From a virus: a stretch of DNA of 36,796 bases. Positions within the stretch are counted from its first letter, which is position 1, and every line of letters starts with the position of its first letter. The notes under the pieces were generated by a model. That model saw nothing but the letters and a program-made list of their open reading frames with translations. It was not told where the DNA came from and made no database searches. The stretch spans positions 1 to 36,796 of the IMG/VR virus record IMGVR_UViG_3300006921_000053; one strand, written 5' to 3'. The translations under genes were made by a program, and so were the position numbers. Positions 1 through 36,796 of this stretch are shown here, piece by piece.

Positions 1-2
1 AG

Positions 3-200
3 TCCTCTACTCTCATTAGGATTATAGTTGTACCAAACTCTCGTGACATCGTTTCACTTAGAAATCAAATCCTAGAACTTGATTTAATTAACACCACTGT
101 AGCTGGAGTAATTGATAGTATTGCTGTGGGAGATGACAGCGGTGGATCATCTTATGTTGCACCCTCTGCATCTGTAAGTCCATCAGGCGCAGGTTATTAA
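3..200 (+). CDS. C-terminal end of an upstream baseplate gene (partial), possibly gp6
   Basis: The frame is open from the first bases of the window to the TAA at 198-200, giving about 65 residues of a gene that begins outside. The readable part starts with a basic, hydrophobic stretch (residues like LIRIIVVPNSRDIVSL) and ends in a Ser/Gly/Ala-rich tail finishing SPSGAGY. It lies 2 bases before the gp7-like gene. In T4 the gene before 7 is 6, a baseplate wedge subunit, so gp6 is the positional guess. The hydrophobic part also loosely recalls the C-terminus of T4 gp53. The sequence alone does not decide, and only the existence of the coding end is secure. Confidence 0.5.
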   Translation, partial: SSTLIRIIVVPNSRDIVSLRNQILELDLINTTVAGVIDSIAVGDDSGGSSYVAPSASVSPSGAGY

Positions 201-202
201 AA

Positions 203-3200
203 ATGGGTGAATCAGAACTAACAACCAAGGTATCAAATCTGATTGATGGTCAGGTTCCTGATTATATTCAGGCTGACCACCCTATATTTGTTGATTTTCT
301 GAGACAGTATTATAAGTTTCTAGAATCTGCACAAATAACTATAACAGGAACAGTAGATCAGGTTCTGCTTGAAACTGCATCAACTAGTTTTCTTACGTTA
401 GATGGTACTGATAGATTTAGTTCAAACGATTCAAGTAAAATTGTTTTTGAGGACAGCACAGGTAAGTTTGAGGTTGGTGAAACAATTACTGGTGGAACAA
501 GTAAAGCAACTGCTACAATACTAGTAGACGACAATGAAACTCTTTACATATCTGCCAACCAAAAATTCAAAGAAGGCGAAACAATCACTGGTGGCACTAG
601 CGGTGCAACTAGCACTTTGGTCAAGTATCGTGCCAATCCTGTACAGAACATTCAACAACTTTTTGAATATGCAGATCCAGATAACACGGTAGATCATTTT
701 CTAAATGCCTTTAGAGATTCCTTTATGGAATCTATACCCACATCTCTTGCAAGTGGTGTGTCTAAACGAAACCTCATTAAACAAATCAGAGATCTGTATG
801 CGGCAAAAGGCACGTCTGAAGGTCATAAACTCTTTTTTAGAATTCTGTTAGGACAGGAAGCTGAGATTTATTATCCTGAAAAGGATATGTTGAGATTAAG
901 TGATGGTAATTGGTCCAAACCCATTATCATACGATGCACTTCTGATACGTCAGGTGCTGTTCCTGCTGACATGGTTGGTAAAAACATTACGGGAGCGTCA
1001 TCTGGAACAAAGGCTCAAATTATTTCCGAATTTACTTTTCAACAGGGTAGAGAGAGCGTAACTGAATTTTCTCTTCGGGAAGACACCATTGAGGGTAGCG
1101 GGTTTACCATATCAGAAACGTTTACAGGTGTATCTGAAACAGAAGACATAAACATGCAGTTCACTATTCAAGGAATAGTGACTAACATTTCAGTAACAGA
1201 TAGTGGATTACTTTATAGTAAAGGTGATAGTCTAACAATAGATGCAGCAATTGGTAACGGTAATGTTACTGCTGAGGTAAGCGAAATAACTTCAGGTGGT
1301 GTTAGTGATGTTTTTGTAGACAGTTCCGGCACTGGATACAAAGTTGGTGATGCTATTAAGTTTACAGCTGTAAGTGCTGATGCTGACTCTGTTGATGCTC
1401 GTGCCTTTGTATCTGTTGTTGGTGGTAGATTGTCCACTGAAGACAGCACAGATAGTACGGCAGAAAATATTCTTTTAGAAGATGGTACAGATCAACAACT
1501 TGTTCATTCATCGATTTTATTGGATGGTACTGAACTGGTCGATGCTGCATCAGAGCCTTATGCTGTTCTTGGTACTGATAGGAGATTTAGTGATAGCGCA
1601 CTATATTATTATCCTTTGTATGTTAATAAAAGAAAGGCACAAGTAAGTTCAACTAAAACAGGTGGAGCTATCTCTTCTGTAAATGTTGTCAATGCTGGTT
1701 CTGGTTATACAAACGGAACCTATTATGCAGCGGTGTCTGGTGATGGTGATAATCAAGGAACGGCTACAGGTGCTGTTATAAGAATTGTTGTTAGAGAAAA
1801 CAAGATTGCCTCTTTTGGTAATACACTTGCAACGGAAACTACAATTCATAGATCAGGTAGTGGTTACAGTTTTGGTAATGTAAGGCTTACAAGTGGATTC
1901 ACCTTTTCTGACCCAGAATTAACAACCACCTCTGATATGGGTGGAAGTGATGGTTTGATATTAATCACACCAAACGTTGTGGCTGTGAAGGCTAATGCAT
2001 ATATCTTTGACCAATATCCCGGCATAACTTTTTGGATGCCAAGTGATAATCAGAATAATGCCAAGTCAACTTTTGATAGTAACATTTATGATTTGTTTGA
2101 AAGTCGTAAGGCTGCTCTTAATGATGGTGCACAATTACGTCAAGAAGATGGAACAACTGGCACCGGATTAGGTGATAAACTTTTATCTGAAGAATCTTTG
2201 TTGTTGACGGATGCCTATGGTACATCATCAGATGGTATTGTTTTAGAAACAGCAACATTTGGTGAATCTGAACAGACTGAACTCAATAGAGTGTTTTTAG
2301 CTAATTCTGGCAATGGTTATACCTCACTACCGAATCTAAGTATCATTACAGAAAATGGTGCAAACGCAAACCTTATTGCAAACACAACTGATATTGGTAA
2401 GGTGACCGAAATTAAGGTTACTGATGAAGGGTTCAAGTATTCAGTTGCTCCAGATGTTTCATTAAATACAAATCTAATTCTCAAAGATGTTGTTGGAACA
2501 TTTTTAACAGGACACGAATTCACTACTCATAATGGTTCAGTAGTTTCATATGATTCGGATACGCAAAAACTCGTAATAGATGCTCCACCAAATGATCGTA
2601 TCAATTTAGAACAATCTAGTACATATAATGACGGTGTTCAGTTAGAGGACTTTGATATCGTTGAGCCTGGTCGTCCAGATCACGGCCCTGTTGCTACAGT
2701 TTATAAAGTTATTGATGAAGTCGGTTCTGGGTTTTTGCTCAATAACTCTGTTGCGTTAGGGACAAATATTCTTTTAGAAAATGAGACAGGTCAAATCTTG
2801 TTAGATGCTCATGATACCGATATTTTCCAAATCAGTTTAGAAAATGATCGTGATAGACTTGAGTTTAATATTAGACTGGAAGATAATGTTGCAGAACTTG
2901 GTGATGAGGGTCGTGGTCGTGAGAATATTTTATTAGAGTCTGGTGAAAGAGATAGAATTATTCTAGATGGTTTTGATGTCGGCGATGACGGTTATACCAT
3001 TTCTGATGCACAAGTCTATCTGGTTACTGAGCACATTAGTAACAATCTGGTTTTTGATGGAACAGACTCTGGTGGTTCAGATGCTGGAGACAACTTTATA
3101 ATTCGTGATTTTGAATTGCAGAAAGACTCAGATGGACCCATATTTATAAATCATGGACGATCCATAAGACACGTTAATACTCCAAACAATAGACTTCTCG

Positions 3201-5635
3201 GAGAAAACCTAGAAACGTTTATTACAGAAAGTACACCAGATGTATCTAGTGTATCGTCTGGTAAAGCTTTATATGATCAGGTTATCTTTGACGGAGATCA
3301 ATCTGATGGTTTAGGTAATATTCTTTTTGAAGATGGCGGCCGAATACTAAACGAAAACTCTGGCAATAATCTTCTCTTGGATGGCACAGATGAATCTGGT
3401 TCTGATGCTGGTTCTGAATTATTAATGGAAAATGAAACTCTTGGTGATCAACTAGCCTTAGACGGAACAACCAGTATTGCAACAGATGCAGGCGACGAAG
3501 TTCTTTTGGAACCTGGCTCGAATGTTTTCAATCTTGTTGGAGATACTATCACATCCTCTAGCGGTGCAACAGCAAAAATTCTTTCTCAGGGCACAGCAAC
3601 AGCAGAGGCATCGTTCGGAACCACTTCAACTCGGATAGGTCGATACTCTGATAATGATAGTCATATCAGTGATAAAGATATCCGTGTTCAAGACTCTTAT
3701 TTTTATCAACAGTTTTCTTATGAGGTAAGAGTCAACGCAGCCATATCTGAATATATGAATGAGTTAAAGGCATCTGTGCATCCAGCTGGTTTTGCTCCAT
3801 TTGGTAAGATTGCAATCTCAACACAACTTTCAGCAGGTATTGGTGTTACCGCAGCTGGTGTTGCTGATGCTACAGTTGATGACACATTTACACCAGAGCT
3901 TGCCTCACTGTTCAGGTTGATATTTGGTCCAACCATAAAAGTTAATCACGGCGTTCGTGAGAATGTTCTTTCAACAGACGGTGAGAGCAGTTTGTTTGAT
4001 TCTCTTTTGACAGAGAATGGTGTCGCTATTGGCGATAAACTTTTAGAAGAAACAGATGGCGATAATCTACAGTTTGAAAGTGGGCTTGATATTGCGATAG
4101 AAAACTCTCCCAAATCTGGTGATGGTAGTGTTCTTTTGGAAACAGGTGCTGGTGGTGGTTTGTTACTTATGGAAACAGCACTTGGTGAGAACGGCATTCT
4201 TAATAGGTCGGTTTCAAAGGTAACAAAACTTAATGTTACGCCGCAACTTGTTAAAACAAAAAGGTCTTATGGTGCGCCTTTATTTGCTAACACTCTGCCT
4301 GGGTCACTTTTCTTTGATAGACCTGGCGTTCAATTAGAAGCTGGTAATAGAGATAAAGCTCCTATTATTATGCAAGACAATTTGGTGTTGGATGGTTTTG
4401 ATGAATACGGAACTGGTGCCGGAGATAGAATAGTCTACGAGGACTCTTTAGATAACTCAACTTCCTCTACTGTCAAAATTGATGAAATAGGTTCATTATC
4501 AATATCAGATATTGTTAGTCTTAACACTGTGGGTTATATTGAATCTGCTGGTGGAGATAGAAACTTTACTGAAGAGCCTGAGGGTAGTATTGTATTTGAG
4601 CAAAGTGCAGCATCTGACGAATTAGTTTTAGAAGATTTCATTGTGTTTGAGTTGAACGCAGATGAAGTAAGAAACGAGGTAATAATATCAGAGAACGGTC
4701 AAAACATATTACTAGAAACCACTGGTAGGTTTAGAGACACTGAAGTTGGCCGCATAGCAGTTGAGTCTGGTTCTGAGGATAATGCTTTCCTTAAAAACGG
4801 TTCCGATGTCAACATTCTCAAACTGGAAACAGAAACAGATGCAAACGGTTATCTGTTGGGTGAGGATGATACCATCAGTGCTGTAGATCGTAGTATCAAT
4901 GTTGTTATAGAAAGTGGTCTTCTTGAAAATGAAAAGATAATGACTGAGGGTAGTTTGATTGAATTTGAAGGCGACACTAATGTTGGCACCATTCCAGAAA
5001 GAAATTTTGGTAACAGAAACGTTGTGCCGTTCACAAGAGAAGCCAGAGTTCATACAGAGTTAGCTGCGTCCAGAATATCATTGCAGGATGAACGTGATAC
5101 TAATGTATTCATCGCGTTGGATGGTACAGATAGTTCATCAACAGATGCTGGTGATAATATTATACTTAACGGCACATCCGCTGTTCTGGATATTGGGGGT
5201 AATATTCTTCTGGACGGCACTGATGCCGCACAAAGTGATGCAGGTTCATCAGTTATTTTGGATGCGAGTGCTTCTGGTACTGATGTTGGAGAAAATCTGT
5301 TATTGGATAGCACTGGTGGCCGGGACGATGGTGATCGTATTCAACTTATGAGTACAAATTATAATCTGGTGCCAGGAAATGAGGGTGGTTTTGTTTTGTT
5401 GAATGGCACAGATGGTTCATCAACGAATGCTGGTGATGAATTGTTGTTAGAATCTGGAACGATTGAATTCTTGGAACAAAACACATTGAACGTATCACTT
5501 GGTGCAACAACTGAAGAGGGTGGGCTTGTTTTACCAATAAGTGAAAAATCATTATCTCTTTCGGAGCAAGCAAATTCCTTTGACTCTGAGATCGGAACGT
5601 TTGATTCGTCAATTTTAACTTTTGATGCTGCATAA
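203..5635 (+). CDS. 7: Baseplate wedge protein, gp7-like, with large repeat-rich insertions
   Basis: The protein has 1810 residues against 1032 in T4 gp7. Near the N-terminus it has DHPIFVDFLRQYYKFLES. At about residues 180-230 it has RDLYAAKGTSEGHKLFFRIL followed by an EAEIYYP segment. These match in order the T4 gp7 segments around its SYDFYSTKGIEASYKFLFKVL and EVEIE region. Near residue 1195 KASVHPAGFAPFGKIAI matches T4 FVHPVGFGFIAITLL. The first ~680 residues of T4 gp7 have no counterpart. Extra sequence is made of GE-x-ITGGTSGAT microrepeats (residues ~90-145), a GSGYTNGTYYAAV domain (~497-590), and many LDGTD/DAGD and I-L-L-E-x-G repeats, which also form the C-terminal ~600 residues. 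The role is inferred from the match and from gp8 two genes downstream: a virion baseplate wedge component. Only a weak ribosome binding site precedes the ATG. Confidence 0.75.
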   Translation: MGESELTTKVSNLIDGQVPDYIQADHPIFVDFLRQYYKFLESAQITITGTVDQVLLETASTSFLTLDGTDRFSSNDSSKIVFEDSTGKFEVGETITGGTSKATATILVDDNETLYISANQKFKEGETITGGTSGATSTLVKYRANPVQNIQQLFEYADPDNTVDHFLNAFRDSFMESIPTSLASGVSKRNLIKQIRDLYAAKGTSEGHKLFFRILLGQEAEIYYPEKDMLRLSDGNWSKPIIIRCTSDTSGAVPADMVGKNITGASSGTKAQIISEFTFQQGRESVTEFSLREDTIEGSGFTISETFTGVSETEDINMQFTIQGIVTNISVTDSGLLYSKGDSLTIDAAIGNGNVTAEVSEITSGGVSDVFVDSSGTGYKVGDAIKFTAVSADADSVDARAFVSVVGGRLSTEDSTDSTAENILLEDGTDQQLVHSSILLDGTELVDAASEPYAVLGTDRRFSDSALYYYPLYVNKRKAQVSSTKTGGAISSVNVVNAGSGYTNGTYYAAVSGDGDNQGTATGAVIRIVVRENKIASFGNTLATETTIHRSGSGYSFGNVRLTSGFTFSDPELTTTSDMGGSDGLILITPNVVAVKANAYIFDQYPGITFWMPSDNQNNAKSTFDSNIYDLFESRKAALNDGAQLRQEDGTTGTGLGDKLLSEESLLLTDAYGTSSDGIVLETATFGESEQTELNRVFLANSGNGYTSLPNLSIITENGANANLIANTTDIGKVTEIKVTDEGFKYSVAPDVSLNTNLILKDVVGTFLTGHEFTTHNGSVVSYDSDTQKLVIDAPPNDRINLEQSSTYNDGVQLEDFDIVEPGRPDHGPVATVYKVIDEVGSGFLLNNSVALGTNILLENETGQILLDAHDTDIFQISLENDRDRLEFNIRLEDNVAELGDEGRGRENILLESGERDRIILDGFDVGDDGYTISDAQVYLVTEHISNNLVFDGTDSGGSDAGDNFIIRDFELQKDSDGPIFINHGRSIRHVNTPNNRLLGENLETFITESTPDVSSVSSGKALYDQVIFDGDQSDGLGNILFEDGGRILNENSGNNLLLDGTDESGSDAGSELLMENETLGDQLALDGTTSIATDAGDEVLLEPGSNVFNLVGDTITSSSGATAKILSQGTATAEASFGTTSTRIGRYSDNDSHISDKDIRVQDSYFYQQFSYEVRVNAAISEYMNELKASVHPAGFAPFGKIAISTQLSAGIGVTAAGVADATVDDTFTPELASLFRLIFGPTIKVNHGVRENVLSTDGESSLFDSLLTENGVAIGDKLLEETDGDNLQFESGLDIAIENSPKSGDGSVLLETGAGGGLLLMETALGENGILNRSVSKVTKLNVTPQLVKTKRSYGAPLFANTLPGSLFFDRPGVQLEAGNRDKAPIIMQDNLVLDGFDEYGTGAGDRIVYEDSLDNSTSSTVKIDEIGSLSISDIVSLNTVGYIESAGGDRNFTEEPEGSIVFEQSAASDELVLEDFIVFELNADEVRNEVIISENGQNILLETTGRFRDTEVGRIAVESGSEDNAFLKNGSDVNILKLETETDANGYLLGEDDTISAVDRSINVVIESGLLENEKIMTEGSLIEFEGDTNVGTIPERNFGNRNVVPFTREARVHTELAASRISLQDERDTNVFIALDGTDSSSTDAGDNIILNGTSAVLDIGGNILLDGTDAAQSDAGSSVILDASASGTDVGENLLLDSTGGRDDGDRIQLMSTNYNLVPGNEGGFVLLNGTDGSSTNAGDELLLESGTIEFLEQNTLNVSLGATTEEGGLVLPISEKSLSLSEQANSFDSEIGTFDSSILTFDAA
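1694..1975 (+). repeat. GSGYTNGTYYAAV domain, copy 1 (in gp7)
   Basis: This stretch encodes a domain of about 95 residues, beginning AGSGYTNGTYYAAVSGDG, with a later SGSGYSFGNV and SGFTFSDPEL. A second copy lies in the gp8 gene at 7001-7290. Over 1694-1747 versus 7001-7054 I count 47 of 54 identical bases, and six of the seven changes are silent third-position changes. This indicates an intragenomic duplication or exchange under purifying selection. Confidence 0.85.
3047..3516 (+). repeat. LDGTD/DAGD repeat cluster in gp7, central
   Basis: Three units of the form (L/F)DGT(D/T)-x4-DAG(D/S)-x-(hydrophobic)2-x-E begin near 3047, 3371 and 3452. Examples are FDGTDSGGSDAGDNF, LDGTDESGSDAGSEL and LDGTTSIATDAGDEVLLE. 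Each unit is about 20 residues. The Asp-Gly turns alternating with short hydrophobic runs would suit a beta-structured or solenoid fold, which is inference. Confidence 0.75.
5111..5460 (+). repeat. LDGTD/DAGD repeat cluster in gp7, C-terminal
   Basis: Consecutive units read LDGTDSSSTDAGDNIILNGT, LDGTDAAQSDAGSSVILDAS, ASGTDVGENLLLD and LNGTDGSSTNAGDELLLESG. The segment 5253-5298 matches the sheath gene segment 32401-32446 at 42 of 46 bases, although the two proteins are otherwise unrelated. Confidence 0.85.
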
Positions 5636-5642
5636 TAATCAT

Positions 5643-5650
5643 TATAAATA
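5643..5650 (+). promoter_or_regulatory. T4-type late promoter
   Basis: The sequence TATAAATA is the exact T4 late promoter -10 element. Its last base is 22 bases before the ATG at 5672. A start about 6 bases downstream would give a leader of roughly 16 bases that still contains the GAGGGG ribosome binding site at 5660-5665. Confidence 0.75.
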
Positions 5651-5671
5651 ATAGAAGATGAGGGGCAATAA

Positions 5672-6370
5672 ATGGCATATCAATCAATAGGCTTAGGTGC
5701 AGCTGCTAATGATGGTAGCGGTGACACGCTAAGAGATGGTGCAACCAAGGTTAATGCTAACTTTGTAGAGTTGTATACTGCTCTTGGTAATGGCAGTTCC
5801 ATAAGTAGTGGTATCAGCGCATCGGCTACTGTTGTATCGTTGTCTGCTCCTAATATTAGTGGTGTTGTTGCGGGAACACAAACCTCTGCCACAATTACTA
5901 CACTTACATCCACGACTGTAAACGCAGGAACATTAGCACTTGCGGCTGGTTCTATAACAGATAGTTCTGGTTCTATTAGTTTTGGTAACGAAAATATTTC
6001 TACTACAGGCACGGCAACTCTTGCCACTGTAGATATTAATGCGGGTGCTATTGACGGAACAACTATTGGTGCTAACTCAGCGGCAGCAGGTACTTTTGCT
6101 GCAATCACAGGTTCGTCTTTGGCCATTACTGAGGATGGAACAATTATTTTTGAGGGTGCCACTGATGATGGTAACGAAACCACATTAACAGTTACAGACC
6201 CAACAGCAGATAGAACAATTACACTTCCCAATGAAACCGGAACTGTTATAACAACCGGCTCTTCTGATGCGGTCACTGGGAATATGTTGAAGAGTTCTTC
6301 TACCTTGCTCATAGTGAATTCATCTGGTTCAACGTTAAAAACAGTTATTGGTGCTGGTAGTGCATCATAA
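5672..6370 (+). CDS. Fibre-like virion structural protein
   Basis: The protein has 232 residues. It opens with GLGAAANDGSGDTLRDG and a KVNANFVELYTAL segment, a leader that recurs at the N-termini of appendage proteins in marine T4-like phages. The rest is Ser/Thr/Ala/Gly-rich short beta repeats (NISTTGTATLATVDINAG, DGTTIGANSAAAGTFAAI), as expected for a trimeric fibre or beta-helix. A segment reading TDPTADRTITLPNETGTVIT is also common in such fibres. It sits between gp7 and gp8 with its own late promoter and a GAGGGG ribosome binding site, where T4 has no gene. A tail or baseplate appendage is likely. The receptor or partner cannot be told. Confidence 0.7.
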   Translation: MAYQSIGLGAAANDGSGDTLRDGATKVNANFVELYTALGNGSSISSGISASATVVSLSAPNISGVVAGTQTSATITTLTSTTVNAGTLALAAGSITDSSGSISFGNENISTTGTATLATVDINAGAIDGTTIGANSAAAGTFAAITGSSLAITEDGTIIFEGATDDGNETTLTVTDPTADRTITLPNETGTVITTGSSDAVTGNMLKSSSTLLIVNSSGSTLKTVIGAGSAS

Positions 6371-6373
6371 ATA
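6366..6373 (+). promoter_or_regulatory. Late promoter variant CATAAATA before gp8
   Basis: CATAAATA fits the NATAAATA late motif of marine T4-like phages and ends 19 bases before the gp8 ATG, close to the spacing at the other late promoters here. It overlaps the stop codon of the preceding gene. An overlapping TATAAATT at 6372-6379 would leave the AGGA ribosome binding site (6380-6383) outside the transcript, so the CATAAATA reading is preferred. Confidence 0.55.
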
Positions 6374-6391
6374 TAAATTAGGAAAATAGAA

Positions 6392-7888
6392 ATGGCAGCT
6401 ATTATCACAGAAAAATTTAGACTTCATAACGCCGACCAGTTTGAGGAATCTTTCACTGAGTCTGCGAATAGTACCTATTATCTTTTTATAGGTAAGTCCA
6501 CACCATATACTTCAGGAACAAGCGGTGGTTCTGATGCATCGCCACCGACTCCTGTTGATGGTCCTTCTGATGAGTTCTTTTCGTGGGACGATATGATTGC
6601 TGCCAAAAAAGTGACTTCTTCAGAAGTTCAACGTGTCATTCCACGTAGAAACTGGGCAAACAGTACCAAGTTTGATATGTACCGGCCGGACTATAGTGCT
6701 TCTGTGACAGCAACATCTGGTGCATCTAATCTATACGATTCCACTTTTTATTTTATGACTTCTGATTTTCGTGTGTATAAGGTGTTGGACAACAATGCTG
6801 GAACTGCTTATAGTGGCACTGAACCCACAAGCACTGCAAATGCTCCGTTTTCGTTAGGTGGTTATGTGTTGCAATATATGTATTCTTTGACAAGTGCTCA
6901 GATCAATAGCTTTCTTACCGCTGATTTTATGCCGGTAGCTACAGATAGCACAGTCAGCGGAGCTGCAACAGATGGTGCGATTGATTCCTTGATTGTCACT
7001 GCTGGTTCTGGATATACAAACGGGACTTACTATGCAGCGGTTTATGGTGACGGTACTAGTCAAGGCACATCTTCTGGTGCGATTGTGAGAATCACTGTGA
7101 CGAGCAGTGTGATTCAAGCCTTTGGTTTGACGGCGGGAACAGATACTACAGTTCATGCAGCTGGAAGTGGTTATACTTTTGGCACGGTCAATCTTGCAAG
7201 TGGTTTTACATTTTCTGATGCCGACCTCAGCACTGCTTCTGCTATAGGTGGTTCTGGTGGTTCAATCTCAGTAGTAATTGGTCCAAAAGGTGGTCATGGT
7301 TTTAATGCTGTGCAAGAACTCGGCGGCCATTATGTTATGTTGGGAACAACTCTAACAGGTGCCGAAGGTGATGATATTACAACAGGAAATGATTTTAGAA
7401 AGATCGGTCTTGTGGTTGATCCTAATACATACGGAACATCTTCTGTTGCATCAATTAGCACAGCAAGAATGACATACGCACTGAAACTTACCTCACAGTC
7501 TGGTACGTTTGATGGTGATGAAAAGATTAGTCAAGCTTCAACTGGTGCTATCGGTAAAGTTGTCGAATGGGATTCTACAAACTCAATTCTGTACTATTCA
7601 CAGGAAAGGTTTGGTGACTACGGAACAAATGGCACTACTGGAGCATACGTTGCCTTTAGTGGTGCAAACGCTGTCACTGGAGCAACATCAAGTGCAACAG
7701 GAACGCCAGATGCAAATGCTGATTCTGCTGTAACTCTTGCTGGAGGCAACACAATCACGTTTACAGATGGATATGCGAACCCTGAGTTAGATGCTGATAG
7801 TGGAGACATTATCTACTTAGAAAATCGTAAACCAATCAGTCGGTCAAACGATCAGATTGAAGATATTAAAGTTATAGTGGAGTTCTAA
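6392..7888 (+). CDS. 8: Baseplate wedge subunit gp8 with an inserted repeat domain
   Basis: The N-terminal part has KFRLHNADQFEESF, a YLFIGKSTPY strand and RVIPRRNWANSTKFDMYRP, matching the T4 gp8 VIPRRDW region. The C-terminus SGDIIYLENRKPISRSNDQI matches T4 GEMIYMENRPPIIMAMDQTE. T4 gp8 is a dimeric baseplate wedge subunit. The protein here has 498 residues against 334 in T4. Much of the surplus is the GSGYTNGTYYAAV domain (~204-300) shared with gp7, plus a Gly/Thr/Ser-rich stretch (~395-450). An AGGA ribosome binding site precedes the start. The next gene begins on the base after the stop codon. Confidence 0.9.
   Translation: MAAIITEKFRLHNADQFEESFTESANSTYYLFIGKSTPYTSGTSGGSDASPPTPVDGPSDEFFSWDDMIAAKKVTSSEVQRVIPRRNWANSTKFDMYRPDYSASVTATSGASNLYDSTFYFMTSDFRVYKVLDNNAGTAYSGTEPTSTANAPFSLGGYVLQYMYSLTSAQINSFLTADFMPVATDSTVSGAATDGAIDSLIVTAGSGYTNGTYYAAVYGDGTSQGTSSGAIVRITVTSSVIQAFGLTAGTDTTVHAAGSGYTFGTVNLASGFTFSDADLSTASAIGGSGGSISVVIGPKGGHGFNAVQELGGHYVMLGTTLTGAEGDDITTGNDFRKIGLVVDPNTYGTSSVASISTARMTYALKLTSQSGTFDGDEKISQASTGAIGKVVEWDSTNSILYYSQERFGDYGTNGTTGAYVAFSGANAVTGATSSATGTPDANADSAVTLAGGNTITFTDGYANPELDADSGDIIYLENRKPISRSNDQIEDIKVIVEF
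7001..7290 (+). repeat. GSGYTNGTYYAAV domain, copy 2 (in gp8)
   Basis: This is the counterpart of the gp7 domain at 1694-1975. It begins AGSGYTNGTYYAAVYGDG and contains GSGYTFGTVNLASGFTFSDA. T4 gp8 has nothing comparable at this place, so it looks like an insertion between the conserved N-terminal and C-terminal parts. Confidence 0.8.
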
Positions 7889-10800
7889 ATGCCTGAATCT
7901 ACAAATCTAAACGTAGCACCGTATTACGATGATTTCGATTCAACTGAGAATCATGTAAAGACATTATTTCGTCCTGGTTTTGCTATTCAAGCAAGAGAGT
8001 TAACAGGACTTCAGTCTACACTGCAAAATCAAATCGAAAAGGGATTCAGTCATGTCTTTAAAGATGGAACTGTAATAATCCCTGGTGCAACAACTTATTT
8101 AGGTGGTGCTGAGGCCCCAAGGTATATCAAAGTTCAAGGTAACTTTGGTGGCGAAACTGTTAATGTCTCGCAGTATGTAAATGAGGACAATCCCGTTACA
8201 CTGACTGGAGCCACGTCTGGTGTTACGTTTAGAGTGATTGCTGCAACTGAGGCAACGGAAACAGACCCGGCAACATTTTTTGGTGTTTATACTTCCAGCA
8301 ATCTTTCTGGGAGCAGAACTTTCACTGAAGATGTCACTACTATTTCTCGTAGCGCATTAGATGCTGCTGGTTTTGACTCATTCACTATTGGTGAAAACTT
8401 AAGTGCAGATGTAGCGGTGCAGCATGGTAGCACATCATATCAAGCAAATGTTCCTTCACTAATAACAGAGGCATCTGAAGTTCTAAGAACAACTAAATCT
8501 GCAAACACTGCTTCAACCACACCTGTAACTGGTAAATCTGTCATTGTAAAACAATCGGCTGGTGTATTTTTTGTTAGAGGTTATTTTGTTGATGTTGAAG
8601 ACCAAACACTTGTTGTAGAAAAGTATAACAACAATGCAAATGCAAGAGTTGGTTTTCAAGTTGTAGAAACGATTGTTACACCAGAATCAGACACGAGTTT
8701 GTCTGACAACGCGACTGGCACATCGAACATAAATGCGAAAGGTGCACATAGATTAGCTTTTACGCTCACTTTAACATCTAAAGAATTAAACTCTAAAGAT
8801 GATAAAGATTTTATTGAAATTCTCAGAGTAGAAGATGGTGTTCTTCAACATTTTAATCGTGACACTGAATATTCCATTCTTGAACAGACATTGGCACGTA
8901 GAACGTTTGATGAATCTGGTGATTATACTGTAAGACCTTTTACTTTTGAGATGAAAGAGTCAGTCAATGTTAGTGTTGGCGAAACCGATTTTACTGGTGT
9001 CTATACTTCTGGTGATACCACAAGAGATGGTAATAAAGCCTCAGATGATTTTATGGCATTGCAAGTATCGCCAGGTAAAGCATATATCAGAGGATATGAG
9101 ATAGAAAAAATTGCACCTACTCTTGTTGATGTTAAGAAAGGTAGAGATTTTAATACTATAAATGCGGGTGCGTCTCCTGCTGATTTGGGGAACTATCTCC
9201 AAGTTACAAATGTTTATGGCACACCGGATGTAACAGAGATTAGCGGTGAAACAGTTGGTTACAATGAATTGCAACTGTATGATACCAACATCTCAACGAG
9301 AGGTTCAGCAACAGGTATACAAATAGGTGTGGCTCGTGTAAGAACATATCAGTATGATTCTGGCACCGCTGGTGAAAACGATGCGACCTATCGACTGTAT
9401 CTGTTTGATATCAATGCTATCACGTCACTTGTTATGAGTGCTGATGTCAGTCCAACCATTTTATCTTCAAACTCTGGTGGCGGTCAACTAGTAACAGGTG
9501 TTACAAGTGGTGCCACTGGTTTGGTTATGGATTCAGGTCGTTCTGGTAACAATGTTGTTAACTTAGTTAATGTTGTTGGCACTTTTAGTTCGGGAGAAAA
9601 AGTAACAATAACAGATTCTTCTGAGTCTGATCAGATTATAGAGAGTTCAGGTAATGCTGACCTTACTATTAGTGACGTTATAATCCCTGACTTGAAAAAT
9701 GTTCGTTCAGTCTATATGCAAGACAATGGTGGCGATAGTGGTCAAGACTTTACTGCTGATGTTCAAACAACATTTGAAAGTGGAGGTTCGTCTCTCTTTG
9801 GTAGTCCAGAAGTTGGAACAACTCATAAAGAAGATGACCGTTATCAGTTGGAAGATGGTGGGACACTGGCTTTAGAAACTTTCACGGGCGGTGGTTCTCG
9901 TTCTTTTGCACCAGTTGCTAAACTTGTTGAGCCAGAGAAGAATATTAATCTCTTTAATCTAACTAAAACTCCTGTCAAGACGTTGTTAACAGAAACGAAT
10001 AGTGGTGTCTCTGATACACAATATACTTTCCGTCAGCAGTTCATTGCAACCGCAAGTTCAGCTGGTGCAATCACTTTATCTGCTGGTGGCGGCAACGAAA
10101 CATTCCTGGCACACAGTGAATCAGATTACACAATCTCTATTTTAACAGGCGGTGATGGTTCTGCCAAACAGGGTGATATTGTTAGCGCATCAACTGGATT
10201 TGCTGGTGGTAGCACATCACAGTTGACTATCACTAATCTTGGTGCGTTTGGTTCAGGTGGTGCAAAAGTTAAAGTTATGGCAACCTTGTTGAAGACTGCC
10301 GTAAGTCCAAAGACCAAGACAACGAGATTGATGAAACAACTCAAAGTGGACACCGGAACAACAGATGCATATGGCACTCGCCCAGGTGATAGAGAAATAT
10401 CTTTGGGTCGTGCTGATGCGTTTGCCTTGGTTGCTGTGTATGAGGCGACTGCCGCTTCTACTGATGCTGTTGCTCCTACGATTAGTTTTACAACACAAAC
10501 TGGCACATTCACAAGAGGTGAAAAAATCACTGGTAGTGTTAGTGGTTCAACTGCAAGAATTATCAATACAACAAGTCCAATGAGTGTTGTAATGACTGGC
10601 GCTGCCGGGTCTGCATTCTCAACTTCTGATATTATCACTGGTGCATCCTCTGGTGCAACTGCAACACTAACTGCTGTCACTCTTGGTGATAAGGTTATTA
10701 CAAGTGACTTTGCTTTTGATAACGGTCAAAGAGATAACTTTTACGATATCTCTAGAATCGTAAGACGTAGAGGTGCCGCGGCTCCTACAAACAGACTACT

Positions 10801-13800
10801 TGTAATCTATGATTATCTTGAACACGGCACTGGCGATGTGTTCACCGTGGATTCATATACTGATGAAGCAGATAGAATGGATTATGTTGATATTCCAAAA
10901 TATAAAGATACCAGACTACAAAATACTTTTGACTTCAGACCAACAGTGGCGAATGTCACTGGTGCAGGAACAGATCATACGGCTGTTGATGAGATTACCG
11001 GATTTTCATTTGGTATTATGAGTCGTTCTTTTACTGGCGCGGGTTCTTCTGCTAGTAAGTGTCCAAAACCAACTTCTTTGGTGCAAGCAGACTTTGAATA
11101 TTACTTACCTAAGAATGCAATTGTTGAAATGGCGTCTGATGGTAAGATTAGAGTTGTTGAAAGTGCATCTGATGAACAACCCAGATTCCCATCACAATCT
11201 GAAAATTCAATGAAGTTGGCCAGTATGCGTATTCCTGCTTATACATTTTCGGTTGACAATATTGTAATTACCAGAGAGAAACATCAACGGTTTACCATGA
11301 AAGATATTGGTAATCTTCAAACCCGTATTGGTAACCTTGAGTATTATACACACCTTTCTCTTTTGGAACGCCAAGCAGAGAGTTTTGAAATCACTGATGC
11401 GAACGGACTGAACAGATTTAAATCTGGTTTTGTTGTTGATGCTTTTCAGGGTCATCGTCTTGGTGATGTTGAACACAAAGACTATAAATGTTCTATTGAT
11501 ATGGAGAGAAATGAACTTCGGGCTCAAGGAACATATAAAAATGTTAGTTTCGTAGAGTTAAACGCGACTGATGCAGCCAGAGCCAATAATAATTATCAAG
11601 GAACAGGAGATGTATTTACCCTACCTTACACAGAGGTTGTTGCTATTGAACAACCGTATGCAACGCGAACTGAAAGAGTTACGCCTGTCCTTCTTTCAAA
11701 TTGGACTGGTCAAATAGCGTTGTCGCCCTCTGGTGACGACTGGTTTGAAACTGAAGTTGCACCGGCTCTGATTGTCAATGAAGAAGGAAACTTCAATTCT
11801 ATAGCCGCATCCGCTAATATAGGTACTGTTTGGAATGCCTGGGAAACACAGTGGAGCGGTTCTCAATCTTTCCTTCACGAAAATGCGCAGGTGAGTTTTC
11901 AAGATTCAATCGATGCTGGTTCACGAACAACTGGTCCAGTTAGAACTGGTGTCAGAACAGAAGTTGTTGAAAAAGTTGATCTAGAATCTAGAGGAACGAA
12001 AGTAATCTCAACCGCATTAATTCCATTTGTAAGAGCAAAAGATATTACTTTTGATGGATTTGATTTTCTACCAAATACACAGGTGTATCCTTTCTTTGAT
12101 GCACAGGCTGTAACCTCTTTCACCAGACCTTCGGCCGGGTTCTCAACAAATGACGCAAGCCTGGTTAATGGTGATGCGATTATAACAAGTCCCAGTGGTA
12201 GAGTCAAAGGAACCTTCTCTATACCTGATCCTAAAATTAGTGGTAATCCTCAGTTTAGAACAGGTCAAGTTTCCTTTAGATTAACTTCAAGCCCTACAAA
12301 CATAGTTTCTACTGACCCTGTTACTGCTGGTGAAACAAACTATAGTGCCGTTGGTCTACAACAAACTTTGCAAGAGACTGTTATTGCAACAAGAAATGCT
12401 GAGGTAAGGCGAACATCAGTTTCACAAGCTACTGAAATTACAGCTGAAACCGTCAACGACGGCGATTCACAAGCTGCCGACGACCCTCTTGCTCAAACTT
12501 TCTTGGTTGATGTGGACGGTGGTATGTTTGTCACGAGTGTGGATCTTTTCTTTGAAGCAAAGGATGATAATCTTCCTGTTACAGTAGAAGTTAGGGAAGT
12601 GCAGAATGGTTTTCCTGGCCCGAGAGTTATACCTTTTGGAAGAGTGGTTAAAGATTCTGATGATGTTGTTATTGATTCTTCTGCTCAGACAGCAACTAAC
12701 TTCAAATTTGAATCGCCAGTATATTTACAGTTTGGGTTGGAATACTGTGTTGCTGTTATTGCTAATGTTCCAACATACAAAGTTTGGATTGCACGAATGG
12801 GTGAGACAGAGGTTCAATCTACATTGGCACAGGCTCAAGTTGGTGGAACCGCTGATGCTGCACAAAATGTTTTGTTCTCAGACAGAACTGTTTCGGAACA
12901 ACCAGAGTTTGGTGTTCTATTCAAAGGTCATAACAACAGAACTTGGGCACCATCTTTGACTGAAGATTTGAAGATGAACATTTATCGGGCAGAATTCAGT
13001 TCATTGACTGGTACAGTTCCTCTGGTTAATGATAGCAATCCGGTTAAGACTCTTGAAAAGAATCCGTTGGAATTCTTGGATGGTAGTGCGGTAATCAAAG
13101 TGTTCCATCCAGATCATGGTATGTATTCTACTTCAAATAATGTGACTATCGCTAATGTGAAGTCTGAAATAACTACAACATTGTCTGCGGCGATAACTAC
13201 ATCTTCTACTACTATTGAACTGACTTCTGGTACAAACTTTGACGACACTAGCGGTGTCTATTCTAGAGATGCATCTAATGTGTACTTTATCAAAATTGAT
13301 GATGAGATTATTTCTTATACCTCAATCAGTACAAACACGATTAGTAGTGCAACCAGAGCCGTAGACTCAACGACTGCTGCTTCTCACGCAGAGGGCGCAA
13401 CAGTTGAGTTGTATATGTTGCATAAGATTCCGTTTACACAAATCAATAAGACACATACTGCGGTTGCAAACGTTGAGATTGACAGTTATACTGTTTCTTC
13501 AACTGCGACAGCTGTCATTGATGGTACATCAAGCACAAGGTCTAGAAATGGTGGTACGAATGCAACTGCCACGGAAAACATTTTGTATGATGTTGCCAAG
13601 TATCAAGTTGGTTTACTTGAACTTCCTGGCACAAGTGTGACAGCACAGAAACGGCCGTCAACAGCAACAAGTCCAAGTGGTTCGGAAACTTCTTTTACAA
13701 AGACCTCTGTTACTGATGCAATCAATGTTCCATTAAATGAGAATATATATTATAATGTTCCATATCTTGTGGCATCTGATATTAACCAAGACAATGAGAT

Positions 13801-14368
13801 GTCTTCTGTGAAATCTTTGTCGTTAGACCTTACCTTGAGGACAGTTTCAAATAACTTGTCTCCAGTTATTGATCTTCAAAGATTGTCTATGATTGCGATT
13901 GCAAATAGAATCAACAACATTGATTCTTCTTCAGATGTTTATCCAACATCTGAATATTTTGCTTCAACAGAACCAGACGGTGATAATAACGCTGCAATTT
14001 ATTGTACAAAACAGATAGAACTTGAACAGAAAGCAACTGCATTGAAAGTGCTTCATTCTGCAAACAGAGGCTCTGATGCAGAAATAAAAGTTATGTATAA
14101 GATTTTCAGAGAGGATGACGAGACAGACTTTAACGAAACAGGTTGGAGATTCTTTAATGATAATGGGTCACCAGATGTTTCTGTTGGTGCTTCTACTGGT
14201 ATAAATGATTTTCGTGAGTATGTTTATACTGCCGGTGTTACTGATGACGGTATTGGTACTGAACTGGATCCGTTTGTGTCATTTGCAATCAAGATTGTAA
14301 TGCAAGCAACTAATTCAACATCAGCACCTAGAATCAAAGACTTCAGAGCAATCGCATTGGCGACATGA
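7889..14368 (+). CDS. Very large virion structural protein with DUF4815-type N-terminus
   Basis: The protein has 2159 residues. Its N-terminus (NLNVAPYYDDFDSTENHVK, then LFRPGFAIQARELTGLQS, then LQNQIEKGFSHVFKDGTVI) is the hallmark of the DUF4815 family of large structural proteins in marine T4-like phages. Later parts hold SGATA microrepeats (GEKITGSVSGSTARI near residue 875, IITGASSGATATL near 915) and a central region with NLQTRIGNLEYYTHLSLLER resembling a helical connector. It directly follows gp8, where T4 has the baseplate and short-fibre genes 9-12. A baseplate-attached fibre or peripheral wedge role is therefore inferred. The start is fixed by abutting the gp8 stop, with GTGGAG about ten bases upstream. 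Confidence 0.8.
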   Translation: MPESTNLNVAPYYDDFDSTENHVKTLFRPGFAIQARELTGLQSTLQNQIEKGFSHVFKDGTVIIPGATTYLGGAEAPRYIKVQGNFGGETVNVSQYVNEDNPVTLTGATSGVTFRVIAATEATETDPATFFGVYTSSNLSGSRTFTEDVTTISRSALDAAGFDSFTIGENLSADVAVQHGSTSYQANVPSLITEASEVLRTTKSANTASTTPVTGKSVIVKQSAGVFFVRGYFVDVEDQTLVVEKYNNNANARVGFQVVETIVTPESDTSLSDNATGTSNINAKGAHRLAFTLTLTSKELNSKDDKDFIEILRVEDGVLQHFNRDTEYSILEQTLARRTFDESGDYTVRPFTFEMKESVNVSVGETDFTGVYTSGDTTRDGNKASDDFMALQVSPGKAYIRGYEIEKIAPTLVDVKKGRDFNTINAGASPADLGNYLQVTNVYGTPDVTEISGETVGYNELQLYDTNISTRGSATGIQIGVARVRTYQYDSGTAGENDATYRLYLFDINAITSLVMSADVSPTILSSNSGGGQLVTGVTSGATGLVMDSGRSGNNVVNLVNVVGTFSSGEKVTITDSSESDQIIESSGNADLTISDVIIPDLKNVRSVYMQDNGGDSGQDFTADVQTTFESGGSSLFGSPEVGTTHKEDDRYQLEDGGTLALETFTGGGSRSFAPVAKLVEPEKNINLFNLTKTPVKTLLTETNSGVSDTQYTFRQQFIATASSAGAITLSAGGGNETFLAHSESDYTISILTGGDGSAKQGDIVSASTGFAGGSTSQLTITNLGAFGSGGAKVKVMATLLKTAVSPKTKTTRLMKQLKVDTGTTDAYGTRPGDREISLGRADAFALVAVYEATAASTDAVAPTISFTTQTGTFTRGEKITGSVSGSTARIINTTSPMSVVMTGAAGSAFSTSDIITGASSGATATLTAVTLGDKVITSDFAFDNGQRDNFYDISRIVRRRGAAAPTNRLLVIYDYLEHGTGDVFTVDSYTDEADRMDYVDIPKYKDTRLQNTFDFRPTVANVTGAGTDHTAVDEITGFSFGIMSRSFTGAGSSASKCPKPTSLVQADFEYYLPKNAIVEMASDGKIRVVESASDEQPRFPSQSENSMKLASMRIPAYTFSVDNIVITREKHQRFTMKDIGNLQTRIGNLEYYTHLSLLERQAESFEITDANGLNRFKSGFVVDAFQGHRLGDVEHKDYKCSIDMERNELRAQGTYKNVSFVELNATDAARANNNYQGTGDVFTLPYTEVVAIEQPYATRTERVTPVLLSNWTGQIALSPSGDDWFETEVAPALIVNEEGNFNSIAASANIGTVWNAWETQWSGSQSFLHENAQVSFQDSIDAGSRTTGPVRTGVRTEVVEKVDLESRGTKVISTALIPFVRAKDITFDGFDFLPNTQVYPFFDAQAVTSFTRPSAGFSTNDASLVNGDAIITSPSGRVKGTFSIPDPKISGNPQFRTGQVSFRLTSSPTNIVSTDPVTAGETNYSAVGLQQTLQETVIATRNAEVRRTSVSQATEITAETVNDGDSQAADDPLAQTFLVDVDGGMFVTSVDLFFEAKDDNLPVTVEVREVQNGFPGPRVIPFGRVVKDSDDVVIDSSAQTATNFKFESPVYLQFGLEYCVAVIANVPTYKVWIARMGETEVQSTLAQAQVGGTADAAQNVLFSDRTVSEQPEFGVLFKGHNNRTWAPSLTEDLKMNIYRAEFSSLTGTVPLVNDSNPVKTLEKNPLEFLDGSAVIKVFHPDHGMYSTSNNVTIANVKSEITTTLSAAITTSSTTIELTSGTNFDDTSGVYSRDASNVYFIKIDDEIISYTSISTNTISSATRAVDSTTAASHAEGATVELYMLHKIPFTQINKTHTAVANVEIDSYTVSSTATAVIDGTSSTRSRNGGTNATATENILYDVAKYQVGLLELPGTSVTAQKRPSTATSPSGSETSFTKTSVTDAINVPLNENIYYNVPYLVASDINQDNEMSSVKSLSLDLTLRTVSNNLSPVIDLQRLSMIAIANRINNIDSSSDVYPTSEYFASTEPDGDNNAAIYCTKQIELEQKATALKVLHSANRGSDAEIKVMYKIFREDDETDFNETGWRFFNDNGSPDVSVGASTGINDFREYVYTAGVTDDGIGTELDPFVSFAIKIVMQATNSTSAPRIKDFRAIALAT

Positions 14369-14369
14369 T

Positions 14370-14600
14370 ATGAGTGAAAAAGAATACAGAAAAGTTGAGG
14401 GAAAAACAGACCTTTCAAGAGATATGAGTTCTGGTGTTATTGTAAATACAAATAGAAGTGCTTATGAACGAGCAGTTGCTCGTTCCAAAGCTGCTCAACG
14501 GCAAAGAGATGAATTAAGAAGTGTTACAAGAGAAATAAATAATATCAAATGCGAAATGCATGAGATAAAATTTCTATTACAACAATTGGTAGGTAAATAA
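14370..14600 (+). CDS. Small coiled-coil virion-associated protein, unknown function
   Basis: The 76-residue protein starts one base after the preceding stop. The N-terminal half is polar (GKTDLSRDMSSGVIVNTNRS). The C-terminal half is highly charged and helical (RSKAAQRQRDELRSVTREIN, then heptad-like hydrophobic positions to LLQQLVGK), which suggests a short coiled coil. Tight coupling to the DUF4815 gene and the fibre-like gene downstream points to an assembly or joining role in the same appendage, but no function is recognised. Confidence 0.65.
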   Translation: MSEKEYRKVEGKTDLSRDMSSGVIVNTNRSAYERAVARSKAAQRQRDELRSVTREINNIKCEMHEIKFLLQQLVGK

Positions 14601-14604
14601 AACG

Positions 14605-15516
14605 ATGGCTACAGTAACAGCAGCATCAATCTCAGTATCTGATAGTTTAGAAAGATTCAGACAAGAGTTTAATACTTTACGTTCAGACGTTAGCAATATT
14701 ACGTCTAGTGATATAACTATTAACAATGAATCAAACAACCGTATTCTTACTTCTGTGAGTACAAATACTTTTAACGCAGAAGCAGGTTTGACCTATGATG
14801 GTTCAACTTTTGCTGTTAGTGGAGCAATGACCGTAAGTGGTCTTACAACTCTTAGTGGTAACCTTGTTATACCTAATGCCGGTAACATTGGTTCTGCTGG
14901 TGATACAGATGCTATTGCAATTGCCTCTGATGGTGTCGTTACCATGAATCAAATACCAGTTTTCAGTGCCGGTATTAACGTTTCTGGTGGTAGTATCGCG
15001 GGAACACTTTCTACGGCCGCACAAGGTAACATAACTTCACTTGGTACATTGACAACACTGACTGTTGATAATATTGTTATCAATGGGACAAATATCGGAC
15101 ATACTTCAGATACAGATGCTATCGCTATTGGTTCAGATGGTGACGTTACTCTAACACAAGACCTAGAACTCCAACATGATGGTGCTATACTTTCCTTTGG
15201 TGCAAATGATGAGATATCACTGACTCATAACCATAATGTTGGATTGAAGATGACTTCAACAGCATATGCTCCTTTTGCTCGTAGAGGTGAGGATGTGTTC
15301 ATTGTTCTAGATGGTACAGATGCTTCTAGTTCAGATGCTGGTGATAATGTAATCATGAACGCAAGTGATGGTAGTAGCACTGATGATGGAGATGATATTA
15401 TTGGAGAGGATGAGGTGTTTCTACATAGTGGTATGCAAAGAAACGTTATAGAAATTCGTGATTCTGGTGGTGGTTTGCTTAACTCTGTTGCAGGATTTGC
15501 GCCGGGAGCTATATAA
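14605..15516 (+). CDS. Fibre-like structural protein with LDGTD repeats
   Basis: The 303-residue protein begins with a short helical segment (SVSDSLERFRQEFNTLRSDV). It continues with beta repeats typical of phage fibres, including TLSTAAQGNITSLGTLTTLT and two related units, GSAGDTDAIAIASDGVVTMN and GHTSDTDAIAIGSDGDVTLT. Near residue 235 it switches to VLDGTDASSSDAGDNVIMN and DGSSTDDGDDII, the repeat also found in gp7 and gp18. The C-terminus is Gly-rich and hydrophobic (GGGLLNSVAGFAPGAI). A baseplate or tail appendage role is inferred from composition and position. An AGG about ten bases upstream is only a weak ribosome binding site. Confidence 0.7.
   Translation: MATVTAASISVSDSLERFRQEFNTLRSDVSNITSSDITINNESNNRILTSVSTNTFNAEAGLTYDGSTFAVSGAMTVSGLTTLSGNLVIPNAGNIGSAGDTDAIAIASDGVVTMNQIPVFSAGINVSGGSIAGTLSTAAQGNITSLGTLTTLTVDNIVINGTNIGHTSDTDAIAIGSDGDVTLTQDLELQHDGAILSFGANDEISLTHNHNVGLKMTSTAYAPFARRGEDVFIVLDGTDASSSDAGDNVIMNASDGSSTDDGDDIIGEDEVFLHSGMQRNVIEIRDSGGGLLNSVAGFAPGAI
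15301..15411 (+). repeat. LDGTD/DAGD repeat in the fibre-like protein
   Basis: Two adjacent units read LDGTDASSSDAGDNVIMN and SDGSSTDDGDDIIGED. The bases gatggtacagatgc and gatgctggtgataat recur almost unchanged in the gp7 repeats around 5120-5160. Confidence 0.8.
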
Positions 15517-16475
15517 TGGCAGTTAGGTCACCTTTATATTTTAGTGGGGGAAACTTAATTGAATTGTCTTCGGGCGAAATCAACGAGTGGACACAGAAAG
15601 CTATTTACCAATATAGTTTAAATCCTACTGCTGTTCTTACTGTTGTTTCCAGTAGTGGAGCGAATATTGATGCTATCAGTGACACCAGATTGGAAGCAGG
15701 CGCAACTTCACAAAGTTCAACTGCTTTTGTTGCAGAGGCTAGCACTGCTGAACCAGGCACTGTGACAGTCTCCTATGACAAAATCAATCTTGCCTATACT
15801 TCAACTGGTGACATCTCTAATACTTCTGATGCGGGGACAACCTTTCCTGTATATTATGATACCAGTGCCGGTGCTATACGAGCTATGAATTTGACAGATT
15901 TTTTGGACACTTTTATATATCCGGCAGTTGACCTTTTGATTGTTGCTTCTGAATCCTCTGATACTGCTGGAACATATACAATAACTTCATCAGCGTCTGC
16001 GGCAGGTAACTACACTAAAGTCTCTGCTTCTGATGTTGCTGTTTTTACAGACACAAGAGCAGACACATCGGCGTACTCGGCCGCAGGTATTCCTGAAACC
16101 CTTGATCAACCAACTACGGTTACTAACTACTATCTTCACCGTAGAAATGGTTCTGATCTGACTCCAACGAGAACACCAGTTTCTATTGATGGTTCTAATA
16201 ATATTCAAGTATTTTCCACGAGCACTCTTGCTGACCTACTAGGTGATTGGTTGAGATACACTGCGGCTCATGATACTAATGGTAACAAGATTACATATTC
16301 CGTTGGAACAAGCGGTAGTGGTAATGCAAGAGGAACTAACATGCTTGATACAAAACTTAATGGTTCTGGTAATTATCAAACATTGCAATCTGGTGATGAC
16401 TATCGTTCACAAGAATTTCCAAATGGTTCTCCGGCCACAATCAGCACCTACAAACTTTTTATAAATAAGACATAG
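15516..16475 (+). CDS. Virion structural protein, marine T4-like type, function unknown
   Basis: The protein has 319 residues and starts MAVRSPLYFSGGNLIELSSG. A segment reading QKAIYQYSLNPTAVLTVV follows. This kind of opening recurs in structural proteins of marine T4-like phages. A central part contains FPVYYDTSAGAIRAMNLTDF and a VTNYYLHRRNGSDLTP stretch. There is no signal peptide or membrane segment. Its start codon overlaps the preceding stop by one base (taATG) behind a GGGAG site, so it is translationally coupled to the fibre-like gene. It is probably a component of the same tail appendage. No enzymatic motif is visible. Confidence 0.65.
   Translation: MAVRSPLYFSGGNLIELSSGEINEWTQKAIYQYSLNPTAVLTVVSSSGANIDAISDTRLEAGATSQSSTAFVAEASTAEPGTVTVSYDKINLAYTSTGDISNTSDAGTTFPVYYDTSAGAIRAMNLTDFLDTFIYPAVDLLIVASESSDTAGTYTITSSASAAGNYTKVSASDVAVFTDTRADTSAYSAAGIPETLDQPTTVTNYYLHRRNGSDLTPTRTPVSIDGSNNIQVFSTSTLADLLGDWLRYTAAHDTNGNKITYSVGTSGSGNARGTNMLDTKLNGSGNYQTLQSGDDYRSQEFPNGSPATISTYKLFINKT
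16460..16467 (+). promoter_or_regulatory. T4-type late promoter before the accessory block
   Basis: An exact TATAAATA lies inside the 3' end of the preceding gene and ends 19 bases before the ATG at 16486. A start about 6 bases downstream would put AGGAG (16474-16478) at the very beginning of the transcript. It is the only clear late promoter seen before the cassette that ends at 24340, so it may drive the whole group. Confidence 0.75.
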
Positions 16476-16485
16476 GAGATAAACT

Positions 16486-17055
16486 ATGGCTAAAGAAACT
16501 GCTGCATATACTGCGAATGGTGAACCAAAATATCCTTTTGTTGGAAAGATAGTTGAGGCTTATTATACAAATGCGGATTTGACTGAGATTGACATCATTC
16601 ATAATTATGATGTTCCTGATGATAGTGCACATAAAAATGGTGGTAAAGAAGGCACGACAGTATTCTCGGTTTCAGTTGATGAAACGGATGAACGTTTTCT
16701 AGCACTGCTTCAAGAATTTTCTTATGAGTCACTTGATGAATGCACAAGAAATAGAAACGAAGCATTTCGTGAGCAATTCAGACAAGCATTCCAAGATTAT
16801 GCACAAAGAAATCAAGTGGAAATTTTTGAGGAAGTTATTGTCAAAAAAGAAGTTGAAATCGAAGATGGGCCTTTGGATCTCATATTTGATTATGATTCTG
16901 AAAATGAAGTGCATAAAGATATTCTCTTTAGACTAAAACTAAAAATGTTTGAACAGAAAGTCGTTCAAACAAGTAAAAAGAAAAAGGCAAAAACTGATAT
17001 TCGTAAAGCAGAAACATTAGGAGATGCGCTTAAAGCATATTGCGAATTTCTTTAA
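16486..17055 (+). CDS. Conserved-looking acidic protein of unknown function
   Basis: The 189-residue protein has a beta-rich beginning (PFVGKIVEAYYTNADLTEID). A helical middle follows, with an ECTRNRNEAFREQFRQAF segment, then alternating acidic and basic runs (EEVIVKKEVEIEDGPLDLIF) and a Lys-rich segment KKKKAK near residue 165. No catalytic motif is recognised. An AGGAG ribosome binding site and the TATAAATA just upstream make it a late gene. It lies between the appendage genes and the enzyme cassette. It could be a tail assembly or chaperone-like factor, but nothing in the sequence proves this. Confidence 0.55.
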   Translation: MAKETAAYTANGEPKYPFVGKIVEAYYTNADLTEIDIIHNYDVPDDSAHKNGGKEGTTVFSVSVDETDERFLALLQEFSYESLDECTRNRNEAFREQFRQAFQDYAQRNQVEIFEEVIVKKEVEIEDGPLDLIFDYDSENEVHKDILFRLKLKMFEQKVVQTSKKKKAKTDIRKAETLGDALKAYCEFL

Positions 17056-17072
17056 TCTAAAAAAAATATATT

Positions 17073-18401
17073 ATGAAAGTTTTGGGAATCTCAGAAGGAT
17101 TTCATGATGCTGCAATATGCATAATTGAAAACCAAGAAATACTTTTTGCTTCTCATTCAGAACGCTATAGCAAAATTAAGGGTGATAGGTGGATTTATCC
17201 AGACATGGTGTTAGGTTGTCAACCGGATATAACTGCGTATTACGAAAAACCCTTTCTTAAAAATCTAAGACGACTTTACTCTGGCCAGAAATGGCATAAA
17301 CCCAGAACTAAGTATGATGTTTGTTTTGGACACCATGAATCTCACGCAGCTGCAGGATATTACACTGCACCATTCAATCATTGCAATATACTAGTTGTTG
17401 ATGCGATAGGTGAATGGGATACCATCTCTATTTGGGAAGGTAAGAATAACAAACTCAAAAAAATTGAGTCATGGAAATATCCTTATTCTCTTGGCCTTCT
17501 CTATTCTGCAATCACAAAACGTATAGGATTAAAACCCAACGAAGATGAATATATCACGATGGGTATGGCTGCATTTGGTGAACCTGTATACGATCTTGCC
17601 CCACTTTTAGAAAGAAACAATCATTTGGGTGTGAGTGAAATATTCCCAACAGCAAGAGATGAAGATCTTGCTGCATCTGTTCAGTTAGTATATGAAACTG
17701 AATTGTTGAAACTTGTAGAGAAATGCTCGCACGAAAATCTCATTCTTATGGGTGGATGTGTTTTAAACTGTGTGGCAAACAGTAAAATCAAAAATAAAAA
17801 TATCTGGATCATGCCTTCGCCTGGTGATGCAGGAAGTGCTTTGGGTGCAGCTGCTCTAGTAAATAAAGAGAAACTTAATTGGAAAAATCCATATTTAGGA
17901 TATGCTCTTTCAAAGAAAATTCATATATCTAAAGTTATTGATGAGTTGCTTAAAAATAAAATATGCGGTGTTGCCCATAGTCGTGCTGAGTTTGGCCCAA
18001 GAGCATTAGGTAATCGTTCTCTGTTTGGTGACCCTCGTTATGATATCAAAGACACGGTAAATAAAATCAAACAAAGACAAAAGTTTCGTCCCTTTGCGCC
18101 AGCAATCTTAGAAGAATACGCAAAAGAATATTTTGAAGGCCCGATGAATGAGTATATGCAATTTGTCTCAACTGCAAAACATGACTACAGTTCTGTTACA
18201 CATGTTGATGGTACTGCAAGAGTTCAGGTTGTAAAAAAGAATTGTGGTTCTATTATTAGAACTATATTAGAAGAGTGGTATGATAAAACTGGTTGTCCCA
18301 TGTTATTAAACACTTCATTAAATATAAAAGGACAACCAATAGTTAATACGTGGTCTGATGCTCAAGATTTTTCAAGGAAATATAATGTTCGGGTCTTCTA
18401 G
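17073..18401 (+). CDS. NodU/CmcH-family O-carbamoyltransferase
   Basis: Members of this family transfer the carbamoyl group of carbamoyl phosphate to a hydroxyl group through a carbamoyl-adenylate. The 442-residue protein shows the two-domain signature. It has HHESHAA (residues 87-93, metal-binding His), DAIGEWDT (110-117), GGCVLNC (227-233), PGDAGSALGA (250-259), EFGPRALGNRS (306-316), DPR (320-322), RPFAPA (339-344) and NTSLNIKGQPIV near 415. All expected core motifs are present, so it should be active. The acceptor is unknown: sugar, modified protein side chain and hydroxylated base are all possible. No good ribosome binding site is seen, so coupling to the upstream gene is likely. Confidence 0.9.
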   Translation: MKVLGISEGFHDAAICIIENQEILFASHSERYSKIKGDRWIYPDMVLGCQPDITAYYEKPFLKNLRRLYSGQKWHKPRTKYDVCFGHHESHAAAGYYTAPFNHCNILVVDAIGEWDTISIWEGKNNKLKKIESWKYPYSLGLLYSAITKRIGLKPNEDEYITMGMAAFGEPVYDLAPLLERNNHLGVSEIFPTARDEDLAASVQLVYETELLKLVEKCSHENLILMGGCVLNCVANSKIKNKNIWIMPSPGDAGSALGAAALVNKEKLNWKNPYLGYALSKKIHISKVIDELLKNKICGVAHSRAEFGPRALGNRSLFGDPRYDIKDTVNKIKQRQKFRPFAPAILEEYAKEYFEGPMNEYMQFVSTAKHDYSSVTHVDGTARVQVVKKNCGSIIRTILEEWYDKTGCPMLLNTSLNIKGQPIVNTWSDAQDFSRKYNVRVF

Positions 18402-19206
18402 GAAAAAACTAATTGCTATAGGGTGTAGTTATACAAACTATGCACGTCATAGTACACACTGGCCAGAATTTCTTGCCGAACACTTAGACATGGAAGTTGT
18501 AAATCTCGGCGGTCCTGGCCAGGGCAACAGTTACATGTTTTCTATATTACAAGATGTTTTAATGTTAAACAAAATTATCAATAGTTGGCCAAAACGAACT
18601 GAGTTTAACATTAAAAACGAAGATATTGGTTTAGTGGTTATTATGTGGTCTGAGTTTCAACGAATGGATTTTGAATCAAAACGATTTTGGCTTGCTTTTC
18701 ATCCACACAGAAATAATTGGAAACATGAACAATATCCGATGGAAAAGGCTGGTCGTGATGTTATGGTTCAATGGAACAATGTGTTTAGTGCGACTTTGCT
18801 TTCTATGAGACATTTTCATTTGTCGCAATTACTCTTAAAAGATATTCCATATATATTTGTACAAGGCACTAAACCAACACATTCTTATTCTACAGATTTA
18901 ATTCCAGAACAGTATGTTAATAGAAGTTCGTATAACAGAGATGGTGATGTTTCCTTTGAAAGAATTTCTTCAAAAGCAATGATGAATAGTAATTATTTTG
19001 ATTTGATTGATGATAAAAAATTTTTAGGATGGCCAATACATAGAGAGATAGGTGGATTCTGTATAGACGATATTCTAAACAAATTGGATCCTGACCAAAG
19101 AAAATACAGAGTAGGTAATAATGATACGCACCCCAATAGAGAAGGTCACAAAGTAATTGCAAGTAAATTGTATGAAGAGTATAAAAAGATTTATACTAAG
19201 AATTAA
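18385..19206 (+). CDS. SGNH/GDSL-type hydrolase or esterase-like protein
   Basis: Block I of the SGNH fold is visible as IAIGCSYT (nucleophile Ser15), with a following GGPGQGNS (42-49) carrying the oxyanion Gly and Asn. The C-terminal DTHPNREGH (247-255) supplies the catalytic Asp and His. The family removes or transfers acyl groups on glycans and other esters. I chose the ATG at 18385, giving 273 residues, because AAGGAAA lies just before it and block I then sits near the N-terminus as usual. An in-frame ATG at 18358 would add nine residues. The gene overlaps the carbamoyltransferase by 17 bases. Its substrate is unknown; acyl editing of a decoration is plausible. Confidence 0.75.
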   Translation: MFGSSRKKLIAIGCSYTNYARHSTHWPEFLAEHLDMEVVNLGGPGQGNSYMFSILQDVLMLNKIINSWPKRTEFNIKNEDIGLVVIMWSEFQRMDFESKRFWLAFHPHRNNWKHEQYPMEKAGRDVMVQWNNVFSATLLSMRHFHLSQLLLKDIPYIFVQGTKPTHSYSTDLIPEQYVNRSSYNRDGDVSFERISSKAMMNSNYFDLIDDKKFLGWPIHREIGGFCIDDILNKLDPDQRKYRVGNNDTHPNREGHKVIASKLYEEYKKIYTKN

Positions 19207-19232
19207 ATTTTTCTTTTCTCGTTTTCGTAGAT

Positions 19233-20024
19233 ATGATCACGATAAAAGAAGAAATAAATTTATATATGAGAGATATGATGATTGAAAATACTATACTATG
19301 TGTTAAGTGGGGTGACAAATACGATGATGAATATGTGCACAAGTTGAAAAAACAATGCATGGAAAATTGCTCTGTTCCATTTAACTTCTACTGTCTTACT
19401 GATAAGAAAACAAAATCCTATGATATAACACTTCCTACAAAATGGGATCCCTACTATGATGAAAATCGTGGTTTCTTTTGGGCTTATCGTAAATGTTATA
19501 TGCTCAAGCTGAATGAAAGCATCGATGGTGATTTTATTGGTCTTGAGGGTAATAAATTTTTGTTTCTAGATCTTGATGTTATTATTCATCAAGACTTAAA
19601 ATATTTCTTTGACTTGCCTATGGATAAACCATATATTGTTCGTGGTTGGTGGAATGATATCGGTACAGTAAAACGTAACTTTTCAAAACACAAATCTACA
19701 GCTGTCAATTCTTCTGTAATTCGATGGGATCGTGGTCAATTGAAAAAGGTATACAACGAAATCAACAAGAATGCAAAGTTGGTATTTTTTACCTATCCTA
19801 GTATGGACAACTATATCAATCATCGTTGGTATAACATATGGGATGAGGATGAGGGTTTCTTTAGAGCATTTCCAAAGGGTGACATTTATTCTTGGTATAA
19901 AGGAAACACATTTCCTGATGATATGGAAACAAGAAAATTAAGAGAAGATCATAAAATTTGTTTGTTCAACAATAGCAACTTCGGTGAAGGTATCAATGAC
20001 GATGAGATAAAAGAGTTATGGTAG
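19233..20024 (+). CDS. DxD glycosyltransferase-like protein (GT-A fold)
   Basis: The protein begins with a GT-A-like strand (NTILCVKWGDKYDDEYV) and has FLFLDLDVIIHQDL, in which DLD (residues 113-115) is the metal and nucleotide-sugar binding DxD. Beforehand come FWAYRKCYML and later VNSSVIRWDRG, all seen in family 8/32-like transferases. It would transfer a sugar from an activated donor; the acceptor is unknown. ATGs at 19266, 19275 and 19278 are possible starts, and residues before MIENT look dispensable. It lies between the SGNH and methyltransferase-like genes, overlapping the latter by 7 bases. Confidence 0.75.
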   Translation: MITIKEEINLYMRDMMIENTILCVKWGDKYDDEYVHKLKKQCMENCSVPFNFYCLTDKKTKSYDITLPTKWDPYYDENRGFFWAYRKCYMLKLNESIDGDFIGLEGNKFLFLDLDVIIHQDLKYFFDLPMDKPYIVRGWWNDIGTVKRNFSKHKSTAVNSSVIRWDRGQLKKVYNEINKNAKLVFFTYPSMDNYINHRWYNIWDEDEGFFRAFPKGDIYSWYKGNTFPDDMETRKLREDHKICLFNNSNFGEGINDDEIKELW

Positions 20025-20674
20025 ACTATCTAAGATTTACACCAGAACTGTGTTATGATTGGAAACAAGCCGTAGTTGATGTGGAAAGATATTATCCACA
20101 TCAAATGAAACGCACATTAGATGCATCAATACCATCTCAATTAGAAAGTAAACTGTGGGTTGTTGATGAACTGAAAAAAATAGAAGACTGTTTTGATTTA
20201 CAACCAAATATTGCTTTGATAGGTGGGTGGTTTGCAAATTACCTAACTCCTTTATTGATAGATAATTTGAATGCTAGTAAAGTGGTCAATCACGAAATAG
20301 ACAATGATGCAAAAGATATTAGTTATAAGTATAATAAAAGATATAAGGAGACAGGACAGTATCAATGTCTTATCAAAGATGCTATGATGAAAGAACTAGA
20401 TGAAATCTTTGATATCGTTATTAATACATCTTGCGAACATATGTTTCCTATGAAAAGATTTGTTAAAATGAATAAACAAACATTACCTTTTAATGGGGAA
20501 CAAAACAGTCCTTTATATGTTTTACAATCAACCAATAATGATCAATATGATGATCATATAAACTGCGTATCCTCACCAGAAGAATTGGCAGAGCAAGCTG
20601 GTATTGTTCCAGAATATATGGGAAGTCTAACCTTATCAAGTGGTATGAAGAGATTTATGGTTATCGGTCGATGA
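20018..20674 (+). CDS. Class I SAM-methyltransferase-like protein
   Basis: The 218-residue protein has a Rossmann pattern. A hydrophobic strand ending in a Gly pair reads NIALIGGWFANYLTPLL (residues 64-80). An acidic residue ends strand two in VVNHEID (89-95), and FDIVINTSCEHM (131-142) stands where methyltransferases have the post-motif strand. The glycine loop is shorter than usual (GGW rather than GxGxG), so SAM binding is likely but not certain. The substrate is unknown. The start codon overlaps the glycosyltransferase stop by 7 bases and the stop overlaps the next ATG, giving tight coupling. Confidence 0.6.
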   Translation: MVDYLRFTPELCYDWKQAVVDVERYYPHQMKRTLDASIPSQLESKLWVVDELKKIEDCFDLQPNIALIGGWFANYLTPLLIDNLNASKVVNHEIDNDAKDISYKYNKRYKETGQYQCLIKDAMMKELDEIFDIVINTSCEHMFPMKRFVKMNKQTLPFNGEQNSPLYVLQSTNNDQYDDHINCVSSPEELAEQAGIVPEYMGSLTLSSGMKRFMVIGR

Positions 20675-21363
20675 CTCTTATAGAGTGGTGTAGAAAAAAT
20701 GATATCTGGTATCTAAAGATTGATTTAGATATACCTGAAGCTTGCATCAAGGAAGCGCAGAATGTTTATGATGAGGGATTCTTTGTGCCACATCGTTTAT
20801 CGGATGGTGATGAATGGTGGTCATCTGCTATGCATAGTTTTGTACATGAATGTGAGTATGATACTTTTTCTGGTTGGCGTCATACAATGAATCCAAATGG
20901 TCATGGTTATACTGAAGATAGTGTTAAGTGGGGATGGACTGAAGTAGCTGAGATCGCACCAGAAATGAAGAGGTGGCTAGAAGACTTTCCACACAAACAC
21001 TACCGGCGTTGTAGGTTTATGTTGATAAAGCCAGGCGGTAGTATAACTGCACATCATGACGCTGGGGATGAAAGAATAAACGAGGGAAGACAGAGAAATA
21101 TTTCAGCGGCAATCAATCTAGCAATCTATCAACCAGATAATTGTTATTTGAGAAGAGTTGATACAAAGGAGGAACTACCATTTGAAAATTGCACTGGTTT
21201 TTGGTTTGACAATGGAGTGACACATGAAGCTTTGAATAGTTCAGATGAAAATCGTTTTCATTTTATAATTCATGGTGGTTCAAATAAGGAAAGAAAAATA
21301 TTGATGAGAAAATCTTTGGTCAAACAGTTTGGTTCTGATGTATTAAGAGAGATAGATGATTAA
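20671..21363 (+). CDS. Aspartyl/asparaginyl beta-hydroxylase-like Fe(II)/2-oxoglutarate oxygenase
   Basis: The double-stranded beta-helix core is readable. RCRFMLIKPGGSITAHHDAG gives the H-x-D iron ligands (His128 and Asp130, with a further His129). GFWFDNGVTHEALNSS gives the distal His185, and ENRFHFIIHG gives Arg195 for 2-oxoglutarate. Known relatives hydroxylate the beta-carbon of Asp or Asn in proteins, or small molecules. The protein has 230 residues. It is coupled by ATGA overlap to the methyltransferase-like gene, and its stop overlaps the next gene by 8 bases. Activity is expected because all ligands are present; the substrate is unknown. Confidence 0.8.
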   Translation: MTLIEWCRKNDIWYLKIDLDIPEACIKEAQNVYDEGFFVPHRLSDGDEWWSSAMHSFVHECEYDTFSGWRHTMNPNGHGYTEDSVKWGWTEVAEIAPEMKRWLEDFPHKHYRRCRFMLIKPGGSITAHHDAGDERINEGRQRNISAAINLAIYQPDNCYLRRVDTKEELPFENCTGFWFDNGVTHEALNSSDENRFHFIIHGGSNKERKILMRKSLVKQFGSDVLREIDD

Positions 21364-22708
21364 GAATTTTGAACAGTTCAGAAAACTCTGGACAAAAGAA
21401 ACTTCTGATATAAAAATCAAAAACAAAACAAAACATCTTGTTTTTATTGTGATGTATCCTGACAATATAGAATGGGATTTCGGTGTAGAGAAACAAGTAC
21501 AAACAACGTGTGTGCAAACTTCTGGTGGTCTTACTGGAGCAGGAACCGGCCATAATCAAATACTTTGTTATACAAGTGAAATATTTGATGTTCTTAATGA
21601 TTGTGATGAATATACTCATGCTATGGTTGTGACTGCTGGTATGACATTTTCTATGACTTCATCTAAAACTTCAATTCAAAGTTTTTATAACTTTTCTGAA
21701 GATGAAACAAATTGGTGTAGAGGACACATAATTGCAAAACCGAATAAACCCGCATATTTACATCATCAACATGTAGAAATAAATCTTGATGTGTGGAGAG
21801 AATTAGGACGGCCTTTTATTTTTGAAAGGTGGAAAAATTACGAGAGATCAGATGAAAACTATCACGATGATTACACTCCGCATTGGATAACACCAAAGGA
21901 TAGACCAACTATTGTAAATTTTGATGATAATGATAGAAGAGTTAAATCATTCTCATATAACAATATGGAAGCTAGAACAAAAATTCAAAATAGAAGTTGG
22001 AATATTCTTAAAGATAGAAAAGAAGGATGGCGTAATAAACTAGATGATGATAATTATTTTAAAACAACTTGCGATAGACTAAACAGTTCATTTTATGTTG
22101 AAAACACTGAGAGTTTAGGTGCATATGTAGAGACTTTACCCAATGAAAAATTTGATGTTATTTTTTCACCGACAGCTGGTTATGTAACTGAGGTCTTAGT
22201 TGAAAAATTGAACTTTGATGGAGAAGTAATATTTTATGACTATGCTCAAAACAATATTACAATCAAAGAAAATATTGTTGAAATGAATATGTCTATGGAA
22301 GAAATAAAAAAATATTCTGGATACATGGACCAACCGTTTAACTTTACAAGAAACATCAATCAGGGGTCACAAGGTGTTCTTTTGCGTAAGAGAGCAGAGA
22401 CATATGGTGACTTTGAGTATCTTAGAGATCTTCAGAAAAAGATGAGAGATACATATGATATAGAATATTGGCTGATGGACTTGATAAACCCTGATTACAA
22501 AAAACTCAAAAATAAAATTGAGGGTAAAAGAGTTTTCTTCAACACTAGCAATATCTTTAGTTATCATATTTCACATTCAGTGTATACCTTAGACATGTTG
22601 GTGCGTTCTTTCAACAGATTGCAAGAAACACTTAACTTTTCAGAATATTATTTGTTCAGAGGAACTAGACCAACTAAACAACACTCACAATATTTTAGTA
22701 AGAAATAA
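21356..22708 (+). CDS. Two-part unknown protein of the enzyme cassette
   Basis: I do not recognise this 450-residue protein. The N-terminal ~170 residues have strands and a Gly-rich loop (TKHLVFIVMYPDNIEWDF, SGGLTGAGTGHNQI, THAMVVTAGMTFSM) that look like an alpha/beta enzyme. A His-rich patch (YLHHQHVEINLDVW) follows, then a charged linker. The second part has FDVIFSPTAGYVTEVLVEKL and GEVIFYDYAQ, resembling a Rossmann nucleotide or SAM fold. It is AT-rich: one 60-base line (21961) has 15 G+C. Overlap with the hydroxylase gene puts it in the same operon. A bifunctional transferase is possible, but this is inference from fold-like patterns only. Confidence 0.55.
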   Translation: MIKNFEQFRKLWTKETSDIKIKNKTKHLVFIVMYPDNIEWDFGVEKQVQTTCVQTSGGLTGAGTGHNQILCYTSEIFDVLNDCDEYTHAMVVTAGMTFSMTSSKTSIQSFYNFSEDETNWCRGHIIAKPNKPAYLHHQHVEINLDVWRELGRPFIFERWKNYERSDENYHDDYTPHWITPKDRPTIVNFDDNDRRVKSFSYNNMEARTKIQNRSWNILKDRKEGWRNKLDDDNYFKTTCDRLNSSFYVENTESLGAYVETLPNEKFDVIFSPTAGYVTEVLVEKLNFDGEVIFYDYAQNNITIKENIVEMNMSMEEIKKYSGYMDQPFNFTRNINQGSQGVLLRKRAETYGDFEYLRDLQKKMRDTYDIEYWLMDLINPDYKKLKNKIEGKRVFFNTSNIFSYHISHSVYTLDMLVRSFNRLQETLNFSEYYLFRGTRPTKQHSQYFSKK

Positions 22709-22717
22709 TCTCTTATT

Positions 22718-23173
22718 ATGCGTTTAGACTTAGATAAAATAAAGGAAGAACTAAGATTTTTGCCGTCATTTGATGATCAAATTTCTTTACAAGGAGTTGA
22801 GAATAATCCAGACCCTTTTTTTGGTTGTGGTACAACCAGATCCATAGATCCCTACAAAGAAACAGATTTTAGTGAACCAAATTTTAATTTACCTTATATA
22901 AATTCTATAATAGAAAAATTAGATATGTATAGAACTAGAGTGTTCGTTTTAAAATCAAAAACATGTTATTCAATACATAGTGATCTATCCAAAAGAATTC
23001 ACATACCAGTAATTACAAATAAAAATTGCTGGTTGATCGTCAATCAAGAAATTATGCATCTTCCTGCTGATGGTAGATACTATAAAATTGATACTACACA
23101 AAAACATACGGCATTAAATGGATCATGGGAGGATAGAATACACATAGTGGGATCCGTGGAATGTTATAGATAA
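22718..23173 (+). CDS. Small Fe(II)/2-oxoglutarate hydroxylase-like protein
   Basis: The 151-residue protein has the compact cupin core of an Asp/Asn hydroxylase. CYSIHSDLSKRIHIPV gives His87-x-Asp89. NKNCWLIVNQEIMHLPADG supplies the central strands. TTQKHTALNGS gives His130, and DRIHIVG gives Arg140. It is shorter than the other hydroxylase in the cassette and differs greatly in sequence, so it probably acts on a different substrate or site. One 60-base line (22921) has 15 G+C. The stop overlaps the next start by one base (taATG). Confidence 0.7.
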   Translation: MRLDLDKIKEELRFLPSFDDQISLQGVENNPDPFFGCGTTRSIDPYKETDFSEPNFNLPYINSIIEKLDMYRTRVFVLKSKTCYSIHSDLSKRIHIPVITNKNCWLIVNQEIMHLPADGRYYKIDTTQKHTALNGSWEDRIHIVGSVECYR

Positions 23174-23874
23174 TGAAGATATTTGCAGTTAGAATAGGCA
23201 CCAAATATGGCATTGAGTATGAAGAATATTTGGAAGATAAATTGTCCAAGTATGAGATTATTTGGATAAGAGAGTCATACGATCCTAAAGTGACATTGCA
23301 ATGGAATAAGATGTGGGCGATGCAAACAGACATCGATGAACCTGTTTGTGTTATGGATATTGATGTTCTGCTTGTAAATGACTATGAAAAGATATTTGAA
23401 TATCCTGTAAAACCTGGCCAGTTTGTTGCAATGCCTGGATGGTGGAGAGACACAAGAAAAAATAACTATGTCATAAATGGTGGATTTTTCAAATACTATC
23501 CAAAAGATTGCCGATACATTTTTGACAAGTTTATGTCAGACATACATGGATGGCAAAGACATTACATAGATAACGGAACCACATCTGGGCCTGTGAATGG
23601 AGAACAATATTTTGTTGAGGATTCTGTTAAAGAAAGATTAGAACTTATTACCTTGCCAGAGAGTTGGTTTACACGATGGGTTGTAAATGAAGATATCAAT
23701 TATGGTAAGAGTATGACTAAATGGCAAATTCAAATAACAAGTAAATATAGAAAGTTAACGGGTAACGATTACATTTATCTAGGTGGAGAGTTTCATCCTG
23801 ATATAAAATTTGTTCATTTCACACACAGAAATAACAAACCACACGAATGGAAAGATTATAAGAACCATGTCTGA
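23173..23874 (+). CDS. Second DxD glycosyltransferase-like protein
   Basis: The 233-residue protein has a GT-A layout: an N-terminal strand KIFAVRIGTKYG, then EPVCVMDIDVLLVNDY with DID (residues 62-64) as the donor-binding DxD. A YVINGGFFKYYP segment (99-110) is the conserved post-DxD loop of family 8-like enzymes. The C-terminal part, IKFVHFTHRNNKPHEW, carries the His residues that often complete metal binding. Its sequence differs from the other glycosyltransferase, so two distinct sugars or linkages may be added. It overlaps the acetyltransferase gene by 8 bases. Confidence 0.75.
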   Translation: MKIFAVRIGTKYGIEYEEYLEDKLSKYEIIWIRESYDPKVTLQWNKMWAMQTDIDEPVCVMDIDVLLVNDYEKIFEYPVKPGQFVAMPGWWRDTRKNNYVINGGFFKYYPKDCRYIFDKFMSDIHGWQRHYIDNGTTSGPVNGEQYFVEDSVKERLELITLPESWFTRWVVNEDINYGKSMTKWQIQITSKYRKLTGNDYIYLGGEFHPDIKFVHFTHRNNKPHEWKDYKNHV

Positions 23875-24340
23875 GGTAAAAAGAATATCATGGGAGGAAA
23901 TTAAACATATATGGGAAACTCAGTTGTGGCCAAACAAAACTGAAGGCATCAAGCCATACAACAAATGGACATGGAGACATCCAAGTAGACACTTTGGTTT
24001 TTCATATGACATGGATGTGTCTCCTGCTTTCTTTGGAATACACGAGAATGATAAACTTGTAGCAGTTAATAGTTGTTTTATGAGTAACGATTGGAAAGAT
24101 TCAGTATATTTTAGATCTAGAGGTTTGTGGACAGATCCAGAATATCGTAGAAGAGGTTATGCTTCTTCAATATTACTTGAAACTATAAAGTATGCAAAGG
24201 AAAATGGTGGAACTTGGTTATGGACAGTGCCTAGAAAAACTTCATTGGTTGCATATGAAAGTGTAGGTTTAGAACAATGGTCGGCTTGGATGGATGATTT
24301 AGAATTTGGTCCAAATTGTATCGCAACTAAATACTTATAA
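23867..24340 (+). CDS. GNAT-family N-acetyltransferase
   Basis: The acetyl-CoA binding motif is clear as LWTDPEYRRRGYASSILLET (R-x-x-G-x-A at residues 94-99), followed by SLVAYESVGLEQW typical of the GNAT motif B. I set the start at 23867 (157 residues), which overlaps the glycosyltransferase stop by 8 bases. The longer frame from 23810 would place 19 extra residues inside the previous gene. GNAT enzymes acetylate amino groups of sugars, proteins or small molecules; here an amino sugar made or attached by the neighbouring transferases is a reasonable guess. It is the last gene before the neck genes. Confidence 0.8.
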   Translation: MSEVKRISWEEIKHIWETQLWPNKTEGIKPYNKWTWRHPSRHFGFSYDMDVSPAFFGIHENDKLVAVNSCFMSNDWKDSVYFRSRGLWTDPEYRRRGYASSILLETIKYAKENGGTWLWTVPRKTSLVAYESVGLEQWSAWMDDLEFGPNCIATKYL

Positions 24341-24343
24341 ATA
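24336..24343 (+). promoter_or_regulatory. T4-type late promoter before gp13
   Basis: An exact TATAAATA overlaps the stop codon of the acetyltransferase and ends 23 bases before the gp13 ATG. The resulting leader of about 17 bases contains GGAG at 24354-24357. It separates transcription of the neck and packaging genes from the cassette. Confidence 0.75.
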
Positions 24344-24365
24344 AGTAATAAACGGAGTTGAACAT

Positions 24366-25181
24366 ATGGCAGTTCCATCAACAAAGGCCACACTTAAATC
24401 ATACTGTCTTAGGTCACTAGGTTTCGGTGTGATCGACATTAACGTGTCTGATGATCAGATTGATGACAGATTGGACGAGGCACTACAATATTTCGCTGAA
24501 TATCACTATGATGGTGTTGAGAGAATGTATCTCAAACATCAAATCACTTCAGCAGATATAACCAGAGCAACATCTGATACATCTACAACTGCAACTGATG
24601 TGGTGGATAGTTCTGTCACTGCAACTTGGAAAGAGGGTAATGGTTACATTCCTGTGCCGTCAGCTGTTCTTTCTGTCGTCAATATATTCCCTATCACTGA
24701 TAGCACAACATCCAATATGTTTGACCTTAGATATCAGTTGAGGTTAAATGATTTGTATGACTTCTCATCCACCTCTATTATGGAATATCAAATGACGTTG
24801 CAACATCTAGACTTTCTAGAACATGTGTTAGTTGGTGAGATTCCTATTCGTTTCAGTCAGCATCAACAAAGACTTTATCTTGACATGGATTGGAACAATG
24901 ATATTGAGGTTGATGAATATATCATCATTGAGTGTTATAGGAAGCTTGACCCAACATCATTTACAGATGTGTTTAATGACATGTATCTGAAGAGATATGC
25001 AACTGCTCTCATTAAAAGACAATGGGGTGCAAACTTATCAAAGTTTAATGGTGTCACAATGTTGGGAGGTGTCACGATGAATGGTGATACTCTTTACTCA
25101 CAAGCACAAGAGGAATTACAAAGATTAGAAGAACAAATTCAACTTGCATTTGAGTTGCCCGTCAACTACATGATAGGATAA
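24366..25181 (+). CDS. 13: Neck protein gp13 (head completion)
   Basis: The opening SYCLRSLGFGVIDINVSDDQ, then IDDRLDEALQYFAEYHYDGV, is characteristic of gp13 in marine T4-like phages. T4 gp13 closes the filled head with gp14 and gives the tail its docking site. The length of 271 residues compares with 309 in T4. No large insertion is seen. It starts after its own late promoter and GGAG site and stands at the head of the order 13-14-15-16-17, as in T4. Confidence 0.85.
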   Translation: MAVPSTKATLKSYCLRSLGFGVIDINVSDDQIDDRLDEALQYFAEYHYDGVERMYLKHQITSADITRATSDTSTTATDVVDSSVTATWKEGNGYIPVPSAVLSVVNIFPITDSTTSNMFDLRYQLRLNDLYDFSSTSIMEYQMTLQHLDFLEHVLVGEIPIRFSQHQQRLYLDMDWNNDIEVDEYIIIECYRKLDPTSFTDVFNDMYLKRYATALIKRQWGANLSKFNGVTMLGGVTMNGDTLYSQAQEELQRLEEQIQLAFELPVNYMIG

Positions 25182-25184
25182 ACC

Positions 25185-26192
25185 ATGCCTGTTAATTCCA
25201 TATTTCATACCAGTAATTCTCATGCAATCACAACAGAGCAGAATCTCTATAGAGATTTGCTTGCTGAAGCCATTCAGATATTCGGCCATGATGTTCATTA
25301 TCTAGACAGGACTATTGTAGCAGAAGATACTCTTTTGGGAGAAGATGTGCTTTCAAAATTTAGTTCTTCTGCTAAGATTGAAATGTATGTTGAGAATGCA
25401 GAGGGTGGTTATGAAGGTGAAAGAGAGTTGATGAATAGGTTTGGTTTACAAAACCTAAGTGATGTAACCTTTGTAGTAGCAAAACACAGATTTCAACAGT
25501 TAACAAAACAGATTACAATTGAGAGTGGCACAGACACTACAGGTGGTGCCATACTTCTAGAGTCTGGAACTATTGATATGTCCTCTGATGCAATTGTATT
25601 TGAAGGAGAAACCTTCTATATTCTTAATGAGACTGATGCAACAGATTCAGATAGACCTCTTGAGGGAGATTTAATTTTTCATCCAATTTTGAAGAAACTA
25701 TTTTCTGTGAATTTTGTTGACCACGATGAACCTTTTCATCAATTAGATAACAATCCAGCTTATAGATTACGGTGTCGCACCTTTGATTATAGTTCTGAGA
25801 TGTTGGATACAGGTATTGACGCGATTGATGCAATTGAAGATGCACTTTCAACAGATGCACTTGTTTATCAAATCACTCTGGAACAATCAAGTGCTGTCAA
25901 TGAACCTATTAGAATTCATGACACTGCAACAACTAGAGGATTGTTGTTAGATGAAACAGATAGTGACAACATCATAGGTGAAAATGATAGTAGTTCTGTT
26001 GGTGAAAGCATACTTCTTGAGACAGGCACTAATGATTATCTGTTACAAGAAGAATATATAATAGGCACGGGCGGAGCAAACACTGGTAGTCTTGATAATA
26101 CGGCACAGAATGAGTTGTTTGAAAGTTTAGATGATGACGTGTTAGATTTCACTGAAAGTAATCCATTTGGTGATGCAGGGAGTAAAGGTTAA
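25185..26192 (+). CDS. 14: Neck protein gp14 with an Asp/Glu-rich repeat insertion
   Basis: Residues QNLYRDLLAEAIQIFGHDVH, then YLDRTIVAEDTLLGEDV and YEGERELMNRFGLQNL, identify gp14, the partner of gp13 in the neck. It has 335 residues against 256 in T4. The surplus lies in two patches of the repeat type seen in gp7: SGTDTTGGAILLESGTIDMS near residue 115, and LLLDETDSDNIIGENDSSSV with ESILLETGTNDYLL near 255-285. Conserved neck sequence (FHPILKKLFSVNFVDHDEPF) lies between them. The gene starts 3 bases after gp13, behind AGGAT. Confidence 0.88.
   Translation: MPVNSIFHTSNSHAITTEQNLYRDLLAEAIQIFGHDVHYLDRTIVAEDTLLGEDVLSKFSSSAKIEMYVENAEGGYEGERELMNRFGLQNLSDVTFVVAKHRFQQLTKQITIESGTDTTGGAILLESGTIDMSSDAIVFEGETFYILNETDATDSDRPLEGDLIFHPILKKLFSVNFVDHDEPFHQLDNNPAYRLRCRTFDYSSEMLDTGIDAIDAIEDALSTDALVYQITLEQSSAVNEPIRIHDTATTRGLLLDETDSDNIIGENDSSSVGESILLETGTNDYLLQEEYIIGTGGANTGSLDNTAQNELFESLDDDVLDFTESNPFGDAGSKG
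25516..26040 (+). repeat. LLESGT / LLDETD repeat patches in gp14
   Basis: Two separated patches at about 25516-25610 and 25930-26040 encode ILLESGT, ILLETGT, LLLDETDSDNIIGEN and SSSVGES. They are divergent relatives of the LDGTD/DAGD and ILLE-x-G units of gp7. The sequence between them is ordinary neck protein. Confidence 0.55.
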
Positions 26193-27001
26193 TGTTAGGC
26201 TCACAATTTTATCATGAGACAATAAGAAAGGTTGTTGTTGCATTCGGAACTTTGTTCAATGGTATTCAGTTGGTTCGTAAAGACAATGACGGAACCATTG
26301 TGCAATCCATGAAAGTGCCTTTGGCCTATGGTCCGAGACAAAAGTTTCTTGTTAGATTAAGAGAAGATCCTGATCTTACAAAACAGGTAGCGATTACACT
26401 TCCACGTATTGGGTTTGAGATTCAAAATTTAACTTACGACCCTAGTAGAAAATTGAATCGGGTACAAAAGTTTAAGAAAACTAAAACAGGAAACAATAGC
26501 AAACTTGATATACAATATATGCCAGTTCCATACAACTTGGATTTTGAGTTGTATATAATGGCAAAGAATTCTGATGATGCGTTACAAATCGTAGAACAGA
26601 TTCTTCCTTACTTTCAACCTGATTATACTCTCACAATTAATGATATGGCCGACATGGGTATCAAGAGAGATGTGCCAATCATTTTAAACAGCATATCATA
26701 TGAGGATGACTATGAGGGTGATTTTGAAACAAGACGAGCTATAATCTATACATTGTCTTTTACGACTAAGTTCTATCTTTATGGTCCGATTACTGATTCT
26801 GGTGTCATTAAGACTGCCATTGTTGATCAGTATACTAATGTTCAGGCAGAGGCACCAGCAAGAGAGCAGAGATACACAGTCACACCAGATCCAACTACTG
26901 CTGATGCTGATGATGATTTTGGATTTAATGAGGCCACATCTTTCTTCCAAGACTCAAAGGTCAGAGATAACACCACAGGCGATGATAAGTTGACAGAATG
27001 A
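26192..27001 (+). CDS. 15: Tail completion / sheath stabiliser gp15
   Basis: The N-terminus FYHETIRKVVVAFGTLFNGI and the segment QIVEQILPYFQPDYTLTIND match T4 gp15, whose IVEQILPYFQPHF is nearly identical. T4 gp15 forms the hexameric terminator that caps the tail tube and sheath and binds the neck. The length is 269 residues against 272 in T4. The start overlaps the gp14 stop by one base and the stop overlaps the gp16 start as ATGA, indicating translational coupling. Confidence 0.92.
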   Translation: MLGSQFYHETIRKVVVAFGTLFNGIQLVRKDNDGTIVQSMKVPLAYGPRQKFLVRLREDPDLTKQVAITLPRIGFEIQNLTYDPSRKLNRVQKFKKTKTGNNSKLDIQYMPVPYNLDFELYIMAKNSDDALQIVEQILPYFQPDYTLTINDMADMGIKRDVPIILNSISYEDDYEGDFETRRAIIYTLSFTTKFYLYGPITDSGVIKTAIVDQYTNVQAEAPAREQRYTVTPDPTTADADDDFGFNEATSFFQDSKVRDNTTGDDKLTE

Positions 27002-27399
27002 ACAATGAAATTGATAAAGCTTTAGGTGTGGTTCAAGATATTGAATTCAATCCTCCTGTTGAAAGAAAACTGAATCCAATACAAGTATCTAATAATAATG
27101 AAGCAGATATAGAAAATGATTATGCGTATCAAAGACAAAACTTTTACAATCTGGTTGAACGTGGCTCTGATGCAATTGAAGGTATTCTTGAATTGGCTAG
27201 GGAAAGTGATGCTCCACGAGCGTATGAAGTCGCCGGTAATTTAATTAAGCAAGTTGCAGAGGTGACAGAAAAACTTGGCGACCTTCAAGAAAAAATGAAA
27301 CGTCTCAAAGAAGTTCCAAGTAATGCACCGAAAAATGTCACCAATGCTTTGTTTGTAGGGAGCACTGCTGAATTGCAGAAAATGTTGAAAGAAAAATGA
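26998..27399 (+). CDS. 16: Terminase small subunit gp16
   Basis: The 133-residue protein has QRQNFYNLVERGSDAIEGIL and YEVAGNLIKQVAEVTEKLGD, a helical coiled-coil region typical of gp16. Its C-terminus NALFVGSTAELQKMLKE is the conserved end seen in marine relatives. T4 gp16 (164 residues) forms rings that regulate the gp17 packaging motor. Both ends overlap neighbours by ATGA. Unusually, the gene that follows is not gp17 but a PP-loop protein. Confidence 0.88.
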   Translation: MNNEIDKALGVVQDIEFNPPVERKLNPIQVSNNNEADIENDYAYQRQNFYNLVERGSDAIEGILELARESDAPRAYEVAGNLIKQVAEVTEKLGDLQEKMKRLKEVPSNAPKNVTNALFVGSTAELQKMLKEK

Positions 27400-28316
27400 T
27401 GTTAAACAGTCCCCTTACCCTTATCAATAAGGATGGGATAGCGTGTACAATTGATAGTTTGTCCGTTGGTAGTAATCTCAAATATCACACCAAAAGATGT
27501 CTAGTAGAAATCGCTGACTCTGTAGACAATCCTATACTAGCATATTCAGGAGGAATGGATTCTGGATATGTATTACGTTGTTTAACAGATTTGAAATATA
27601 GTGGCTTCAATATCGACAAGATTAAGGTATATCACGGTAGATTTCAGAATAATGGAGTCACTATGGCTAAGGATTCTGATAGAGCAATACAGTATGCTCG
27701 TTCTCTCGGAATAGAACCTAAAATTGTTGACATGGAACTAAATTCAGAAGTATTTGAAAAGGCAACTGCATTCGGTGATAAACACAATTTCACATCATCA
27801 GTTGGACTGGTTCAAGAAATATGGCGGCAGAGTATTGATGGAAATGTGATAGTGTCTACAGGAATTTTTGGTGAGAATACTTATTCTAATAATCCTGATA
27901 GATATTGCATCACTAACTCTATGGATAGGTTTTGTCCTTTTATTCCAGACTCAAATAGCATAGATATTTTCTTTTGGGATTCGAATATTATAAACTCCAC
28001 AATAACACCAACATTCGTTTATAGAAGAGAAATAAATCTTTCACCATTTGATATGTCTTTACGTTATGGTAATCCATTTAATCCTGTTTCTTTTTGCAGT
28101 TCTTTACCTAAATGGATACAGTATATAACTGATTACCCAGACATGATGGAAATCTTTTTTAAGTTTCCAACCTTTAATAAGTCAGGAAATAACCCAGAAC
28201 TAAATGAGTTCATTGACTATCACAAAAGTAAACCTGTAGAACCTCTATACCATAAAGTTCGTGGAAAAATACTTAACGAGAAGACAGCAAGCTCAATAAT
28301 TGACGGAATGTACTGA
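27396..28316 (+). CDS. PP-loop ATPase-like protein 1 (asparagine-synthase-type ATP pyrophosphatase)
   Basis: The PP-loop SGGMDSG begins at residue 51 after a hydrophobic strand (NPILAY). This is the AMP-forming ATP binding site of asparagine synthases, QueC, ThiI and related enzymes. A later VIVSTGIFGENTYSNN stands where asparagine synthases have their second conserved loop. No N-terminal glutaminase domain with catalytic Cys2 is present, so ammonia or another amine may be the nucleophile. The protein has 306 residues. It is coupled to gp16 by ATGA overlap and followed after 3 bases by a second PP-loop gene. Product and substrate are unknown; amidation or adenylation of a carboxylate is the family-level expectation. 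Confidence 0.75.
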   Translation: MMLNSPLTLINKDGIACTIDSLSVGSNLKYHTKRCLVEIADSVDNPILAYSGGMDSGYVLRCLTDLKYSGFNIDKIKVYHGRFQNNGVTMAKDSDRAIQYARSLGIEPKIVDMELNSEVFEKATAFGDKHNFTSSVGLVQEIWRQSIDGNVIVSTGIFGENTYSNNPDRYCITNSMDRFCPFIPDSNSIDIFFWDSNIINSTITPTFVYRREINLSPFDMSLRYGNPFNPVSFCSSLPKWIQYITDYPDMMEIFFKFPTFNKSGNNPELNEFIDYHKSKPVEPLYHKVRGKILNEKTASSIIDGMY

Positions 28317-28319
28317 TAC

Positions 28320-29249
28320 ATGTTTCATAATGATTGGATTACTTATGACTATAATAACTTAACTGTCAATGAGTATCCTAATAAAAATTTTCATCCTACT
28401 ACATTCAAAACTGCATTAAATGAGCAAGCACTAGTTATCGCACAAGATGTGAAACCAGCTGTTTTTGTTTCTGGTGGAATTGATTCTCAAGCAATTGCGT
28501 TCGGATTTAAGTCTCTTAATATAGATGCAGAATATATCTATATTCGTTCTAGTTATAATGGCTATTATGATAAACTAGAATATTTTTTTGTCAATGAGTT
28601 TTGTAAGAGAAACTATATTGATTTACAAATCATCGATCTAGAATTTGATAAAAACAGTCTTAGAAACTTTCTATTAGAATCAGAATATTTTGAAACTGGT
28701 GTTGGTTCTGGCACTATATTCTTGTTAGAGGGAATACGAAGATACAAAGGTGACGGGTTTCCAGTTACTGCTGATGGTCATTTCATATTCCAAAGAGAAG
28801 GTAATGTGTGTAAGGGAGTTTTCAAAAAACCTGGCCTTACACTTAGTCATGGTATTCGGATAGAAAATCAAATCCTGTTTGATTTGTATTACAACTTCAT
28901 GTTTCAGTATTATGAACACATGCACAGAAATACTCCTGAGATACAATATCTCAAAAAGATGGAAGCCAAGAATCTTATATACACACACATGTTTGCTGGG
29001 TTTCCATTTAGACCTAAAATGTCTGGTTGGGAATTTTTAGATAGAGAACATGATTACTCAACTCTATCGTCTATAGATTGGTCTAATGATCATGGTAAAA
29101 AGGCAAGATTTACACGAGGCATTGAAGTTATTGTTGATATTCTAGATTTACCAGAAGAGTATATAGAAAAAAAGTTGCAACATCAAAAAGGTGATGATGA
29201 TAGATTCATAACACTGTATGAATTTGAATCTAAATATGAGTATGGCTGA
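28320..29249 (+). CDS. PP-loop ATPase-like protein 2
   Basis: The 309-residue protein has the PP-loop SGGIDSQ, also beginning at residue 51, after the strand KPAVFV. A PVTADGHFIFQREG segment follows near residue 148. With the preceding gene it forms a tandem pair of similar length and layout, although the rest has diverged strongly. The glutaminase domain of true asparagine synthases is absent. The C-terminal third (residues about 215-309) is rich in aromatic and charged residues. The 60-base line at 28561 has 14 G+C, well below the flanking terminase genes. A heterodimer or two-step reaction with protein 1 is possible. The role is not established. Confidence 0.72.
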   Translation: MFHNDWITYDYNNLTVNEYPNKNFHPTTFKTALNEQALVIAQDVKPAVFVSGGIDSQAIAFGFKSLNIDAEYIYIRSSYNGYYDKLEYFFVNEFCKRNYIDLQIIDLEFDKNSLRNFLLESEYFETGVGSGTIFLLEGIRRYKGDGFPVTADGHFIFQREGNVCKGVFKKPGLTLSHGIRIENQILFDLYYNFMFQYYEHMHRNTPEIQYLKKMEAKNLIYTHMFAGFPFRPKMSGWEFLDREHDYSTLSSIDWSNDHGKKARFTRGIEVIVDILDLPEEYIEKKLQHQKGDDDRFITLYEFESKYEYG

Positions 29250-30885
29250 TCAAAACCAATATCTGGGTAATCCTAATCTCAAGAAAACAAATACTCCGGT
29301 AGAGTTCACAAAAGAGAACATTATCGAATATGGTAAGTGTGCAGAAGACCCACTTTACTTTATTAAGAACTATGTTCAAATCGTTTCTCTTGACCACGGA
29401 CTAGTCCCATTTGAGATGTATGGTTTTCAAGAGGGTATGGTTTCAACCATGCACGATAATAGGTTTTCTATTTTTAAACTACCTAGACAGTCAGGCAAGT
29501 CAACTATTATCATCTCATATCTTTTGCATTATGCATTATTCAATGCAAATGTAAACATTGCTGTTCTTGCAAATAAGTCAATCACGGCAAGAGATATTCT
29601 TAGTAGACTACAACTTGCATATGAAAATCTTCCTAAATGGATGCAACAGGGTATTATTGCTTGGAACAAGGGTAATATTGAATTAGAGAACGGTAGTAAG
29701 ATTGTTGCTGCTGCCACTTCCTCAAGTGCTATTCGTGGTGGTTCTTATAACATTATTTTCCTTGATGAGTTTGCGTTTGTTCCTTCTAACGTTGCAGAGC
29801 AATTCTTTGCATCTGTCTATCCTACCATTACCTCTGGTCAAAATACAAAGGTTATCATTGTTTCTACACCACATGGTATGAACATGTTCTATAAGATATG
29901 GGTAGATGCACAGGAAAGACGAAATGATTATATTGCAACAGAAGTTCATTGGAGTGAAATTCCTGGCCGTGATGAAGAGTGGAAGAAAGAAACAATACGA
30001 AATACTTCAGAGTCACAATTTAACTCTGAGTTTGAATGTGAGTTTCTAGGTTCAATTGATACTTTAATAAGCTCACGTAGGTTAAAAACTTTAGTATACA
30101 GAAACCCAATTCAATCAAATGCAGGGTTGGATATTTATGTCCGGCCAGAAAAAGACAATGTGTATATGATAACTGCTGATGTTTCGCGTGGAACCGCAAA
30201 TGACTATTCTGCCTTTGTAGTCTTTGATGTAACTGAAATACCATATAAGGTGGTTGCGAAGTTTAGAGATAATGAGATCAAACCGCTTCTGTTTCCCACA
30301 AAGATACATGAAGTTGCAAAGGCATATAATCAAGCATATGTGATGGTAGAGGTGAATGACATAGGTGAGCAGGTCGCTAACGCTTTACAGTTTGATCTTG
30401 AGTATGACAACCTAGTTATGGCTTCGATGCGAGGACGGGCCGGACAAATCCTTGGAGCGGGTTTCTCAGGCGGCAGAGCGCAATTGGGTGTAAGAACAAC
30501 CAAGGCTGTCAAAAAGATTGGTTGTTCTAATCTTAAACAGTTGATAGAGGACAACAAACTAATAATAGAAGATTATGATGCTGTCAATGAACTGTCTACT
30601 TTTATAGTCAGAGGTTCATCCTATCAAGCAGACGATGGTTGTAATGATGATTTGGTTGCGTGTATGTTTATGTTTGCCTGGGCAACAGACCAGACTTATT
30701 TCAAAGAACTCACTGATAATGATATTCGAAGAACTATGATAAGAGAACAACAGGACATGTTAGAACAGGACATGGCTCCATTTGGTTTCATTGTCAATGG
30801 TATAGACGATCCCTTTGAAGATACTATAGATGAATACGGAACCCGCTGGACACCAGTAGTAAGAGACTATAGCTCAAATTGGTAA
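29242..30885 (+). CDS. 17: Terminase large subunit gp17 (packaging ATPase and nuclease)
   Basis: Walker A is PRQSGKST (residues 81-88 from this start), Walker B is NIIFLDEFAF (near 171-180) and the coupling motif is STPHG. The C-terminal nuclease has YMITADVSRGTANDYSAF with its first Asp, MVEVNDIG with an acidic residue, and the late NDDLVACMFMFAW. YLGNPNLKK near the N-terminus corresponds to T4 YMGLPNLKR, so the ~80-residue T4 N-terminal extension is missing. I prefer the ATG at 29242 (MADQNQYLGN, 547 residues), which overlaps the preceding stop by 8 bases; an in-frame ATG at 29218 adds eight residues. Neither start has a strong ribosome binding site. It pumps DNA into the prohead with gp16 and cuts concatemers. 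Confidence 0.95.
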   Translation: MADQNQYLGNPNLKKTNTPVEFTKENIIEYGKCAEDPLYFIKNYVQIVSLDHGLVPFEMYGFQEGMVSTMHDNRFSIFKLPRQSGKSTIIISYLLHYALFNANVNIAVLANKSITARDILSRLQLAYENLPKWMQQGIIAWNKGNIELENGSKIVAAATSSSAIRGGSYNIIFLDEFAFVPSNVAEQFFASVYPTITSGQNTKVIIVSTPHGMNMFYKIWVDAQERRNDYIATEVHWSEIPGRDEEWKKETIRNTSESQFNSEFECEFLGSIDTLISSRRLKTLVYRNPIQSNAGLDIYVRPEKDNVYMITADVSRGTANDYSAFVVFDVTEIPYKVVAKFRDNEIKPLLFPTKIHEVAKAYNQAYVMVEVNDIGEQVANALQFDLEYDNLVMASMRGRAGQILGAGFSGGRAQLGVRTTKAVKKIGCSNLKQLIEDNKLIIEDYDAVNELSTFIVRGSSYQADDGCNDDLVACMFMFAWATDQTYFKELTDNDIRRTMIREQQDMLEQDMAPFGFIVNGIDDPFEDTIDEYGTRWTPVVRDYSSNW

Positions 30886-30889
30886 ACCA

Positions 30890-31189
30890 CTAAATAAATT
30901 CAATTAGATCAGAATCTAATTTAATAAAACAATTTGCACAGACGATTTTTGAATTCTTTATCAGTTGGGTTGATTCCTTACGGCTTTCTTCGTTCATACC
31001 TTTACGTTGAGTAAGTTTTCTAATTTCATTGTTGTGTGGGTAGAACTTCAAACAAACAGTTTCACTTTCTCCACAATGAACACAGGACTTGTCAGCAAGG
31101 TATTCGTTAAGCCACACTATGCGTTGCCTATAGTTACGTCTTGCAACTTTTTTTATAGTGTCTTTATATTTCTCATAATGTAATGACAT
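30890..31189 (-). CDS. Small HNH-like zinc-finger protein on the opposite strand
   Basis: The 99-residue protein has a Lys/Arg-rich N-terminus (KKVARRNYRQRIVWLNEYLA). It is followed by CVHCGES, a KFYPHN segment and IVCANCFIKLD: the two Cys pairs of a zinc-ribbon HNH endonuclease. The usual catalytic pair before the helix (such as FHH) reads FYPH here, so nuclease activity may be reduced or lost. Free-standing HNH genes are common between T4-like structural genes and can be homing endonucleases. This is the only minus-strand gene in the window and it converges with gp17. Its ATG lies 6 bases from a minus-strand TATAAATA. Confidence 0.7.
   Translation of the reverse strand: MSLHYEKYKDTIKKVARRNYRQRIVWLNEYLADKSCVHCGESETVCLKFYPHNNEIRKLTQRKGMNEESRKESTQLIKNSKIVCANCFIKLDSDLIEFI
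30902..30921. terminator. Possible bidirectional hairpin between gp17 and the HNH-like gene
   Basis: AATTAGAT-CAGA-ATCTAATT is a perfect 8-base stem with a 4-base loop, lying at the meeting point of the two convergent genes, inside the last codons of the minus-strand gene. The stem is AT-rich and the following T-tract on the minus strand is weak (gaatttattt), so a terminator or mRNA 3'-end stabiliser is only a possibility. Confidence 0.35.
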
Positions 31190-31194
31190 GCATA

Positions 31195-31202
31195 TATTTA
31201 TA
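31195..31202 (-). promoter_or_regulatory. Minus-strand late promoter for the HNH-like gene
   Basis: The minus strand reads TATAAATA here. Counting 6 bases on from its last base gives a transcription start at 31189, the A of the ATG, so the transcript would be leaderless. The region is very AT-rich, so a chance match is possible. Confidence 0.45.
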
Positions 31203-31245
31203 AGAAATACAACATATAAAAAAACGTTTTTAGAAAACCTATTTT

Positions 31246-31253
31246 TATAAATA
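31246..31253 (+). promoter_or_regulatory. T4-type late promoter for gp18
   Basis: An exact TATAAATA lies 55 bases before the gp18 ATG, giving a leader of about 49 bases, the longest in the window. The leader contains AGAGT-TTTTAG-ACTCT (31270-31285), a possible 5-base hairpin, and a GGAG ribosome binding site near 31296. It points away from the minus-strand promoter at 31195-31202 within the 118-base gap 31190-31307. Confidence 0.8.
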
Positions 31254-31307
31254 ATAACAAGAATAACAAAGAGTTTTTAGACTCTACAATTGTAAGGAGT
31301 ACGAGAA

Positions 31308-33464
31308 ATGGGTTTTTTAGTCTCTCCAGGCGTACATGTTAAAGAAATCGATCTCACTAATATCATACCCGCCGTACAAACAAATATTGGCGCGGTCGCT
31401 GGACCTTTTGAAAAGGGCCCGGTAGCTACCGTTGTTAATATTGGTTCTGAAGAAGAATTGAGAAGTATCTTTGGTGAACCTAACGGCAATAACTTTGAAT
31501 ATTGGTTCACTGCTGCAAACTTTTTGCAGTATTCCAATGCGCTTAAAGTTGTCCGTGCTGAGTCTGGTGTTCTAAATGCCGCATCTGAACTAGGTGTGTT
31601 GATTAGAGATACTGATCACTATTCGGGTTCTTTTAGAGATGGTCAAGGAAGTGTTGGTCCTTGGGCAGCAAGAAGTGCTGGTGATTGGGGCAACTCTCTT
31701 AAAGTTTCCATCTGTGCAACTGCTACAGCGTTTTCGCAGAACATTACAGGTGCTAACCAAGTTAATGGTGCGGCATCTAATGGTGCAACATCTGTTACTG
31801 TTGATGATGTTGACCTTGCGAGTAACGTGATTAACGTTGGCGACATCGTTTCTTTCTTCACAGACAGTGGATTCGGTACTCCGGCTAGTGGTCATGCAGG
31901 TAAAGAATATGATGTTACTGCTCGGGATACAGCAAACAACACAATCACAATTCGTGAACTAGACAATCCAAATGGAACTGGATTGGTTGCAGATCTTGCT
32001 GACAACTCTTTCATTCGTAGACGTTGGAAGTTTTATGATCTGTTCGATGCTGCTCCGGGCACTTCTGATTTTTCTACCAAAGAATCTCGCGGTACAGCTG
32101 ATGAGTTGCATATTGTTGTTTATGATTCAACAGGTAAAATTAGTGGATTCAGTGAAAGTGTTGCTGGCCAAAGAACTCTTTCGGTTCTAGAAACATATCA
32201 GGCACTTTCCAAGAACCCTAAAGGAAAAACATCTCAAGGTGGAACAAACTACTATCCTGATGTCATTTATACGCAATCTGCAAATATCTTTTGGATGGAC
32301 CATCTTTCTGCTGGTACTAACTGGGGTAGTGACTTGGATGCAAGTAACAACATTATCCTTAACGGTACGGATTCTGATGGTTCGAATGAAGGTTCTGCTG
32401 TTCTTTTGGATGCAAGTGCTTCTGGTACTGATGAGGGAGAAAATCTTATTCAAGACTCTGGCTCTGGTGCGGGTGCATTTACTGCTGTTGATACACCGAC
32501 ATATGACGAATTGACAGGTGGAACAGACGATTATTCTGTGACTGTTGCTGAGAAAAGAACAGCATATGACTTGTTTGCAGACACAGAAGCTCATGACATT
32601 AACTTTGTGCTTAGTGGTCCTGCTGTTACGGTCACTGGATCATCGTTCGGTACATCTGGTGATGAGTTTGACACACATGGTACAATGATTACCGATCTTG
32701 TAGAACTGCGCAAGGACTGTGTTGGTTTCATCTCTCCTGCTCGTCAGGCGGTTGTTAATGTTCAGAGTTCAAACACACAAACAGTGAATGTTAAGAATTC
32801 GTTTGATACATTGCCATCGTCTTCGTATGTTGTATACGACAGTGGTTATAAACAGATGTATGATAAGTACAATGATGTGGTGCGTTTTGTTCCTTTGAAC
32901 GGTGACATTGCTGGAGTCTGTGCAAACACGGACAGAGTTGCTGATGCATGGTTCTCACCAGGCGGTTACAATCGTGGTAACATTCGTGGTGCGATTAAAG
33001 TTGCTTACAATCCAAAACAGTCTGAAAGAGATATTCTCTACAAGGCTCGAATCAACCCTGTTGTTGATTTCCCTGGCCAGGGTGTGGTTCTCTTTGGTGA
33101 CAAAACTGCTCAGACAAAACCAAGTGCGTTTGATAGAATCAACGTTCGTCGTTTGTTCTTGGTTCTTGAAAAAGCAATCGCAACTGCTGCTAAGTTTACA
33201 CTCTTTGAATTCAACGATGAGTTTACAAGAGCACAGTTCCGTAACTTGGTAGAGCCTTTCTTGCGAGATGTTCAGGGTCGTAGAGGTATCACTGATTTTG
33301 CGGTGATCTGCGATGCTACGAACAATACAGGTGAAGTAGTTGACAGAAACGAATTTGTTGCTGACATTTACATCAAACCAGCAAGGTCTATTAACTTTAT
33401 CACTCTTAACTTTGTTGCCGTTCGGACTGGTGTCGAATTCAACGAAGTTATCGGTAGATTCTAA
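31308..33464 (+). CDS. 18: Tail sheath protein gp18 with an LDGTD-type repeat insertion
   Basis: The N-terminus FLVSPGVHVKEIDLTNIIPA is the canonical sheath start. The C-terminal domain has FVPLNGDIAGVCANTDRVAD, an AWFSPGGYNRGNIRGA segment and SINFITLNFVAVRTGVEFNE, as in T4-like sheaths. The sheath contracts to drive the tube through the envelope. It has 718 residues against 659 in T4. Part of the excess is a patch near residues 347-390 reading LNGTDSDGSNEGSAVLLDAS and then SGTDEGENLI, the same repeat as in gp7, probably in a surface-exposed domain. It starts behind GGAG and its own late promoter. Confidence 0.95.
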   Translation: MGFLVSPGVHVKEIDLTNIIPAVQTNIGAVAGPFEKGPVATVVNIGSEEELRSIFGEPNGNNFEYWFTAANFLQYSNALKVVRAESGVLNAASELGVLIRDTDHYSGSFRDGQGSVGPWAARSAGDWGNSLKVSICATATAFSQNITGANQVNGAASNGATSVTVDDVDLASNVINVGDIVSFFTDSGFGTPASGHAGKEYDVTARDTANNTITIRELDNPNGTGLVADLADNSFIRRRWKFYDLFDAAPGTSDFSTKESRGTADELHIVVYDSTGKISGFSESVAGQRTLSVLETYQALSKNPKGKTSQGGTNYYPDVIYTQSANIFWMDHLSAGTNWGSDLDASNNIILNGTDSDGSNEGSAVLLDASASGTDEGENLIQDSGSGAGAFTAVDTPTYDELTGGTDDYSVTVAEKRTAYDLFADTEAHDINFVLSGPAVTVTGSSFGTSGDEFDTHGTMITDLVELRKDCVGFISPARQAVVNVQSSNTQTVNVKNSFDTLPSSSYVVYDSGYKQMYDKYNDVVRFVPLNGDIAGVCANTDRVADAWFSPGGYNRGNIRGAIKVAYNPKQSERDILYKARINPVVDFPGQGVVLFGDKTAQTKPSAFDRINVRRLFLVLEKAIATAAKFTLFEFNDEFTRAQFRNLVEPFLRDVQGRRGITDFAVICDATNNTGEVVDRNEFVADIYIKPARSINFITLNFVAVRTGVEFNEVIGRF
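32349..32455 (+). repeat. LDGTD-type repeat in the tail sheath gene
   Basis: The patch encodes LNGTDSDGSNEG and VLLDASASGTDEGENLI. Bases 32401-32446 match gp7 bases 5253-5298 at 42 of 46 positions. T4 gp18 has no such segment. Confidence 0.85.
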
Positions 33465-33479
33465 TAAGGAGCAACGAAA

Positions 33480-34034
33480 ATGGTTGGAACATTAGACGAA
33501 TTTAGGTCACAACTACTTGGTGGTGGCGCTAGAAATAACCAATATCGCGTTGAGATTAATAATCCTCCTGCTGGTGCTGTTGGTCTTGATACAAGAAATG
33601 CTGCGTTTTTGTGCACGGCTGCTCAGTTGCCAGGAATGACAATTGCTGAGGTTGAGGTTCCATTTAGAGGTCGTTCATTGTTTATCCCTGCTGATAGAAC
33701 ATTTGAGACATGGACTGTAACTTTCTTGAACGACACAAACTTTGCAATTAGAAACGCAATGGAACGGTGGAATAACAGTATGAATAATCTTGTCACGGGT
33801 CAAGGCTTGACAACTCATGATGAATATACTGCTGACCTTAAAGTCTCGCAACTTGATAGAGATGATTCAGTGTTGAAAACATACACCTTTGTCAATGCGT
33901 TTCCGACAGCAGTTGGTGCGATTGACTTAGCTGCTGGCACTTCAGATACGATTGAGACTTTTGATGTGACATTTAGATATCAACACTTTGTTACTGATGC
34001 TGTTATCGCAGATGCGCCGACAGGCCCATTTTAG
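33480..34034 (+). CDS. 19: Tail tube protein gp19
   Basis: The 184-residue protein starts VGTLDEFRSQLLGGGARNNQ. It contains FLCTAAQLPGMTIAEVEVPF and GRSLFIPADRTFETWTVTFL, all typical of T4-like tube proteins (T4 gp19 has 163 residues). It polymerises as hexameric rings inside the gp18 sheath and forms the DNA channel. It lies 15 bases after gp18 with a strong AAGGAG site, as expected for a very highly expressed protein. Confidence 0.95.
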   Translation: MVGTLDEFRSQLLGGGARNNQYRVEINNPPAGAVGLDTRNAAFLCTAAQLPGMTIAEVEVPFRGRSLFIPADRTFETWTVTFLNDTNFAIRNAMERWNNSMNNLVTGQGLTTHDEYTADLKVSQLDRDDSVLKTYTFVNAFPTAVGAIDLAAGTSDTIETFDVTFRYQHFVTDAVIADAPTGPF

Positions 34035-34054
34035 TAACTGACTATATATTCCTA

Positions 34055-34070
34055 ACTACTAAATAGTAGT
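34055..34070 (+). promoter_or_regulatory. Palindrome containing a late-promoter variant before gp20
   Basis: ACTACTA-AA-TAGTAGT is a perfect inverted repeat with 7-base arms. It contains ACTAAATA (34058-34065), which differs from NATAAATA at one base and ends 17 bases before the portal ATG, a spacing close to that of the other late promoters. AAGGAG follows at 34071. It may be a variant late promoter, a small hairpin, or both. Confidence 0.4.
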
Positions 34071-34081
34071 AAGGAGATATA

Positions 34082-35707
34082 ATGGCAGAGCTATTTGGTT
34101 TTAGTATTACTCGGAAAGGGACTCAGGGCAGTGAAGATACTTTCACTGTCCCGACTCCTGACGATGGTAGCATCGAAGTCGCTGGTGGCGGTTTTCTCTC
34201 ATCTGTTCTTGATACGGATGGACGAGAAAGAACCGAGCTAGATTTAATTCGACGTTATAGAGATATTGCACAACAACCAGAATGTGACAGTGCAGTCGAA
34301 GATATCGTTAACGAAGCAATAACCTCAGATGAATTTTCTCAGTCTGTCATGGTTACTCTTGACAGACTTCCCTACCCAGAAAAAATTAAAAGACTTATTC
34401 GCAAAGAATTTGATAATGTCCTCTCTCTTTTAGAATTTGAACAAAAAGGTCATGATATCTTTAGACGTTGGTATGTTGATGGAAGAATTTTTTTCCATAA
34501 AGTTATTGACCCCCAAAATCCTAAAAAAGGCGTAAGCACATTACGGTATATTGATGCGACTAAGATTAGAAAAGTAAGGGAAGTAAAAAAAGAGAAAGAC
34601 CAAGCCACTGGTGTAGATAAGATTAAGAAGATTGAAGAGTATTACATCTATAATGAAAAAGGGTTGCATTCTGCCGGATATGGTGGAGCTCAACAGGGGA
34701 TTAGAATTGCTGGTGACGCAATAACGTATTGTCCATCTGGTGTAGTTGATCAAAACAGTGGAAAAGTTTTATCATATTTACACAAAGCAATTAAACCTGT
34801 AAATCAACTAAGGATGATTGAAGATGCATTGGTTATCTATCGCATTTCGAGAGCGCCCGAGCGTAGGATTTTCTACATTGATGTTGGCAATCTACCCAAG
34901 ATAAAAGCAGAACAATATCTTAAAGATGTGATGAATCGTTATCGTAACAAGTTGGTCTACGATGCATCAACTGGTGAAATACGAGATGATAGAAATCACA
35001 TGAGTATGTTGGAAGACTTCTGGCTGCCACGAAGAGAAGGTGGTCGAGGCACAGAAATCACAACATTGCCTGGCGGTTCTAATCTTGGTGAAATTGATGA
35101 CATTCAATATTTCCAGAAGAAACTTTATCGTTCATTGAACGTTCCTATTTCCAGACTTGAATCGGAATCAAATTTTAGTCTTGGTAGAAGCACAGACATT
35201 ACAAGAGATGAACTCAAGTTTACCAAGTTTATTCAGAAGCTAAGAAAGAAATTTGTTCATCTTTTTACAGACGTTTTAAAAACTCAGTTATTGTTAAAGA
35301 GCATTATCTCTCTAGAAGACTGGGATATAATGAAAGAACACATTCAATATGATTTTCTCAAAGATGGCCATTTTGCAGAACTGAAAGAAGCAGAGTTGTT
35401 GAATGACCGTATTAGCACACTACAAAATGTAGAAGCATACATTGGAACATTCTTCAGTAAAGAATATGTTTTGAAACATGTGTTGCGTATGAATGATGCT
35501 GAGATAGCTGATATGCGTGACCAAATTGCATCTGAGGCAGAAAAAGATCCAATGGATGGTGGTGTGCCGAACGATGGTGGTGATGGTATCCAAAGATACC
35601 CAACAGATCCAGCTGGTATGGCAGTTGATCCAGAAATGGATGCTGGAGATAGAGCAGCACTTGCCTATGGTATGGATCCAAATGCAGATGAAGGAGAGCA
35701 ACAATGA
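34082..35707 (+). CDS. 20: Portal vertex protein gp20
   Basis: The protein contains DLIRRYRDIAQQPECDSAVE, ISRAPERRIFYIDVGNLPKI, YDASTGEIRDDRNHMSMLED and LYRSLNVPISRLE. All align with T4 gp20 (for example ARAPERRVWYVDTGNMP and NMSMTEDYWLQRR). The 541 residues compare with 524 in T4. The dodecameric portal nucleates head assembly, binds the terminase and later the neck. The acidic, Gly/Asp-rich C-terminus (DPMDGGVPNDGGDGI) resembles marine relatives. The stop overlaps the next start by ATGA. Confidence 0.95.
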   Translation: MAELFGFSITRKGTQGSEDTFTVPTPDDGSIEVAGGGFLSSVLDTDGRERTELDLIRRYRDIAQQPECDSAVEDIVNEAITSDEFSQSVMVTLDRLPYPEKIKRLIRKEFDNVLSLLEFEQKGHDIFRRWYVDGRIFFHKVIDPQNPKKGVSTLRYIDATKIRKVREVKKEKDQATGVDKIKKIEEYYIYNEKGLHSAGYGGAQQGIRIAGDAITYCPSGVVDQNSGKVLSYLHKAIKPVNQLRMIEDALVIYRISRAPERRIFYIDVGNLPKIKAEQYLKDVMNRYRNKLVYDASTGEIRDDRNHMSMLEDFWLPRREGGRGTEITTLPGGSNLGEIDDIQYFQKKLYRSLNVPISRLESESNFSLGRSTDITRDELKFTKFIQKLRKKFVHLFTDVLKTQLLLKSIISLEDWDIMKEHIQYDFLKDGHFAELKEAELLNDRISTLQNVEAYIGTFFSKEYVLKHVLRMNDAEIADMRDQIASEAEKDPMDGGVPNDGGDGIQRYPTDPAGMAVDPEMDAGDRAALAYGMDPNADEGEQQ

Positions 35708-35874
35708 CAAGTAGAGAATTCGTAGATATGATAGCAAATGGTAATAATGTGGAAGCAGAGGATGCATTTAAACATGCAATCTCTCATAAAGTGAGTGATG
35801 CTCTGGAAGGTAGAAGAAAAGAATTGGCTGCATCTTTTGTAAACACCAAGAGTGTGGAGACTGAGGAAGAGTAG
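35704..35874 (+). CDS. 67: Small prohead core protein, gp67-like
   Basis: This short gene of 56 residues begins in an ATGA overlap with the portal stop, behind AAGGAGAG. The product (TSREFVDMIANGNNVEAEDA, then FKHAISHKVSDALEGRRKEL, then an acidic end) is helical with hydrophobic periodicity. T4 has the small core protein gp67 directly after gp20, and short proteins of this type hold the same position in marine relatives. The call rests on position, size and helical character. The role would be internal scaffold for the prohead. Confidence 0.65.
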   Translation: MTSREFVDMIANGNNVEAEDAFKHAISHKVSDALEGRRKELAASFVNTKSVETEEE

Positions 35875-35882
35875 AAAACACA

Positions 35883-36182
35883 ATGCCAGAGGTAACAAGG
35901 GTAAGATTAGATAAACATATAGGTCATGCAAGTCCTACACCAAACCCATTTCACCAAACCGTATACGCAACTGGTTCTGATAATGTGTTTGCTAATGGTG
36001 CAAAAGTTACTCGTATAGGAGATACCACTGCGTGTGGTGATCCTGCTACGGCAGGGAGCCCTACTGTATTTGTAAATGGTATTGCAGTTCACCGTAAAGG
36101 TGATGCAACTGGTGGACATACTAGTTGGGTGCCTAATAAATCTGCAAGTGGAAGTCCAAATGTTTTCGCTGATGGGCCGTAG
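35883..36182 (+). CDS. PAAR-motif baseplate spike-tip protein
   Basis: The 99-residue protein has GSDNVFANGAKVTRIGDTTA, GSPTVFVNGIAVHRKGD and GSPNVFADGP: three PAAR-type (G-S-P-x-V-F-x-N-G) units. Cys51, His70 and His79 are possible zinc ligands. PAAR proteins form the sharp cone at the end of the contractile tail spike; in T4 this is gp5.4. Here the gene stands after the portal and core genes rather than near gene 5. A signal peptide is absent, as expected for a virion part. Confidence 0.85.
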   Translation: MPEVTRVRLDKHIGHASPTPNPFHQTVYATGSDNVFANGAKVTRIGDTTACGDPATAGSPTVFVNGIAVHRKGDATGGHTSWVPNKSASGSPNVFADGP

Positions 36183-36192
36183 GGGGATATAA

Positions 36193-36426
36193 ATGGCAAA
36201 TCCAGATTATGCAACATTACTATCAAGCATAGCATCTGCAAGTGGTGATGCCAAAACTGCACTAGAACTACAATGTTATGTTTTTGAAGAAGCACTTACT
36301 GATACAGAAAAGAATTTATTTAACTATGTGTCTGATGAATATTTCTCATTTAATCCAGGCACAGATAGTGGAACATTTAAAAGCTATGTAGGAGTTTATT
36401 TTAACGATAACGGAAATAGCACATGA
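36193..36426 (+). CDS. Small protein of unknown function
   Basis: The 77-residue protein begins MANPDYATLLSSIASASGDA, continues with a helical acidic part (ELQCYVFEEALTDTEKNLFN) and ends in an aromatic, beta-like stretch with SFNPGTDSGTFKSYVGVYF. It starts behind a strong GGGGGA site 10 bases after the PAAR gene, and its stop overlaps the next start by ATGA. The grouping suggests a baseplate or fibre accessory, but I recognise no family. Confidence 0.5.
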   Translation: MANPDYATLLSSIASASGDAKTALELQCYVFEEALTDTEKNLFNYVSDEYFSFNPGTDSGTFKSYVGVYFNDNGNST

Positions 36427-36794
36427 CACTAACTAAAAGATCAACAAAAGGTTCAGCACTTACCTATGATGAAATGGATAATAATTTAACATTTCTAGAT
36501 TTATACAAAACTGTGGAAAATATTAGTGGGCCCGGCGCAATTAGTTTGACAACTGGAGTTACATTGATTACAACAACTGGAACAGATGCTTATTCATTAG
36601 CAGATGGTACAGAAGGTCAAATTAAAATAATCTCAATGAAGGTAAAAGGTGGTGGTAATGGTACTGTTACTCCTGATAACTTTATAAACGGAACAAGTTT
36701 ATTATTCAACAATGTTGAAGACACTGTAATACTACTTTACCAATCTACAGGTTGGATATTAATAGCACGACAAAATGCAACGGTGCAGGCATAG
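36423..36794 (+). CDS. Small fibre-like structural protein
   Basis: The 123-residue protein opens with KRSTKGSALTYDEMDNNLTF and LDLYKTV. This leader resembles that of the fibre-like gene at 5672 (an N-x-x-F-x-x-LY helix after a Gly/Ser start). It continues as short beta strands (ISGPGAISLTTGVTLITTTG) and ends YQSTGWILIARQNATVQA, a common end for phage appendage beta-sandwich domains. It is complete, with its stop two bases before the window end. A tail or capsid decoration role is inferred from composition. Confidence 0.6.
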   Translation: MTLTKRSTKGSALTYDEMDNNLTFLDLYKTVENISGPGAISLTTGVTLITTTGTDAYSLADGTEGQIKIISMKVKGGGNGTVTPDNFINGTSLLFNNVEDTVILLYQSTGWILIARQNATVQA

Positions 36795-36796
36795 GA

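Follow-up and report, generated by a model that had tools for sequence, protein, structure and literature searches.

A putative decoration gene core travels together across many ocean viruses

Introduction

Why do some marine T4-like phages carry a dense run of enzyme genes inside their structural region, and what would these enzymes decorate? The question is raised by a 36,796-nucleotide stretch of viral DNA (IMG/VR record IMGVR_UViG_3300006921_000053; hereafter the window), in which nine such genes (P1 to P9) are flanked by tail genes on one side and the neck gene gp13 on the other. Its portal protein is closest to that of Methylophilales phage Melnitz (68%), followed by Pelagibacter phage Mosig (61%), and a nucleotide search of named phages returned phage C48C1 as the sole match, at 5% cover. 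In pelagimyophages, the interval from VrlC to the neck gene gp14 is occupied by a hypervariable island termed the host recognition cluster (HRC), whose glycosyltransferases have been proposed to change the host LPS or O-chain (PMC7029224). The original prediction for the window read the nine genes as one late-expressed set that would modify a virion protein or attached glycan more likely than the nucleotide pool.

Results

All nine predicted ORFs were recovered in place, codirectional and tightly packed (Table 1), and most of their annotations were upheld, at the level of families and folds, by Pfam and PHROGs searches and structure models. Tail and baseplate genes precede them; gp13 (at 24366) and gp14 (at 25185) follow directly after the island, and gp15, gp16, gp17, gp18 and gp20 lie further downstream. 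The VrlC homologue is the ORF at 7889-14368, which matches Mosig VrlC at 39% over 556 N-terminal and 41% over 310 C-terminal amino acids. With its VrlC-to-gp14 position, tail fibres and glycosyltransferases, the island corresponds to the pelagimyophage HRC. The P9 start was reset because relatives join s189 directly to that ATG; once P2 and P9 were corrected, six of the eight junctions overlapped by 1 to 17 bases, as had been proposed for most of them, and the other two were gaps of 9 and 26 bases.

The predicted late promoter at 16460 proved to be an exact TATAAATA, and a further exact copy was found at 24336. Across relatives, 65 distinct regions preceding s189 were compared, 15 of which had this motif at -25 to -28; ahead of gp13 it occurred in 49 of 58 (background 0.85% in both cases), and its count upstream of P1, P5, P6 and P9 was zero. 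Enrichment thus lies at s189 and gp13, the cassette genes being nearly without late promoters of their own, and the cassette is probably late-expressed and co-transcribed. Its genes are under purifying selection, with dN/dS of 0.03-0.12 for P3-P6 and P8 and 0.2-0.5 for P1, P2, P7 and P9. The highest 19-residue hydropathy across P1-P9 was 1.12, indicating no membrane-spanning stretch in any cassette protein; therefore all should work in the cytoplasm, the compartment in which virion proteins are produced.

Table 1 Coordinates of the cassette genes, their upstream partners and the late promoters
Feature	Position	Strand	Description
s319	15516..16475	+	319 aa, unannotated; between tail-fibre genes and cassette; constant cassette partner
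Late promoter TATAAATA	16460..16467	+	Exact T4-type; 26 bases before s189; overlaps s319 end
s189	16486..17055	+	189 aa; always adjoins s319; probable first gene of the late transcript running into the cassette
Presence/absence block P1-P8	17056..23866	+	6.8 kb; relatives L173, L174, L175 and L196 join s189 stop directly to P9 ATG
P1	17073..18401	+	TobZ/NodU-type O-carbamoyltransferase, Pfam Carbam_trans_N/C; optional pair with P2
P2	18385..19206	+	SGNH/GDSL-like hydrolase; start most likely 18385, not 18358
P3	19233..20024	+	GT-A/GT8-like glycosyltransferase, invariant DxD; core
P4	20018..20674	+	Class I SAM-dependent methyltransferase fold (AF2 model); family motif INTSCEHM; core
P5	20671..21363	+	Asp/Asn beta-hydroxylase-type Fe(II)/2OG oxygenase, PF05118; intact HxD...H and Arg; core
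P6	21356..22708	+	450 aa; predicted GT-A-like N-terminal and class I methyltransferase-like C-terminal domain; core
P7	22718..23173	+	Second PF05118 oxygenase; occasional
P8	23173..23874	+	GT-A/GT8-like glycosyltransferase with DxD; core, most constant gene
P9	23867..24340	+	GNAT acetyltransferase; start 23867, not 23810; outside presence/absence block
Late promoter TATAAATA	24336..24343	+	Exact T4-type; just before gp13; end of cassette unit

To define which genes travel together, co-occurrence was counted over distinct P6 loci with enough flank. P3 and P4 accompanied P6 in all 41 loci, P5 in 40 of 41 and P8 in 55 of 55, with core order kept across 41-55 distinct loci and P6 protein identity falling to about 32-45%. 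This strict co-occurrence defines a fixed core of P3, P4, P5, P6 and P8, a putative decoration core that is passed on intact among many ocean viruses; P8 alone had 327 matches in IMG/VR. A single nine-gene unit, as originally proposed, was rejected: P1 with P2, P7 and P9 are not constant partners of the core.

The P5-P6 association extends beyond the cassette. In two MAG contigs of predatory bacteria the genes are adjacent (L247) or joined into one polypeptide (L248), and in the phage contig L011 they are adjacent, with P6 split into two genes. Each of these pairs is accompanied by twitch/SPASM-type radical-SAM genes, a family whose members mostly act on peptides and which 55 of 118 relatives carry inside the cassette. 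L247 also carries polysaccharide-type genes and a carbamoyltransferase a few kilobases from the pair.

Among the core enzymes, P3 and P8 gave no Pfam match and matched GT8/glycogenin sequences weakly (E 0.03-0.7); their DxD Asp pair is invariant across 26 aligned relatives of P3 and 12 of P8, which suggests GT8-like GT-A glycosyltransferases. P4 is modelled (pLDDT 85) with a class I (Rossmann) methyltransferase fold, with Z 15 to 4qdk over 172 residues (rmsd 3.0). P5 matches the PF05118 Asp/Arg hydroxylase family (E 1e-8), and the HxD...H iron triad and 2OG-binding Arg that mark membership are present as H128, D130, H185 and R195, invariant in an alignment of 21 and against bacterial relatives; a P5 profile including bacterial members was too divergent for another viral scan. 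PF05118 also includes lipid A hydroxylases and other lipid and free amino-acid hydroxylases. As judged from sequence, the catalytic motifs of P5, P3 and P8 are intact.

P6, previously listed as unknown, is now a predicted two-domain protein. Its AF2 model (pLDDT 83) places a GT-A-like region at residues about 22-243 and a class I methyltransferase-like region at about 218-450. In a whole-protein structure search the N-terminal half gave modest matches (Z 8.9 to LARGE1, 8.5 to GlyE) and the C-terminal half Z 10.4 (6ulo, 8khq), pointing to a GT-A-like plus methyltransferase fusion whose GT-A half has no recognisable DxD. Sequence kinship of P6 to P8 or P4 was rejected, as profile comparison found nothing.

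The accessory genes are more loosely held. P1 is strongly assigned (Carbam_trans_N E 8e-40; Carbam_trans_C E 7e-48; phrog_1601 E 3e-82), with phmmer matches to the carbamoyltransferase 7xb6, GdmN and TobZ; in NCBIfam it matched NodU alone, at low score. The SGNH Pfam match of P2 is weak (E 0.0025), and its block I reads GCS in most relatives instead of GDS. P1 and P2 are absent from the close relatives L171 and L172 and sit in the replication regions of other T4-like phages; they are an optional, separately mobile pair, and this second setting means that the target cannot be read from position alone. P7 (PF05118 Asp/Arg hydroxylase, E 2e-7) occurs in 8 of 39 direct loci, and P9 (GNAT, E 1e-8) in 21 of 39, mostly limited to the nearest clade. 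P9 falls outside the block because relatives with an empty site run from the s189 stop to the P9 start, keeping P9 without P1-P8. Transporter genes (L041, L081) are also among the comings and goings in the island.

Upstream of the cassette, s319 and s189 gave no match in Pfam, PHROG or PDB. Among 56 distinct s319 loci that were informative, 50 have s189, P4 and P8 downstream of s319, a count that includes an inverted arrangement of the cassette found in 11 loci and also in Mosig, whose s319 homologue matches at 52%. In the inverted loci gp13 lies outside the sequenced flank, and in Mosig it is ~33 kb away; these loci keep s319 and s189 without gp13 nearby, and the linkage of the cassette is therefore with s319/s189 rather than with the neck genes. 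The close relatives without the block retain both genes, so neither needs modification. We regard s319 as a candidate substrate or host-recognition structural protein.

Three further correlates were tried and rejected. Tail-fibre tip type does not predict the cassette: the cassette-minus L173-L175 have another tip and a chaperone-like ORF, but the cassette-plus L007, L018 and L182 differ too. DG[TS]D repeats, considered as a hydroxylation target, showed no link to the cassette. Finally, the idea that s319 Y296F removes an acceptor Tyr failed, in a comparison whose search pattern favoured Tyr: Phe is restricted to the L173-L175 lineage (one event), and Tyr is kept in the cassette-minus L196, L203 and L235.

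Discussion

Collectively, the evidence gives good support to a late hydroxylate-glycosylate-methylate pathway. The decorated sugar is probably built either on a tail protein of the virus or at the surface of the host, with a virion protein as the favoured target. We propose that P5 would hydroxylate an amino-acid side chain, that P3, P8 and the GT-A-like half of P6 would jointly attach a short sugar to it and lengthen that sugar, and that P4 and the P6 methyltransferase half would methylate the product. Carbamoylation by P1 and acyl trimming by P2 would be optional additions, as would P7 and, in relatives, the radical-SAM enzymes. The full decoration set originally envisaged is thereby reduced to its core, with the carbamoylation/SGNH pair optional and the acetyltransferase outside the block. 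The acceptor would most likely be a tail or adhesin protein made simultaneously, the leading candidates being s319, s189 and the neighbouring tail fibre s303; the reaction order, the sugar and this protein acceptor are what we infer. That P1-P8 form a late tailoring pathway, which marine T4-like (pelagimyophage-type) phages inherit as a cassette and which acts on a phage tail or adhesin protein, we consider close to an even bet, falling just short of it. More doubtful is the further claim of a new post-translational tail-protein decoration, in which the P5 hydroxylase and P6 GT-A/methyltransferase fusion, extended by two glycosyltransferases and a methyltransferase, also occur in predatory bacteria, there fused and joined by radical-SAM enzymes.

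Late timing had been taken to favour a virion target. The late promoters stand, but timing and position are also compatible with host-surface modification (PMC7029224), in which the cassette would remodel an O-chain or capsule late in infection, excluding competitor phages or freeing progeny. The same HRC island, with GT8 enzymes and radical-SAM cassettes, has been argued to serve O-chain modification (PMC7029224). O-antigen tailoring typically involves carbamoyl, acetyl, methyl and SGNH functions, and the P5-P6 pair of L247 lies near polysaccharide-type genes. The presence of lipid A hydroxylases in PF05118 points the same way. However, the cassette has no membrane protein, flippase or lipid-carrier glycosyltransferase, its s319/s189 linkage survives inversion, and late promoters drive its transcription along with structural genes; we consider this explanation rather unlikely. 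That the cassette makes a modified peptide or some other small diffusible product, such as a competitor inhibitor or metal-binding compound, is suggested by the radical-SAM, PP-loop-like, AMP-ligase-like and oxygenase genes clustered in relatives and in L011 and L248, and by the nearest solved P1 relatives (GdmN, novobiocin carbamoyltransferase, TobZ), which are antibiotic makers. Such a product is improbable given the strict linkage to a tail-region gene and a cassette that, in the window, has neither a carrier protein nor a synthetase, and neither a precursor peptide nor an exporter.

Although 2OG oxygenase, glycosyltransferase, carbamoyl and methyl functions are known from DNA hypermodification, action on phage DNA or the nucleotide pool is the least probable of these explanations and very improbable: late timing is shared with neck and tail genes, PF05118 differs from the TET/JBP oxygenase family, and no nucleotide-modifying synthase or kinase and no DNA-acting oxygenase is among the annotated genes of the 36.8-kb fragment, part of a genome. 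Unrelated cargo at a recombination hot spot would fit the hypervariability of the region among related phages (PMC7029224) and the gain and loss of P1-P2, P7, P9 and transporter genes. As an account of all nine genes it is slightly less probable than a diffusible product; it may hold for P1, P2, P7 and P9, but is contradicted for the core by five genes kept together and in order and by P5-P6 adjacency or fusion outside phages.

If a virion protein is indeed the target, a very abundant group of ocean phages would encode its own route to tail proteins bearing complex sugars, and this would add a level of host recognition and escape from defences that has been little explored; if it is the host surface, the cassette supplies a concrete gene set for proposed superinfection exclusion. 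In either case the question can be tested, thanks to the fixed five-gene core and to natural pairs with the cassette (the window or L172) and without it (L173-L175), and the P5-P6 fusion is a new enzyme pair open to assay. A literature search found no paper on the P3-P4-P5-P6-P8 core.

Among known systems, LH3 (PLOD3) and its viral analogue, mimivirus L230, hydroxylate a side chain and then glycosylate the new hydroxyl; like the L248 fusion, LH3 combines hydroxylase and glycosyltransferase in one protein. LH3 was the top Foldseek match of P6, a weak one (TM about 0.2) that is not a membership test. The window differs in its PF05118-type rather than PLOD-type hydroxylase and its extra methyltransferase. 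P1 shares both Carbam_trans domains and conserved C-terminal motifs with TobZ, NodU and GdmN but is shorter (442 aa). LPS serotype-conversion (Gtr) clusters have a membrane flippase, a lipid-carrier glycosyltransferase and a membrane glycosyltransferase, unlike P1-P9 with their hydropathy of at most 1.12. The published HRC resembles the window in place, tail fibres, glycosyltransferases, radical-SAM cassettes and hypervariability; there, however, the genes were treated as O-chain/AMG cargo, the fixed core, s319 link and P6 fusion were not described, and late promoters, exact in the window, were not found (PMC7029224). Mosig (EXVC030M; MT647606) likewise carries s319 (QOI69061), s189 (QOI69059), P4 (30%), a P8-like glycosyltransferase (25%) and a P1-like carbamoyltransferase (30%) side by side, but in inverted orientation, with no P5/P6 homologue beside them and with a much larger set of enzymes (MoaA-type radical SAM, desaturase, nitroreductases). 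Putative capsid-glycosylating glycosyltransferases have been mentioned for mycobacteriophage capsids and tails, in a description that mentions no hydroxylase, carbamoyltransferase or methyltransferase cassette (PMC11256854); like the cassette proposed here, they are phage-coded and thought to decorate virion proteins.

Organization and conservation of the enzyme cassette

The 36.8-kb IMG/VR fragment belongs to a T4-like myovirus of marine origin; the portal protein is closest to that of Methylophilales phage Melnitz (68%), followed by Pelagibacter phage Mosig (61%). The nine enzyme ORFs (P1 to P9) lie where the original prediction placed them, flanked by tail/baseplate genes and by gp13-gp20. 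Pfam support was strong for P1 (carbamoyltransferase), P5 and P7 (oxygenases) and P9 (GNAT), and weak for P2 (SGNH-like hydrolase). Both P3 and P8 have an invariant DxD and weakly resemble GT8/glycogenin sequences; structure prediction assigns P4 a class I methyltransferase fold. P6 is predicted to comprise an N-terminal GT-A-like domain followed by a methyltransferase-like domain; its full-length structural homologues are uncharacterised proteins of uncultured phages (TM 0.64-0.71).

To survey gene neighborhoods, we scanned IMG/VR with P6, P1, P8, s319 (an unannotated gene upstream of the cassette) and a P6 profile, and profile-searched all resulting loci. The locus counts given next derive from the best 80 matches per scan, that is, the nearest relatives of each query, and depend on the scan used. 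On this basis, 73 distinct P6 loci were recovered, and those with a 5 kb flank carried P5 (40/41), P4 (41/41), P3 (41/41) and P8 (55/55). Likewise, s189 (the unannotated gene following s319), P4 and P8 occurred at 50 of 56 informative distinct s319 loci; the other six comprise two contigs stopping short of P8, two empty sites and two loci (L203, L235) without s189, P4 or P8. The cassette is direct in 39 loci. In 11 others it lies on the opposite strand, again beside s319-s189, and its proteins have diverged (25-35% identity); Mosig shows this arrangement too. P1 and P2 were found in 18, P7 in 8 and P9 in 21 of the 39 direct loci.

The 10.7-kb contig L246 (CAJWSQ010000087) carries P3-P4-P5-P6-P8-P9-gp13-gp14; although binned into a Flavobacteriales MAG, it is phage DNA. 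The 40-72 kb island of the Mosig isolate (MT647606) places its P4/P8 homologues beside a fatty-acid-desaturase-like gene, nitroreductases, MoaA-type radical-SAM genes, heme oxygenase, PcyA and ferrochelatase.

P1 and P2 are absent from the otherwise close relatives L171 and L172, where window position 17084 is joined to 19253. In other T4-like phages they are flanked by genes for recombination and replication (SbcC, SbcD, clamp loader), which makes them a mobile pair in their own right. P9 is retained in L173, L174, L175 and L196, its ATG directly following the s189 stop; this junction is a natural empty site and delimits the block as 17056-23866. Other relatives carry radical-SAM, additional 2OG-oxygenase, PP-loop-like or transporter genes at the same site.

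The proposal of one nine-gene pathway therefore requires correction: P3, P4, P5, P6 and P8 travel as a set, but P1-P2, P7 and P9 do not, leaving a core of P3-P6 plus P8, optional P1-P2 and P7, and P9 beyond the block. The cassette is real, conserved and under purifying selection, a five-gene core with optional parts within a known hypervariable island.

Coordinates of features in the window and in relatives (L-numbers, contigs of relatives)
Feature	Location
s319	window 15516-16475
Exact TATAAATA	window 16460 and 24336
Carbamoyltransferase + SGNH pair among DNA recombination/replication genes, T4-like phages	L069:10001-12083; L072:10001-12074
Transporter-like genes in the cassette hot spot (identified by eye as TRAP/TTT-type binding proteins plus membrane components)	L041:11244-12185; L081:16393-18943
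681-aa P6-P5 fusion, Bacteriovoracaceae MAG contig	L248:7644-9689

Late promoters and upstream genes

Of 58 distinct gp13 upstream regions in relatives, 49 have TATAAATA at about -28 to -30; for s189 the figure is 15 of 65, with the site near -26. The background is 0.85%, and across relatives no copy precedes P1, P5, P6 or P9. The s189 site is preserved in both layouts, overlapping the s319 end or lying beyond the s319 stop. The gp13-upstream copy is a clear late promoter, and this distribution supports a putative late transcript running from s319/s189 through the cassette. For pelagimyophages, earlier work had reported a failure to find late promoters (PMC7029224).

The unannotated s319 is widespread (512 IMG/VR matches) and contains a conserved [DN]DYR[SA]QE motif, whose Tyr is replaced by Phe in a single cassette-minus lineage, L173-L175. 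In these three contigs the tail-fibre tip also differs, and a chaperone-like ORF (MPTKHYRDTSGNYIGSF...) precedes s319.

Proposed pathway and acceptor

P5 retains an intact iron triad and 2OG-binding Arg. Its homologue overlaps that of P6 on a Halobacteriovoraceae MAG contig, is fused to it in the Bacteriovoracaceae protein (P6-like part first, P5-like last), and precedes P6 split into two genes (methyltransferase, GT-like) on phage contig L011. This overlap, fusion and adjacency in three outgroups thus ties hydroxylation to the reactions of P6. All three outgroups contain a twitch-type radical-SAM family, which 55 of 118 cassettes carry as well. Four radical-SAM genes surround the fusion gene together with an S8-type protease, possibly an unstudied peptide-modification cluster of predatory bacteria.

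In the simplest pathway, hydroxylation would create a hydroxyl that is then glycosylated, P3/P8 would extend the sugar, and P6/P4 would methylate it, with carbamoyl, acyl and acetyl changes as optional additions. We favor a tail protein as acceptor because the enzymes are cytoplasmic, their timing is late and the link to s319/s189 outlasts inversion. Action on the host surface is kept as an alternative to this tail-protein acceptor: the L247 bacterial MAG contig has polysaccharide-type neighbors, and a host O-chain change has been proposed for pelagimyophages (PMC7029224).
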